64,000 nucleotides of DNA, taken from contig JAUCEF010000014.1 of NCBI GenBank assembly GCA_033558025.1, forward strand, positions 2,480,001 to 2,544,000. The letters are read 5' to 3'. A program made the position numbers and the translations under genes. Below, one piece after another: positions 1-64,000 of the stretch. The notes under the pieces were generated by a model, which saw only the letters and a list, made by a program, of their open reading frames with translations, made no database searches and was not told where the DNA came from. Source of the stretch: Phytophthora sp. 'mugwort' (Eukaryota; Oomycota; Peronosporomycetes; Peronosporales; Peronosporaceae). The first letter of the stretch is position 1. Every line of letters begins with the position of its first letter.

Positions 1-1671
1 TACTTGGAGCACGCACGAGCCAGAGAGCTGCAGGTTGCCAGGCCCTATGACTTTTTGAAGAAACGCTTCCCGGATGCTGTGCCGCTCCAAGAGAGTGTCG
101 TGAGTCGTGCACTGCAACTGCAGCTGGAAGGTGCTGTGGAGGCGGCCGTTAATGACAACACGCTTGTGGATGTGCGCTCGTTGCTGCCGAGTGCGCTGCC
201 GACTGGGGATGTGGGCTTGTTGCTGGCGATGTCTTCGGCGTTGGAGAAGACGGGGCATGTGTCCAAGGTATACCAGATTGCGGAAAGCTATGCTGTCAGC
301 TCGGGGTTCTTCGCTTATTGCTTGGAGAAGTTCAGTGAAGATGCAACAGCCAAGGCACATCGTGCTGCTTCTCAGCAGAAGAGCAGCGCGGTGCAGGTTA
401 GCGTTCGCGGGAACAGACAAGAGGCGGGGGAAGGTGATGATACGGATGACGAAGACAGCAAGCGCGGTAAGAAGGGTAAACGTGGAAAGGGTGGCAATAA
501 GCGCGACCAAGAAGAATCTGGAGGACGTGATGGAAAGTCTCTAAAGTGTAAGAAGGGCAAGCGAGGATCAAAGCGTGGCGGAGATCTCGGCGATGATAAT
601 GAGAGCAGATCAGCATCTGCCCGAAATTCGATCGTACCTTCGCGTGAGGAAACGATTGAGCTGCTTGTCAAATGGTTTCCTACGGTCGAGGACCTAAAGG
701 GTGACGATGACTTTATGGACGGAATGGTATCATATCTGGGACCGAAGATAGACGAAGTGTACTCAGCCACGTTGACCAAAGCTCTATCGAGCATTATCCG
801 CGGCGATGCTGTATCACTGCGTGAGCTGCGCAAGACTTTCGAAGACCGGTTCGATGAGCAGTTCACCAAGTTGCTCGTTTTTGAAAAAGGGTTTAAGAAG
901 CTGGCGATGCACGTGGATGCCAAGGATGCTGTCTGCGTGGAACAGCTTGCTTTAGTGGAGACGCACTTACTTGAATCATTTGCTGTGGAACTTGCAGCAT
1001 TGGTCACGAGCTTTGTGGCTGAGAGCAACAGTTTAGAACTGGAGGGCGTGCCCATGTTGTCGTCTCTCAGGGGTAACGAAGAGAGCAAAGATAAAACTGC
1101 TGTTGCTCCTGCAACATCGCTAAGTGACGAGAACAAGAAGGTACTCGAGGCGAGCCTTCCGCAATCCACTGCGAGCGCTCTGGTGCGGTTGTGGACGCTT
1201 GCCACGGCTGGTCGTCGGTCACTAATCGATTTCACGACTCACGTCCCAGTACTGGCAGAAGTTCTCAGTATACCACTTCAGAAATTGGACCGCAAGAAAG
1301 AGCGCCAGGTTATCTTCGGCTTCCGGCAGTCAACACTAGCGGAACTGGACGAAAAGTCGGCGCTGATGATTGAGAATAACCAGCACTATGCGTTGCTTGC
1401 GTCTATGGTTTTGCAACTTTTCTTCCAGCAGCTCACGGGGCTTCCGGGCAGCTTCCCACATGACACCGTGTCGTACGGTGGAATGGTGCTGAAGGCATTC
1501 GAAGATTCCGTGCCGGACAAGGCGATTTCTATCATTAAGCGATTCTTAAACCTGACGAACGCTATTAGCAGTGATAAAGATGGCGCTGAAGAGCAAAAGA
1601 GTGCTTGGAGGGAGAGTCTGGATGCTGCGCGCGCTTTGGTTCTTCTGAAAGACTTAAACTCCGTAGAGTGA
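1..1671 (+). CDS. UFL1: E3 UFM1-protein ligase 1 homolog, C-terminal part
   Basis: The frame is open from the first base of the window to TGA/TAG at 1669-1671, so the 5' part of the gene is missing. UFL1 transfers the ubiquitin-like modifier UFM1 to targets at the ER membrane. The visible 556 residues show the family's layout: a helical region, then a highly charged Lys/Gly/Asp/Glu-rich stretch (about residues 140-210, with runs such as GKKGKRGKGG), then a long helical C-terminal domain beginning near REETIELLVKWFPTVED. No zinc finger or RING is present, as expected for this ligase family. No intron is needed in this part. It is followed after about 160 bp by the convergent FYVE/GAF gene. The identification rests on overall pattern and the charged insert, not on a catalytic motif. 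Confidence 0.72.
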   Translation, partial: YLEHARARELQVARPYDFLKKRFPDAVPLQESVVSRALQLQLEGAVEAAVNDNTLVDVRSLLPSALPTGDVGLLLAMSSALEKTGHVSKVYQIAESYAVSSGFFAYCLEKFSEDATAKAHRAASQQKSSAVQVSVRGNRQEAGEGDDTDDEDSKRGKKGKRGKGGNKRDQEESGGRDGKSLKCKKGKRGSKRGGDLGDDNESRSASARNSIVPSREETIELLVKWFPTVEDLKGDDDFMDGMVSYLGPKIDEVYSATLTKALSSIIRGDAVSLRELRKTFEDRFDEQFTKLLVFEKGFKKLAMHVDAKDAVCVEQLALVETHLLESFAVELAALVTSFVAESNSLELEGVPMLSSLRGNEESKDKTAVAPATSLSDENKKVLEASLPQSTASALVRLWTLATAGRRSLIDFTTHVPVLAEVLSIPLQKLDRKKERQVIFGFRQSTLAELDEKSALMIENNQHYALLASMVLQLFFQQLTGLPGSFPHDTVSYGGMVLKAFEDSVPDKAISIIKRFLNLTNAISSDKDGAEEQKSAWRESLDAARALVLLKDLNSVE

Positions 1672-1828
1672 GTGCAATGAATTGTGGACGGGTGCAATAC
1701 GCCCGCCGTGTGGTTGTTTGAACGCCTGGAGTGTACGTGCTACATGCATTTTGATCTTACATACACAGACGTTGGACGTCATCTTTACGTGATCGTTTAG
1801 TTTGTACTTGCTTATAGTAGTTTCACTT

Positions 1829-4261
1829 TCAGACTTTTGTAGACTCTTCACGTACTGCTCGATGCTCAGCAGCTCGCTGAACAACCCGTGAAGCTGTGCT
1901 GGCCAGACTGCTCATGGCGGCGTACTGCGATCGCGTGAGGTCACGAGCTTGCGGGTCAGCACAGCACACGGAACCGATGACTGTCTTGCCATCAGATCCC
2001 ATCAACGGGAAGCCGCAGTAAAAGTTGATCCCCATCTTGCTGACACTCGACATGGCACTGAAGCGTACATCGGCTTGGACATGGCGAGATACGAGTGGAT
2101 TGGGGTCAAGAATGGTCTGAGAGCAGAAGCCCTGCTCTCTCGGATACGACATACCACCGGGCACTGCAGGGTGGGTAGAGGCCAGCACATGAAGCTGTGC
2201 CTTGTCAACGACAGTGATCATACTTACGGCGCAACTAAGCTCCTTCGAAGCCAGCGAGCATATGATGCCGAGCTCAGGTACGTCACCAAGTTCATTTAGT
2301 TGCTGCTCACGGATGAGTTGCAGTCGCTTGTATTCGTTGGATGGTATCGGTGGTATAATGGCTTCTGTCGGGTCATCAGGGAACTCGATCTGGTAGCCTC
2401 TCGAGTCGGCGTTCGCAAGCGGGTAGTCGTCTTCCCAACGCGGCGTCTCTCCCCACATCCGCTTTAGACGCTCCACGTCATCGATAGGCTCGTCCCCGGC
2501 TTCTTCTGCTTCGGCATCGTCAGCTTCTTCTTCATCACATTCACCAAGCAGAGGCAACCCATTTCTAGTGACTCCTGCTGACGCACTACGGATCCTGGCA
2601 GCGCTTGATCGCCTTCGAGCACGTTCCTCGTCGACAATATCTTTCATGACGCTCAACACGCTGGCTTTGCGTCTCCGCTGGGCTTCGCCACCCGCGGTAG
2701 CATCTGCCAGAGTTTCCAGCAACAGGTCATTAAGCGATGCCGGTCGAGTCTTGAGTGTGGGCCTGGTGCGTCTCGAACCAACGCCGCGAAGACTGCCGCT
2801 TGGAGTGCTGTTCGCACGGGAGACCGGGCAGTGCGAGTCTGAAAGCACTCGCGCTGGACGCAAATCCTCTTCAATGACTGCAGTATAGCAAGCTTGGTCC
2901 ACGCGAATGAGGCAGCGCTCACATACTCGCACTTGCTCAATCTGCGGACGAGTGTCACCGCGTGCGCGATGCTCGCGCTCTTGGATGTGCGCACACTTCT
3001 CACAGACAAGGAAGCCGCACAGACAGCACAACCGCTTTCTCGTGCGCGTAAAGAGCTTGGAGAAGGAGCGACGGCAACAAGCACAACGCGGCACATTAGC
3101 GACGGTCTCAAGTGGAAGACGTGTACTATTGATGACGACCTGCATGCCAAGACGACGGCGACGCACGACCAAAAGGAAGCGGTGGCAACTTGCAGCAAGA
3201 CGAAGCATCCAGAGACGCGCTAGACGTCGTTCATGGCCGACACGCTTGAAGGCGTCGGGGGCATCAGGTGGCAAGTACTCACCGTGGAAAACCACGCGCG
3301 TGGCGCGTCTGCTGGGGTCTTCCTCGAACGAGTAGTTGATGACTACGTTCGGGACGTGCTGCTGCGACCGTGACGACAATGACAGAGCGTTATCCAGGAC
3401 AACGTTGGAACATGCAATGGACACGAGTGTTCGTGTGAAAGCTGGTCGAGGGGTGGCGCTAACAGCGCTCGCTGTGGATGAAGCTGTTCGTCTTACCGAC
3501 TGCTCTTCCTTCGCTCGGTCTCGAGACTGCAACAACTCCAAGAAACACCATGACTCGTTCTTGGAGAAGACGCTGCCGCTTTCAAACGTCGCTGTCTTGG
3601 CAGACAGCTCTCTGTTCTCGAATGCTCTCGCCGGATCGCCGTCTCGATGCTGAATCTTGATCGTACGCAAGAGCTCGCCCTCGACAAACTCGCGGCGATA
3701 AATGCAGCGCATCATATCGCGGAAGATGTCGGAGGAGGTCACGCGAAACACAAGGCGGATTTCCTGCACGGTACACGATAGGGATCCCTCTGCGAGAACG
3801 GCAAACCCCTTTGGCCCCCATCGTGTCTGGTGTCGATTGTCACGGATCGTGAGACGAGTGAAAAGCTTCATGGCGGCGCTGTTCCTGTAGCCTCGTGGGA
3901 GCTTCTTTCGCTTCCAGACGCTTTCGTGTTTGTCACTGAGACTCGCCGCGGCCAATTCCAAGTCGAGGTCGCCCCAATTCACGCTAGACGCACCCGCAGC
4001 AGCCATTTCGTGCACCCGTTTATCACTCAGTCGAGCCGAGTTCTTCCTGGATTCGACAGTCGGTGGCCGTCGACGCAGTGAATTCGTGTGGTCTCCGTAC
4101 ACGTCCCAAGACGGTTCTTCGCCCGGTTGGCTGTTGTATTCGAGCGTGGCGCTGCTCTCTCCGCTTCCGTAACTAGCGTTCAGCATGGCAACAGAAGTCG
4201 AGCTAGCCCCGTTTACCGCCATCGACGCCCCCAATTCCTCGCGTGGTTGAGTCGCGGGCAT
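1829..4261 (-). CDS. START-like / FYVE zinc finger / GAF domain protein
   Basis: This is a single uninterrupted frame. I place the start at the ATG at 4261 (MPATQPREE, 810 residues). An in-frame ATG at 4447 would add 62 residues that look like 5' leader. Residues about 140-380 form a START-like lipid-binding region typical of oomycete FYVE proteins. Residues about 390-455 form a FYVE-type finger with paired cysteines (CACC, CCLCG, CEKC, CERC). Residues about 645-800 form a GAF domain ending in GSVCCADPQ. FYVE fingers bind phosphatidylinositol 3-phosphate on endosomes. Here the usual R(R/K)HHCR pocket reads RKRLCCLCG and no WxxD is visible, so lipid binding may be altered. A long acidic/serine-rich linker joins the finger to the GAF domain. 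It probably couples membrane targeting to a small-molecule sensor; the ligand is unknown. Confidence 0.85.
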   Translation of the reverse strand: MPATQPREELGASMAVNGASSTSVAMLNASYGSGESSATLEYNSQPGEEPSWDVYGDHTNSLRRRPPTVESRKNSARLSDKRVHEMAAAGASSVNWGDLDLELAAASLSDKHESVWKRKKLPRGYRNSAAMKLFTRLTIRDNRHQTRWGPKGFAVLAEGSLSCTVQEIRLVFRVTSSDIFRDMMRCIYRREFVEGELLRTIKIQHRDGDPARAFENRELSAKTATFESGSVFSKNESWCFLELLQSRDRAKEEQSVRRTASSTASAVSATPRPAFTRTLVSIACSNVVLDNALSLSSRSQQHVPNVVINYSFEEDPSRRATRVVFHGEYLPPDAPDAFKRVGHERRLARLWMLRLAASCHRFLLVVRRRRLGMQVVINSTRLPLETVANVPRCACCRRSFSKLFTRTRKRLCCLCGFLVCEKCAHIQEREHRARGDTRPQIEQVRVCERCLIRVDQACYTAVIEEDLRPARVLSDSHCPVSRANSTPSGSLRGVGSRRTRPTLKTRPASLNDLLLETLADATAGGEAQRRRKASVLSVMKDIVDEERARRRSSAARIRSASAGVTRNGLPLLGECDEEEADDAEAEEAGDEPIDDVERLKRMWGETPRWEDDYPLANADSRGYQIEFPDDPTEAIIPPIPSNEYKRLQLIREQQLNELGDVPELGIICSLASKELSCAVSMITVVDKAQLHVLASTHPAVPGGMSYPREQGFCSQTILDPNPLVSRHVQADVRFSAMSSVSKMGINFYCGFPLMGSDGKTVIGSVCCADPQARDLTRSQYAAMSSLASTASRVVQRAAEHRAVREESTKV

Positions 4262-5100
4262 CTCGTCAGGGATGCAACCTGATAGTCGAACCGGTTTCCA
4301 ACTGGAAAAAAGGTGAGTGTCTCCCCAAGGAGATGACGGTATCAAATGGCTCAAGCCTTTGCACGAGCGGGCGCAGGATTTGTTCCCCACGCTCCGAATG
4401 TCCATGTGATGGAATGGAACAGAGCGAAGGGCGCAGCAACTGGGCATTGCTTCGACTTGAGTCAGATGATTCGCAAGGATAATCTCATGGGATGGTGGAT
4501 TACGGCACCACGTTCAACTTGGTTGCCCGTTATAATTGCTGGTCTTCGATCTGATCGTCCGAACATGCCGGGAATCCGAACGATGAATGCAGTATCCGAT
4601 ACTCGACACGTAAACGGAAGCCATTCTCGAAGGTGTGTATCCGTTCAGGGAAGTGATCTTGGAGAGCGGTCGTGTCCACCACCTGAGTCGACGACAAACG
4701 CACGTCGTCGAGCTTGCAGCTGGTACAGCCGAAAGGTGGTGGCTGCTACGCCTTCAAGGGTTTGCCCGAGCGTTGGCGAAATTTTGATGTGACTTATGAA
4801 GTTGACGTTGTTGTCACGAACAACTGAGGGTCGTCCTGCGTCCTTGATCGAATATCTATCGACCAGATCGACGATATGGGACAGCGCTGTTCGCCCTGCA
4901 CAGATGTTGCTAAGTGTCCGTGCACACAACACTCGACATCGGCGCGTACTTTGATCAGCAATGCATAGCACTCACTGTCTACGTGACGTTTTGCTGAATC
5001 ATAGCCTTTCGGTTTCAGTTCCTCCGTATTTTCGTCGTACCCCATGCGACGCTCGACGCCTCAAGCGCATTAGACCAGACGTGAAGGTCCTCACGACAGC
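4262..5100. promoter_or_regulatory. divergent intergenic region
   Basis: About 840 bp separate the start codons of the minus-strand FYVE/GAF gene and the plus-strand EF-hand/WD40 gene, so both promoters must lie here. Short frames on both strands have no recognisable domain. I could not pin down a convincing oomycete initiator (TCAYTYY) at the expected distance from either start. Confidence 0.5.
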
Positions 5101-8100
5101 ATGGCGCTGCCTCGAGCCAAAAAGCGTTCGGGCACAGTCTTCTCTCGCGATGAAATCGGCGTTGAGCAGCTGCAGTCACTCAAGGAGAAGTTCGCTGATG
5201 GCGACTTGACCGAGAAGGAGTTTGTGAGCCTGTTTCGTGAGATTGTAGACGCGTCACTCAGCGAGACGCAGCTCACGGAGCTGTACGGAGTTTCTACTTC
5301 TCGTACTTTTCGTGCTGTTTAACCTGCGTCGCTCACTTTCTGTTTGCCTTTTGCGTGTGTAGATTCCAGAAAATCGACGCCAATTCCGATGGAACAGTCG
5401 ACTGGGACGAACTTACCAATGTACGTAGAAATATCTTGCTACCCAATAGTCAAACTCGTCTTTAAAAGATATTTTGAATTGTTTCGGTTAGTATATGTTC
5501 CTGAGTGGTAGCGCTAGTGATGAATATACAGGAGACGACGGAAATTCCTGCTATGAGACAGCGTATCCTGAAAAATATATGGGCGACATTGGGAATGGCA
5601 ATAAAAGTCCGGGGGGTACGGCATCCGCTACTCCAAGTGACACGATGGGCAACGTCGCTGGAGGCAGTGGCGGAACACTTGGTCTAGGCTTGTTACCGCA
5701 CCACAAGGACGTTATCACCCGCGTTGTACGTTTAGAACGGCCAAGTGTGTACCTCACGACCAGTAAGGACGGCAGTGTGCGGACCTGGAGTGCGAATTCT
5801 CTTGCTCCGCAGCAGGTTTTAGCCTCTGGACGAGACTGGCTCACCGACTGCTGCGTCATGAAGCGGTCGAATCGCCTGACCGTGTCGTCCATGAATCGCA
5901 CGTTGAGTTTCTACGACTTGAACTCGGGACAACTCATCGGTGATCTGCTCGACTACTCGCGACGGCAGTGTATTCCGCTGTGTCTCGCTTACGTGGAAAA
6001 ACCCTCGGACGATCGTGAAGCGATTGTGGTTGGAGACGACACAGGCGGCATCTCGGTATTAACGTGCTCGGATCAATGGTTAGCATGCGATGGTCGTTCA
6101 CCTCCTCCTGGATCTACTTCCACTACATCGAACTCTGGCACTGGCAGTAGCACTGGAACTAGTGGCGCAAACCCGGGTACGGCAACGTCGTCAGGACCCG
6201 TAGGAGCTCCAATAGGGTCTTCTATAGCCGCAGCGGGAAATGGCGGAACAGGAACTACATCCCAGACAGCTGGAGCTACACCGAGTAGTAACCCGAGTAC
6301 CATTGGTGGCGGTGGTAACAGCGCAGTACTGGAAGCTCAGGGCTTTTCCTCGCGTGTCAAGTTCCAGAAGCACACGGACTGGATCACGCGCGTCAAGTGG
6401 GTCCATGATATGCGAGCCGTTGTGGCCACGTCGCTGGACGCCACCGTGTCCATCCTGGATGTCGATCGACTGGTAGTCAAGTTTGAGTACACGCGCCACC
6501 GCAAGGGCGTCTTTGACTTGGCCTGGTGCGCTAGCACGCGATTAATTGCCAGTTGCGGCATGGAACGCGACATTCACATTTGGAACCCGTACAGCTCCCA
6601 GCGAGCAGTGGCCACACTTAAGGGCCACACGAGCTCCGTGTTGCATCTCGTGAGTGATGACGAGAATTTCCAGATCGTGTCGGCGGCGGCGGACAACACG
6701 GTGAAGGTTTGGGACGTTCGGAACCACCGCTGCCTGCAGACCTTCATCGTCGACCGTCACAGAGGTGGCAACTCGACTAGTCTGGCCGGGGTGGCTTCCG
6801 GTCAAGGCACCGCCTCGTCGTTATATGCTGGAGCAGGCGCCGCCGTGAGTTTAAGCGCCGAGAATCGAGTCTCGGCGCTGCTTTTTGACGGCAAACAGCC
6901 GTGTCTCGTGACTGGAACGACGCAGCTCACCCGGTGGGCCGTGAAATCGGCAGGTGGCACAGGCTCCCAGGGAGCTGATGACGTGGATGAAAGTCCTGCT
7001 GCCATTTCGACCAGAACCTCCAAACGGGGAGGGGCTCCGATCGAGCGTCCGATACGCCTGGCATGCTACAACAACGTGTTTCACCAGGTCGTGACGGCTG
7101 CGATGGACGCCGAGTCTGCCATCAAGACGTGGAGCGCCGAGACGGGAGACGAGATCTCGAGCTTCACGCATGCGCACGGTGTGAACCCCGTTACTAGTAT
7201 CGCCTTTGATCATGCCGGTCGACGGCTTCTTACGGGCTCACACGACGGCGAGCAACTCAAGATGTGGAACTTTAGCAATGGAGCACTCGTGAAACAATTC
7301 CACAAGAAGGAGCCCGTCGTCGTAAGCTCTTTACTGTCCACGACGACGCCGGCGACAGCTGGGACAGTAGCAAGCACGGCAGCACTCCCCGACGATCCGT
7401 CCGGAGGCTCCGGCGGTACGGAAGCGACGGCTACAGTCGGTGTGCCTCGAAAGCGCAAGACGCGAGACATTATGCTGCTACCGGCGTCCTTCGGAATGGA
7501 TCACGAAGGTCGACGCGGCGATTCTGCGTTAATGGCACAGACAGAACTGCCGTCTCCCACACGCGTACGGCTTCAGCATGGCCACGATCATCCGACGCCA
7601 GTTCCGCCGGCCAACGCAACGCCGCGATCGCCGGCCGGAGACGCTGGAGAAGCTCCTGTCCAAGGCTTAAGAGGCCCCAGTCCCCGACCGCGGCCAGGGA
7701 CGCTACGAACCGCACGAGGTTCTGAGACTTCGCGGTACCGACAACACGAAGTCACCAGCATAATGGACATTGAACGCAACCTCCGTGTGGGGATGGGAGA
7801 CTTTATCTGTCAAAGGTTCGTGTGCTCCGTGGGCTGGGACCGTCAGCTCTTCGTCTGGGCTGACAAGAACGACGAATCCGAGGCACTTCCAGTCCACGTG
7901 CTGCCTCCAGATAGCGACGGGGACGACGACCACGACGTCGACGCGTTAAACCACCACGAAAGACGTGGCAGACGCCGTCGCAGACGACAGCAGCATACGA
8001 TGGACGTCCTGGCGTTGGCCTATTTGCCACCGGCCTATGTGGCCACTGCCGGTTTGGATGGATTAGTCTTGCTTTGGTCTCTCAACTCGGGAGAATTGGT

Positions 8101-10206
8101 AGCTCCACTTCATCAAAACGCGGGTCCGATCGAGTCACTTTGGTACGCGGAAAAGCTCGAGATCCTCTTCGCTGCTGGGGAGCGAGGCATCTTACTGTGT
8201 TTCGACCGCTCCATGTCGACGCAAGCTGAAATTCCGCTGGACATTTCACTGCAAACTGGAGACAAGTCCGGGTCTAAGGGGATTCTGGAGCCTGTCACCG
8301 TCCTACGGTGCGATAAAGCCAACACTCATCTCGTCTCGGGTGATGCGGCGGGTTGTATCAAAGTTTGGGAGCTTCGCATCGCACGGAATCACGAAGGCGT
8401 GGAGCTTGCACTGGTCTGTACGTGGCGTCTTGGTGGTTCATCAAGCACCCAAACGCGAGCTACAAACTCACTGTCGCCACCTACTCGTCGCGTCCTCTGT
8501 GCTGATTTTGTCGAGAATCTTGCTCGCGTGCCCGAATTGTTCGTGATATTCTCGTGTGCCGATGGCGAGGTGAGTCTCTGGACGCTAGACGGCGTGCAGG
8601 TCGGTAGCTTTGGAGGACGCCACCGTACGTGGCAACTCGGACGTCCCGCGACCTACGCCTCCATGGAATCATGCTGCGATTGGGGATGGCTACCTCGACG
8701 ACGAAAACCTCTGGTGTCGGTCAATTCCTCGTCTAATATTCATGAGGATCTCGACACGCTTAACGAGAGCGAAATGGACGATGAAGCCGACGTTAGTACC
8801 AAGGACGACACTTTACTCAACGCGCTTCAGCCACTAACGTCCGTCTTCATCAAGAATTGTACTATCAGCACCCTCAATGGTTCAACGTCTGAGCCTCGTG
8901 AAGACTTCTTGTTGGAAGACACTATGCCGAAGCCTGGTGAGGTCTGGGCCTGTGTATCTGGCCACCGATCACGAGCTGCGACGCAGAACGCAGCCAAGAA
9001 ACAGGAAGATCCCGAGGGCGACAGGACTGGAGACAGTTCCATGCGAATTGGTCGAAAGAGCGTCGCGCTGTCTACCGTAGCGATTCTCAGTCGACGAAGC
9101 AGTCCATTTGGACCCAGCAATAACCACAACAACAGTGAGTCGCGAACGCTGGCCACGTCTTCGTATCTCCAGCGGAAAATCGCAGACGTCAATGGTGAAG
9201 TCACGGATCTCATTACAATTGTCAAGGTCACGCGTGGAGAGGTACAACAAGTGACTCAAATGTCTATGGACTTGAATGGTTTATTGATCCTCCTGCTTTA
9301 CTTTTTGTAGATTTCTTGCTGGGACGGCACGGCAAATAACCCGCTCAGTGCGTTAAAAGTGCTGGACATGAGTGACTTTGTGCGTAAAGCTGGCTGGACC
9401 AAGCATCCTCTACTCTCGCACTTTGTTGGACGCGTATTTTTGTACGTTTCCTCTGGTCGTCGGTATGGAGGAAACAAACAATCTTTGACGTGTGTTTTAT
9501 ATTCAGAGATGGCGAAACGTGTTTCCGAGTTACAGCCATCGCCATGAGACCAATCGATCCGGTAAGTAAAAAAAAACTGTATTGTAACTTTTACCTCAGA
9601 CTTCTTGCTAATATTCTGCTTGGTTCTACTCAATGACAGACAAAACCTGACAAGAAAACATACACGTTGATCGATTCCGAGGCGAAGGAGCACGCACTCC
9701 AGCCACTCAACGAAGCCGTTTCCTCGGTCCGGTTCAAAGTGCTCGATTCCTCACGAAACGGGCGCTCGCAACGCAATTCGGCGGCCTCAATCCCTGTTTC
9801 ACGACGTCGACGAACTCGCGTGTTGTCTCCTCCATCGACCAACAGTTCTTCAGTGGGGATCCCACAATTACAGACAACGAGTGCTGCTGACCAAGCGCTC
9901 AACGACCTGATCGCCGGCTCGATGGCCAATCCGTCGTCTTCAAGAGGCAGTACCCCCGACGCACTAGCACTTGCGAGCAGTGTCGGGATGGGAGTTCGTA
10001 CTTTGCCTCTCATTCGACCACGTGAGAAACGCAGTATGGGCGGGCTTCTCCCCAAGCGCTCGTTAGTACGCAATCGCTTGGACCCGGCAGCAGACATCCG
10101 TCGCATCCACAATCCTGACGATATCCCCAAGAGCTTCCGTGCCATGCTACAGCGAAAACGCGACAATAAGGATAGCAGCTTCGAGGGGATTCTCCCGGAG
10201 AGTTGA
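5101..10206 (+). CDS. EF-hand and WD40-repeat protein, six exons
   Basis: Proposed exons are 5101-5282, 5363-5420, 5492-9241, 9311-9441, 9507-9561 and 9640-10206. Joined, they give an open frame of 1580 residues. All introns are GT-AG and short (about 50-80 bp). The first splice restores an EF-hand whose loop starts DANSDGTVDWDE, so the domain spans exons 1 and 2. The end of exon 3 is the least certain splice; a donor at 9251 is also in frame. WD40 repeats run through exon 3, for example near 5700-5800, 6360-6740, 7100-7300, 7790-7860, 8000-8110 and 8290-8370, with motifs such as VKVWDVRNH and IHIWNPY. They are interrupted by Gly/Ser/Thr-rich low-complexity inserts (6100-6330, 7320-7740). The C-terminal 190 residues are basic and probably unstructured. 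It is likely a calcium-responsive scaffold; partners are unknown. Confidence 0.88.
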
Positions 10207-10754
10207 GATCATGACACTGCTCTATTCGATATATTGGAGTTTCAAAAAAATAGACAAATTCGATTACTGTGGCCGATCAATCACCCGAACGCGGTCTGCC
10301 TCCGCTACTATAATACGGTTGTCAATCTGCAGTGATGACAAACGAGGATCAGACGAGGGTCAGCTAAGAGACTCGACTTGGCAGCCTTCGTTGTAAAACG
10401 CTCTATTCCAAAATTTCTCTTGCGTATTAGAACTAAGACAATAGTAAATAATTGTAAAACATACTTCTGGAAGGGATGATGAAAATAAATTGATGAGCAA
10501 ATTATAAAAATAGATTTCGGTCCATAATGTATTGTAGTCGTATCGTTTAAATACCAGTTATTTTTCGGTTTACTGCAATAATGCATTGTCAGCCAACCAC
10601 CATCTGTTAGGCCGATGTTGCTTGCAAATGCCCCTCTCAACTCAGTGCATTCATGATTTAAAAGAATCCTCCGCCCCTCCCAACCTATCACCAAGATGTT
10701 CACTGTCCCCGCACGCACCCCTGCTCCCGCCACCTGTACCAACAGACAGGTGCC
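10207..10754. other. intergenic, no gene seen
   Basis: This is the AT-rich downstream flank of the WD40 gene, running up to the first recognisable hAT coding sequence. The left end of the hAT element is probably in here, but I could not identify terminal repeats. Confidence 0.4.
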
Positions 10755-12355
10755 AATCACTACTTCCGGCTGTGCCGCGACCAATACGACGAGGTGATAC
10801 TCGAGTACTATCGTTGCCGGTGCGGCGCGGTTCGGAAGTTTGTAACGGGTGCAGGTAATCTAACCTTGATACAGCATATCAGACGCAAGCACCCCCAGTT
10901 CAACGAGGAACTGATGGCGACGACGCCCGGCGAGACGGGGTCGCTCGCGCGTTACGTTCGACACTCGGATCAGAACTGGTTCGGTTAACTCGACTGGCTA
11001 ATCAAGTGCAAATTGCCACTCTTGTTTTGGGAGAGCAAGCTTCCGCGACGGTAGTTCATGCTAGTCATTTATATGCAATTTCCGACTGACTGATTAACAT
11101 CCTTTTACAATATGCGATGCGATATCAGGTACGTAAACCTGAAGCCTGGCTCTGCAGAGACACTCTGGCGTGTCGTGGAGGAAGTGACGCGTGCTGTAAA
11201 TGCCAGGGCGCTTTGGCCTCGTCCTTGACGGGTGGAGCCATGACTGGGAGCACTACATCGCGGTGTTCACATGGTACGAGGTGAAGGTTGTGTGGCGACC
11301 GTTGCTTTGCATATCTTCACTCGTCAATGGCGAGACCAATGACCTCTCCGCAATCGCGCGACGCGCATTTATGGCGATGATGCTGGCTCGCGACTAGGAC
11401 TATCGGCTGGGGCAGTGTCTGTACCTCGTGGGTGGCAACTGCTCCGTCACCACCGCCTGGCCACCTTAATGGGTCGGATGATCGAGCCGCAGGCTCAACC
11501 GACTGTGACAGAGTGGCTGGTGTCTTGCTATGTCCAGGCACTCATGGTCAAGCTGGGAACGCTGACCCACTCGGCCAAATTGAGGTTTGTCATTTGTATA
11601 TCTCTGTAATCATTTCTTGCTTCTGTGATCTAAGTGCAATTTTGGGTGGCTAAAAATTAAAACGGGCCTTCGACCACTCATCAGCCAGCCGACGCGATGG
11701 ATCCCCTCATTTACGATACATGACAGATATTTTAAGCTCCTGCCGTTTATCGATAGCGAGGACGACGAGTTTGCTGAGTTGGTGCCGACAGTGGCCTCGA
11801 ACTGTTGGCTTCACGAGGTGCTCGTAAAGGCCAAGGATGTGGAGTCAGTGTCCAAGGCGCTCCGAGGCGCGGACGTCAACCCGCTCGACGTCCAATTACT
11901 GTTTGACTGGCTCGTCGCAGCTAAAGTGTCATATCTCGGTGTATGGCTACAGTGCTCATGCTTCTCTTCCTCGGCTACAAATATGGATTTTGAATGCAAC
12001 ACCAAGGCAGATATTGTTCACAACCCCGGTTTAGAGGCTGGCTGTGTGTTTGAAGGACCAAGCGAACGGATTGATGCGCGATGGAAAGGTGGCATTAGAG
12101 CGTTTCATGGCGGCGCCGACGCAGGAGGCCAATGAGTAGTAGTAGGAGGATGAGGCGCGCATTTTTGTCGAGCGATTACAGAAGCGCGCAGGGTCGAGGA
12201 GCGACAGCCAGCTTACGCGCTGCTGGCGAACCTCACTCCGACGCCAAACGTTTGGTCAGCAGCCCACGCTTACCAGCCTTGCACGCTCGAGATACTGCTT
12301 TTGCTTCTGCAAAATGCCGACTATTGAGATGCCCGCACTGCCTAGAGCTCTGAGT
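10755..12355 (+). mobile_element. hAT-like transposase relic (copy 1)
   Basis: Fragments in order on the plus strand match a BED-finger hAT transposase. A BED finger with CRCG and HIRRKHP lies at about 10800-10900. It is followed by GWLDW-type sequence interrupted by stops. A GT-AG intron at about 11052-11130 then leads into YVNLKPGSAETLWRV. Next come GLVLDGWSHDW (11218-11250), LVGGNCSV (11430), a second probable intron (about 11582-11675), ADIVHNPGLE (about 12010), and the hAT C-terminal dimerisation signature YQPCTLEILLLLLQNADYWD (about 12270-12335). Stops and frameshifts at several points show that it is dead. It is a relative of the split hAT at 52.3-63.0 kb. Confidence 0.75.
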
Positions 12356-13579
12356 AATAGGTTGGTAGGTAATACAACGATATACTTGATTGCATCAATA
12401 GTTAATTTCTTTGTCTTCGTTCACTTAAATACATGACCTTAGCTTTAAACGGTCTTTTTCTTTTTCGACGCAGACACGAATACCAATGCCACAACTACCG
12501 TTGCGAACACCTTCAACGAAAATTATACCCTAATCAAGGCCGTCGACCCCAATCAGCTTGACGTCACTCCAACCAAAAAGCTGGTTGCGCCTTGATTTGC
12601 AAACGGTATATCTGATATTCGCGAGATTGAACTTTTGTAGTATCACTTCGCTCTAAAAAACAATTTTCCTAACATGTCCGAGCAAAGGTCTCTGGTCCGA
12701 AGAAAGGCAGCGGCCACTTTAACGTTGGCATACCCACATAAATCCACATTTTTGGGGACAATACTAAACGTTTATCTTGCTGGCTAGGAGCCACCCTTCT
12801 GTTGCTGACTCAAATTTTCGCTTCAAAACTCGTTCCAAAGCGCAGTTTCACAACACCATTTGCTCTCCTGCCGTCCTCATGACTCGCCACTCGCCCAATT
12901 CCACGGTATACCGCTGTCTATGAGGGCCATCCTGATCGTGTGATCACCTGCGGAAAGCTTCCACGAGGGGGCTCAGCAACACCATTTGGTTGCCTTCGCA
13001 ACACCGCGCACAAAATGTGGTGTATCCGTGCCACTATTATCGGTCAGCGACGTAGCAACCGCGGCCTCCCCTGTGCAGCTTTCAGAGAAGGCGAGCTCAA
13101 GGCCAAGATTGAGGCAGCTAAAATCGAGAGTCGGACTACGATGGGTGGCCTCGCAGTCGCGACGGAAATTCTGCGAAATAACCTCTTTCGGTGTTTAAAG
13201 AGCACAGGGCAGTAAAATGGGTCACCGATGCGCCACCATCGCTGCTACACCTGAGCACATAGCGATCCGCCGCCAGTTTGAGCGGTCATTCGTGAAGACG
13301 CTTCCTGGTAATATTTTTGGTAGCCTAGTTATATAGTGACGGGTTATCGGTCAGGCGTCATACCTATGACCTGTTTTCTATTAAGTGGGTCCAGATACCT
13401 ATTCGTTAACATGCAAAACGTTTTGCATGTAGACGAAATATATGATTCTACTTTAACCGCTACCACAACATGTACTGACTCCGAAATCACAATTTGGTTC
13501 AAAGACCAAATGTGCAAAGACGGGTTATTGATGAGCCAGATGGCACAGTCTGAATTGGCCCCGTGACAGTAATAATAAT
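12356..13579. other. degenerate sequence, no confident gene
   Basis: No domain was recognised. A short plus-strand frame at 12940-13215 ends in a helical, charged segment (AKIEAAKIES) that could be a transposon accessory-protein remnant. This is too weak to name. Confidence 0.3.
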
Positions 13580-13772
13580 GGTAGGGTGTATTGTTTTACT
13601 GTCTTTGCTGCCAAGAATGAACTCTAATCACCAATCCCGCTAGCTGCGCTGCCTAGCTTGTTCCAAAGCGGGGGTTTCAAAGCCGGTGGAGCAAGCTAGG
13701 CAGCGCAGCTAGCGGAATTGGTGATTAGAGTTCATTTTTGGCAGCAAAGCCAGTAACACAATCTACTCTACC
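13580..13772. repeat. foldback (MITE-like) inverted repeat
   Basis: Two arms of about 85-95 bp are inverted copies with only a few mismatches. The left arm starts GGTAGGGTGTATTG at 13580. The right arm ends at 13772 in the complement of GGTAGAGTAGATTG. The core of each arm includes GCTAGCTGCGCTGCCTAGCTTG. Fewer than about 20 bp separate the arms, so the whole unit could fold as one hairpin. No convincing target duplication was seen. It lies directly before a PIF/Harbinger relic, so it may be a non-autonomous derivative of a DNA transposon. Confidence 0.75.
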
Positions 13773-13869
13773 GTATGTTAATACATCATATTCTGGTTTC
13801 CAGAGTTTTTTTTTTAGATTTCGAGGTCGAATTTGGGGGTCAATTTGGTCTGACCGAGGAGGGGGACCC

Positions 13870-14930
13870 ACCGCCAGCGGCAACTGATGTGGATCGCCGT
13901 CGCTATGACCGCACAGGCGGCGTTAGATGTTTGCCGTGCATCGAAGCTCGACCCCATGCGTCGTCATCGTATCATGCGCGTGGCCCTGCAGAACCGGAAC
14001 GAGACAGTCATCAGAATGCGTTTCGGATAAGGGTTGTGATCGCTCGCGGATCACGCTTACAGGATTTCATCACCAGCTCATTCCAGTACCTATTGAAGCT
14101 CAATGCACCACTTTACGAAGCCTGCACACCGTATAAGGCGTCTGGGAAGATCAAGCCGCGTGGCAAAGGTGGCCGATCACGAAGCCTGGACGGAGGCCAT
14201 AGTTTGGCGCTCACGTGGCGTGGACCCGTATGAGAGGATCCAGTTTTGCTCTCCACATCATTTTCGGTGTAACACCCACGGTGTGGTCCGAATACGTTCG
14301 TTTCGGCTTGTTGTAGTTGCTCCTCGCGCTCAGCAAGGACCCGCTAGCGGCGGTCTGCCTCCCAAGTTCAGCTGAAGCTTTCGCGTTTCGCGACGCCATC
14401 GCGAAAAATTATTCGACTCTGGCCGACGTTTTTGCCGTGGCTGATGATCTCATGGTCGATCTTGAAGCGTCGGGAGATGTTTGACGCGTAATCGGTTTTA
14501 TAATGGGTGGAAGCACGGCCATTACGCCGGCAACGTTCTCGTCTTCACTCCCGAAGGAACCACCATTGCATGCGCCACAAACGCCCCATGTTCCATGCAT
14601 GATTCTCAGATCGCTGAATGGGGTGGAATTTATGAAAAACTACAGATTATGTAGGACCGTGATCGGCTACGCTGTGTTATTGACTCGGGGAATTTTCGAG
14701 GACCAACAATCCTTTCTGATCAAGTCGAGCCAGGACGTTGCACCTCAACTCGACACTTCGCTAGGCTATATCCGTGCACAGCAGTCTACGTCCGTCCGGC
14801 AGACCGCGGAATGGGGTATGCGAGCATTACTAGGGTCGTTTCCAGCCATCAAAGATGACTCCGTTCTGGAACTGGCTGCGAACGCGATACTATTTTGTAC
14901 ACGTTCGTTTTGTTGCTGAATATCCGAGCT
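13870..14930 (+). mobile_element. PIF/Harbinger-type DDE_4 transposase relic
   Basis: The N-terminal region near 13960-14030 reads MRRHRMRVALQNRNETVI in one frame. Further on, catalytic-domain pieces appear in three frames: VFAVADDLMVDLEASGDV (about 14425-14480), a block around SMHDSQIAEWGG (about 14597-14632), CVIDSG (about 14670), and TSVRQTAEWGMRALLGSFP (about 14788-14845), which is a hallmark of this family. The aspartates of the DDE triad can be placed in ADD, MHDSQ and VIDSG. Several frameshifts and stops make it a pseudogene. The matching Myb-like partner gene of this class may be the relic at 38.4-39.3 kb. Confidence 0.72.
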
Positions 14931-15839
14931 AATTAGTTGTTATTGATCATCTACTATCTACATCAATGAAAGAACTAAGTCGTAGTCCACAGGAGTTAAT
15001 CCAACGAATTACGATAGTTTGTATTTTCTCTTAGTTTCGCACCGACCAACGCTGCAAGTAGAGCCTGCATAATGTCATTGTGAAGGCGGCGCTCTTCGTC
15101 GCGTTCTTTTCATCACCGATAACGCTCTTCGGTACGCCCCTGTCAATAGACTTCGCTTCGGAGCAGAGCCATGCGGATCAGACAACGGAGATCGTCTTCC
15201 TGGCACTGCTGGGAACGCGGAACACGGTTTCCAATGGGGCGCGCAGATGGCAGCTTGCTGGGGCGTGCCCTCAGCGCCTGCTGCTGGGGCAAGTGGTGCA
15301 GTGGGTTAGACAGCTGGCTGTATAACAGCGTTGGGCGGCTGCTCGATCTCCTGCGGTCCGGCTGCATCTAGCGCGTCTTCGTCACTGCCGCCATCATCGT
15401 CAGACGGCTCAAATGGCGTCGTTACGAATGCTCTCATCTCACCATCGACTCCGAGCTCAGCCTTATCAATGATCTGGCGTCGGGTATCCTTGGCGCGCTG
15501 ACGTTGATGGGGAAATGGGGCTGCCCCATGGGCATGCTTTTGCGAGCAAGAATGTTGAAATTGCGCCGCAACGAATCAGCGCTTCACCGGGAAGCCACCG
15601 CTTTTGTGCGTCTGCGACTATTTCCCACACCTCGGCGCTTACAATATTGATAGCCTCCATGTTGGACAACACATAGCCGTCTCCCCATCGTAAAAGTCGA
15701 GACCACGCTTTGGTGCAGAGGAAGCGACACGCTGACGCTTCGCTGGGTGTGTCTTGGTGTTCCCTCGCCTTCCATTTCCACTCGTGAGAAAATGCGTGAG
15801 TGGGCCGTCAGGACCAATCTGTCCGACGCAAGAATGTCA
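14931..15839. other. degenerate sequence
   Basis: No confident gene. Short frames on both strands have no recognisable domain. The right part probably includes the decayed 5' half of the following mariner relic. Confidence 0.3.
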
Positions 15840-16440
15840 TACAGTTTAGTCCTGACCGCCCATTGTTCGTGGATTAGGTCTCGCTACAGTTCAAGACGCT
15901 AAGGTAGAGTCGCAGCTATGTTCGAACCAAAATTGGAATTTTGAAGTTTTCGAAGGCATCCACTATCTTACCAGCGATGAGACTACCCCCATACGACGTC
16001 GCCGAGAACAAAACCCACCGCGCGGAGGTTATGTTTTTGGTGGCGGTGGCACATCCACGGTACGGCGCATAACCTTTGACGGCAAATGGACTTAGGCCTG
16101 TTACAGAGACCAGGCTGGCCGTCCGCGGCTGCAAAACTGGTCGAAGAGCGCTTTAGCCTGTACGAATCCCATCGATATGACGAAAGATTATCTGAACGCA
16201 TGTTAACGCAGCATGTAATTTCTGCCATCACCCGAGTTTGGCCCAGCAAATTTGTGTTGTATCAATACTTGCGCTGACTAAACTTGTGTACAGAGAAGGG
16301 GCAGGTGCTCATACAGCAGGACAATGCCCCGTTCCACCGTGCCACAGATCAGACCGCAGTTTGAAAGCGGCTGCGGCAACGCGCGACTTGTCGATCAGGT
16401 CCGTCAACCAACGTCGCGAAGTAGATGGCGAATAGAAACG
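15840..16440 (+). mobile_element. mariner-type transposase relic
   Basis: Plus-strand fragments fall in the order of a mariner transposase. PLFVD is at about 15862. Then come HYLTSDETTPIRRR (about 15960-16000), ENKTHRAEVMFLVAVAHPRY (about 16005-16065), FDGKW (about 16075), HVISAITRVWPS (about 16212-16250), and IQQDNAPFHRA at about 16310-16342, which carries the second catalytic Asp. At least three frame changes and a stop after the MFLVAVA block show inactivation. Terminal repeats were not found. Confidence 0.65.
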
Positions 16441-17339
16441 TATTATCGTTGCAACATAACTTCTTTTAGACTAGTCAGTTGGCTTAACCTGCAAACTTGC
16501 GCGATATATACCGTGCGAAACGTCGACTTGTGTTGATGGCCCTCAAAGACGGCGCTGACCCGCAACCGACACGATAACAGCGGCAGAAGAGGGAATTAGC
16601 ACCACCCATTACGTCGGTCTCTCTGTTCATTGCAAGCACAAAAAGTCCGCAAATGGCATGGTAATCGGGGAATCCGTTTTATTGGCCACGAAAATGATAA
16701 AAAGTACATAGTAGCAGTATCGTGGTAGCCAATATAAACTACGCTTGTTCCAGAACGCAGTATAGTGCTAGCAAATAATATGCTGCTTGTTTCAGAACTC
16801 TTTCTCCACTTAGACCAGGGCCTTACGTTTGGCACGCTTACACCCAGATGTATTTGGGTTTGCCGTTATGACAAGGAAATGCCGGTTTTGTGTTCCATCC
16901 ACTCTTCCATCTCGACTATCTATCTCCTCAAAAGCAGCACCCACGTTTTTAACAAGCACGTCAGCGCCTTAGATCAGCTTGTTGTACTGCAACGACTGCA
17001 GTGAGTTAACCCCCCCAATACCCGCGCTGATTTCCCCAACTTTCCAAAAACTAAACATGTTGTTCGAGAAACATCTTAAGGACGATGCAACACTTGAATT
17101 TGGTATTGTCTGTCCTAAGTACGCGAGCCTGGTTCTGGAAAAGTAGTCGCGGCGGTCTGCTCTCCTTGTACGTCGCCCGTATCCTCAGTTTTGCTCTCCT
17201 CCTCAAGCGCTCCCTCCCCTCTTCTGGCACGTTGCCTTATGCAGCACGCTTGTGGGTGCGGCGCTGGCGCTTCTTCTTCTGCCTCCACCCCTCACGGCCC
17301 GCCACTGGCGATTTACTTCGATAAGAACGATTATCGACT
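16441..17339. other. no gene recognised
   Basis: This lies between the mariner relic and the endogenous virus. It holds no domain I can name and no terminal repeat matching the other Polinton copy, so the left boundary of copy A is not defined. Confidence 0.3.
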
Positions 17340-19329
17340 AACATATATTTCTGGTATCACCCCAGGAGTTGCAACACAATGTGTAGCCCTTGTTCCAGGT
17401 ACTAAGAATGATATCAATAGTATTGGGACACTATTTTGTGTAAGCTTGATAATAGATGGATCCATCGTGTCGTTCCTCCTGCATACACTCTCGGCATCAC
17501 CCCAGGTACTGCCACTCCGGGTAAAGCACTCGTGCTGGATGGATCTGGATCTATCGGAATAATTACTTCGCTGGCAGCTACTTCGCTGACCGGTACGCTC
17601 CAGACGGCGGCTCAGCCTAATATCACATCGCTTGGATCATTATCTGCTTTGACTATTGCAGACAATCTATCTTTTAGTGTCGCTTCACGGGCTTTGACCG
17701 GTCTATCAACGATCAGTTCTACGTCAATAACAGGCACTCTAGCCACTTTCTCTCAGCCGAATATAACTGTCATTGGCGCATTGGGCTCGCTCACCATCAG
17801 TAGCAGTTTAACACTAGCTACGACTAGTGATCGGCGAGGCAGAAATAGCGGTCCTCGATGGAGTAACCAAAGGCTTTGCGGGAGCCAATAAACCTCTTGT
17901 CTTAAGCGCCCGCAGTAATATTACTGGTATTAATGCACTGTCTGCACCATCTCTTAGTGGTACCCTTCAAACAGCGACTCAATCCAACGTCACAAGCGTC
18001 GGTACTCTATCCGGATTATCAATCGGTGACTCTCTAACAATATCCGGTTCATCACGAGTACTCTATATTACTGGAGCATCCTTGTATATCGATTCGTCAT
18101 CGTACAGATTCAGTGGAGTAGCTATCGATCTGAGCGTGTTGAACGGGGGCTAAAGGCGTTCTCACGTCAATTATAGCTCTGACCTTCGATTCATTTAATG
18201 TGATCCGCGTTCCACTTGGTGTAGCTGGGTCAGGTTGTATCTCGTTTTACGGGAATACGCCAAACAAGGAAATAGTAAATCTCGTTCGTGATTCTGACAA
18301 TGAGGGGTCACCATCGGGACCCGAGCATCTACTATTCAGAAATGCAGTCCACTACTTCACCTTGTGAGTGGGTACGATCAATCGGGAGTAGTTGGCACAA
18401 GATCTGCTGAATACAAAGAGGTTATTCGTGCAGAGCACAAGCTCGTTGGCTTTGCTACTAATTATCAATCCGGTTGGTTCCACGGCTATCTATTAGGATC
18501 ACAGACATGGGCGGGAATGGCGGAACTCAATTTGACAGTAGCTCTCCAGCTCTCATTATCGTATCAGGATCTTCGAACGACGAGCGCTTTCGCATCATCA
18601 AACAATCTGTTACTTCTTAATGATGGGAGAGCATGCCTAAATACTACAACTCCATCGGGTTCATACCAGCTGACCCTAAATGGTTCAAGTACATATAATG
18701 GAGCCTACATCGCCGTTGGATCTACTGTGCTCCACCTATATAACAATATATCACCATCCATTAGTAGGATAAGCATCCTACTCGATGGTACTAATTTTCC
18801 AAGGTGGGATATATCAAATTGGCGGAACAGATCATAGCAGCGCAATAGTAATGGAGCAGCAAGGATGATACTAACTTCTACTGGACGCCTCGGAATTGGT
18901 TCTACGAGCCCTTCGAGTTATTTGCACGTTACATCTTCAAATTCGTTCACTTTTGGTATGGGCGGTAGTACTGTATATCGACTCAGAACTGACAACGGTG
19001 TTACAGAAGCGCTCTCGGTCCGGTCATTAACAGCGTCTCTACTGTCTTCTCGGGTTACATTTCGTGCCAAACGATGGCAATGACCTCTGATCGACGAATC
19101 AAGCGAAATATTCAAAATTCTCCTCTCGATCGCATCAGGAGTCTCTACGACAAACGTTGATGTAGTTTTGTATGATTGGATTGAGTCTGAAAATCACCCA
19201 GCGCGGGAGGTAGAGTTGTTAGCTCAAGATCTTGTTTCGGCTAAATTTACAGATTTACCAGTGTCTTCTATCGAGACGATATCGAGGAGGGAGAAGATCC
19301 GTCGCTCGAGCCAGCAGAGCACCAGTTGA
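17340..19329 (+). pseudogene. tail-fibre-like protein with C-terminal peptidase S74 chaperone
   Basis: The N-terminal and middle parts consist of repeated units such as LTGTLQTAAQPNITSLGSLS and LSGTLQTATQSNVTSVGTLS (17530-18080), preceded by ITPGTATPGKALVLDGSGSI. This is a beta-helical repeat style seen in fibres of large DNA viruses. A module with LGIGSTSPSSYLHV lies at about 18890-18930. The C-terminus shows the S74 signature SDRRIKRNI (19086-19112) and, one frame over, VVLYDWIESENHPAREVELL with LLAQDL (about 19165-19240). S74 domains trimerise fibres and then cleave themselves off. At least five frame changes (near 17830, 18150, 18360, 18840, 19160) make it a pseudogene. It faces the rest of the viral genes convergently. 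Confidence 0.78.
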
Positions 19330-19503
19330 ACGTTGACTACAGCAGGATTGCAGTATATAACATGAAGATGATTTTAACACCTCGTTGAGATCGAAAAAAT
19401 AAAAAAAATCGTCTAGTTAATATATAATCATGGGCTGTAGACCGAGTAAGGAGCTTAAAACGAATGTAACTACGGATGATCCAAAGCAAATGTGGGGTCG
19501 ACC

Positions 19504-19671
19504 ATGCGACACGCTGACAAAACCATTGTTCTTGGGGATAGCATTTTTCTCCACACACAGAGTCCTGATGGGGAGTCTGCAATACTTGAGATCAGTATAA
19601 GCGACAAAAATATACTAACATCTATCGAGGGTATCGAAATAGACTCGTGCGGAATGGTCTTGTTTAGATAG
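19504..19671 (+). CDS. short fibre-associated ORF, 55 residues
   Basis: This plus-strand frame runs from ATG 19504 to TAG at 19669-19671. Its start, MRHADKTIVLGDSIFLHTQ, and the rest resemble the strand-rich modules of the preceding fibre gene (KTIVLGDSI, ESAILEISIS). It could be a remnant of a second fibre or of a longer structural protein. It may not be a functional gene. Confidence 0.4.
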   Translation: MRHADKTIVLGDSIFLHTQSPDGESAILEISISDKNILTSIEGIEIDSCGMVLFR

Positions 19672-19724
19672 CGACATGCGGGGCGTGAGGTCGCTGACCC
19701 GCGAGGCTTACAGCTTAAACGTCT

Positions 19725-20700
19725 TCACAGTTTTTTTTTCTTTGGTTGGTAAGCCCACATGCGTCCTCCTTCAGTCGGAGTCGATACGTCCACCTTCTTG
19801 TTAGTTTTATCTAAATCTGTTACTTTAACAGCTGCCTGTGTCTTCTGAGGTCGATCATGGATAATTAGATTCTTCATGATAGCTTTTAACTCAGCAACGT
19901 TGAGATCAGAGTTATCGCCAAAGCTACCAGCTGAGCTCGAAATGATGCGGAGATTAAAGAAGAACATGCTTGATTTATAGTAGGCGCGATATAATTTCCT
20001 TAAACTCTTTATCATCAATCAATCGATTGCTGTAGATATCCACAGTGAGCGATTTCAGCTGTCTGATGATGTTTGGACTATTGTTTATTAAGTCAAGCTC
20101 GCCCTTTAGCTTATCATACTCAGCTCGAGGATCTCAAGGGGGTCCGTGAGCTTGTCGTGGAGATTATACTGGATATGCAGTATGGCAAAGAATCTCCTTA
20201 AACATTTTTTTGTCGACGATACTGAGCTTATCGCAAGCAGCTTGGTCAATGTGCTGCTTATACACAAGGGTCCTAGTTTGGAGAATATCGCTGATATTGC
20301 ATTTAGGTCCGCACTTCCTTCGATTTGGTTGTACAATCACGAGTGTCTTTGCATCCAGATCAGGTAGACGTATGTACTTGCTACCAACCTGACGATATAT
20401 GTACGCGCGTGGAGTTGCTAAGCCCTGGATCTCATTTAGATTGTAAGAACGACCCCGTCGGACTACTCCATCGAGTGGAGCTACACCCGCGGCTCTTAGG
20501 CCACATCCCTCTAATTTAGGGAGAGCGTCAGAATATCGCGTAGCTTTAGAATTATATACTGACTTCGTAGCTCTCATCGCTGATTGAGCGGCCTTCAGAG
20601 CTGATTTTGAGTTTGAACCTCTCACAGCGTCCTTAGCGGCTTCATATCGCTTCTGAGCCTCGCCATATGGTTGGAAAGCTGCCTCGGCACTTTGACGTTA
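19725..20700 (-). pseudogene. unnamed Polinton gene (helical)
   Basis: Pieces in several minus-strand frames can be read in order from right to left. They run from SAMRATKSVYNSKATRYSDA and YIYRQVGSKYIRLPDLDAKT, through YKQHIDQAACDKLSIVDKKM and HDKLTDPLEILELS, to NIIRQLKSLTVDIYSNRL and a Lys-rich tail ending in KKKKL. The pattern is helical and charged. It lies at the far end of the minus-strand viral gene block, converging on the fibre gene. I do not recognise a named family. The position would suit a structural or virion-associated protein. Confidence 0.5.
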
Positions 20701-20860
20701 GATGTCTTGAACGCTACCTATGATAGCTATATTTAGAATCTTAAGATTTTTATCAAGGCTTGCTCGCCTTTGTTTATTAAGTTCCTTCTCCTTCACCAGC
20801 TTGGCTGCTTCTCATCACTTGATGGAAGTTGGTATTCAATGCTGGAAAGGTACGATTTAA

Positions 20861-21629
20861 TTATTCAAAGTAGTTCAATAACGATGTGATGAAAGTATCC
20901 ATCCACTGGATGGTCTTCATGAGAACAGTTACTTGCTTATTGTTTCTATCTCGGATATTTAATGGACGAGTGGGTGCTGGTTCACCGAAACAATAATCCG
21001 AATGAGGTTTTAACCCATTTTTTGTATCAACAATCAGCTTTACGCGAAATGGGATAGCAACACGTTCGCTCGCCAACTGACTGTAATAATCTGTTAGCGT
21101 CGTTGTCGGTGTTAGTCAGCGTGGTTCCATATCGACATCGACATTGCTGATTACTCCATATCGGGCTTCCACCTCACCTGGTGTGAAATCCTTCGCTACC
21201 TTTGTCTCATCCTGTTCACCTATTAATATCAGATCACGTCCTCTGGCGTTGGTCATATTTACAACGATTGGAATGTGATTGCCCAATTGACTCTCTTAGT
21301 GATAGCAGGCTTCGTACGATTACTATCTTTACCAAATACACTAATGGAATTACCATCAATCCATATATATCCATTTACATCAGCAGAAAATGTTTTATTC
21401 GCCCCAACGAGAATTGGAATACTTTTCTTTCTGAACCCCTTAGCTCAAGCACCTCCTTATTTCTGCTAATGGTCCAGAATAGTTTAATCTTGCTGTCAGT
21501 CTGGTCAGACGTTGTGGATGTTGGCTTATCGAAAAAAAAGCTATCATCAAGTCTTTGCTTCGTGCGATCGACGTCATCCCCTCCCGAAAAAAATTGAATC
21601 GTTTTCGCTTCGATCCAATAAGTTGCCAT
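20861..21629 (-). pseudogene. unnamed Polinton gene, possible structural protein
   Basis: It starts at ATG 21629 with MATYWIEAKTIQFFSGGDDV and runs to about residue 84. It then continues in other frames (WIDGNSISVFGKDSN about 21310-21360; KVAKDFTPGEVEARYG about 21165-21215; VAIPFRVKLIVDTKNGLKP about 21005-21065) to a stop near 20861. The mixed strand-rich content and its place beside the fibre gene suggest a capsid or penton role, but I cannot match it to one. At least three frameshifts. Confidence 0.45.
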
Positions 21630-21788
21630 ATTTGATAGGGGATCGGCTTATCTTCTTACCCCATTTCACGGAGTACTTCCTTTTCAGTTAGGTATGCGAG
21701 GAAGCAAACATCTCCAGTCAAAACTTCTCTGATATGATCGTACGTCTCAGACCAATCGATATTTGATGCTAAATATACTCAATTTATT

Positions 21789-22200
21789 TTAATGCTGTAT
21801 GTCTTCGCATCTTTTCAATTGCTGACGACCGTTGGAAGCAAGAGGGTGAATATGTAAGTCTGCAAGAATCGGATAAACCTCAATTGTTTGAGCAGCTGCT
21901 GTCTTAACTTTCTTTTGATCATCATCTCCTTCATTGAATAAATCCTTTTCCGCCAAGTTTTCCGCTACTTCAATCTGTGTTCCAATACATGTAGTCTTAG
22001 GACGAATCTGAACTTTTTTATTAGTCGTACGCACTCCGTTTGTATTAGTTTCACCATCTATTGAAACAGGGTGAGGTTCACTGTTTGTTTCAACGGTTGA
22101 TACCTCAGGGTTTGTCTGGGAGGATTCATTACTTACCGTTTTTTTTAAGGCCTCAGAAGACTCGGTTGTCGAGTCTGCTGAGTTGATTCAGTTGATTCTT
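21789..22200 (-). pseudogene. acidic Ser/Thr-rich viral ORF
   Basis: The clearest part is the 81-residue frame 21789-22034. Reading back upstream gives further Ser/Glu/Thr-rich sequence (SNESSQTNPEVSTVETNSE) in the same gene. The composition is low-complexity and probably disordered. No family recognised. Confidence 0.4.
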
Positions 22201-22446
22201 CGCTACAGTAGTTATGCCATTCCAAATCTCAGTGGCTCATGACGCACCTTTGCCGAACACGACGCTGAGCTTTCTCAAGAATCTCCTGTCATTCTGCTCT
22301 CTCTCTGAGCAAGGGATGTGAAATTGGGGAACATTGTGAGTCTATATATCATTCTAATCATAAACAATGAGTGGAAAATACTATCACCAGTAGCTCGGTA
22401 TAACTGAATCGTGGTGAAACGATGCGTACGAATGGCATATATGCTT

Positions 22447-22674
22447 TCATTCATTTAGTAGGTTGAAATATCGATCCTTGATGCAAGGAAATGGGACGCC
22501 AAAAATGATTTCCAATTCTCGCTGGTATTTACAATTGACAACTGTTTTACGAAAGTTTGCTGTTGCATCAAGCTTCAATAACTCCTTTTTAATGCGGCTC
22601 ACTTCCTGAATGATCCATAGCTTTCGACGAAGTTTAACAAGCTCACGTTCTTTTTCTAAACAATTCGGACACAT
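22447..22674 (-). CDS. small conserved-looking viral ORF with CPNC start
   Basis: 75 residues beginning MCPNCLEKERELVKLRRKLW. The CxxC at the start suggests half of a zinc-binding motif, followed by a coiled-coil-like helix. It is intact and lies directly downstream of the integrase on the same strand. Function unknown. Confidence 0.4.
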   Translation of the reverse strand: MCPNCLEKERELVKLRRKLWIIQEVSRIKKELLKLDATANFRKTVVNCKYQRELEIIFGVPFPCIKDRYFNLLNE

Positions 22675-22773
22675 ATTTTGGGTTGGTTTCTATATATCAA
22701 GTCAGATATAAAAATTTGATGTTTCATTTGTTGTGGCGGACGAAACCAACACCGGAGCCGCTATGCGAGCTCT

Positions 22774-23395
22774 TTAAATTCCAGTACTCAATCTGAAGGG
22801 TAGATCGCTTGTTTTGTTGATCGATCGGAGATTATCTTGTGATTCCCAGGATAGATCGCCATATACAATCCAATTGACAAGATAATTGTATTTACCTGAT
22901 TGCTGTTTCTTATGGTCTATAATCTTCTCAACCTCGAATATTTGTTTATTCGTAATCTTTGCATTCGTTGTCGCGTCATTGACCAATTTCATATCATTTG
23001 GTGCCCTGTAGAGTGTATGTCCATTCTTAGATTAAATTTGAACACGATAGCCATCGATGCCAACTATTTCATATATACCCTTGCTCCATCTCGCCGATTC
23101 CTTTTCAAATTGCGTCTTCTTCAAACGATATAACACAGAAGCTCCAATTTAAGCCGATTCTCAAGATTATCCATAGCGTTGTTGCTATGATCTAATTCAG
23201 ATTCAATAACCTGTCCAGATGCTTCATTCGTTGTAATTTTGATAGAAGTGTGCTTTGTATTGTTATAGCTGTCGATGACATCGCTTAGTAGCTTGCGCAT
23301 TAGTGGTTGCTTCATCAATTTCGACTTAAGCGTACGGTTAAATCGTTCAACCTTGCCCATCATTCCGTGATCACCCGGTTCGTTGTTGTAGTGAG
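22774..23395 (-). pseudogene. Polinton integrase, C-terminal half with chromodomain (copy A)
   Basis: The minus strand from about 23395 down reads GKVERFNRTLKSKLMKQPL, which holds the third catalytic acid (Glu). Then come a DVIDSYNNTKHTSIK block and, in the next frame (22774-22992), a chromodomain (EVEKIIDHKKQQSGKYNYLV, then WESQDNL). Chromodomain-bearing integrases are typical of Polintons and chromoviral gypsy elements. The N-terminal catalytic part lies next to it but on the opposite strand (see 23401-23826). The frame is broken near 23130. Confidence 0.8.
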
Positions 23396-23400
23396 TGGTG

Positions 23401-23826
23401 GACGAGCTACTATTTAGGCTCTATCATGATCCTAAAACAGGGTATATTGGCAGCAACGCTCTGTATCAGAAGGCTAAAACAATTGAAAAATCTATTCGTC
23501 TAAAGGATGTTAAGGTGTGGTATGCCAAGCAGACTGATATCTAACGCTACAACGGCAAAGCAACTCGATTTGATGGTTTTAAGATTGCTTCAAGCAAACC
23601 CAATAGTTGGCAGACAGATTGAGCATTTTGGAAAGGAAAGACTATTCTAACGGATATCAATAACAACACCAGAATTGGATTTGCTAAGATATTAGCGGAC
23701 AAGCGTTGGCAAAGTGTCTCTAAGGGTATTAAATCTCTTGAATCACTTAAAGTTGATATTTTAACTACCGACAATGGCTCTGAGTTCATGAATACGTATG
23801 CCCAAGCCTATTTCAAAAGCAAATCC
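23401..23826 (+). pseudogene. Polinton integrase core, inverted segment (copy A)
   Basis: This plus-strand segment encodes the N-terminal part and core of the same integrase: GYIGSNALYQKAKTIEKSI, then RIGFAKILADKRWQ and LTTDNGSEFMN with the second catalytic Asp. Two in-frame stops are present. In copy B the same sequence is on the minus strand, continuous with the C-terminal half. So in copy A exactly this block is flipped. Confidence 0.78.
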
Positions 23827-23939
23827 AAAGACAAGCGGAAAAATAGACTGTGCTTTTTTTGTGGATCACAAATTCAACGACGAGTAAAATCAAAGCTTAA
23901 GCATCGACGCTGGCTTATCGATCAACAAGCTTAAAGATC

Positions 23940-24618
23940 AGCTAAATTGATTACTTCATTAAAGTTATATCGTAGTTGACTTTTCACGCTGTCTACAAGT
24001 AAGATTTGACCTTTGCTTCGTGATATTGCTTTATTATAGGCAATCATTATTTTTTTGCGTCTATGCCATTCATATTGAAATCACGGACAATCATTTGCAA
24101 GTCCCTTTTACTATTTGCTCGTAGAATAGCAACAATTTACTGTTCAATCGTATCATATTACTAGTTGAAAACTAGCTGTGGCTTAGGAATATGGTACTCA
24201 ACTTGAAGTGTCTTCCACGAGTATAATAGTGGGAAAAGATATTCTTCTGGAGTAGGTTATCGTACTGTAATCGTCTATGATAACAAGCTCAGGTTTATTT
24301 GAACTTAGTGGTGTACGACGCACTTAATCAACGCTCGGAGGCGTATCTGGATCAGTGAAATATAATGAAATTTTCAAGCTTGTCGCGAAGGTACTCATAC
24401 AGTTCTTGGTGGGGATTGCGAGCAATAATCATTAAATGGGTGAATACGTGGGGTGCATGTTTGAGAATGAAAAAGCATAGGTTGTTTTTTCCACTGAAAG
24501 AGGGTCCAAGGACAATCATTTTAGATAGCTTTTTAATGTCAAGCGAAGTGATATCGCCCATACGAGCTGTCGTGTAGTTCTTACCCAATGAAGCAGCGAA
24601 ATCTGGAATAGCGTTCAT
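23940..24618 (-). pseudogene. FtsK/HerA-type DNA-packaging ATPase (copy A)
   Basis: It starts at ATG 24618. Residues 34-43 carry a Walker A-like GPSFSGKNNL (usual form GPSxSGKTxL). After a frame change, PELVIIDDYS (about 24263-24292) is the Walker B motif. Then come a GRHFKLSTIFLSHSYF block (about 24165-24220) and a C-terminal region with LRANSKRDLQMIVRDFNM. The length of about 225 residues suits Polinton/adenovirus-like packaging ATPases, which pump DNA into capsids. The threonine that coordinates magnesium has become asparagine, and several frameshifts confirm decay. Copy B lacks this gene entirely. Confidence 0.75.
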
Positions 24619-24668
24619 GGTCGTGTCTCTTAATCGCTGGATCTATATATATTGAGATAAAACAAACA

Positions 24669-24827
24669 TGAGTTCTGTTTTCTCATATCCTCAACTAATA
24701 TTCATATCACCGATCGACAATCCTGCATTCTATCTAACGTTGGATGCCAGCAGCTATCTGACCTATGAGTATACCCAGACGTGGTCTATAGAAACCAAAA
24801 ACAAATATGCAATGCGTTCCCCCTAAA
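24669..24827 (+). other. short plus-strand ORF between ATPase and polymerase
   Basis: 53 residues starting MSSVFSYPQLIFISPIDNPA, intact and on the strand opposite its neighbours. It has no recognisable domain and could be the N-terminal stub of a lost viral gene. Confidence 0.3.
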
Positions 24828-24889
24828 TATCGACGGAATTGTAGAAATACCATCATCTAAAACCTCACGCGTGTCGTACCAATAGTTAA

Positions 24890-27800
24890 GGGCAGTCTTT
24901 ATTGACTGTATGTAATGATTGGTTTAGTCTCTTTACTAATGCGGAAACCCTTGTTAGTTCTTCTGAGAGTTACACGATCGCGAACAACAGACTCGAAGTT
25001 CTCAGGCGATAGTATCATTGTTCTTGTTCTTTTGAATACCCTTTGCGGACAGCTTGAAATATTCGACTTTCCCATTAACAAGTCTTTCATAATCTTTCTT
25101 GACTTTGTGTTCTTCATCTGGGATATAGCAAATGTAGTTCTTGCTGGATAGTGCTACAATCGCATCACCTCGCCACTCTTCCTTGAATAGACCAGGAGTG
25201 AATGTATCATAGATGGACACTTCCTTGTTATAGTCTCGCGGAAACCATTCATACTTGTGTTGCTTGAAGTGGTCTTGAAGCTCAGGCTTGATACATTCGC
25301 GGAAAGGATTATCACAGCTGAAAGCGATATACGCTGGGTCGGTGTCCATCTCCTGATATTGAAAATTGCTGCGATCGAAGTAGCAAAAACGATGCAATCG
25401 TAATAGAATTGGAGCATTCGCAGCTTAGCAAGCTCATAGATGGCAATCGATTGATGAATCGGATTCTTAATCTTGATGAGGCGCTTCTTCATGGTAATCT
25501 CACATGAACCATTTAGCTCCTCCAACGAATGAAACATGAAAGGTTCGATCGTTTCCTCAATAGCTGTCTCTTCAGACTCATATTTAATCATCTTATGTTT
25601 GCTCATATCCATGCCGGAACGACCAAACGCAGAGTTGCCAACGAGCTTCATCATCATTCCAACCATTTCCTTGTTCTCATCGGCATTACCGTCGCGTCGT
25701 GCTTGAGATACCTTTTCCATGATGGCTTAAATTCTTTGTGAGCACTCGCCTTGATGAAGATGTAGGTCTTAGTAATTTCCATCCCATGCGAGAGGTACCA
25801 CTTAAGGTGTGGAGCAGAGATAAGAATCTTTTCACCAAAGTAGCTACCGATAAGCTTGCGAGCGGGCTTCACAGCATTTTTACCGCGTGTCTGGTTGTAC
25901 TCATACATATGTGAGCCAATGATCTTCTCATCAGTACAATCAATTTCATTTTTTTTGAAAATAGGAGTCATTTCGCTAAAGTACTCTTCAAGTGGCCTGG
26001 AGTTCGAATGTCGCATTCAAGAAAACCAAAGATCTTGTCATTGACTATGTCATCAATACCATTATATGATTCAATTGTAGTCAAACGACCGCAAGGCAAA
26101 TCATTACCCAGAGACCAGAGATAGATAGCATTAGCGTCATACCCAATGACTTCTTTCACAAGCTTGTCGCCGCGAATAAGAGTTTCATTGCGTTTGGCGT
26201 AGCGGTTAAAGATAATCGACGGCCCGCCGGAAATATTGTCCTTCATTCTGCGGTAGATCTCTTTATCCGCTAAATCAATTGAATATACTAACTGATCGGA
26301 GTTGAAATCATAAAGTTTCTTTTTTCGAAATCCACCGATGGACATATCTTTACGATCCACATTGCACTCGATGCAGCTAATCATAATGTTGCATTGATAT
26401 GACCTTTGGAGTTATTAATTCTATTAGGACGCGGTTTCAGCAGTTAGAGGACAATAGCATAAAGCGCAAAGATACTTCTGCCTATCTAATAATGTATTTA
26501 GATGACCAATCGTCATATCATATTGACGTTTCGCTTCAGCGTCTTGAGCCTTGTACCTCTTCATTCGTTTCTCAGGAAATCCAAATCTGGAGCGACTATT
26601 CTCGGTTGCTTCCTGAGGTTTTCGTGGCATGACTGATACATGACTTTTCCGAGAGCCCCGGAAGCGAGACACCATCAGTGAACGTGTCGAGATCAAAACG
26701 CTTAAACAATTCTCGCTGAGATTGGATAGCTTTGATGAATGGCACAACATCCAGATCAGCGGATCCTTAATACTCTTCATCTCATAGTACTCCCAAACGA
26801 ACTTGACGCGTTCATAGTCTTCGTTAGTAGCGATTGTCCCGCGAAGATCGCTGTTGAAAGCCTTCTTAGGTGGGATTTTAGTCTCGTTAAGTACATTAAA
26901 TGAAGTTATGTACTCATAAGGAAATATCTCCTTAGCAAGGCCACAAGTGCATTTGCTCTTGTCATCACACTTGCACCCACCGAGGTAAGTAGTGAGATAA
27001 CTTTCCAGAGATGTACCTTGTGGGACATAATTCATAATATCAAGCATCTTGAAGTCGTCAGTTGCGATGCACCCATAACTGGGATTGTTGATAACGGATT
27101 TGATGTTGTCGGTCCCGATTACTGAGAATAGATCTTTCTCAATTAGATTGACGTCATAGCTTCCAGAGTTGAATCCAAGAACAGGTACTTGATCAAGGAT
27201 ACGTTTGATTTTATTGTATGATATCAAAGGTTTTGATATAAGCATGCGCATCGGAGAATGATTGGTACTCTTCTTCCTTGATTTCATCATCAATAGATGA
27301 GAGTGTACCCTTCTCCTCCTCATGCATTAAAATGCTTCTGATTATGATCTCGTACTTCGACACATTGTATCGCTGAATGATCTTAGCTGTGTTGCTAATA
27401 TACTCGAACATATCCTTTAGCAATGCACGCGGATCGTTACTAATGAAACATTCAACACGATTAGTTAAGCTACCTGATATCAAAACGCTAACGTGGATGT
27501 GCTCATTTACATAGAGAGTTCTTTCTCCGTGGCTAATCTATGTTGGCTTGAGAAGGATTCAAATCATAGACAATGAAATGATCGAGGTAATCATCCACAT
27601 ACTTTAGCGAGTATCGTTGGAGCAACTTCTATCATATTCTCAGGAGGAAATTAGATGCTTGGTAGCTTTGGGAACGACACAATATTGACTTCATCGCATC
27701 TGTTCTTAGAGTGGTTTCGTAACTTTTCACTCGTCTTGAAGATCATATTTTACCTTTCTGACACTCATACTTGCTCTGAAACATTTCCATGTACTTGATG

Positions 27801-28279
27801 TAGAGAGCATGATTCTCACACGATAGGATGTTGATTCGGTCATAGCTCTTCTCTGAGGAACGAATGAACTCAACATTTCCGGTTTCCACATTCTTCGTAT
27901 ATACGTTGATATTGAGCTGGAAGCATTCCTCGAGCTCATCGAATTGCCAAATGTCAATTGGCTTTAAGTTGCGAAAAAGACTTAGCGTGTCGCTAATACT
28001 TTTGTATGAACAATTCCGCTTGACGGTATCCTCTAGAAGGGATTGAATCTTGCGAGGATCTTTATCGCGATTGGAATGAAAAGCAATGCAATGGAAAACG
28101 CATTTATTGTTTATCTTCGGAAAGTTGATAACATGCTTGTTATTGAGTATGACTTTAGGGATAACAGCTTCGCTATCACCGAGAACGTGGTTGCGAAAGT
28201 AGATTAATAGCTTGAACCCAATGACACCCAAGCGTGTGTATCTAGATAAGGGGTACGGGAGCTTGTTTGCTAACTCCAT
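24890..28279 (-). pseudogene. protein-primed DNA polymerase B (copy A)
   Basis: It starts at ATG 28279. The N-terminal region has the NNKCVFHCIAFH and FQLNINVYTK pattern of Polinton polymerases. The exonuclease domain shows GFNSGSYDVNLIEK (about 27120-27180) and a Cys-rich insert CKCDDKSKCTCG. The palm shows GYDANAIYLWSLGNDLP (about 26100-26150), KLVGNSAFGRSG (about 25615-25650) and the catalytic motif C block, here DTDPAY (about 25331-25348). The usual sequence is DTDSxY and copy B has DTDSAY. At least six frame changes split it. Protein-primed PolB replicates linear genomes with terminal proteins, which agrees with the inverted terminal repeats seen in copy B. Confidence 0.85.
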
Positions 28280-28628
28280 TGTTTAATAGGAGTTAACACC
28301 TTCTTTCGGATATCACCCTTAGTATTAATCGCAATTGGAGAGTCGAAGACCATTGTGTTGCCAACATTTGGATACCAATAACGAACATCACTTTCATCGG
28401 CAATATTGATTAAGCCGTATCCAAGCGCAATGTTTACCTTACGCGATTTCCCCTGACTTTCAAGTACAAGTTCCAGCTTGTCATAAAAACGCTCCTGCTG
28501 GGATATTCTCATAGAGATGGGTCTCCATGTGGTGCCTTTATAGAATCGATACTTCGGGTCAGCCTTATAATCGGATGAAAGATGCTTGTTGAGATCTTCA
28601 ATCGATTTCTTGTACTGCTTGACAACTA
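28270..28628 (-). pseudogene. small Polinton gene upstream of polymerase (copy A, truncated)
   Basis: This is the same gene as 59441-59869 in copy B. It contains YDKLELVLESQGKSRKVNIA and GNTMVFDSPIAIN and ends just over the polymerase start. The N-terminus is cut at about 28628, where similarity to copy B stops and gypsy sequence begins. Function unknown. Confidence 0.6.
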
Positions 28629-28639
28629 GATTGCATCAT

Positions 28640-29813
28640 GTCAGCGAAGTCTTAAAAGAACTTAAAAGACTTCGCTCATGAAGCGAGGGTCTCGATCATG
28701 ACGAATCAGAACGGCGCGCCGAATCGTCGGTCGATGTACGCTTCGAACACTTCCGCTACCCTACGGACGTGTCAAACATGGTCTTCGCTATTACGAATCC
28801 CGCGAACGAGCACTGAAACAACAGGAGTACTGTGCTACCTCGGCGGGATTTGGGTAGAAGTATGACAAAATCCATCGCCACGATCTGAAAAGGCCGTTCC
28901 GCAAGATATTACAGGAGAATACCCGCGAAACTGGGGTCGCCTCTCGCTTGAGCTGCAGTCGGGGTGCGATTTGTTTCTCAATGTTTGCGTAAAAGCCAAG
29001 CCAGTAGTAGTCCATATTCACTCGATAGTATGTCCTGACTATTCTTGGTGGCCGCCTTCTAACGAGTCGCGACAGTTTTGTAGTACTTCAGGTATCATGT
29101 TTGTCGGGACTACCAGTCGCAAGTTACTGTCCTCGGCTTTTTCGTCCTGTTCCCGACGTCTCGGGCCTGGTATATAGCAACACTAACTTGTCAGCTAGCT
29201 TCCAAGCATTGCGAACGGCGTGTATCCCATTATCCTCGCTTCTCCATGCATTACTGCCTTCATGTTGGACCATCGTAACTCCTCATCCTGAGCTTTAGAT
29301 ATACTATGCCAACGTTCTTCTTGCACCACCACCGGATCCACATCATCCGTATAAGGTGTACTTCGTGGACCTTCGGTGGATGATTCGGTATGTGCCCTCT
29401 CGGGTCGGTTGATATACTTGCATTATCCTGTGGAGACGACAACCTTTCGCCAGCAAACCGAACGCGTTTAGTTCGTGGTTTGCTGATCACCATCAGGACT
29501 TCACTGCCATTCGCACGAAATCGGTTTCCCGGTTTGGCGTCACATGCGTACCCAGAAGTTGAACGAAGTTACCGAAGATTGGTTTCCCCTCGTCGGTGCT
29601 GCCAGTCGCAGGCTCGTAGAGAATTTCTGGTATCCTATTTAAGCTCGAGAGCTGTACCTTTCTGTTCTCACTCAAAATCACTATCGACACCTTCATTTCC
29701 AACGCTTGGACAGCCAAGAGCCTGCTGCAGCATTGTATACCCTCACCACATACAAATACTTCGTTGACCGAAGTCTCGCTATGAGTTTCTTTATGACGAT
29801 TCAGCAAAGCCAT
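28640..29813 (-). mobile_element. Ty3/gypsy pol fragment (integrase region)
   Basis: Minus-strand pieces include MDYYWLGFYANIEKQIAPRL (about 28960-29021), LRNGLFRSWRWILSYFYPN, and in other frames EAYIDRRFGAPF. These match the zinc-binding and core parts of a gypsy integrase. Upstream minus-strand frames (29260-29493 and 29493-29813) probably belong to the RNase H to integrase linker. It is badly frameshifted and sits against the broken right end of the endogenous virus. Confidence 0.62.
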
Positions 29814-30457
29814 CAGCTATTCTTTACGACATTCGGTCGCCCCTTGGGATTGTTTGATTGTGAGCCTCGAATCTCTGACGATTATCAAGTCAATAGCGCC
29901 TTGATTCAATGCCCTGCAACTCTGCGACCTCATTGGCTAAAATTGTTGTACTGCACGACCAACAAAAAATCAATGTGTCATTGTTTTGCGTCCGTCGTAT
30001 CTTTCTGTCCAAATCTGTTCCATCTCCCGCTGCAGGGCTAGGACTCCTAGTAGGAGGGTGACGCGCACAAAGTTACGGAGTTGATCGACGTGGATTTCTA
30101 AATGAGGTGCAGAATATTGAATTAGGACATAAAATCAATTTTGGCAAATATAGCTGGGACGTTCAAAATACAGCAGGTTCCAGACCAGAATCCGTGTATG
30201 ATTAAAAAAAATGAGCCCATCCAGATTTTAAATATTCATTTTGGACGATTGCTTAGGTGCAATGCAACGAAGCGACAAACACAATCAAATTAATTAAACG
30301 GCAAATTTTGATTATACAATTCCTTTAAACAATAATTGCATTCAAAACCAACTGTTCGTGCCGACAGTTCAGCTTTTCTCTCATTCATCTTTCTCTGCTT
30401 AGACTTCACAAGCGACAGCACCGGCTTCGGCTAGGAGCGCTGTCTGTTTCCACCAAC
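29814..30457. other. AT-rich, no gene seen
   Basis: Nothing recognisable. It separates the gypsy fragment from a tRNA-like sequence. Confidence 0.35.
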
Positions 30458-30535
30458 GCCCTCATAGCTCAACGAAAGAGTAGGTGGTTATGTCTCCAGG
30501 CCGCTGGTTTGAGTCCAACCCACCAGCTATGCAAA
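30458..30535 (+). repeat. possible tRNA-derived SINE head
   Basis: An A-box-like TAGCTCAACGA (30465-30475) and a B-box-like GGTTTGAGTCC (30506-30516) are spaced as in a tRNA, but the acceptor and anticodon stems do not pair well. That suggests a tRNA-derived SINE rather than a tRNA gene. Oomycete SINEs of tRNA origin are known. The tail and 3' end were not identified. Confidence 0.4.
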
Positions 30536-30589
30536 GCTTAGTCGTTCCCCAAATTCTAAACACAGTACCAATGATATATTAGCCGCACA

Positions 30590-31290
30590 CGAGCCAGTGC
30601 GGGTCGAGGCGACGAAGTGTTTGCACGGAATACCATACTGATCAAACACCGTGCACGAGCACGTGCGAGCATGGATATCTACTGCTCGCCTCTGAATGGG
30701 TCAGCCATGAGTGTCATATACGTACACGCGTCGGCTATCACTCGGCGCGACGGTACAGAAGGCTGCTGCTTTAGTAGCCTCATCGAGTTTGTCTCGCGCG
30801 TATCTAGTCAGGCCGTGACCTTCATCTAACCAACGCGGCGCCTCCTCTTCCCGTCTATTGTATGCCTCGAGCATGGATTTCCCCATATAGTGCTGGAAAA
30901 AATTAGAACGGTAGCATTCTTCGGGGCTCGGTAGCAGCAGCATTTTGAGACTCAACCAAAACGAAGTTTGTAGATCGCCATTCATAGAGACGAGAGGAAC
31001 GCAATGCAGTGAAAAGCACCCAGTGCGTTGGGTCGATCCCTCTTATATACGTCGGAGTCTCCTCGTGCCTAAGCGCCAAAGTCTTCAGCACTCAATCATA
31101 CTCGTCTTCGCTCCTCGCGGCCTGGATGCGATTCAGAATTATATTTTTCATATCGATAGGACATTTTCCTTTGAACTTGTCTTGAATATTTTGGTAAATA
31201 TGACGAGTACAATAGCGAAGTCTAGTAACGCTCAGCCTCTCAAAAGCAGCCATGATAGCGATCGAAAAACAATACAATATATTCTTCATT
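30590..31290 (-). mobile_element. MULE transposase C-terminal fragment with SWIM finger
   Basis: Reading right to left: RYCTRHIYQNIQDKFKGKC, then ARSEDEYD, YIRGIDPTHWVLFTALR, YEWRSTNF, a helical stretch, and a SWIM zinc finger (CSCTVFDQYGIPCKH, about 30630-30675). This is the order of a Mutator-like transposase after its DDE core. The N-terminal half is absent. Several frameshifts. Confidence 0.7.
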
Positions 31291-31424
31291 GTATTATCGG
31301 AATAACATATTATTGAGAAATCACCCGATCCGTAAAATATCTAATTTGACCAGTAATAATAATATTTATCTCCAACATTGCTCTATTAGAGGAGCCAACA
31401 TTGGTTGGTTCTCGGTGGCCCCAA

Positions 31425-32970
31425 AGCTCAAGCAGTCCCGATACTTGAGGGCCTCTACATCATTCACGAACTTGCAACCGATCAGCGACCTGTCCTCCAA
31501 GGCTCTCCGCAACTTTTTCTTCGCTGCCTGCGGCGACGGCGCCTTCAAGTGCAAGAACTGCGACATCACGCGCAAGCAGACCATACGCACAAGTTATTCG
31601 AACCTAATGAGCCATCTCGTTGCCAAGCACCCGGACCATGCTGAGATCTTCGCTGCTAATCAGCACCCACTCCCCGGCACGCTTGCGCAACACGGCTTCG
31701 TCGACGAAAAGACGATGGAGATCGACAAGTGGATGGAGTGGGTTGTCATGCGCAACCACGCTCTTGCTGAGGTCGACAATCCACTTACCCGATCGATGTC
31801 GCGTCTCCAATCGATCTCATCGAAGACCCTGCTGCGCTATATCGCCCATGTGTCAAGAAACGTCGGCACCAAGCTTGCTAGTCGCATGGGGGACTCCTTT
31901 CGGGTCATGTTCGACGGATAGACGGACCGATGCACTTTGTGGCGATCTACGCAGTGTATGCCAAGAACGAAGAGCGTGAACAACCACTCTTGGCAATCTC
32001 GCCAGCCGAGGAACGGCCAGACCGCGGACGCTCATATCGAGATGATAGTGAATGTGCTCGGGGTATACCACAAGCGACTTGACATGGTCCAGTTTTGTGT
32101 GGGCGACAACTGCGTCACGAACCAAGCGATTGCGACTCGTCTGTCGGTGCCCCTTGTCGGATGTGTGAGCCATCGCTTTAACCTCGCCGTGGCTTCATCG
32201 CCGAACATAAGGACATCGTGGAAGAGGTTCAAGCTCTCTGCGTTCAGCTTCGCACGCCCAACAATCACGCCCAGCTTATGAAGCATACCAAGCTAAAGGC
32301 GAAGAAGGCAACCTCACACGCTGGTCGTCTACGTACAAGATGCTCGCTCGATACCTTGAGATCCGGGATGCTGCAAAGATGGTCTCCAGTGTAGAGGATC
32401 TGGTTCCTCGCCCAAGCACCCACCGGAAATTGTTCAGCTCACCAGCCAGTTAAAAGAACTCGACAGCGTGTGCGTCCAGCTGCAGAGCGAGCAATGCTCG
32501 TTGGCGGATGTGCGCGTACTCTTCGACGCCGTGATGGCCAAGTATCCGTCGACGGAGGCGTACTTGAAGTCGGACGCACGCCTCGTCCACTCACCAGAGT
32601 TTGAGAATGCGGTTGTCAAGCTCCTTCGTGACCAGCGTCGTTCAGCCGCCGACGAGCGAGCAAAAAGTCGGTTCGAGCTACCAGCGGTACAGTCGACAAC
32701 GACGAAGCGTGCCAAGGAGAACTTAGCTGGTTTCGCTCTCCGCCAAGCGAAGCGTCCGTGCATGGCCACTACGGTTACGTACCAAGACACTGTGTGTTTA
32801 ATTCTCCCGACCAGCAACCGGGTTGAGCGCCTTTCTCCCAGTGCAAGCTGGTGATGACGTCACAGCGCGGTCGTCTTCTTCCGGCTCATGTCGAGATGAT
32901 TGTGTTTCTTCGTGCCTACCGTGCTCTCTGGAGATACAACTCGCTTGCTAACTGTGAGAGTGAGGTCGCA
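31425..32970 (+). mobile_element. hAT-like transposase relic (copy 2, different subfamily)
   Basis: A BED finger lies at about 31530-31640 (CKNCDITRKQTIRTSY, then HLVAKHP). It is followed by helical sequence to FRVMFDG, where a TAG at 31919-31921 replaces the conserved Trp codon. Downstream pieces include [15 protein letters not shown] and [18 protein letters not shown] (about 32080-32200). A region with SPEFENAVVKLL (32595-32630) follows, then a C-terminal dimerisation remnant with EMIVFLRAYRALW (about 32890-32935). The BED domain and lengths differ from copies 1 and 3. Confidence 0.7.
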
Positions 32971-33376
32971 GAGCACCACAACTAGAGCACAAGTAACACA
33001 TAGCTAGCAAACCGAATGGTAAATCACCTGATTCATATAGTTAATAAAAGACTGCCCCTCTCCTCCACAGTCATGATTCACCCCTCAGCTTTCCCTCGGG
33101 TAATAAATTCCAAGCACAACGCCTACGATCCATCATGGACCCAACACGCGGTAGCTAACCCGTGTCGTTGGATTATCTCTTACTAATCTTAAAAGCGATG
33201 ATTTGTGTAAGTGTTTCACTTGGGACACACATCGATACCCACCGCAGTCACGATAATATTCAAAAATTACATATCGGTACAACGGGATATTATTACGGAT
33301 ATTACTGAATAATTATTATTGCGACATCGGGTATTGCCCTTATTATTATTGCTTTGATGAGCATCCCAATCAATTT
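32971..33376. other. AT-rich spacer
   Basis: TAT/TTA-rich DNA with short ATTATT runs (33270-33355). No gene. It probably contains ends of the neighbouring hAT and MULE elements. Confidence 0.35.
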
Positions 33377-34330
33377 TTATAGTGAATTGTCCGATCGCTG
33401 AGCCATGGTCCTAAAACCTCGGTCTGAAAATAGAGGCATCAAATTCAGTTTAACTCCAGCCTTCAAGCAGCAACGAAAAAACCACTCGCAATTTCCCTCG
33501 CTCTCCGATGAGCAGACAGCAATAGCCATAATGATGTTGTTGATATTTTTTGGGTTACCGTCCCTTCCTACGAGAACCAGGTGGACACTACGATATTTAC
33601 CATGACGTAATAATGTACCGTCAACGCCAGCAACCTTCTGGCCGTTCAGTTCGTAAAGAGGAGCGTACGGGTGTGAAACAAACGCACGAACAAACTCACC
33701 CTCTCCATTGAAGTCGCAATCAACATAACTGGTAGAGGTCTTTGTGCTCCAAGTATCCAACAACGGTTCCAACTTACGGAACACATCCTCGAATAAACCA
33801 TAGAGATCGTCAAGAATGAGGTTGCGACACGATACGCTTCATTTAGAGATATCTTTGCTCCACGTATACGCTTGATGTGATCGACAAGTAGACGTCCACC
33901 AACACGGGGGGTCACTTGCGACTAAAGAACGGTTGAGCTCATCTTCACGGACTTGGGAAGCTGTCACCTGAGAGCGACCAGCACACTTGTTGTGACAAGA
34001 TTGACGTGACTAATGAAATATCCACCCCGCATTTGTCCTCGGGAGCTCAGCATTGTGACCTCGAAGCGGCAGTCGGCTCCTCCGACACAGTGGTACTTAA
34101 GCATAGCCCCCCATCGGTTTTCTGCGGCTAACTTCACGGTCATGTTATGTCTTGCTGCGTATTGGCGCATCGCCTTGATGCACGCCTTCTGGTCCGGGAG
34201 GTACGTGCCCTGGGCGATGCTGTCCGCCTCCGCAGTAGGTGCAGGTGATGACGGAGGCTGCATGCTGGATGGCCAGCCTCTCGATGCTGGTCCGGCCTCT
34301 TGATAATCGTCGAGTTGAATCTTCTCTGAG
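33377..34330 (-). mobile_element. MULE transposase N-terminal half
   Basis: The MuDR-type N-terminal domain (about 33990-34180) reads CIKAMRQYAARHNMTVKLAA followed by CVGGADCRFEV. After a frame change come the region VGGRLLVDHIKRIRGAKISL and the start of the catalytic core with VAGVDGTLLRHGKYRSVHLV, VLVGRDGN and LMPLFSDRG (33377-33784). VDGT and FSDRG hold the first two catalytic aspartates. The frame stops at 33377, before the Glu and any SWIM finger. Confidence 0.75.
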
Positions 34331-34418
34331 TTAGGGTCAGAGGGAGCTCCGCGTTTTGCAGCAACGAGTTGTTGTTGCAACAAAGATTGGGAGAGCTTCG
34401 CGTTTTGCGAAATGTCCG
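34329..34418. repeat. 90-bp repeat shared with 38271-38354
   Basis: The two sites share GGGTCAGAGGG, CTCCGCGTTTTGC, GAGTTGTT and GCAACAAAGATTGGGAGAGC in the same order and orientation. The unit contains an internal near-repeat (GAGCTCCGCGTTTTGC about 55 bp from GAGCTTCGCGTTTTGC). On the minus strand here it runs into the MULE N-terminal frame. It could be a shared 5' region of two MULEs or a terminal repeat. Confidence 0.55.
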
Positions 34419-34419
34419 A

Positions 34420-36600
34420 AAAGATGCCAATCTTGTTGTGAGCGGTGGGACGAGAAGGACTAGATATCAAAACCACCACAAATCCCTGATGAACACTACT
34501 ATGACTGGCAAGCACACTATCACGCTTTTTCAGCACATCAAAAAAATTTACGTAACCTCAAAACAATTGCAGGTTACCACAAGAATATCCAAGCAACCAT
34601 TCAATAACGTCGAGCCAGCACAAAAGCGCATTTACATCCAATCAAAGCTCTACATATTAAAGGCGTTTATCCAACTGTACGACGCTATATAAGGAAGATT
34701 GCTGGAAGAGCTCGCACTTGCCTATGCAAGCAACTTTGAACTCGTCCCACTTCTAGATACATCCCAAACCTAATGCCCAACCCGCCAAGCCCTTGCTCCT
34801 GGAACTGCTTTGTTGCAGCGTTTCCGCCGAAGGCGCAGCCATATCGGCTACAAGGAATCAAGACATGCAAGACGGTCAGAAGCCAGCTAATGTCATGCAC
34901 GTCTTGTGTATCAGTGCGCCGCGCTTAATGCGCTACAAAGTGCTGCAGTGTGCGTGCAAGCATCGCAGAGCCTCCATGGCCTGTCCGTGGCGTCTAATGG
35001 TACTCGTCTGCCAGGAGGCCGGCAACGTCGACATGTACGAGCTGGACAGCCACTCTCAAGAGCGCGACGCCATCGAAGCGAGCCCACATCAACGTGATTT
35101 TTTCATCAAGACGATTGCTCATGAAAATCTAATGCCAATGCGTATTGGCACGCATTGGGGCACAAATTTGAACTCCGTCCTGCTGCCCTTCCAAGGCTTC
35201 GTATGGTAAAAGACATCGTGAACGACTTCCAGCGAATTCGCCTTGGCGGTAACGGTAAGCGAAAGGAGATCTGGAAGGCGGTACGCAGTGCCACATTTCG
35301 TGGACGTGAAGACGACTACGACGCCTTCACTGGTGACTGCGACCAGTCCGGCGCGTCCAACATGAACAACGGTTCGGAATGCAAGTCATTTCTCGTGGTC
35401 ATGTTACCTTCGTGTAACCCCGTTACCCCCCCACACTAAACCGTGGACACACCGTATCCACGAGGATCTGATTGTGTCAATCGCAAAAGGCCCGGAACCT
35501 TCCGTTCCAAGAGCGTTTCACTCTTCGTTCCGCATCGAGTATTCACACTCAGATGTCAACTGCTAATTGGTGTTTTGACCTCCCTCGTTCGCCTCGCCGC
35601 AGGCTAAGCCCCTCTGGCATCCGACACCTTCGTTATCTTTGTCATTCCGTACGGGAGAGGTCTCTGACCGTGCGCCACCCGCACCCTCGCGGCTCTCGGT
35701 GCGAGAGTATCACTCAGCGCACAAGCGCCGACATGGCCAAAAGCCATGAGTGGAGGCGGCGAAGCCGCTGGAGGCAGTGCCCCCGTACGCTTTGCGCGAG
35801 ACGCCCTCTTTGACGACCTTGAGGAAGGTTAAGAGGCGGTCGACTACGCTGAGTCCATGACCGGTAGTAGCCCTGTCCGCTGGCCGAGCGCGCGCCGCCA
35901 GCTGCGCGCTCCGAATCCTTTCGAACTCTCGACTCCACGGGTCCTGCGCAATGCGCCTCCGCTACTTTCGCGGGGAACAACAGATGATCCCAGGGTATCC
36001 GGTGTCGTCACCAATCTTTTGGACGAAGTCAAGTAGCAACAGCTTGCGGCTGATCCGCAGCTCCCACGCTCGAGGTGACCTATCGGTCGGCCATTGTCAC
36101 GACGTGACTATGGCTTTGAGCTTCGCGATCCCAGTGAAGTGGCTCGCCGAAAGGCATTGGAGTTGCTTAACACATATGTTGTTGGACCGGTGGACGCAAC
36201 ACCCAACGAGCTCGCCGCGCGGGAGTCTCTCAGAGAGAGATAATTGACTCCTCAAGTGACTGCTCAGTGCGAGTATCGTGAGCGCCTGCAAGTGCAAGCT
36301 CGGCACGGCTCGGTTTCACCGATGCAGACTTACCCAGTCGTGCTCTTGCAGGAGAGACGTCTTGGCGGCTAGCGGCGAACGAACCGAAGGGCGTCGTCAG
36401 TGGCTAGCAACGCATGGAGTGAAGGGCGTCGTCGCTGGCTTGCAGTGCGCGACTTGCAGCAGCGTTGGCGGCGGCTAGCAATGCGTGGTGGGAGGACGTC
36501 GGCGGGTGCTTGCCGTGTGGCATGCAGGCAGTAGTGTTGTCGGTGGCTTTGGTTTACAACGCGTGGCATTGAGCAAGTATTTAAGATTTCTGTGTGCACA
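34420..36600. other. degenerate coding-like sequence, unidentified
   Basis: No family is certain. Plus-strand frames near 34800-35440 include RMVKDIVNDFQRIRLGGNG and resemble, weakly, the N-terminal region of a MULE. Near 36100-36240 a plus-strand frame reads EVARRKALELLNTYVVGPVD before a stop. These look like decayed transposon genes. Confidence 0.3.
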
Positions 36601-36789
36601 TTGTTCGCTTGTGCAGATGTAATTATAAGTAACGCTTCGCTCGCAATGACAGCTAAGGCTGCAATAGTTTGTGCGTGTTCTAGTATTTGTTGTGTAATAA
36701 AAAGAAATGGATCAAATTAATTGATGCAAATGTCTGTCATTGTTATCGCTATCCATAGGGGTTGCGAACAAGCGGCGGCATGGTCGTAA

Positions 36790-37900
36790 AGCTTCAAAGG
36801 CGTTGTAGGGCGCGCCCGATACTCTGCGGTCGCCCAACGCTAACGATGCGCTTCCTGTTGACCAGGTTTTTCTCGCCCGATTCATCGACGGCACTCCGGG
36901 TCTGTTGGGCGAACGACAGCAGTAGCCCATCCTGAAACGATAGCGCCACGAGGTAGTACCCAGAGCGAAGTTCGACGGGCCAGCCAGGGCGTGGTTTGCC
37001 CTCGACCTCCATTCGCGCGTAGTGAACACCAAACTCCGCGCAAATCGCCGTATCCTCGCGCGCGCAGTTAAGGGAAACGAGTGATTGCGCAGGGGGGCAC
37101 GGCCCGGATGTGGACGAACTCAGGATTACCGTCGCCCAAGAGAAAGTCGACGCTCGCTCGGGTGGCCAAGGGTTTGGACAGCAGTCCACGGCGGCGGGGT
37201 CCCCGATCTCTTGTTTGCAGAGTCGTATGATAATTTGGTGCAACTGCCCAACCGGGTTGTTGGTGGCGACGAAACTAGAGGGGTGTGGGAGTACTGCAAC
37301 TTCGCGAAGTCGCCATGCAGCCACTGGCCCTTCACTTACGCGCTGAAAGCGTCGAGATCCGCGTGTCTGTCCCGCTCTTGACGAATAGTTGCCTTCGGAT
37401 CGGCAAATTCTGCCTCACTCTGCCAAGTGCAGGTCGATCATTCCTTGAAACACGAGTAGGGGCAGTATCGCGCTCAACATGCGTATATTTCACGTAGCTT
37501 AGCAATTGGATGATAGAAGCACAGCAGGTTCGTGAAAATGCTGTTAGCGAAGGCGCGGTGAAATGGATTGTATTGTGCCTTTTCCGCGTCACCCATCACG
37601 TATTTCAGTTGCACCTCTTTGTCGTTAACCCGCGGGTGCATGGCTCGGAGCGCAACAAGCGCAGCTGCATAGTAGTTTTCCTGGAGCTTGATGATGTTAG
37701 GAACAGCGCCACCATATGGAAGGACTGGAATGTATCGGTAATGCCGCTCACATGCATCGCATACCCGACGCTGTCTAGCTTAAACGTCTCGTCGAGGTGC
37801 ATCACGCAGGTACCCGGATCGCGCATGGCATATCGTCCGTCAGCCAGTTAACCCAGCGTTGGCGCAGACGCTGCTTTAACGGGTGGTTCCAAGCAATGTC
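36790..37900 (-). mobile_element. MULE transposase relic (third copy)
   Basis: The minus strand from about 37825 has VMHLDETFKLDSVGYAMHVS, in which LDET carries the first catalytic Asp. It continues with GITDTFQSFHMVALFLTSS, and after decay FVATNNPVGQLHQIII (about 37225-37272), a motif of this group. The C-terminal part is HYARMEVEGKPRPGWPVEL, with a degraded SWIM-like CRYxF...CC block in an alternative frame and GRPQSIGRAL near the end. Several frame changes. Confidence 0.65.
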
Positions 37901-38059
37901 CACCGGTTGTACATGTACAGCCGAGGGCGGCGTGAATACTACCAAATTGGCGCGTACACGCAGCACTCTATGGAGCTGGCTCTGGCTCCGGCATCCAGTT
38001 AGTTCTTAACGATGAGGTGAAAACAATCCTCAGCATCACCCACCTCAGCTGAGCTCGGA

Positions 38060-38195
38060 ACCTGGGAGGAAGAAGGGAGACGAATGCCGAGCAAAGGTGA
38101 CACCACCTCGAAAGTAGGCAAGGTGAAGCGAACGTGCACGTGTACAAACTGTGGCCAACAAGGCCACCATCGACGGAGCTGCCCGACGAAGTAGT
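38060..38195 (+). other. CCHC zinc-knuckle fragment
   Basis: The plus-strand frame reads KVGKVKRTCTCTNCGQQGHH and then RRSC, which gives a perfect CX2CX4HX4C zinc knuckle, followed by TAG. Such knuckles end many MULE transposases and occur in retroelement gag. It is on the strand opposite the MULE relic to its left. Confidence 0.5.
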
Positions 38196-38270
38196 GCTGG
38201 GTCCCAGAGGTCTGCTCGAGTAGCTGGCAGGATGAACAATGCATGTTGCTCATCGACGAGTGTGTGAGTT

Positions 38271-38354
38271 GAGTAAGGGTCAGAGGGGGGCTCCGCGTTT
38301 TGCTGCAAAGAGTTGTTTTTGCAACAAAGATTGGGAGAGCTCCGAGTTTTGCAA
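38271..38354. repeat. second copy of the 34329 repeat
   Basis: Same orientation as the first copy, with GTTTTT in place of GTTGTT and a G-run expansion. It lies directly upstream of the Myb-like relic on the plus strand. Confidence 0.55.
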
Positions 38355-38439
38355 AAATACCCATATTTCCACCGACATGGGAGAAACAAGCGCAACGGAT
38401 CTTCACGAGAGATAGAGGCTCCCGCGCCTTCGCACAGCA

Positions 38440-39300
38440 CCAGCAGCTCGGCCTTACCGCAGCGCGGCCGGCCCCTTTCGAGAAAAGAAAGTTAACCGAC
38501 GAAACCACACTGGCGCTTGTGCGCACGTGGAAGGAATTCCAACCAGAGAGCGACGCAATGATGGAAAAACCAGAAATGTTTTGACGAGTTTTAAGCTGCA
38601 TTCCCAACATCTGACCGCACCAAAAAAACCGTTGAAGACAAGCTGCAAGCTTTCAGAGATATGTATGGTTTCATTAACGACGATGAAGCGATACATCTCT
38701 CTGAAAGCTTGCAGGTGTTAACGTCAAACCACTCCGATTTGACCGAAGCAAAAAAGAGAAGAAGGTGTTACACTTGAGGTCGTCGTGGTAGTCACTGGAG
38801 CGGGTGACATTCGGGTGGGCATGTCTGAGTCATGGAAGACACAAATAGCAATGGTCCACCCATCCAGGACGATTCCAAACGTTGTGAGGCACACCTCTGT
38901 GATGCGTTGCCGACGTACTCAAGAGACACCGTACCAGTTGCATTTTGGCGTTGGGCGTTTCAGAACGCTGAGATGCAACAGCTTGGTATTGTGGCGCGCG
39001 CGAGCAGAAAGAGAGGGGCAATCCCTCCACCGCGATCCGCTCGAGCGAGCGGTAAATGGCGCTTGTTCGTGGACCTATGGGCCGAGCGCCAACAAGTTCG
39101 GGTTGCGGAACGCTGCAGCGTCTTCGCCCTTGTACGCTGCGAGGAAGCGGTTCAGGTAGTAGGTGATGTTCGAAAAGACGTTCGTAAATTAGAGTTGCAT
39201 GTGGAGAGTTCGGGGACGCCGAGGGTGGTGAGGACACGGACGAAGAGGCCGTTTTCGATGGCCATGAGGAATTGAGGAATGAGCGCGTTACAGAATGAAA
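38440..39300 (+). pseudogene. Myb/SANT-like transposon accessory protein relic
   Basis: The plus strand reads KLTDETTLALVRTWKEFQPE (38480-38560), which fits the start of a Myb/SANT-like trihelix domain. It is interrupted by TGA and continues in another frame with TLALVRTWK-type helix partners and KPLKTSCKLSEICMVSL. Next is a segment with PVAFWRWAFQNAEMQQLGIV (about 38930-38990). Harbinger-type transposons encode such DNA-binding partners, but this assignment is from pattern only. Confidence 0.45.
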
Positions 39301-39569
39301 AGAGATACCTCCCGGCGAGATGAAACCCAGAATGACCATGAAGCGAGATGATTAACCCTACTTCCAAATCAAGATAAATAAGATAAATTTAAAACTGAAT
39401 TGGAGGGGTGCAATGAATAATTCCAATTACGAATTGCAAATATTTTTATTGTAATTACGTTTCGGGAGATCTGAACTCGCTTGAACCAGTGCCACCTTAG
39501 CCTCCGGGCCTGCCTTCACTGGATTTGAGTATATTTCAACTTAGAGTGGCCAATATGTTTTTAACGGCG

Positions 39570-40410
39570 GGTTCTGTTGCTGCTACTGGTTCGTCCACTT
39601 TGCGGGCGACATCTGCAGGCTTTTCCAAACAAGAAAAGCTCGGTTCCGTGTGGCTCTAGCGCGCATGAATCGCGCTGCGATGGTCACCATACCTTCATGG
39701 CCACCCAAAACCGCTTCTTCTGCACCCTCGACGGTCGCGTCGTTTTCCATGGTCCACCAGCACCTGTTCCTACGTCACCGACTTCATCGACGTCCGGTGA
39801 CGACGCTGATGACTCCGATATCTTAGCGGAGGACTTTCATGCTCGTCTGATGGAGCTTGTGTTCAATGCTTGGTTGGGGAATTGACGACAAAGCCGCGGA
39901 ATTCACGGATCAAATCCATGAAAGCTAGCAACATGGAGGACTTGAACGCGACCCCCACAATTGAACTGGCTACGCACCGACCCCTCGCCAAGGTCAAGCC
40001 GTATCATGGACGCCATGACAAACGGGAGAACTCGATGCAGTGGCTCCGTACTTCCGTATATGAAATGAAAGGAACGCGTACACTGATTACGCGGTGGTGC
40101 GAGGCTTTCCAGCTGAGGCTTCGAGACGGTGCCCTCCATTGGTTCCGGCAACTTCCGAGGAAGACGCAACGAGCCTGGCAGTCGCTGAATGCGAAGTTCA
40201 TCAGCTACTACTGCTCGCAATTCAACAAGTCAGTGAAGACTCGCTACTACTCAGCTCAACGTGTCGGCAAAAAAGGGCGCATATGTGGCTATTTGAACCG
40301 TCTGAATGCCTATGCTCACAACGCCGGTGTTCGATTTGCTAACGGTGGCCGATAAGGTGAGACCACGTTCGACGATTTTTGAAGCCCTGTGGAGATAAAC
40401 ATCTCAAAAA
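39570..40410 (+). mobile_element. gypsy gag fragment (plus strand)
   Basis: The frame 39870-40355 has LAKVKPYHGRHDKRENSMQW, then DGALHWFRQLPRKTQRAWQS and YYSAQRVGKKGRICGYLNRL. This is the spacing of Ty3/gypsy capsid domains in oomycetes. An upstream frame (39577-39885) carries an acidic N-terminal region. It is truncated after the capsid. No protease or RT follows. Confidence 0.6.
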
Positions 40411-40413
40411 TGG

Positions 40414-40900
40414 CTAGCATATTTCAAAGTGAGTGACATTCGCGATCTGGAAGGCATGATCAATGAAATGCTGAAAATGACAATCATGTCCCGCACGTGG
40501 GTGCCCATTCTCAGGCGCTCGGCCCCCGAGTTTGGAGACAGCAAGCGCGACGCGCTGTTGTTCTGTCTGCAACAGGGCAGAAGCCATGGTCATCTCGACG
40601 TCGCGGACCCAGAGCAGGATATTCTCCCCATCCTTGCCCTCAAGGGTCTTTACACTCACCGTGAGCGGCTTCGGTCGCGAGGAGCTATCCGACGTCGTCG
40701 ATGTAGGCGTAGCAAACGCAACTGACGCAGAAATCTTCGGCTGAAGGCGCTCCAACAGAGAATTCTCGCAGTTTGAGAAAGCCTCCAGACGCGCATTGAT
40801 CGTGTCGGGCCTTGCGAAGCAATATGCTGAACGCCATCAGGGCCCAATGGAGACACCAGCTTGTTAAGCCCATCTTGTTGACTCGGGGTCAAGTTAGAAA
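40414..40900 (-). mobile_element. gypsy gag fragment (minus strand)
   Basis: The minus-strand frame 40414-40755 reads PKPLTVSVKTLEGKDGENIL, LWVRDVEMTMASALLQTEQQ and RVALAVSKLGGRA, a recognisable gag start of another gypsy family. It is head to head with the plus-strand gag fragment and truncated on the left. Confidence 0.55.
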
Positions 40901-41589
40901 ATGCTCCATCCTTACAAGGGTCAGTCGTTCCGACTCAGGCGTAGGATTGACTACAAGTGCTACCAAGTGCAGTTAGGCTGCAGTAGCTTTGCGTAGAGGA
41001 AGGCTTTAGTTAAGGTCGGTGACCTTCTTTCTATACCAACAGCAAGTGTGAGTCCTGTAGATTGCAATCTAGGGACCCCCAGAGTAGCCACGACCTTCAC
41101 CAGGCTAATTAACTTTTCGTTTCCAAATGTAACTGACTTTACCTCTCTTTACTCGCGGCAAAGCCGCCTTTGTCCTATATGTATTAGTCTCACTATTTAA
41201 CATAGTAATATCTAGTAAAATGCATAACTAATGGATGTGAAGCCCCCTATTGACGCTTGTTATATTTCCAGTACTGAGTACTGATCTCTGTTAATGTCTG
41301 TGCACATCACTTAGTGTGCCACACACCTTAGTACATCGAGTACGTGTAACTTCGTTACAACCACTACCGCGCTAGTGTCAATCACCCCGCGGCGATCTGG
41401 TATCCGATCGACCTTAAGTCCCGTCAGCAGCAGCGCGTCTCTCGTTCTCGGTAGCTGCGGCGTGGTGTCGTTCACCATCCTCAGACAAGTATTCATCACT
41501 GTAAGGTTCCACGAATCCATGGTCCTAATTATAGTCCGAGTCGTCGTACCGGCGAGAATTCGGTCGATCAGTAGAGGCCGACCTCGAAC

Positions 41590-42649
41590 CCCGCTCCTGC
41601 AACTATGACATGATGTCCGTCACTCTTCAACGAGAGTGATTGACTACGGTAACCATCACGGCTACGGTTGTAATCACGGTCCCATCTGTCACGATTATAT
41701 TCATCACGAGACTCATCACCCCTGCGGTCGTCGCGTTGTTCGCCGCGGTGGCGGTTTCTACCTCTACCTCGTTAAGCGCCTTTTCCACGCCGGCTAGGCT
41801 GGGAGGATTTTTTTTTACCAGTAGGTTGCTGCACTTGGTGCAGGTCTTCCCGCAGTCGCTGGGCTTCACTCAGATCACGGACATGCTGCTTCCGCTGCTC
41901 GTGGCTACGTTGGAGTTCCGCTTGGTCCTTCTGGAGGCGAAAGAGACCTCTGAACACCGTGTCACGCTCGGTCGAGCGGCTTGACACTGCTGTTCGAGGT
42001 CGGGGGACTGCTGCCTCAGCCGGTCGCTTCATCTCGCAGAACCTGCAGATCCTGTGCAAGGAAAGGGGCAGCCCTGGGCGGATCGGCTGGCGCGACACTG
42101 CCATGGTCGGATAGACGACGCTCCAGACCGAGAGCATTGTCTTGCAGGCGGGTGTACGCCCTCCGCGTTGGTTTCTTCTAGCAAGGCGTAACGCGTCTGC
42201 AGATCGTCGAAACCCTGAACCTCCACGCGGAGACGGTCAGCCTCTTGGCGCGTTTCAGCTTCAGGCTGCTTGACTTGGCGAAGTCGTGCCTGGATAACGT
42301 CGTAACGGTGCTGGACGAAGTCCACGAGCGAACGCGCAGTTGTCCAGTTGGGCTTGGCTAGCGCGTTAAGTTCCTCGTTGTGGCGACGTGAGGCAACCAG
42401 ATCCCGCATTGCTTGCTGGTGCTTGACCAACAGCTCGTCGTAGGCACCAACGAAGGTGTGGATGGACGTTGCCGCCGCTCGTAGCGGATACAGATTCAGC
42501 ACCGCCGGAGTTGCAGCCGCTGAAGGATCCGACGATGCGTGATCACAGTGCGTGCATAGAGGAGGGGCATCCGGAGAAAGGCCTTGCCCGGCGAATACGC
42601 CATCGCGAGGCGTGGCGTCAGTATCAGAGGCGCTGTGGGCGGACGACAT
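41590..42649 (-). mobile_element. coiled-coil gag-like gene with Arg/Gly-rich tail
   Basis: It starts at the ATG at 42649 (MSSAHSASDTD). Residues about 70-170 are strongly helical, with the segment VKHQQAMRDLVASRRHNEEL. After a frame change a second coiled coil follows (LQKDQAELQRSHEQRKQHV, about 41850-41930). The end is Arg/Gly/Asp-rich (RDDRRGDESRDEYNRDRWD in one frame, about 41665-41730), as in nucleic-acid-binding gag tails. No protease or RT follows. The family assignment is inferred. Confidence 0.45.
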
Positions 42650-42699
42650 GGTGGAGATGCTTGATCTGGGTTGACGGCAGTGGATTGAATTGTGGATCA

Positions 42700-43620
42700 T
42701 GTGACATGGTGTGTTACCGTTGCGCGGTGGTCACAACGTGTCAGGGGCGATTGTGGTATTGCAGATCCGGATAAGATGGAAGTTGACCGGTAGCCGGAAG
42801 ATCCACGCGCCAGTGGCAGCCATAACAGCGTCAAGGTGATGGATCCGGACCATGCGACACGCCAGGTCTGTATATGGTACGAATCCTGGATCCATCCGGT
42901 GGGGTAAGGTCTAAGTCCAGATCCGATCAGTTTTAGTACACACCGGGTTGAAGATCCGTAGCTAAAGGGGTGGAGACGGGTGGCCAGGAACAGGTCAGAG
43001 ATGGGATCCTGGGTTATAAGTAGTCCGTACGATAGGTTTTGGGATGGGATTCGAAGGTAGATAGGCTAAGGTATAAATCAGAACTGAATTTGCTCTGGAA
43101 GGGAGACTCGACTATTGTATAGGGTATTTCTATTGGCCACATACATAGATCAAGTGTAACTTTGGCGATCTTCCTGCACACGTGGCAGCCCCCTGGATAG
43201 CTTGGCCAGGTCGAGCTTGCCCTTTGGCTCCCCCCCCTCAAGATCGCGCCATTGGAAGCGGCAAGCATCGTAAAGGAACAAGTATAACTCCGATAAGGAG
43301 CAAGGACATCTGAAGAAGGAACAACTCCGGATCCTGTATTTCTATTACGAACCCACAAGGTCTACGCAAGAAGCTCAAGACCAAACCGACACCAGATCTT
43401 GTGCGCAGGAATACCCGCGCATATCCACCCCCTCTCAAGTCCACATAAGGACGTCCAAGGCCCACCAAGTGCGCATCTCTTGTCAACGAGAGAGCACCAC
43501 CAGCCCGCCGACGGGTACACAAGGTGAACCACTCAGCAACAACACGGCCGTCGGAGTATCCCCTCCGTTAGTCGGTGTCTGGGCGCAGTGCGTGTGAGTT
43601 GGATCCTACTGAAATTCAGC
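42700..43620 (+). repeat. GATC-rich LTR-like sequence
   Basis: This sequence is rich in GGATCC and GATCCG. Its right end (about 43510-43600) has CCCTCCGTTAGTCGGTG and TCTGGGCGCAGT, closely matching 61980-62015. The match at two sites, with gypsy pol on the same strand just downstream (44.5 kb), suggests LTR 3' ends followed by a primer-binding region. The 5' end was not delimited. Confidence 0.4.
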
Positions 43621-44399
43621 GGATCCACTCTCCCATAGATACACTGGTATGATGCCCGGCTCACTTACCCGTCGCGTTATGGGTTCCGATTGGAGGTTCG
43701 CCTCTAGAGGTGGATGTATACAGCTGGACTCAACGAAGTACCAATAGTGGCAGGTGTTAGCTTACTCAGAGTCACGGAACCGGATTTGCTTGCGAAAGAA
43801 TGCAAGCTATACGCAGAATGGTTGTCTAGCCAACTTCCGGCTGTGGAGAGATGAGAGTGTGTCGTCTCCTAGCCGGATATGCAGACGACCCACTACCGGC
43901 AGTACAACGATGATGCCGACAGGCTTACATGTGATCAACGTTGGAATCGGATATTACGGCACGGCCTACAAATATGGTGAAGCTGAAAACTCGTTAGGAG
44001 GCAGGAATCAGCGGCAAGTCCTACCGAGCTGTATCCGGGATCATACGAACCACAAGGGATGACAAAAGAATTGCCGTCCCGAACCAAATAGATCCGGATG
44101 ACGTTTTGAACCTGGACGATCAAGGGTCCCCATCGCGAGACATTTGGGTCTGTAACCCAGATACTATCTATCGACGAGACCGAAAAAACATGGCGGATGC
44201 TGGTAACAATACCTTCAAGCACCAACCAACGCGACTAACCTTGAGGGTTACGCACACGAACTGGCGTACCTCCCGGACTTGACTGAAAGTTTGGTCACGG
44301 CGCGTGATTATTCTGCATGAATGCAGGAAACACAAGGCTAGAGAAGGAACAACAGGAAGCACTCATCGACGTGCTGAAAGAGAAAAACAGTGGCAATGC

Positions 44400-45480
44400 A
44401 CTCCCTCGGCCAGCGTATTAAGTTGAGTGCGACATCGACGTCAAAAGGCGTGAGCCGATAAAGCTATCCACTCGTCCAGTACCGCTTCGGCATCTGCAGA
44501 AGTTATAAGTGCTCCTTAAGGGATTTCTCTAAGCATGCCCGATATTGTTCTCCGATAGTCCGTGGGCATTACCGATCGTTATCGTCCTGAAAACGAACGT
44601 CAAGATATCCGGTTGTGCAATCGACTATAACATAGTGAACGCGATTACGGCCATCATGCAGTATGCAATGCAGCTGGTAAAAATATACTTACAGATCTTG
44701 AGAGCTACTCATGGTTCTGTTCTCTCGATGCAGCTCTGGATTTTGGGTAACAGTGATGACCCGCGAGATCGCAAAATTTCAGCATTCGTGTGCGTGTTGG
44801 GACACTTCGAATGGTTACGGATTACCATTTGGCCTGAAAAATGCAATGATCTATCAGCGCATGATGGCAATGCGTTGTGGGGCTTTGCCCAACCGAAGGG
44901 TGGATGGAAGCACTATCTGATCTCATGCGTCGCGCTGAAGACGTGACTATCGCACAACGCGATGCAAAAAGCAAATCTCACGAGCAGTCGCTATACCAGG
45001 ATGGTAATACTCGAAAAAAGTATGAAGCTGACAGCTTATTCGTCGGTCGCGATGGATCTAGTGTAACAACCCGTGAACAGTCCCGTAGCTGCTATATTCT
45101 CGGCCAGAGAAGTCGATGAATCGACGCTTGTGCCAGTGTTTGAGTGTTGGGCTTTCGTCGATGACATATGCTTTGGGGATATACATTCAACACTTGTTTG
45201 GCTACGCTAAATCGTCTGCTAACTCGCTTTGAGAGTGCTGAATCAGTGTCAGCTTTACGAAAAGCATCTTTATCCAGTCGAAAGTGGATTTTCTGTCCCA
45301 TAAAATATCTCCAGTCGGCATTCAGGCAGCCCCAAAGCGTATCGCATGGTGACCTGCTGGAGGAAGACCTTTCGGACGCTACGGTCATCGTCACGTACCT
45401 GCTGCCGCATGCGCTGGATCAGTTGGCGCCCAAATTCACAAAGCTGTCTAGATAGACCAACAGACGTGCCCCACGATTGC
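44400..45480 (+). mobile_element. gypsy reverse transcriptase relic
   Basis: Plus-strand fragments in order: SDSPWALPIVIVLK (44553-44595), IDYNIVNAITAIMQYAM, a block ending in SGFWVTVMTREIAKFQHSC, FGLKNAMIYQRMMA (about 44837-44875), WGFAQPKGGWK and, at about 45150, FVDDICFG, which corresponds to the RT active-site FxDD box. At least four frame changes. It is consistent with the LTR-like sequence upstream on the same strand. Confidence 0.7.
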
Positions 45481-45489
45481 AAAGTGACT

Positions 45490-45978
45490 CACCCGAAAAG
45501 GGTAACCGGGGTTCCAAGGCAGTAGGTGCACCTACTGACGCACCCCGTCCTATATGGCGAGTCTATTACAGTCCTGTTTTTTTGCCAAGCCTTATTAACA
45601 CTGCTCTCACTAACTGCAGCCCACGCTTTGACGACGCGGTCCACAGGCCGGTTGCTCTTCTCAGGGACCGATAGGTTCAGCAATCTGTCCTCCGCGCGTA
45701 ATTGAACCCTCGTTACCCGAATAAAAAAGAGATCGCAAACCGGTTGAGAGCGACGTTTTATCGCTGCCAAAGTTAATTTGCTATGCGTACTTAAATTTAG
45801 TCTCCGAGGTCTAATTGGTTAAATATCAGAGTTGGCTACAAATGTCACTATTTTGTGTCCGTACCTGTCACGTCATATCATTCGAGGTACAGTATTTCGC
45901 TATAGTCTACCAAAAGGTGAATAAATATCCCATTAAGTCAACGTCAGTGTACAAGCGCCCAGGTTCCTTCCTCATTAA
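45490..45978. promoter_or_regulatory. 5' flank of the ethanolamine kinase gene
   Basis: No gene. TCATTCG at about 45878-45884 and TCACTAT at about 45846-45852 resemble the oomycete initiator TCAYTYY and lie about 95-135 bp before the start codon, a plausible distance. Neither is proven. Confidence 0.3.
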
Positions 45979-47709
45979 ATGCCCGGAGCCGAGCACCCGA
46001 CCAGTCTTAACGTCAACTGGCGCGCCCTCGCCCTCGTCTCCGTCGCCACCTGCACGCTCGCTGCTGCCAGCATCCTCCTGCTGCTCGACAGAAGCCACTT
46101 TCGATCTCGCAGCCGATCCGCACACAGCGCACGCCACCGCCAGCGCCGCCACAGCTCCGACGCCTCGGACGACGATCAAGACAATATGCCAGGACAAGGT
46201 GAGGCTTGTCTATCTGTATCAGCAGCAGAGAAAGGAGGAGGAGAGAAAGAGGGAGTGAGGGGACAGACGCTGACTAACTCCTGTGACGTGTTGCCCCGCC
46301 AGTCGTGTACCTGAACAACCCGAACGCGTGTCTGGACTTTGCAGTGGGCGCCGAGGGAGCCGACGAGTTCAACGACGCCAAGTATGCTGTCAAACAGATC
46401 TGTCCCGACTGGTGAGAAACGACGCGACGTTGAGGGAGATTGCTGCCAAGGTGGTTGGAAAGCTTCATTTAACAACAGGCGTGTCGTGTCTGACGTGGCA
46501 GGAAGGACGCTGTGAGCGATGACATCTCGGTCAAGATCATTGTGGGTGGCATCACTAACCGCCTATATCGCCTCATGTGGGGGGACAAGGTGCGATTTAA
46601 GAAGCGCAACGTATCTTTCCAGTGTGTGTGGTACCCCCTTATGCGATGATGACTGACGCTTGCCCGTGTCTTTTTGCTGCGTTTGCCCTGCCGCAGTCGG
46701 TGCTCGTACGTCTGTACGGCGATCACACCGAGGAGTTCATTGACCGCAGTATCGAGAACAGTAAGTTGTGCTGCCCTGTGTTAAGTCGTTGCGCACTTTG
46801 GACTTATTTTTTATCCGTTCCTGTGTGGCAGTGCTGTTCGCGTTGCTCTCGGAGCGCGGGTTCGCGCCAACGTACTATGGCCGCTTCAAAAACGGACGCA
46901 TCGAAGGATGGCTGGACGCGAGACCGCTCGATCCCGAAGACATGGGTCAGACCAAGCCGATTAACTATCTGCAGATGATTGGTCGCGAGCTGGGCGTCAT
47001 GCACATCATGGACATCCCCGAGGACCGCGCGCCTGTGCTGTGGACCAAGATTGAGCGCTTCGAGAAGCTGGCGTTGGAGATCGAGCTTGAAGACCCGGTT
47101 AAGAACGCGGCGCTGGAGGAGCTTGATCTGCCAAGTCTGCACCAGAAGCTGCAGTGGCTCAAGTCGGTGCTTCCCTCGACCCAGAACCACAACGGCAAGG
47201 ACCTGATTGACGATCTTGGCACGGATGAGATCACGAAGCAGGCGGTGGCATTCGCGTCCGACGTCGTCTTCTCCCACAACGATTTGCTAAGCGGGAACAT
47301 CCTGCACAACCCGGACTGGGACCGCGTCCAGATCATCGACTACGAGTACGGCGGCTACAACTTCCGTGGATTTGACTTTGCCAATCACTTCTGCGAGAAC
47401 TGCGGCTTTGAATTAGACCTGGCGCTGTATCCGAGCATTGAGAAGCAGTTTGCCTTCTTCAAGGCCTATATGAGCACTGCGGCGCCCGAGATGTTGGCCC
47501 AGCTGGAAGCGAACCGCGAGTCCAAGGCGTTCTTCCACGCGTTGTACGACGTTGTGAACCGCTATGCACTTGCGTCGCACCTGTTCTGGGGCTACTGGGC
47601 TCTCGTCCAGGCGGCCCACTCCAAGATCGACTTTGACTTCCTCGACTACGCAGCTAAGCGCTTCAAAGCCTTCGACGCGCAGCGCGAGTTCTTCCTCGGA
47701 TCTAGTTAG
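45979..47709 (+). CDS. choline/ethanolamine kinase with N-terminal membrane anchor
   Basis: Proposed exons are 45979-46198, 46303-46411, 46502-46589, 46697-46760 and 46832-47709. All introns are GT-AG and the joined frame encodes 452 residues. It phosphorylates ethanolamine or choline with ATP in the first step of the CDP pathway to phosphatidylethanolamine/choline. Visible motifs are the glycine-rich SVKIIVGGITNRLYRL, the Brenner motif VVFSHNDLLSGNIL (catalytic Asp in HND) and the family motif IIDYEYGGYNFRGFDFANHF (metal-binding Asp). An N-terminal segment, about residues 13-31 (LALVSVATCTLAAASILLLL), is a probable signal anchor followed by an Arg/Ser-rich linker. This is unusual, because the enzymes are normally cytosolic. 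The substrate choice cannot be read with certainty. Sequence quality and codon use fit a functional gene. Confidence 0.92.
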
Positions 47710-47987
47710 TTTTACAGTTTTTGCAGCAATGCACACCATATGAAGTAGCAACGCTCAGAACTGTAGTGAAAGCAGAGTCCATGTGAACGTCCAGTAAACT
47801 GCGCAATATAATGCCTCTACTTCCCTTCCACAATACAGTATAATAAAATGCCACGCCCCACCACATCTCATGGCGAAGAGCACGGGCGAGAAGCGACGTT
47901 CGCTTCAAATGTCTTGCTTTAATCCAGGAGTGGGTGGCTCCCTCACCCTCGCCTTCGTCCATCCAAATCTACAAAACACGGCACTGA

Positions 47988-48833
47988 TTAACGTTTGCGC
48001 TTAACGTCACCCGAGGTTTCGAGGCTCATGTCGAATGCTGGCAGGTTCTCGAGAGATGTAGACTCACTGGTCTTCTTGAAGTAGCGGTTGATGACCACCG
48101 GCGGCTTTTCTGGCAGCGCAAGCGTGAGCTCCACGTGCATGCGACCCCGCGGGTCCAACGTGCGGGTATCCGTGAGCACGCCGCGGAAGCCCGAAAGCTG
48201 CGTGACAGTCTTGACCTGCGAGGCGTCGCCCGTGACGGTAATGAGGTTGTTCTTGACGTTGACCTCCTGGCCAAACTTAAGCTGTTTGGTTTCCGTGAAG
48301 ATGCGCGTGCGGCGCGTAATCACGAAATCTCCGGGTGTCTGGCTAATGATCACCATAAGATCTAGTTTATCTGCGGCCTGACGGGCAATGAGCGGTAGCC
48401 CCATGGCCTCCAGGTAGTCGTTTGTCGAGTCCGAGTCCTCGCGGTCCAGCGACCAGCGGCCGGATAGCTGCAGCGCGCCCGCTCCGGCCATATTGGGTAC
48501 GGCGGCCGTGGAGCTAGCACTGGGAAGTACCACACTGGCTCCTGTCACGGGGACTGCGGGCTTGAATGCGGCGCTGCGCACGTGGCTGAGGTTCATTTGG
48601 CCTAGCTGCGCCGCCGACACGTTCATGGGTACGGCCGTGGGCTGCACGGCGGCGGATCCAGCGCCATTGGCAGGGCCCAAACGAGATGGAATGGCCATGG
48701 AGTTGCCCACAACACTCGTGGCGTTGGCCGCGTGCAGGTTAGAAGCGTTCTTCATCTGGTTCATGTTCATGGCGGCGGTGATGGCGGCAATGGACGATGG
48801 GAGGCACGTTAATGGAGCTCTTCGCAGCTTCAC
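47988..48833 (-). CDS. fatty-acid-binding-protein-like beta-barrel protein
   Basis: 281 residues if the first ATG is used; the ATG at 48770 (MNMNQMKNAS) is an equally good start. The first 120 residues are Ala/Met/Asn/Pro-rich and probably disordered. Residues about 125-270 begin LSGRWSLDREDSDSTNDYLE, then AMGLPLIARQAADKLDLMV and a series of amphipathic strands ending in VINRYFKK. The GxW start, the AMG helix and about ten strands suit the calycin/cytosolic lipid-binding fold. It would bind a hydrophobic ligand in the cytoplasm. The ligand-contacting Arg/Tyr set is not clearly conserved, so the name is by fold pattern. It is tandem with the CLC gene on the same strand, with about 150 bp between them. 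Confidence 0.55.
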   Translation of the reverse strand: MKLRRAPLTCLPSSIAAITAAMNMNQMKNASNLHAANATSVVGNSMAIPSRLGPANGAGSAAVQPTAVPMNVSAAQLGQMNLSHVRSAAFKPAVPVTGASVVLPSASSTAAVPNMAGAGALQLSGRWSLDREDSDSTNDYLEAMGLPLIARQAADKLDLMVIISQTPGDFVITRRTRIFTETKQLKFGQEVNVKNNLITVTGDASQVKTVTQLSGFRGVLTDTRTLDPRGRMHVELTLALPEKPPVVINRYFKKTSESTSLENLPAFDMSLETSGDVKRKR

Positions 48834-48986
48834 TACGGTTGGATGAAAGTGTGGTGCGAGAATTGAATCTGGGATTGGTGGTAATTGATTATAGAAATAG
48901 TATTGGTTAATATGTGGAATCTATTATAGCCAATGGCCAGACGACCAGCAAGTTAAAGTGGATGTTGCGCAATTCTCTATTGCCGC

Positions 48987-51650
48987 TCACGACTTAGAGC
49001 AGAAGTTCTGGAGCGTGCGGAGCAGCCCCGGTGCCTGGTAGCGCGTCGTGGTGCCCAGGAACGTCATCATGCGCTCGAGACTGATGACGCCCACGAGCCT
49101 GCCAGAGCGCGCCACGAACACATTGTTGAGTTTAAGCATGCGGAAGAGCATGTCCACACGGCGCATCGGCGTCATCTCCATCAGCTGAAACGGCGACGGG
49201 TTGATTAACACGGTCAGTTTGGACGGCTCACACACTTCGTTCGTGCCCCAGTCCATCACCTTGCCGCCGCGCCCGAACGCAAAGTGGATCGGCGAGCTCA
49301 GCAGCTGCACAGGCAGCTCGTCAGGGCCGTCCTCGACTTCCTCATCGTTGAATCCCTCGCTGTCGTTGCGTTGCATCGAGTTCATCGCTCCATACGCAGC
49401 GCGAACCACTGGTGTTGACACGCGAATGCCTGAGTCATAACCAACTGCACGCATTGCCGTCGGGGTAGCTGATCGTGGAGTGGGTGGGAAGAGCAGCGAA
49501 GTAGCAGCCGTTGCGGCAGCCTCAAAGTTTGTTGGTTGCAATAGATTACCAGGTGTGAGCGGAACGGGCGTTGCACCTTGTCGCTGACATCGTGATACGG
49601 CGTATGCTAGTCGAGAACGGGTCACCGTGGCCAGCAGGAAGCAGTTCTCGAGCGAGTCTACGATTGGAAAAATGGGTTCATAGTCGGAACGTTTAAGCAG
49701 AGCCAACGCGTCTTCGTAAGTCGAATCAGCAGTCAGAACGCCCATTTCAGCGACATCTTTCATCACCTCCCATGCCGGAATGTCATATGCTGCTTTGGGT
49801 AGCTTTTTCAGTCGAGGTAGGTTACTTGTCACGATCAGCACATCGTAGACGTTCTCCGTGAATCTTTTGGCCGTGAAGTAAGCCGCCAAAATGGCTACCG
49901 ACACGGGCAAATTGAGGCCATCTGTATGGGAGATTTCCATGATGATAACAGCGGTGGAGACGGCATGGGTGACACCTGAAGAGAAGGCACCAGCACCGAT
50001 AATAGCGAACTCAAAAGGCTCATAATGAGTGTGCCAGAGATCAAAAGCACGCACAGCTTCGCCAATAAGACGACCAAAGATACCTCCAATGATGAACGTG
50101 GGGGTGAACAGACCAGCCGGCACGGGCAGCACGATACTAATGAGCGTCAGAACGTACTTGAGCGGTAAGTAGGTCACGAGGGATCGCGAAAGCAGCAAAC
50201 TATCCTCTTCCGTGCCGTCTGGAGTGCCGTCAGCAGTGAAGACTTGCTTGTCCTTCGAAAAAAGCGCGTCTAGAATGCGCCGAGGGGAGCCGTGCCGCAG
50301 AAACCAAGCACTGTCACCATAAAATTCAAGCCAGCAGGAGAGCATTGTCACCGCGAGCACGAGACCTAACCGCTTGCCAAGAGCGTCCCACCAGACTCGA
50401 CGAGGTGGACTTGACGACGATGCCTCGAAGAAGTGATCACGTGCCCGCACAAGTATCGATAAGCTGTAGTTGAAAAGCGCGCCCAGGAGACCGCAGACGA
50501 TACCCATGATTGAAAATACACAAAGGTCGACGAAAGTGGGTCCCCCGCTCCCATTTACAGCGTCAGTGTCAGCAGAAATACCCATGCTGCGGTGACCAAA
50601 GAGTCCGTAGCGTGTGTTCACCGCACCAAAGTCCACAAGCAGCGCCCCCACAATGGCCGCGAAGAAGGATCGTGGCAGTGTTCGAACGAGATAAAAGTGT
50701 GACGTCACTTCCACTCCAAAAAGCACACCACCAAATGGAGATCCGAAGGTGGCAGCAACACCAGCAGCACATGCACAAGCCAGCATCTCGAGACGTTTTG
50801 TGTCGTCATCGCGAATACGGCGGAATGGACGCCAGTTCATAAGCACACTGGCAAAACCACAGGAAATCATAATGAAAGGGCCCTCCTTGCCAATGGACAA
50901 TCCTGCACCCAACGCAGCCATCAATCCAACAATTTTAGTAGCGACGCAGCGGAAAGACAGATACGCGCTCATGTCAATCCCTGAGATGGCTACTTTCATG
51001 AACGGCAAGCCAGATCCTGCTGCTTGAGGGCACACGCACTGCGTCAGAACTGCTGAGAAGCCGCCAGCGAGCAACGCAGACAACACAAAGAGCCCAAAGC
51101 CTTGATCACCAAGCCACTGATGGTACTGTGCGATCTCGACACTCCACATATCGATAGCGAGCCCCATACTACCAGCGAAGATTCCAATACCGATCAGTAG
51201 CAGCGGACTCTGCACTAACACGAACAGACCGCGTAGCCCTCTCGGGTAGTCAGCCACATAGGTCGAGTGCAGTCCGTCATGGAAGGCCAGCGCCTTCATG
51301 TATGTGGGATGCGCCTTCTCAGCGGCTGCTAGCTGCATATGCCTAGTCGCAGTTGCAGCTGGGGTGAGAACCGGTGCGTCAGGAGCAAGTTGCATTTCCG
51401 GCAGTGTCGGCACAGCCTTGTAGCAGTGCCAATGGGACGGCGACTCGCGGTCCAGAAACGGGTTCATAATCCGCTCCATGACGCTGTCGGCGCGCCGCCA
51501 TGGCGACGGGAACCGCGGAGACGACGAGCGACGGCGGCGCACAAAGTTGGTATTGTTGTCTACCGACTCCTGGTCGCAGCTAGGCCGCGGGATCGAGCCG
51601 GCCCCGAAGGAGACCGACGTGGAGCGCAGTCGACGGTCCTTGCTCGTCAT
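48987..51650 (-). CDS. CLC chloride channel/transporter with CBS domains
   Basis: A single frame. I prefer the ATG at 51650 (MTSKDRR, 887 residues); an upstream in-frame ATG at 51890 would add 80 residues of leader-like sequence. The CLC core (about residues 135-600) has the selectivity-filter motifs GSGLP (about 212; usual GSGIP), GKEGPF (about 254) with the gating glutamate, and the later filter block VPAGLFTPTFIIGG, plus about ten hydrophobic helices. The C-terminus carries two CBS-type regions, the last near MRRVDMLFRMLKLNNVFVAR. The gating Glu is present, and the proton glutamate was not verified. It probably acts in an endomembrane or plasma membrane to move chloride. No introns seen. 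Confidence 0.92.
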   Translation of the reverse strand: MTSKDRRLRSTSVSFGAGSIPRPSCDQESVDNNTNFVRRRRSSSPRFPSPWRRADSVMERIMNPFLDRESPSHWHCYKAVPTLPEMQLAPDAPVLTPAATATRHMQLAAAEKAHPTYMKALAFHDGLHSTYVADYPRGLRGLFVLVQSPLLLIGIGIFAGSMGLAIDMWSVEIAQYHQWLGDQGFGLFVLSALLAGGFSAVLTQCVCPQAAGSGLPFMKVAISGIDMSAYLSFRCVATKIVGLMAALGAGLSIGKEGPFIMISCGFASVLMNWRPFRRIRDDDTKRLEMLACACAAGVAATFGSPFGGVLFGVEVTSHFYLVRTLPRSFFAAIVGALLVDFGAVNTRYGLFGHRSMGISADTDAVNGSGGPTFVDLCVFSIMGIVCGLLGALFNYSLSILVRARDHFFEASSSSPPRRVWWDALGKRLGLVLAVTMLSCWLEFYGDSAWFLRHGSPRRILDALFSKDKQVFTADGTPDGTEEDSLLLSRSLVTYLPLKYVLTLISIVLPVPAGLFTPTFIIGGIFGRLIGEAVRAFDLWHTHYEPFEFAIIGAGAFSSGVTHAVSTAVIIMEISHTDGLNLPVSVAILAAYFTAKRFTENVYDVLIVTSNLPRLKKLPKAAYDIPAWEVMKDVAEMGVLTADSTYEDALALLKRSDYEPIFPIVDSLENCFLLATVTRSRLAYAVSRCQRQGATPVPLTPGNLLQPTNFEAAATAATSLLFPPTPRSATPTAMRAVGYDSGIRVSTPVVRAAYGAMNSMQRNDSEGFNDEEVEDGPDELPVQLLSSPIHFAFGRGGKVMDWGTNEVCEPSKLTVLINPSPFQLMEMTPMRRVDMLFRMLKLNNVFVARSGRLVGVISLERMMTFLGTTTRYQAPGLLRTLQNFCSKS

Positions 51651-51890
51651 GGGTCGTCGTGGGGCGCGTGGCCAAATAGACGGAGGTGCTGAAGGATAGC
51701 AGTGGCTCGGCAGGAGGTAACGATGTAGTGTGCAAGTACAGATGACCTCCTCCTCGACAATCCGTTTCGAAATTTGATTCAAGCGAGTCAATACAAAATG
51801 CAAGTGCTTTGACGGCGGCCAATGGGAGACCGGGCCGTTCATGCGATGTTGCATTTCGATTCTAACGTTATCGACGTAGCGATTTACCAA

Positions 51891-52340
51891 AACCCTGTGG
51901 GCTCTGTGCTATGATTAGCTATCCCACCGGTGGGCCGCGTGGACGGTAGACGTTAATAGAATCTATGACTCGTCCGACAGACTACAATACTGTAAATTAC
52001 AGGGGACAGACATTGCTAACAAGGATTTTTAGTGTAGTGTCTAGTTCCACGTTGTTCAATCTCTCTGTTTCCACCAGGACGGTTGCATGAACTCTAAATA
52101 TTTCGGGAGCTCCATGATGTAGTGCAGTTGCATTGGGTCAGAGCGATGTAGAACGAGGACCGCTGCGGATTTTGGGCGCGTTCGACGCAGGCTCCCGAGT
52201 ATTGCATTTACTATCAGGTAAAGCCGACGAGCGGAATTAATTTACTGCATATCAACACGAGCGAAGTAAATAATTGCAATGCGAAAAGGGCGACTTGAAT
52301 TATGGTACTGTAGCGCATATTGACGGTGGGAGCTACATGC
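51891..52340. other. upstream flank of the CLC gene
   Basis: No coding sequence recognised. It holds the CLC promoter and leads into the 3' end of the split hAT relic. Confidence 0.35.
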
Positions 52341-53095
52341 TTATGAGCACGCGTTGACTACAGCTTCGTCCCAGTAAGACTTGTTTGCGCGGAGGAAGAG
52401 GATAATCTCCAACGTCATCGGCTGGAGCGACTGGTACTGAGTGCCTAACGTCGCCTTCGCGACACTAAACAGCGGCTCCATTACATTCGATATCGGTGGA
52501 ATCAATCCCAACAACTCGTAATTAGTCGAGAATTGGTTCACCTTGCGCTTCTTCTTGATCTGCTCAACGAACGATGGTGTTTTCTGGTTCTCTTCCACCG
52601 GAGATGCCACAGCAACCGCGGGCGAGTTGACTTGAAGCGGACGAGCGTTGCCTTCTCGGTCCGAGGCAGCTTGTCCACCTTGCCGTCGAGCACCTTGACA
52701 CACGCCGCTTCAATTTCGGCGAGTGCACGATGTCGGCGCGGGGTGCTTCGCGTAGTACATGGCTTTAAAAATAAATACAGTTATAGCCGCAAGGAAAAGT
52801 AGCTTATCAAGGTACGTTGAGAACTCCGAGCGGAATTCGATCACCGTGTCGAAGTACCCGCGGACGTCCAGAAGAGTTCCGCGTTCGACTGCAGCTCATA
52901 GCTCACGAACTCGACTTTCTTGAGGTCGTCCAGTAGGTCTCAGAGCCGGCATTGACAGCCGGCGCGGGGAGCAGGTATTTGGAGCTCATCCAAATCCTTG
53001 ATAAACTCGAGCAACCCCATGTATCGGTGCACCGTTGCAAAAGTAGAACCCCAGCGTGTGACCTGGCTCAGAAAAACGGGTCGCAGTCGCGTCTT
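52341..53095 (-). mobile_element. hAT transposase relic, C-terminal part (copy 3)
   Basis: The minus strand from 53095 reads KTRLRPVFLSQVTRWGSTFA, then ATVHRYMGLLEFIKDLDELQ, and after frame changes a C-terminal block VNQFSTNYELLGLIPPISNV and VMEPLFSVAKATLG. It ends with LQPMTLEIILFLRANKSYWD and a TAA at 52341. This is the hAT dimerisation region. The missing N-terminal half continues at 62090 on the far side of the inserted DNA. Confidence 0.75.
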
Positions 53096-53571
53096 AAAGC
53101 TTTGCCGTGGCATGGCAAGTAGCGATTGGTTAAATATTAGTTTACCTCAAAATCATGAGACAAGATTATGTGGAGAAGCGTCAACCAAGAATATCAGATC
53201 CGCAAGATATGGCCAGGTCGGTGAGAAAGGCGACCCCAGCTGTGAAAGGAGGGGCGATCGAGCCGGATCAAGATGTGAGATAAAGGCGGGGCGACGTTCG
53301 ACTTAATCCGGGGTGTGAGGGGATGCTTTGGAGACTGGAAAGGAAACCAGGGTCGGGCCCACCACCTAACACAGATCTGTTATATTGTGATCACCCGACC
53401 AATCGGGGATCGGATGGATATTCGAAGCCTGGATTGGGGGAATGCAAGAGATCAGGACTGGTCAGCGACGACGGACTCGATCTAACCGGACCTAACTCCA
53501 AGCTTGACCTCGGTCGGACCCAGATCGTGCTGATCCGGCGCCCGTGGGCTGGGTTACATTCGGTTGATTGC
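53096..53571 (+). repeat. GATC-rich LTR-like repeat, left piece
   Basis: This DNA separates the hAT breakpoint (GTCTT at 53091-53095) from the left end of Polinton copy B. It is dense in GATC, GGATCC-like and GATCGG words. It continues at 60919-62089 on the other side of the Polinton. Confidence 0.5.
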
Positions 53572-53870
53572 AGTAATGGTTTACAGTACACAATCGGGGC
53601 TGTTTTTTATAATTCCATCTGGATGTACTAAAACAATGTTTAACCCATGAATTAGCTAAGGGATAAAACCCTATATAATTAGGCAGCCCCTGTCGACGCC
53701 AATATGCAAAGGGACATATTTGTTGTTCTCAAAAGTCCTGATAGTGAAATATGTAAAGGTGCATCATGTTGTGAATATAAAGAATCAATATTTTGCCTAT
53801 ATGGATTTATCCAACTATCAGGATAAAAGAAACATAAAGACGTTCCATCCAGATAGATAAATATAAGGTA
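53572..53870. repeat. left terminal inverted repeat of copy B
   Basis: About 299 bp matching the reverse complement of 60616-60918 with few mismatches and small indels. Shared blocks include CGGGGCTGTTTTTTATAATT, GGATAAAACCCTATATAA and TTTGCCTATATGGATTTATC. Confidence 0.92.
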
Positions 53871-53888
53871 CAAAATATAATGAAATGA

Positions 53889-54284
53889 TTCATATATAAG
53901 ATTTCGAACAAAGACGATTCTATCGTCTTCATTGGGAGCTGAACCAAACCACAACAGTTATACTGAAATGATGCTAGAGGTAGTTACACCGCATGGTTAA
54001 GAATTGTCAAGTCGTTTCGTACAATTTATGAACATTTTAAAAACGGTGGGGTCGATAGTTTTGATATAAAATTGATCAGCGGATATGAGATTACAAAAAG
54101 TATCGATATCTATGAGCATAAGCAAGTGACTATAAAAAATACCAAATGCATAAACAACCGTGAGCATCATTTCGAATTGGGGAAGAGTAGCTCAATAACC
54201 TCCCAGAAAAGTGCGACCCGAGAAGAAAGAATCAATGTGAATGCGGCTCCATATATAGTCGATACATTAAGGGTAAGCATTTAA
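53889..54284 (+). pseudogene. GIY-YIG endonuclease-like relic
   Basis: The plus-strand frame begins FIYKISNKDDSIVFIGS, which fits the GIY-YIG start (x-I-Y-K-I then Y/F-I-G-S). Two stops follow. It then runs RTIYEHFKNGGVDSFDIKLI, SGYEITKSIDIYEHKQVTIK and NTKCINNRE, which fits the end of the domain (acidic residue in YEH, then the KCINK-type ending). GIY-YIG nucleases are common cargo in Polinton-like viruses. The catalytic acid position is tentative. Confidence 0.5.
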
Positions 54285-54474
54285 TGACAAAGAAGCACCA
54301 AAATTATCTAACTCGAAGTGATTAAGCTAACAATGCTCAATTTCATGATATTTTATGAATTTCAGAAATATATTACGAATTTCACAGGAGTCCTCTGAAT
54401 TTCATAATTATATTATATTTTCTCAAAAACAATAAGGCCTATATATATAGATACACCCAACTGATAGCATGTAG

Positions 54475-54775
54475 AGCGAATCAACTTTTGGAAAATACAA
54501 GGGCACCAAGATCGAAGAAGTATATCCTTCTGATCCTGGTTATTGTCGATGGGTATTTAGCCAACCCAGTTTAGATATTACCGAGCATATCAAGATTTTC
54601 CTCCACTCCAAGTTTCTTAACGACGATACTCGTATATGATGACTTGGGCAAATATCGCGGCAAGACTCTCAAGCAGATCAGTCGAATAAATCCCAATTAC
54701 ATTGATTGGCTTCGTAAGAGTCAATTCGTAATTGAAAAATGTCCTAATCTTTTAGCAGAATTAAAACTAAACTAA
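54475..54775 (+). pseudogene. ExoX-C-like double-module gene
   Basis: The first unit reads STFGKYKGTKIEEVYPSDPG followed by YCRWVFSQP. After a frame change near 54637 a second unit reads LGKYRGKTLKQISRINPNYI and DWLRKSQF, ending in TAA. FGKYKGK...DPxYxxWL is the signature of the small domain found at the C-terminus of exodeoxyribonuclease X-like proteins and in many DNA-virus proteins. It probably binds nucleic acid or assists a nuclease. Confidence 0.6.
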
Positions 54776-54822
54776 ACGTCATATTTTTTTATCTCATAAC
54801 CTGAGCACCAAAAACTACTCTA

Positions 54823-55345
54823 TTAAGCTGTGGTGAAATCTATTACTTCCCCAGTTAGTCTATCCAAAGTCAGCTTCTGTTCGCTAACCACAATCACGAT
54901 CTTGTTGGTACCTTGGCAACCCGCGTTTACATCGTGGATCTGAATCGATTGGGGTACATCACGCTCTGTGAGACGAATCACATCGGCAATGAGGACGCAA
55001 TTTGTTAGCGACCAAGTCTGATAGTCCGTAAGTCCATTCACCAGCTCAGGAGTTAGATCACCGTTAATCGCTGAAATGTTGGCCACCTTCTTAGTAAAGT
55101 GATGGAAGTCATAGTCATGACTGATATTAAAGGCCTGCTGGGAACCGATACGAACATCAAAGTTGCGGATACTCGAACCAGGGTGACGAGTCCAAGGAGC
55201 TGAATCAAACGGACTCTGAAGCTCCTGAACAGCAGTAGAAGCAAAATTGCCAGTCTGCTCGGCGAAAGGAAGGAGAATAACATATTTAGGATTCTTAGTA
55301 GAAGCCGGTAATTGTAGATCGAAAGCAGCATTGTTTGAGTCGATT
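54823..55345 (-). pseudogene. double-jelly-roll major capsid protein, C-terminal fragment
   Basis: The minus-strand frame is open from about 55345 to the stop at 54823, about 170 residues. It contains KYVILLPFAEQTGNFASTAV, LQSPFDSAPWTRHPG, a strand block IRNFDVRIGSQQAFNI, then HFTKKVANISAINGDLT, LANCVLIADVIRLT-type strands, and PQSIQIHDVNA with IVIVVSEQKLTLDRLTGEVI. The QSPFDSAP and ExxLxLDxLTGEVI-like ending are the pattern I associate with the second jelly-roll of Polinton major capsid proteins, which form the virion shell. The N-terminal half is deleted. The cut lies at the hairpin at 55344-55381. Confidence 0.65.
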
Positions 55346-55381
55346 GCTTTCCTACAGCAGCGAGCTGGTGTAGGAAAGCAA
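55344..55381. repeat. perfect 13-bp hairpin at a deletion junction
   Basis: TTGCTTTCCTACA (55344-55356) is inverted exactly as TGTAGGAAAGCAA (55369-55381) around a 12-base loop. It sits where the capsid fragment meets the integrase 3' flank. In copy A the same integrase flank is followed by different sequence. Confidence 0.8.
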
Positions 55382-55421
55382 CAACACCGGAGCCGCTATG
55401 CGAGCTCTTTGATTTCCAGTA

Positions 55422-56409
55422 CTAAGTCTCAAGGGTAGATCGCTTGTTTTTGTTGATCAATCGGAGATTATCTTGTGGTTCCCAGGATAGATCGTAATAG
55501 CCAATCCATTTGACGAGATATTTGTATTTACCTGATTGCTGTTTCTTATGGTCCATAATCTTCTCAACCTCGAATATTTGTTTATTCGTAATCTTTGCAT
55601 TCGTTATCGCGTCATTGACCAATTTCATATCATTTGGTGCCTTGTAGAGTGTATGGCCATTCTTAGATCTAATTTGAACTCGATAGTCATCGATCCTTCA
55701 AACGATATAGCACAGTAGCTCCAATTTTAAGCCGATTCTCAAGCTTATCCATAGCGTTGTTGTTATGATCCAATTCAAATTCAATGACCTGTCCAGATGC
55801 TTCATTCGGTGTCATTTTGATAGAAGTGTGCTTAGTATTGTTATAGCTGTCGATGACATCGCTTAGTAGCTTGATCGTTAGTGGTTGCTTTATCTTTATC
55901 AATCTCGACTCAAGCGTACGCTTAAATCGTTCAACCTTGCCCATCCTTCCGTGATCACCCGATTCGTTACTGTAGTGAGTGATAGATTTGCTTTGAAATA
56001 GGCTTGGACATTCCTATTCATGAACTCAGAGCCATTGTCGGTAATTAAAATATCAACTTTAAGTGATCAAAACATTTAATACCCTTAGAAACGCTACTCC
56101 AACGCTTGTCCTCTAATATCTTAGCAAATCCAATTCTGGAGTTGATATTGATAGCCGTTAGAATCGCCTTTCCTTTCCAAAATGCTAAATCTGCCTGCCA
56201 ACTATTGGGATTGCTTGAAGTAATCTTAAAATCATCAGATCGAGTTGCTTTGCCGTTGTAGCGTCGGATATGAGTCTGCTTGGCATACCACTCCTTAACA
56301 TCCTTCAGACGAATAGATTTTTCAATTTCTTAGCCTTCTGATACAGAGCATTGCTGCCGATATACCCTGTTTTAGAATCATGATAAAGCTTCAATAGTAG
56401 CTCGTTCAT
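55422..56409 (-). pseudogene. Polinton integrase with chromodomain (copy B)
   Basis: It starts at ATG 56409 with MNELLLKLYHDSKTGYIGSN. The DDE core shows WQADLAFWKGKAILT (first Asp, about 56165-56210), LITDNGSEFMN (second Asp, about 56020-56050) and GKVERFKRTLES (Glu, about 55905-55944). The chromodomain EVEKIMDHKKQQSGKYKYLV and WIGYYDLSWEPQDN ends at 55422. Unlike copy A, all parts are colinear on the minus strand. Frame changes occur near 56320, 56065 and 55690; the last coincides with a 60-bp deletion relative to copy A. Confidence 0.85.
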
Positions 56410-56519
56410 GGTCTATATTAGAAACAAAACAAATATGCAAAGCGTTCCCCATAAACATCGAGCGGAATTGTAGAAATATCATCATCTAAAACCTTACGCT
56501 TGTCGTACCAATAGTTAAG

Positions 56520-59440
56520 GGCAGTCTTTGCTTGACTGTATGTAGTGATTGATTTAGTCTTTTACTAATGCTGAAACCCTTGATAGTTCCTCTGAGAGTT
56601 ATCCGACCGCGAACAACAGACTGAAGTTCTCAGGCGATAGTAAATCATTGATCTTGTTCTTTTGAATACCCTTTCAGACAGCTTGAAATATTCGACTTTC
56701 CCATTAACAAGTCTTTCATCTTTCTTGACCTTGTGTTCTTCCTCTGGGATATAGCAAATGTAATTCTTGCTGGATAGTGCTACTATCGCCTCGACTCGCC
56801 ATTCTTCCTTGAATAGGCCAGGCGTGAATGTATCATAGATGGACATTTCTTGTTATCGTCTCGCGGAAACCATTCATACTTGTGTGGCTTGAAGTGGTCT
56901 TGAAGCTCACGTTTGATAAACTCGCGGAAAGGATTATCACAGCTGAAAGCAATATACGCTGAGTCAGTGTCCATCTCCTGATATTGAAAATCGCTGCGAT
57001 CGAAGTAGAAATCGATGCAATCGTAGTAGAATTGGAGCATTCGGAGCTTAGCAAACTTGATAAATGGCAATCGGTAGATAAATCGGATTCTTACTCTTGT
57101 TGAAGCGCTTCTTCATGGAATCTCACATGAACCATTTAGCTCCTCCAACGAATGAAACGTGAAATGTTCGATCTTTTTCTCAATAGCTGTCTCTTCAGAC
57201 GTATATTTAATCATCTTATGTTTGCTCATATCCATGCCGGAACGACCAAACGCAGAGTTGCCAACGAGCTTCATCATCATTCCAACCATTTCCTTGTTCT
57301 CATCGGCATTACCGTCGCGTCGTGCTTGAGATACCTTTTCCATGATGGCTTAAATTCTTTGTGAGCACTCGCCTTGATGAAGATGTAGGTCTTAGTAATT
57401 TCCATCCCATGCGAGAGGTACCACTTAAGGTGTGGAGCAGTGATAAGAATCTTTTCACCAAAGTAGCTACCGATAAGCTTGCGAGCGGGCTTCACAGCAT
57501 TTTTACCGCGTGTCTGGTTGTACTCATACATATGTGAGCCAATGATCTTCTCATCAGTACAATCAATTTCATTTTTTTTGAAAATAGGAGTCATTTCGCT
57601 GAAGTACTCTTTCAAGTGGTCTGGAGTTCGAATGTCGCATTCGAGAAAACCAGAGATCTTGCCATTGATTATGTCATCAATGATACAATTGTAGTCAAAC
57701 GACCGCAAGGCATATCATTACCCAGAGCCCAGAGATAAAGAGCATTAGCGTCATACCCAATGACTTTTTTCACAAGCTTGTCGCCGCGAATAAGAGTTTC
57801 ATTGCGTTTGGCGTAGCGGTTAAAGATAATCGACGGCCCGCCGGAAATATTGTCCTTCATTCTGCGGTAGATCTCTTTCTCCGTTAAATCAATTGAATAT
57901 ACTAACTGATCGGAGTTGAAATCATGAAGTTTTTTTTTCCGAAATCCACCGATGAACATATCTTTACGAGCCGCATTGCACGCGATACAGCTAATCATAA
58001 TGTTGCCATCGATATGACCTTTGGAGTTATTAATTCTATCAGCTGACGTGTTGAATACATCAAATAAAGTCATGTACTCATAAGGGAATATCCCTTAGCA
58101 AGGCCACAAGTGCATTTGCTCTTGTCATCACACTTGCACCCACCGAGGTAAGTAGTGAGATAACTTTCCAGAGATGTACCTTGTGGGACATAATTCATAA
58201 TATCAAGCATCTTGAAGTCGTCAGTTGCGATGCACCCATAACTGGGATTGTTGATAACGGATTTGATGTTGTCGGTCCCGATTACTGAGAATAGATCTTT
58301 CTCAATTAGATTGACGTCATAGCTTCCAGAGTTGAATCCAAGAACAGGTACTTGATCAAGGATACGTTTGATTTTATTGTATGATTCATTATCTCTGATA
58401 TCAAAGTTTTTGATATTAGCATGCGCATCATAGAATGATTGGTACTCTCCTTCCTTGATTTCATCATCAATAGATGAGAGTGTACCCTTTTCCTCCTCAC
58501 GCATTAAAATGCTTCTGAGTAAGATCTCATACTTCGACACATTGTATCGCTGAATGATCTTAGCTGTATTGTTAATATACTCGAACATATCCTTTAGCAA
58601 TGCACGCGGATCGTTATTAATGAAACATTCAACACGATTAGTTAAGCTATCTGATACGAAACGCTAACAAGGATGTGCTCATTTACATAGACAGTACTTT
58701 CTCCGTGGCCAATCTCTGTTGTCTTGAGGATGGATTCGAAATCACAGCCAATGGAATGATCGAGGTAGTTCTCCACATGCTTTAGCGAGTATCGTTGGAG
58801 CAACTTCTTAATCATGTTCTCAGGAGGAATGCAGATGCTTGGTAGCTTTTGAAACGACTCACTATTGACCTCATCGCATCTGTTCTTAGAGTGGTTTCGT
58901 AACTTTTCACTCGTCTTGAAGATTATATCACATTTCTGACACTGATACTTGTCTGAAACATTTCTATGTTCTTGATATAGAGAGCATGATTCACACGATA
59001 GGATGTTTCGGTCATAGCTCTTCTCTGAGGAACGATTGCACTCAAAATTTCTGGTTTCTACATCCTTCGTATATACGTTGATATTGAGCTGGAAGCATTC
59101 CTCGAGCTCATCGAATTGCCAAATGTCAATTGACTTTAAGTTGCGAAAAAGACTTAGCGTGTAGCTAATACGCTTGTATGAACATTACCGCTTAAAGGTA
59201 TCCTTTACAAGGGATTGAATCTTGCGAGGATCTTTACCGCGATTGGAATGAAAAGCAATGCAATGGAAAACGCATTTATTGTTGGTCTTCGGAAAGTTGA
59301 GAACATGCTTGTTATTGAGTATGACTTTAGGGATAACAGCTCCACTATCACCGAGAGCGTGGTTGCGAAAGTAGATTAATAGCTTGAACCCAATGATACC
59401 CAAAAGTGTATCCAGATGGGGGGTACGGGGAGCTTATTTG
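56520..59440 (-). pseudogene. protein-primed DNA polymerase B (copy B)
   Basis: It has the same layout as copy A: the NNKCVFHCIAFH N-terminal block (about 59250-59290), exonuclease GFNSGSYDVNLIEK (about 58300-58360), the Cys-rich CKCDDKSKCTCG, palm GYDANALYLWALGNDMP (about 57715-57765), KLVGNSAFGRSG and an intact DTDSAY (about 56957-56974). Frame changes occur near 58980, 58080, 57700, 57110 and 56840, so it is not functional. It keeps the catalytic motif that copy A has lost. Confidence 0.85.
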
Positions 59441-59869
59441 CTAACCTCCAATAGGAGTTATCACATTCTTTCGGATATCACCCTTAGTGTTAATCGCAAT
59501 TGGAGAGTCGAAGACCATTGTGTTGCCATCATTTGGATACCAATAACGAACATCACTTTTTTTATCGGCAATATTGATTAAGCCGTATCCAAGCGCAATG
59601 TTTACCTTATGAGCTTTCCCCTGACTTTCAAGTACAAGTTCCAGCTTGTCATAAAAAAACTCTCCTGCTGGGATATTCTCATAGAGATGGGTCTCCATGT
59701 AGTTGCCTTTATAGAATCGATACTTCGGGTCAGCCTTATAATCGGGTGAAAGATGCTTGTTGAGATCTTCAATCGATTTATTGTACTGCTTGACAATTAG
59801 TTTCTTATTTCTTGGATGAGATGGGTTTCCAATATAAACCACCTTACCTATGCGTCCTCGCAACTTCAC
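59441..59869 (-). CDS. small conserved Polinton protein, 142 residues
   Basis: The intact frame starts MKLRGRIGKVVYIGNPSHP and contains YDKLELVLESQGKAHKVNIA, YWYPNDGNTMVFDSPIAIN and KGDIRKNVI. It directly precedes the polymerase, and a truncated homolog precedes the polymerase in copy A. No family recognised. A role in replication, for example as a terminal or priming protein, is only suggested by position. Confidence 0.55.
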   Translation of the reverse strand: MKLRGRIGKVVYIGNPSHPRNKKLIVKQYNKSIEDLNKHLSPDYKADPKYRFYKGNYMETHLYENIPAGEFFYDKLELVLESQGKAHKVNIALGYGLINIADKKSDVRYWYPNDGNTMVFDSPIAINTKGDIRKNVITPIGG

Positions 59870-60055
59870 TCAATAGTTTTTTCCTCATTTAACGTATGGA
59901 ATATCCAATCGCCTAAGTCCTTTAACTTCGTACGGCAACATGCTTGCTATATATCGGTGGGTATATTTCGGCTGGTGTAAAAGGCTTTTTATTAGTTATA
60001 CTTTGCTTAAGATAGAACTTTATATTCTTGGGAAATACACAAAAAAAGATTTGAA

Positions 60056-60253
60056 TTAATTCCATTCTGTTTTCTCGTTTGCTTTAAATAGTTTGCGCTT
60101 CTCCCTACGTCGAGTATTAATATGTTCTCTATGGGCTGTATCGTACGCTTTTTGCATAGCGATACGTGTTTCTCTCGTCTTGAGGTAATACCGCTTCTGG
60201 TTCGCTTTGAAGCGTTCCTTGTTAGCCTGGTATTTTTCAGGTGAATAGGTCAT
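60056..60253 (-). CDS. small basic protein, 65 residues
   Basis: An intact frame beginning MTYSPEKYQANKERFKANQK. It is Lys/Arg-rich and a single long helix, with RREKRKLFKANEK near the end. It could bind DNA. Similar short helical basic tails follow GIY-YIG domains in some mobile elements, so it may be a detached piece. Confidence 0.45.
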   Translation of the reverse strand: MTYSPEKYQANKERFKANQKRYYLKTRETRIAMQKAYDTAHREHINTRRREKRKLFKANEKTEWN

Positions 60254-60307
60254 TGTTATTTATATACTATAGAGGATTTTGTATCAGGATTAAAAAAAAA
60301 AGTTTGT

Positions 60308-60613
60308 TTATTTCTGATGTCCACGTTTGGGACACCGATACCTATATTTTTCTTTAGTCTTAAAGCAACAGCTTCTATCTAAAGTACACCAACTCCTATT
60401 ACATGAATCAAATACTTCTACATATCCAATTTCCTTGACATGACGAACACCACACCCACAAGCCCCTACCATGTTTTTAACGATGTCATACTCGGCCCGC
60501 CTCTGAAACCATGGTTGCTTCATCAACCACCTACAGTAAGCTCGATCTTTAAGCATTGCTTCGAGTGTTGAATAATTCGAGTTAAAAGTTAACTTATCCA
60601 TTGTTATGGTCAT
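60308..60613 (-). CDS. ExoX-C-like protein with Cys-rich tail
   Basis: 101 residues; the likely start is MDKLTFNSNYSTLEAMLK, since the ATG at 60613 lies four codons earlier. The segment LEAMLKDRAYCRWLMKQPWF matches the DPxYCRWL part of the ExoX-C-like module, followed by a tail with CGCG, CNRSWC, CCF and CPKRGH that could bind zinc. It is the first gene inside the right terminal repeat and partly overlaps nothing else. Intact. Confidence 0.6.
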   Translation of the reverse strand: MTITMDKLTFNSNYSTLEAMLKDRAYCRWLMKQPWFQRRAEYDIVKNMVGACGCGVRHVKEIGYVEVFDSCNRSWCTLDRSCCFKTKEKYRYRCPKRGHQK

Positions 60614-60615
60614 TA

Positions 60616-60918
60616 TACCTTTATATTTAGCTATCAGGATGGAACGTCTTTATGTTTCTTTTATCCTGATAGTTGGATAAATCCATATAGGCAAAATATT
60701 GATTCTTTATATTCACAACATGATGCACCTTTACATATTTCGCTATCAGGACCTTTTGAAAACAAAAAATATGTCCCTTTGCATATTGGCTACCGCCAGG
60801 GGCTGCCTAAATTATATAGGGTTTTATCCTTTTGCAAATTCAAGGGTTAAACATGGTTTTAGTACATCCAGATGGAATTATAAAAAACAGCCCCGATTTT
60901 GTACTGTAAACCACTACT
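60616..60918. repeat. right terminal inverted repeat of copy B
   Basis: About 303 bp, the inverted partner of 53572-53870. It ends GTACTGTAAACCACTACT at 60918, followed by the target duplication GATCGC. Confidence 0.92.
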
Positions 60919-62089
60919 GATCGCGATCAGACAAGGCAAGTTGATCGGACGTTCGAATCAGACCGATCGATGGTGGGATCCGCAGATCGAACCGATCAGA
61001 CGTTCAAGTTGTGGACGATCGAGCTGATCCAGCTACCGCAGATCGAGCTACACCCTGCCTCCGGGATCGGTCAGAGGGGATCGATCTTGCAGTCGAGATC
61101 GAGCCGATCGATAGCGGCTCTGGCAGATCGGGCCCATCCGACGTTCAAGGTTCAGAAGTTCGGGCCGATCGGGCGTTTAAGGATCGGAAGATCGGATTCG
61201 GCGTCCGCAGATCGGGTCGATCGGTATTCCCCGGTCGGCATACAGGTTCCGAATCCTCGATATATCAGATCGGCATACATGTTCTGACATACTTGATCTG
61301 GTAGATCGGGATTCGATTAGCAATCATCCTCGGGGATGTGCAAGTGTGAAGACGGCACGTGTTTAGTGGTTGAAGAAGGGCAAGATTCAGGAGATTCAGG
61401 TGTACAAGATAGGGTTCAGGATGGGAAGATAGGAAACGAAAAGGATAAACAACAATCAGACTCGAATATGCATTGGGCTACTTAGGCGCTTTTAAGTGCC
61501 GCTGGAAGGATCTGCATTGGCCCTCCAAAGTATCAACTAGCACAAGGTAGCAGATCAAGCGTCGCGGTGAGAGGATCGGATTGTATATTGGCTGACCCTC
61601 CCCCACGCTAGCGAACTTCCGCTCAAGCGCATACCCCGGTCGATCGGCATTCAGTGCTTGGCCGATGATCGCTTCGATTCTCAACTCGCAAGATCCCGCT
61701 AAAGGAAGCGGCAAGCAACTCAAGAAAAGGAAAGGAACAACGCCACGCGGCAACCTCGGCCTCGGATCAAGTCCAGGCCGCCGATCGAAGGTCGACAACC
61801 TCAGATCGGAACCAATAACGGCAGTGGAGCGAAGACTTCCGCGCTGCTCCACGCCCCGCGTCCCGCCAGGACGTTAAAGACTTTTCATCACTGCATCCTT
61901 CGGAGTCCCAAAAGAGCAGATCCAGCCCACCGACGTGTATACAAGGTGAGACAAGTTCAGCTGATCACGGATAATCGGGGAACCCCCTCCGTTATTCGGT
62001 GGCTGGGCGCAGTTGGTAAGCGGATCGGACCGTAATCGTATTTTTACCGATTCCGCTACACCACAATGGATGAAATTCGAAACAAAAAA
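60919..62089 (+). repeat. GATC-rich LTR-like repeat, right piece
   Basis: The first 400 bases hold about two dozen GATC sites, mostly GATCG. The right part has CCCTCCGTTATTCGGTG and GCTGGGCGCAGT (about 61988-62015), shared with the LTR-like sequence ending at 43600. Only LTR-like DNA is present, with no gag or pol, so it may be a solo LTR. The ends against the hAT are at 53096 and 62089; the apparent target duplication is only CTT. Confidence 0.5.
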
Positions 62090-62960
62090 CTTCCGGAGCT
62101 GGGCGGACAAGTTTAGCGTCCTTAACTTCACCATTACGTCCTTGATCTGAGCCAACTCGTTCGCGTACCCGCCAAGCATTTCTTGTACCCCGAGGTTGAG
62201 GCGGGGCTGGCGCATCCCACTAGGGGTACGTCAAGATCATACGCCAGCCTCTTGTTGACTGAGCTATTGTCCCCGACAAGAAAGAGCCCGTCATCGAGGC
62301 TCTTGTTGTAGTCGCGGGACAGCATGGTGCGCAGTAAGCTAGCGTGGGTAGCGGCTGAGTGGTTCTCGTCCGGGCTGTTGACTAGCGGGTGCATTGCTAA
62401 AAGCAGCTGGCGCCGCACCCCATAGACCTCGTAGCAGGCGAAACTCGCCAGAAAGTGCTCTGAGAGAGTTTGACCAGCCATCGATTACGAGCCCATACTT
62501 TTCCGGCATCTCTTCGGCGATTGTAGCCTTAACCGCAAAGGTCACGCGCTCCATGCCGTTAAGCAGCTGCTCTTGGCCGATAGGATCTAATTTCGTGTAC
62601 CTGTACATAAATAACGCATTAGTTTGAACAGAGAGCATTAATGAACATTGGGCTCACCTGCGTGTCTCCGCATTCTCGCAAAAATGGAGAGACAGATTGC
62701 ACATGATGGGCCAGTGCAATCAACCGTAAAGGGTGAGGTTGCGCTGGCGGACCCATGGCGCCACCATCCGCCTGTCCGCCGTCGATGCCGAGCGCATCTG
62801 GTCCTCGAAGTCCGGCTGCTGCTTTCTCACATGCTGGATGAGGTTGCTACCCGGTCTTCGGGGACTGCTGGCGCACCGTAGAGCAGCAACAACGGAAGAG
62901 CCCGATGACGTGCTCGTCCTACTCGTTCATGACGGGCCTGAAGAAAATGGTAGCGACTTG
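62090..62960 (-). mobile_element. hAT transposase relic, N-terminal part (copy 3)
   Basis: On the minus strand from about 62960, a degraded BED finger (LFRCCCSTVRQQSP, then SNLIQHVRKQQPDF across a frameshift) leads to a conserved-position intron (about 62606-62660). It continues YTKLDPIGQEQLLNGMERVT, EKYGLVIDGWS, HFLASFACYEVYGVRRQLLL, DDGLFLVGDNSSVN and VPLVGCAS, then VQEMLGGYANELAQIKDVMV and RTLNLSAQLRK at 62090. It joins directly in sense to KTRLRPVF at 53095. Confidence 0.78.
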
Positions 62961-63589
62961 TAGTTGGTGAACATTGGCAAATGCGGAAGTGACTGCTGTG
63001 AGACTGGAAAACGCACAAGCTCAACGAGCTACGCAGACCACTCTTTCTAATGAGTGGACAAGCCAGGTTGTGTGATAAAATGTAATTTCAATTGCAAAGT
63101 GAAATGAATTACTTATTGGCTCTAAAACCTTCTGAAATAACACATTTTAGTACTATTATTGCAATAATTTTGCACCCAATACATTTTTCGGGAGCCCTGG
63201 TTCGACATCAAAATGCTCACAGAGCCGAATTCTGCACCATCAACAGTTGTCATTCACACAGTTACAAATACTGTACTCCCTCCGTTTCCTATTACTTGGC
63301 GGGTTTATATAAAACATGTTTGGCAAAAATTGTTTCAGAAAATACTCAGCAATACGCACATGAAATGAAACACGGTGATTTTAGCCGTGCAATGAAACTT
63401 TGTACACTTGAATATGCTGCATTTTGACAGAATGCTCGGAAAAAAAAAAGAACGGCGTCACCTATTCAAAAATGAAGTGTTCGTATTTAACCTCAATAAA
63501 CGTTTTGGAATTCACCTCAAACTAAAACCTCGCAATTGTGTTGAGGTTATTGGATTCTCTAAATTGAGGTTTTGCAAGCTAGAAAAAAG
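62961..63589. other. no gene recognised
   Basis: AT-rich flank between the hAT relic and the tRNA-like gene. A T-run just before 63590 serves as the likely Pol III terminator of the tRNA-like gene. Confidence 0.35.
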
Positions 63590-63662
63590 AGGACACGGCG
63601 GGAATCGAACCCGCGTTCTTCCGCACAAAAGGCGGTGCTCTTATTCAATTAGCTACATGTTC
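63590..63662 (-). tRNA. tRNA-like gene, anticodon probably UUU (Lys)
   Basis: Seventy-three bases. The T arm GCGGGTTCGATTCCCGC is perfect and contains a consensus B box. The anticodon loop CTTTTGT lies on a CCGC/GCGG stem. An A box, TAGCTAATTGA, is present. The acceptor stem GAACATG/CGTGTCC has an A-C mismatch at 2-71 and a T-G pair at 6-67, and the anticodon stem's outer pair is A-A. A run of six T follows within a few bases of the 3' end (complement of 63583-63588). It is either a weakly functional tRNA, a tRNA pseudogene or a SINE head. Confidence 0.6.
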
Positions 63663-63673
63663 AAAGCCCACTT

Positions 63674-64000
63674 TCAATGTGTAAAAAAGTGTTTATCTTC
63701 TGATAACAGCATGTGAATCGCTGCGACCTGCAACCGCAAGACAGCCTCCCTCTCCAGTCTCTCCTGGGCTACTAAGAAGTGATATGCAAAGCCAACAAGG
63801 TACATCCACTCGTCATACACATAGTTTCTCCCCAATACCCCTGCCCGCCAGAGTTTTGCCTTACCAATGTGAGGGCGCTTGTAGGAGTTGTCGCCGAGGC
63901 ACTGAATGATGGACTCCATGACCGTCTGGAGCGACACGAACGTGTTGTCCGAAGTTGTGTCGGCCAGTCTGTCGAATGCTATGTAGCACGCTGCAATCAG
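63674..64000 (-). CDS. unrecognised partial gene at window edge
   Basis: The frame is open from the last base of the window to TGA at 63674-63676, 108 residues visible, including LIAACYIAFDRLADTTSDN, LGRNYVYDEWMYLVGFAYHF and LRLQVAAIHMLLSEDKHFF. It is helical with no motif I recognise. The stop lies 11 bp before the tRNA-like gene on the same strand. It may belong to a mobile element. Confidence 0.5.
   Translation of the reverse strand: MIAACYIAFDRLADTTSDNTFVSLQTVMESIIQCLGDNSYKRPHIGKAKLWRAGVLGRNYVYDEWMYLVGFAYHFLVAQERLEREAVLRLQVAAIHMLLSEDKHFFTH

Follow-up and report, generated by a model that had tools for sequence, protein, structure and literature searches.

S74 fibre genes in the polintoviruses of a Phytophthora genome

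The window analysed here (the whole stretch of 64,000 nucleotides of the Phytophthora genome) contains a polinton copy with a gene for a fibre that ends in a peptidase S74 domain. Across the genome, these Phytophthora polintoviruses carry the S74 fibre as a standard gene, with a fixed place and orientation. We consider it highly probable that the copy is a dead endogenous polintovirus, with PolB, an rve-chromodomain integrase, a packaging ATPase and a DJR capsid, whose virion carried a trimeric, phage-like receptor-binding fibre.

Two decayed polinton copies in the window

The first-pass annotation had described an endogenous polinton in an oomycete host, with PolB, packaging ATPase, integrase-chromodomain and S74 fibre in one block at 17340..28628. 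The block and all of its named parts were found, but homology to other copies (DNA alignment) spans 17309-28632, and we corrected the extent of this copy, copy 1, accordingly. The oomycete host is supported by a chloride channel gene at 48987-51908, whose product shares 88% identity with proteins of P. cactorum and P. nicotianae and places the host in Phytophthora or very near it. The features of copy 1 and of a second copy are as follows.

17309..19330, + strand: body of the fibre gene with its beta-rich repeats, the tip and the S74 domain, now spread by decay over several frames; 87-90% DNA identity to L064 and L054 (C1:4043000+)
19080..19233, + strand: S74 core, TSDRRIKRNI (from 19083, frame 1) and LAQDL (frame 2); three-frame reading
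19725..22689, - strand: remnants of more polinton ORFs of no named family; collinear with L053 and L064, 84-88% DNA identity
22774..23420, - strand: integrase, rve part 23121-23420 and chromodomain 22774-23031; rve_3 and Chromo matches
23399..23825, + strand: inverted piece of integrase gene, 427 bp; inverted relative to copy 2 (91%), L054 and L064
24127..24642, - strand: decayed gene for the packaging ATPase, facing away from the fibre start
24668..24781, + strand: N-terminal 38 residues of the fibre, MSSVFSYPQLIFISPIDNPAFYLTLDASSYLTYEYTQT; adjoins the ATPase, 5 kb beyond the fibre end
24782..28632, - strand: PolB (putatively protein-primed), broken, with an endonuclease VII/HNH-like segment; 89-93% DNA identity to other copies
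53571..60919, - strand: copy 2, 7.35 kb, derived by internal deletion; contains PolB, integrase and a capsid protein remnant
53571..53873, + strand: left terminal inverted repeat of copy 2, 303 bp; arms 93.5% alike
54823..55395, - strand: C-terminal piece of a predicted DJR major capsid protein (MCP) in copy 2
60613..60919, - strand: right terminal inverted repeat of copy 2, pairing with the left arm

Copy 1 is rearranged, end-truncated and dead. Its right end is at 28632, where other copies run on, its left end falls within the fibre gene, and within the window the family inverted repeat is absent from both ends. Nearly all window reading frames are broken, and decay is common among the copies. 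The fibre 5' end and the ATPase have been separated from the remaining fibre by rearrangement: in L064 (C1:2447000+) and L004 (C18:1869417+) the ATPase piece (window 23899-24781) ends immediately before the start of the fibre body (window 17309). In the window, that piece has the integrase on one side and PolB on the other, and the first 38 fibre residues have moved along with it. These residues are 79%, 82% and 63% identical to the fibre N-termini of three element families, A, B and C, respectively. Three pieces tried from the remnants at 19725..22689 had no match in Pfam.

Neither fibre nor ATPase was detected in copy 2. Its flanks, GATTGC and GATCGC, agree at five of six bases and are probably a 6-bp target duplication in which one base has changed. 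Terminal inverted repeats are present in further copies as well, and the left repeat of copy 2 has at least 40 matches genome-wide.

The fibre ends in an S74 domain

The SDRRIKRNI signature and the downstream LAQDL block, on which the S74 assignment had been based, are both present, though in two different frames. MTSDRRIKRNI begins at 19080 in one frame and LAQDL lies at 19219-19233 in the next, and the window fibre gene is therefore frameshifted. Five window fibre pieces had no Pfam match at E 0.1, and the window S74 is not among the genome matches described below; two of three window pieces tried against PHROGs had weak tail-fibre matches (E 8e-4 and 4e-5).

Relatives of the window gene gave stronger matches. 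Window 17839-19044 aligns with residues 74-486 of an intact relative's fibre (35% identity, E 3e-43), and window 17312-21392 aligns at 87% DNA identity with L064 across the S74 place C1:2451120, which scores 33.4 bits against PF13884 (cut-off 22). An intact 604-aa fibre at C5:5929289 matches PF13884 at E 2e-10 and also phage tail-fibre families in PHROGs (best E 1.2e-12). Throughout the assembly searched (86.3 Mb, 154 contigs) PF13884 is above cut-off at 101 places, including copies 87-90% identical to the window, while among 14 control genomes matches occurred in one, E. coli.

A profile built from 14 of the 70 public relatives found matched the phage long tail fibre 6f45 (E 1.6e-9), MYRF 7dc3 (4.5e-9) and the phage neck appendage 3gud (1.4e-5) in the PDB, and its shaft also matched the Bdellovibrio fibres 8ojn and 8ond; a PDB sequence search with a single fibre returned nothing. 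The S74 match, for which a profile check had been proposed, is thus borne out by the intact relative and the 14-relative profile. Relatives of the fibre and of the MCP occur on contigs without organism names, which we took as metagenomic. All 14 relatives have the Ser, Asp, Arg and Lys of SD-x-R-x-K, as well as the AQ pair, unchanged, and the window S74 retains TSD; the Ser-Asp pair is presumably the S74 self-cleavage site. In a low-confidence structure model of the fibre (mean pLDDT 51, unreadable beyond the C-terminal part) the first match was the intramolecular chaperone 3gw6 (E 5.8e-3, probability 0.97), and no structure match reached E 0.001.

The fibre is part of the element

At least 95 of the 101 S74 places are near a polinton ATPase, PolB or MCP. 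Among the matches listed, both PolB and MCP lie within 15 kb at 47 or more places, PolB alone at 22, MCP alone at 23 and neither at nine; when an ATPase within 6 kb is added, six places are left without a listed polinton neighbour. An ATPase lies within 6 kb of at least 75 places. Under random placement, the PolB-plus-MCP count had a mean of 1.9 and a maximum of 7 of 101 (2000 trials), and the ATPase count likewise a mean of 1.9 and a maximum of 7 (1000 trials); this null was run for these two counts and covered 76 Mb of the 86 Mb, up to the largest match coordinates. The S74 genes do not lie near polinton genes by chance.

The arrangement is also constant. Among the matches listed, 46 of the 47 cases with PolB and MCP both within 15 kb have the fibre between the two, although in an array on C12 the nearest PolB or MCP may be that of a neighbouring copy. 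Where both are near, the S74 gene of this genome thus almost always lies between the same polinton genes, as had been asked of it. Fibre and ATPase are divergent at 73 of the 75 places with a listed ATPase within 6 kb, and the strand of the fibre differs from that of MCP in 62 of 70 listed cases and from that of PolB in 61 of 69.

We defined an element as bounded when a pair of inverted repeats within 30 kb enclosed both PolB and MCP. Thirteen such elements were found (four of family A, eight of B and one of C), and S74 lies inside the repeats, not outside them, in ten of the 13 among the matches listed; the fibre therefore belongs to the same element, as the first-pass annotation had conditionally proposed. 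These ten are 16 to 24 kb long (shortest 16.1 kb), and in one of them, C8:2625026, the repeat matches cover only about 80 of 238 bases. In the bounded element C1:4033749 the orientation of the fibre-ATPase block with respect to PolB is reversed, so that fibre and PolB point in the same direction. S74 was undetected in three bounded elements, namely window copy 2, C3:542945-558416 and C17:660297-675472. The latter two are 15.4-15.8 kb, slightly under the shortest S74-holding element, and deletion is therefore not proven for them. Two small repeat pairs without PolB or MCP (C14:2850970 and C8:1196013) and a 52-kb pair on C2 fall outside the 13.

All these neighbour and element counts are lower bounds, since the matches in the genome exceed those listed and the repeat searches scored the best 40 of 75 and the best 40 of 143 candidates. 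With overlapping fragments merged, the counts draw on 131 of 155 matches for PolB, 137 of 153 for MCP and 121 of 153 for ATPase.

The array on C12 (C12:2339303-2503739) consists of polintons in three steps of about 26.4 kb, followed by inverted copies about 29.3 kb apart, and seven of its fibre C-terminal frames are identical. The near-constant spacing and the identical frames suggest recent tandem amplification. Separately, long open frames at L063:5168-7945 and 7870-8766, inside a 24-kb element (C1:2437161-2461399), look by eye like a retroelement inserted into the polinton.

The other polinton genes

The window integrase matches rve_3 at E 6e-5, under the curated cut-off, and Chromo at E 1.1e-6, above it; both rve and Chromo are above cut-off in the integrase of an intact relative. 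Window 24127-24630 matches the ATPase of an intact relative (E 1.5e-54), which is of the Pox_A32 type (Pfam, E 1e-6).

The window PolB matches DNA_pol_B_2 in Pfam at E 0.047, under cut-off, and contains the motif-like stretches DANAIYLW, LVGNSAFG and DTDPAY, which we take to be PolB motifs A, B and C. The intact PolB frames had no PolB match in Pfam or NCBIfam and no credible match in the PDB. The PolB label comes from the motif-like stretches and the sub-threshold Pfam match, and the polymerase would be of the protein-primed type. Within the PolB frame of two longer-framed relatives there is an endonuclease VII/HNH-like segment (phrog_1035, E 3e-7 and 6e-7), at residues 790-875 of L058:2215-6345 and residues 490-561 of L056:5260-8412.

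MCP was not detected in copy 1; the piece in copy 2 has at least 153 matches in the genome. A medium-confidence model of a relative 74% identical to the intact C5 MCP (mean pLDDT 63, pTM 0.66) matches the mavirus MCP at E 8e-13, and the predicted fold resembles a mavirus-like DJR. A PDB sequence search with the MCP profile gave unrelated-looking matches only (haemoglobin, ribosomal S18 and others). Pfam and PHROGs did not recognise MCP, a putative penton protein or an ORF of at least 857 aa, and no capsid maturation protease was recognised among the ORFs examined.

Fibre modules

The fibres begin with a conserved peptide, MSxGFSYPQPxFxSxIYNxxFY, whose S-x-IY/IF-N motif recalls, as we understand it, the penton-binding tail of the adenovirus fibre. 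This anchor in family A is 74% identical to that of B and 51% to that of C, and over C residues 28-207 the fibres of families C and B share 44% identity. The tip (window 18304-18837) corresponds to family C residues 229-403 with 44% identity, and had no match at 1e-3 in the one family B fibre compared. The stretch just before S74 (window 18838-19083) is closer to B (49% identity) than to C (34%).

MCP and PolB follow the anchor. The copy 2 MCP piece is 81% identical to that of a B element (C8:431759) and 59% to the intact MCP of C (C5:5934994), and the copy 2 PolB piece 62% to B and 42% to C. Family A thus resembles B in MCP, PolB and anchor, yet the tip is common to A and C. The tip (44 places from 87 rows, overlaps merged, as compared with 42 places from 76 rows for the anchor) is found within 3 kb of 27 of the 101 S74 places and not of the other 74, and 41 of the 44 tip places adjoin polinton genes. 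From these comparisons the fibre seems to be built of an anchor and an S74 release module that stay constant and a tip that can be exchanged. Phytophthora polintoviruses may vary their entry protein as phages do, with families exchanging the tip and one genome archiving several receptor-binding specificities; we put this forward tentatively, as somewhat short of probable. It is also possible that the tip was lost in family B and not exchanged. With this mosaic of anchor and tip, the attachment of a polintovirus to its host becomes open to tests on single proteins.

Proposed role of the fibre and alternative explanations

S74 proteins are classically receptor-binding fibres. In the mechanism that we propose, the fibre would be transcribed divergently from the packaging ATPase, and its N-terminal peptide may anchor it at the capsid vertex. 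A repetitive, beta-rich shaft and then the variable tip would follow the anchor. The C-terminal S74 domain would template trimerisation of the fibre and free itself by a cut between the Ser and the Asp of its Ser-Asp motif, and its release would leave a stable fibre for host attachment and receptor binding.

The fibre shows signs of purifying selection. Six distinct C-terminal frames gave dN/dS values of 0.06-0.16 in five of 15 pairs, with nine of the others saturated at synonymous sites and one without a synonymous change. The sample is small and consists of open frames among the best-scoring loci: 17 of the 101 S74 places (L036-L052) yielded 12 open frames, of which these six were distinct. 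Capsid, ATPase and fibre frames are still open in several copies.

These data bear on three other explanations. S74 could be an oomycete host gene, or a chance neighbour beside the polinton and outside the virus. S74 proteins away from polintons do exist, such as an 888-aa EGF-like protein at C18:70030 and two S74 domains in a huge C18 frame, but the places without listed polinton neighbours number six of 101, three of them on C18, and order and orientation are conserved, with S74 inside the repeats in most bounded elements. We regard this explanation as extremely improbable, and rejected it on the strength of the inverted-repeat-bounded copies that hold S74. Quite unlikely, too, is that the elements are transposons of the self-synthesising kind, with the fibre as a passenger that has no use today. 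The broken frames of the window and the decay of many copies would fit such an origin, whereas the frames that remain open, the fibre dN/dS well under 1 and the related proteins on the contigs taken as metagenomic argue against it. A standard S74 fibre gene with signs of selection instead supports spread as particles, besides transposition.

A fibre borne on the virion might also serve something other than entry, either decorating the particle or, as a decoy, blocking a giant virus that competes with it, in the manner of host protection by virophage-like elements. Low dN/dS shows only that the fibre protein mattered, and some polinton-like viruses and virophages reportedly inhibit giant viruses (PMC12220804, accessible part; see also PMC12945077). 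Section 13 of PMC12220804, on the other hand, argues that S74 proteins are receptor-binding fibres, and a tip that changes while the anchor stays constant accords with receptor choice. We consider decoration or a decoy unlikely, and favour a receptor-binding fibre.

Relation to known elements

The first-pass annotation had implied that an S74 fibre in a polinton was new. This did not hold, since S74 fibres have already been reported in polinton-like viruses; the accessible part of PMC12220804 calls the genes "ubiquitous" in those of most eukaryotic host groups, and its survey includes Phytophthora elements. The new detail is the seeming exchange of tips on a common anchor. That survey aside, no dedicated paper on the oomycete S74 fibre itself was found in a literature that covered few subscription journals. 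The words S74, fiber, fibre and tail are absent from the main texts of PMC7805220 and PMC10120064, and S74 and fiber from PMC4028283 and PMC4642659.

Oomycetes carry many such elements, with up to 299 MCP copies per genome in the Gossevirus group (PMC10120064, accessible part). Complete oomycete elements are described in the part of PMC7805220 available to us, some with pPolB and RVE, and the P. infestans Polinton MCP is there assigned to Gossevirus. Our MCP query matched proteins of many Phytophthora, including P. infestans. The elements probably belong to the Gossevirus (GKS1) group, with which they share an oomycete host, inverted repeats, pPolB and RVE in some members and a virophage-like MCP fold.

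Like the fibres of polinton-like viruses of cryptophytes, rhizarians and others, those described here have a C-terminal PF13884 domain on a long modular fibre; the shafts of the former often contain laminin G, collagen or phage-tail repeats (PMC12220804, accessible part), whereas no laminin G, collagen or phage-tail Pfam domains were found in the two fibre frames scanned here. Endosialidase-type chaperones (3gw6, 6f45 and 3gud) and MYRF 7dc3 share the SD-x-R-x-K motif, the AQ block and a C-terminal helix, but here the domain is borne by a capsid-forming eukaryotic virus and no endosialidase domain was recognised. In mavirus, a small relative of polintons with a DJR capsid, MV19 likewise contains an S74 peptidase, although mavirus is a virophage and the N-terminal part of MV19 is different, a putative glycosylase; its Polinton homologues match the N-terminal part only (PMC3671162, accessible part).

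In IMG/VR, a single MCP, a single fibre and an MCP alignment found no relatives, and a fibre alignment matched at least 151 through the S74 motif. By tblastn (family C queries, 1e-4), no polinton genes were found in the best 80 of these S74 loci.

S74 proteins outside polintons

One protein of 888 aa combines an EGF-like with an S74 domain (S74 at C18:70030-70212; L062:2805-5468); it has no listed polinton genes nearby and looks like a host protein. Two further S74 domains on C18, at 1590971-1591156 and 1640723-1640908 (L060 and L061), lie in one frame of 41,472 aa on the minus strand. This frame spans about 124 kb, with tandem repeats of about 2.7 kb and no N in the L060 and L061 parts, and if it is not an assembly artefact it would encode an enormous S74-bearing protein.
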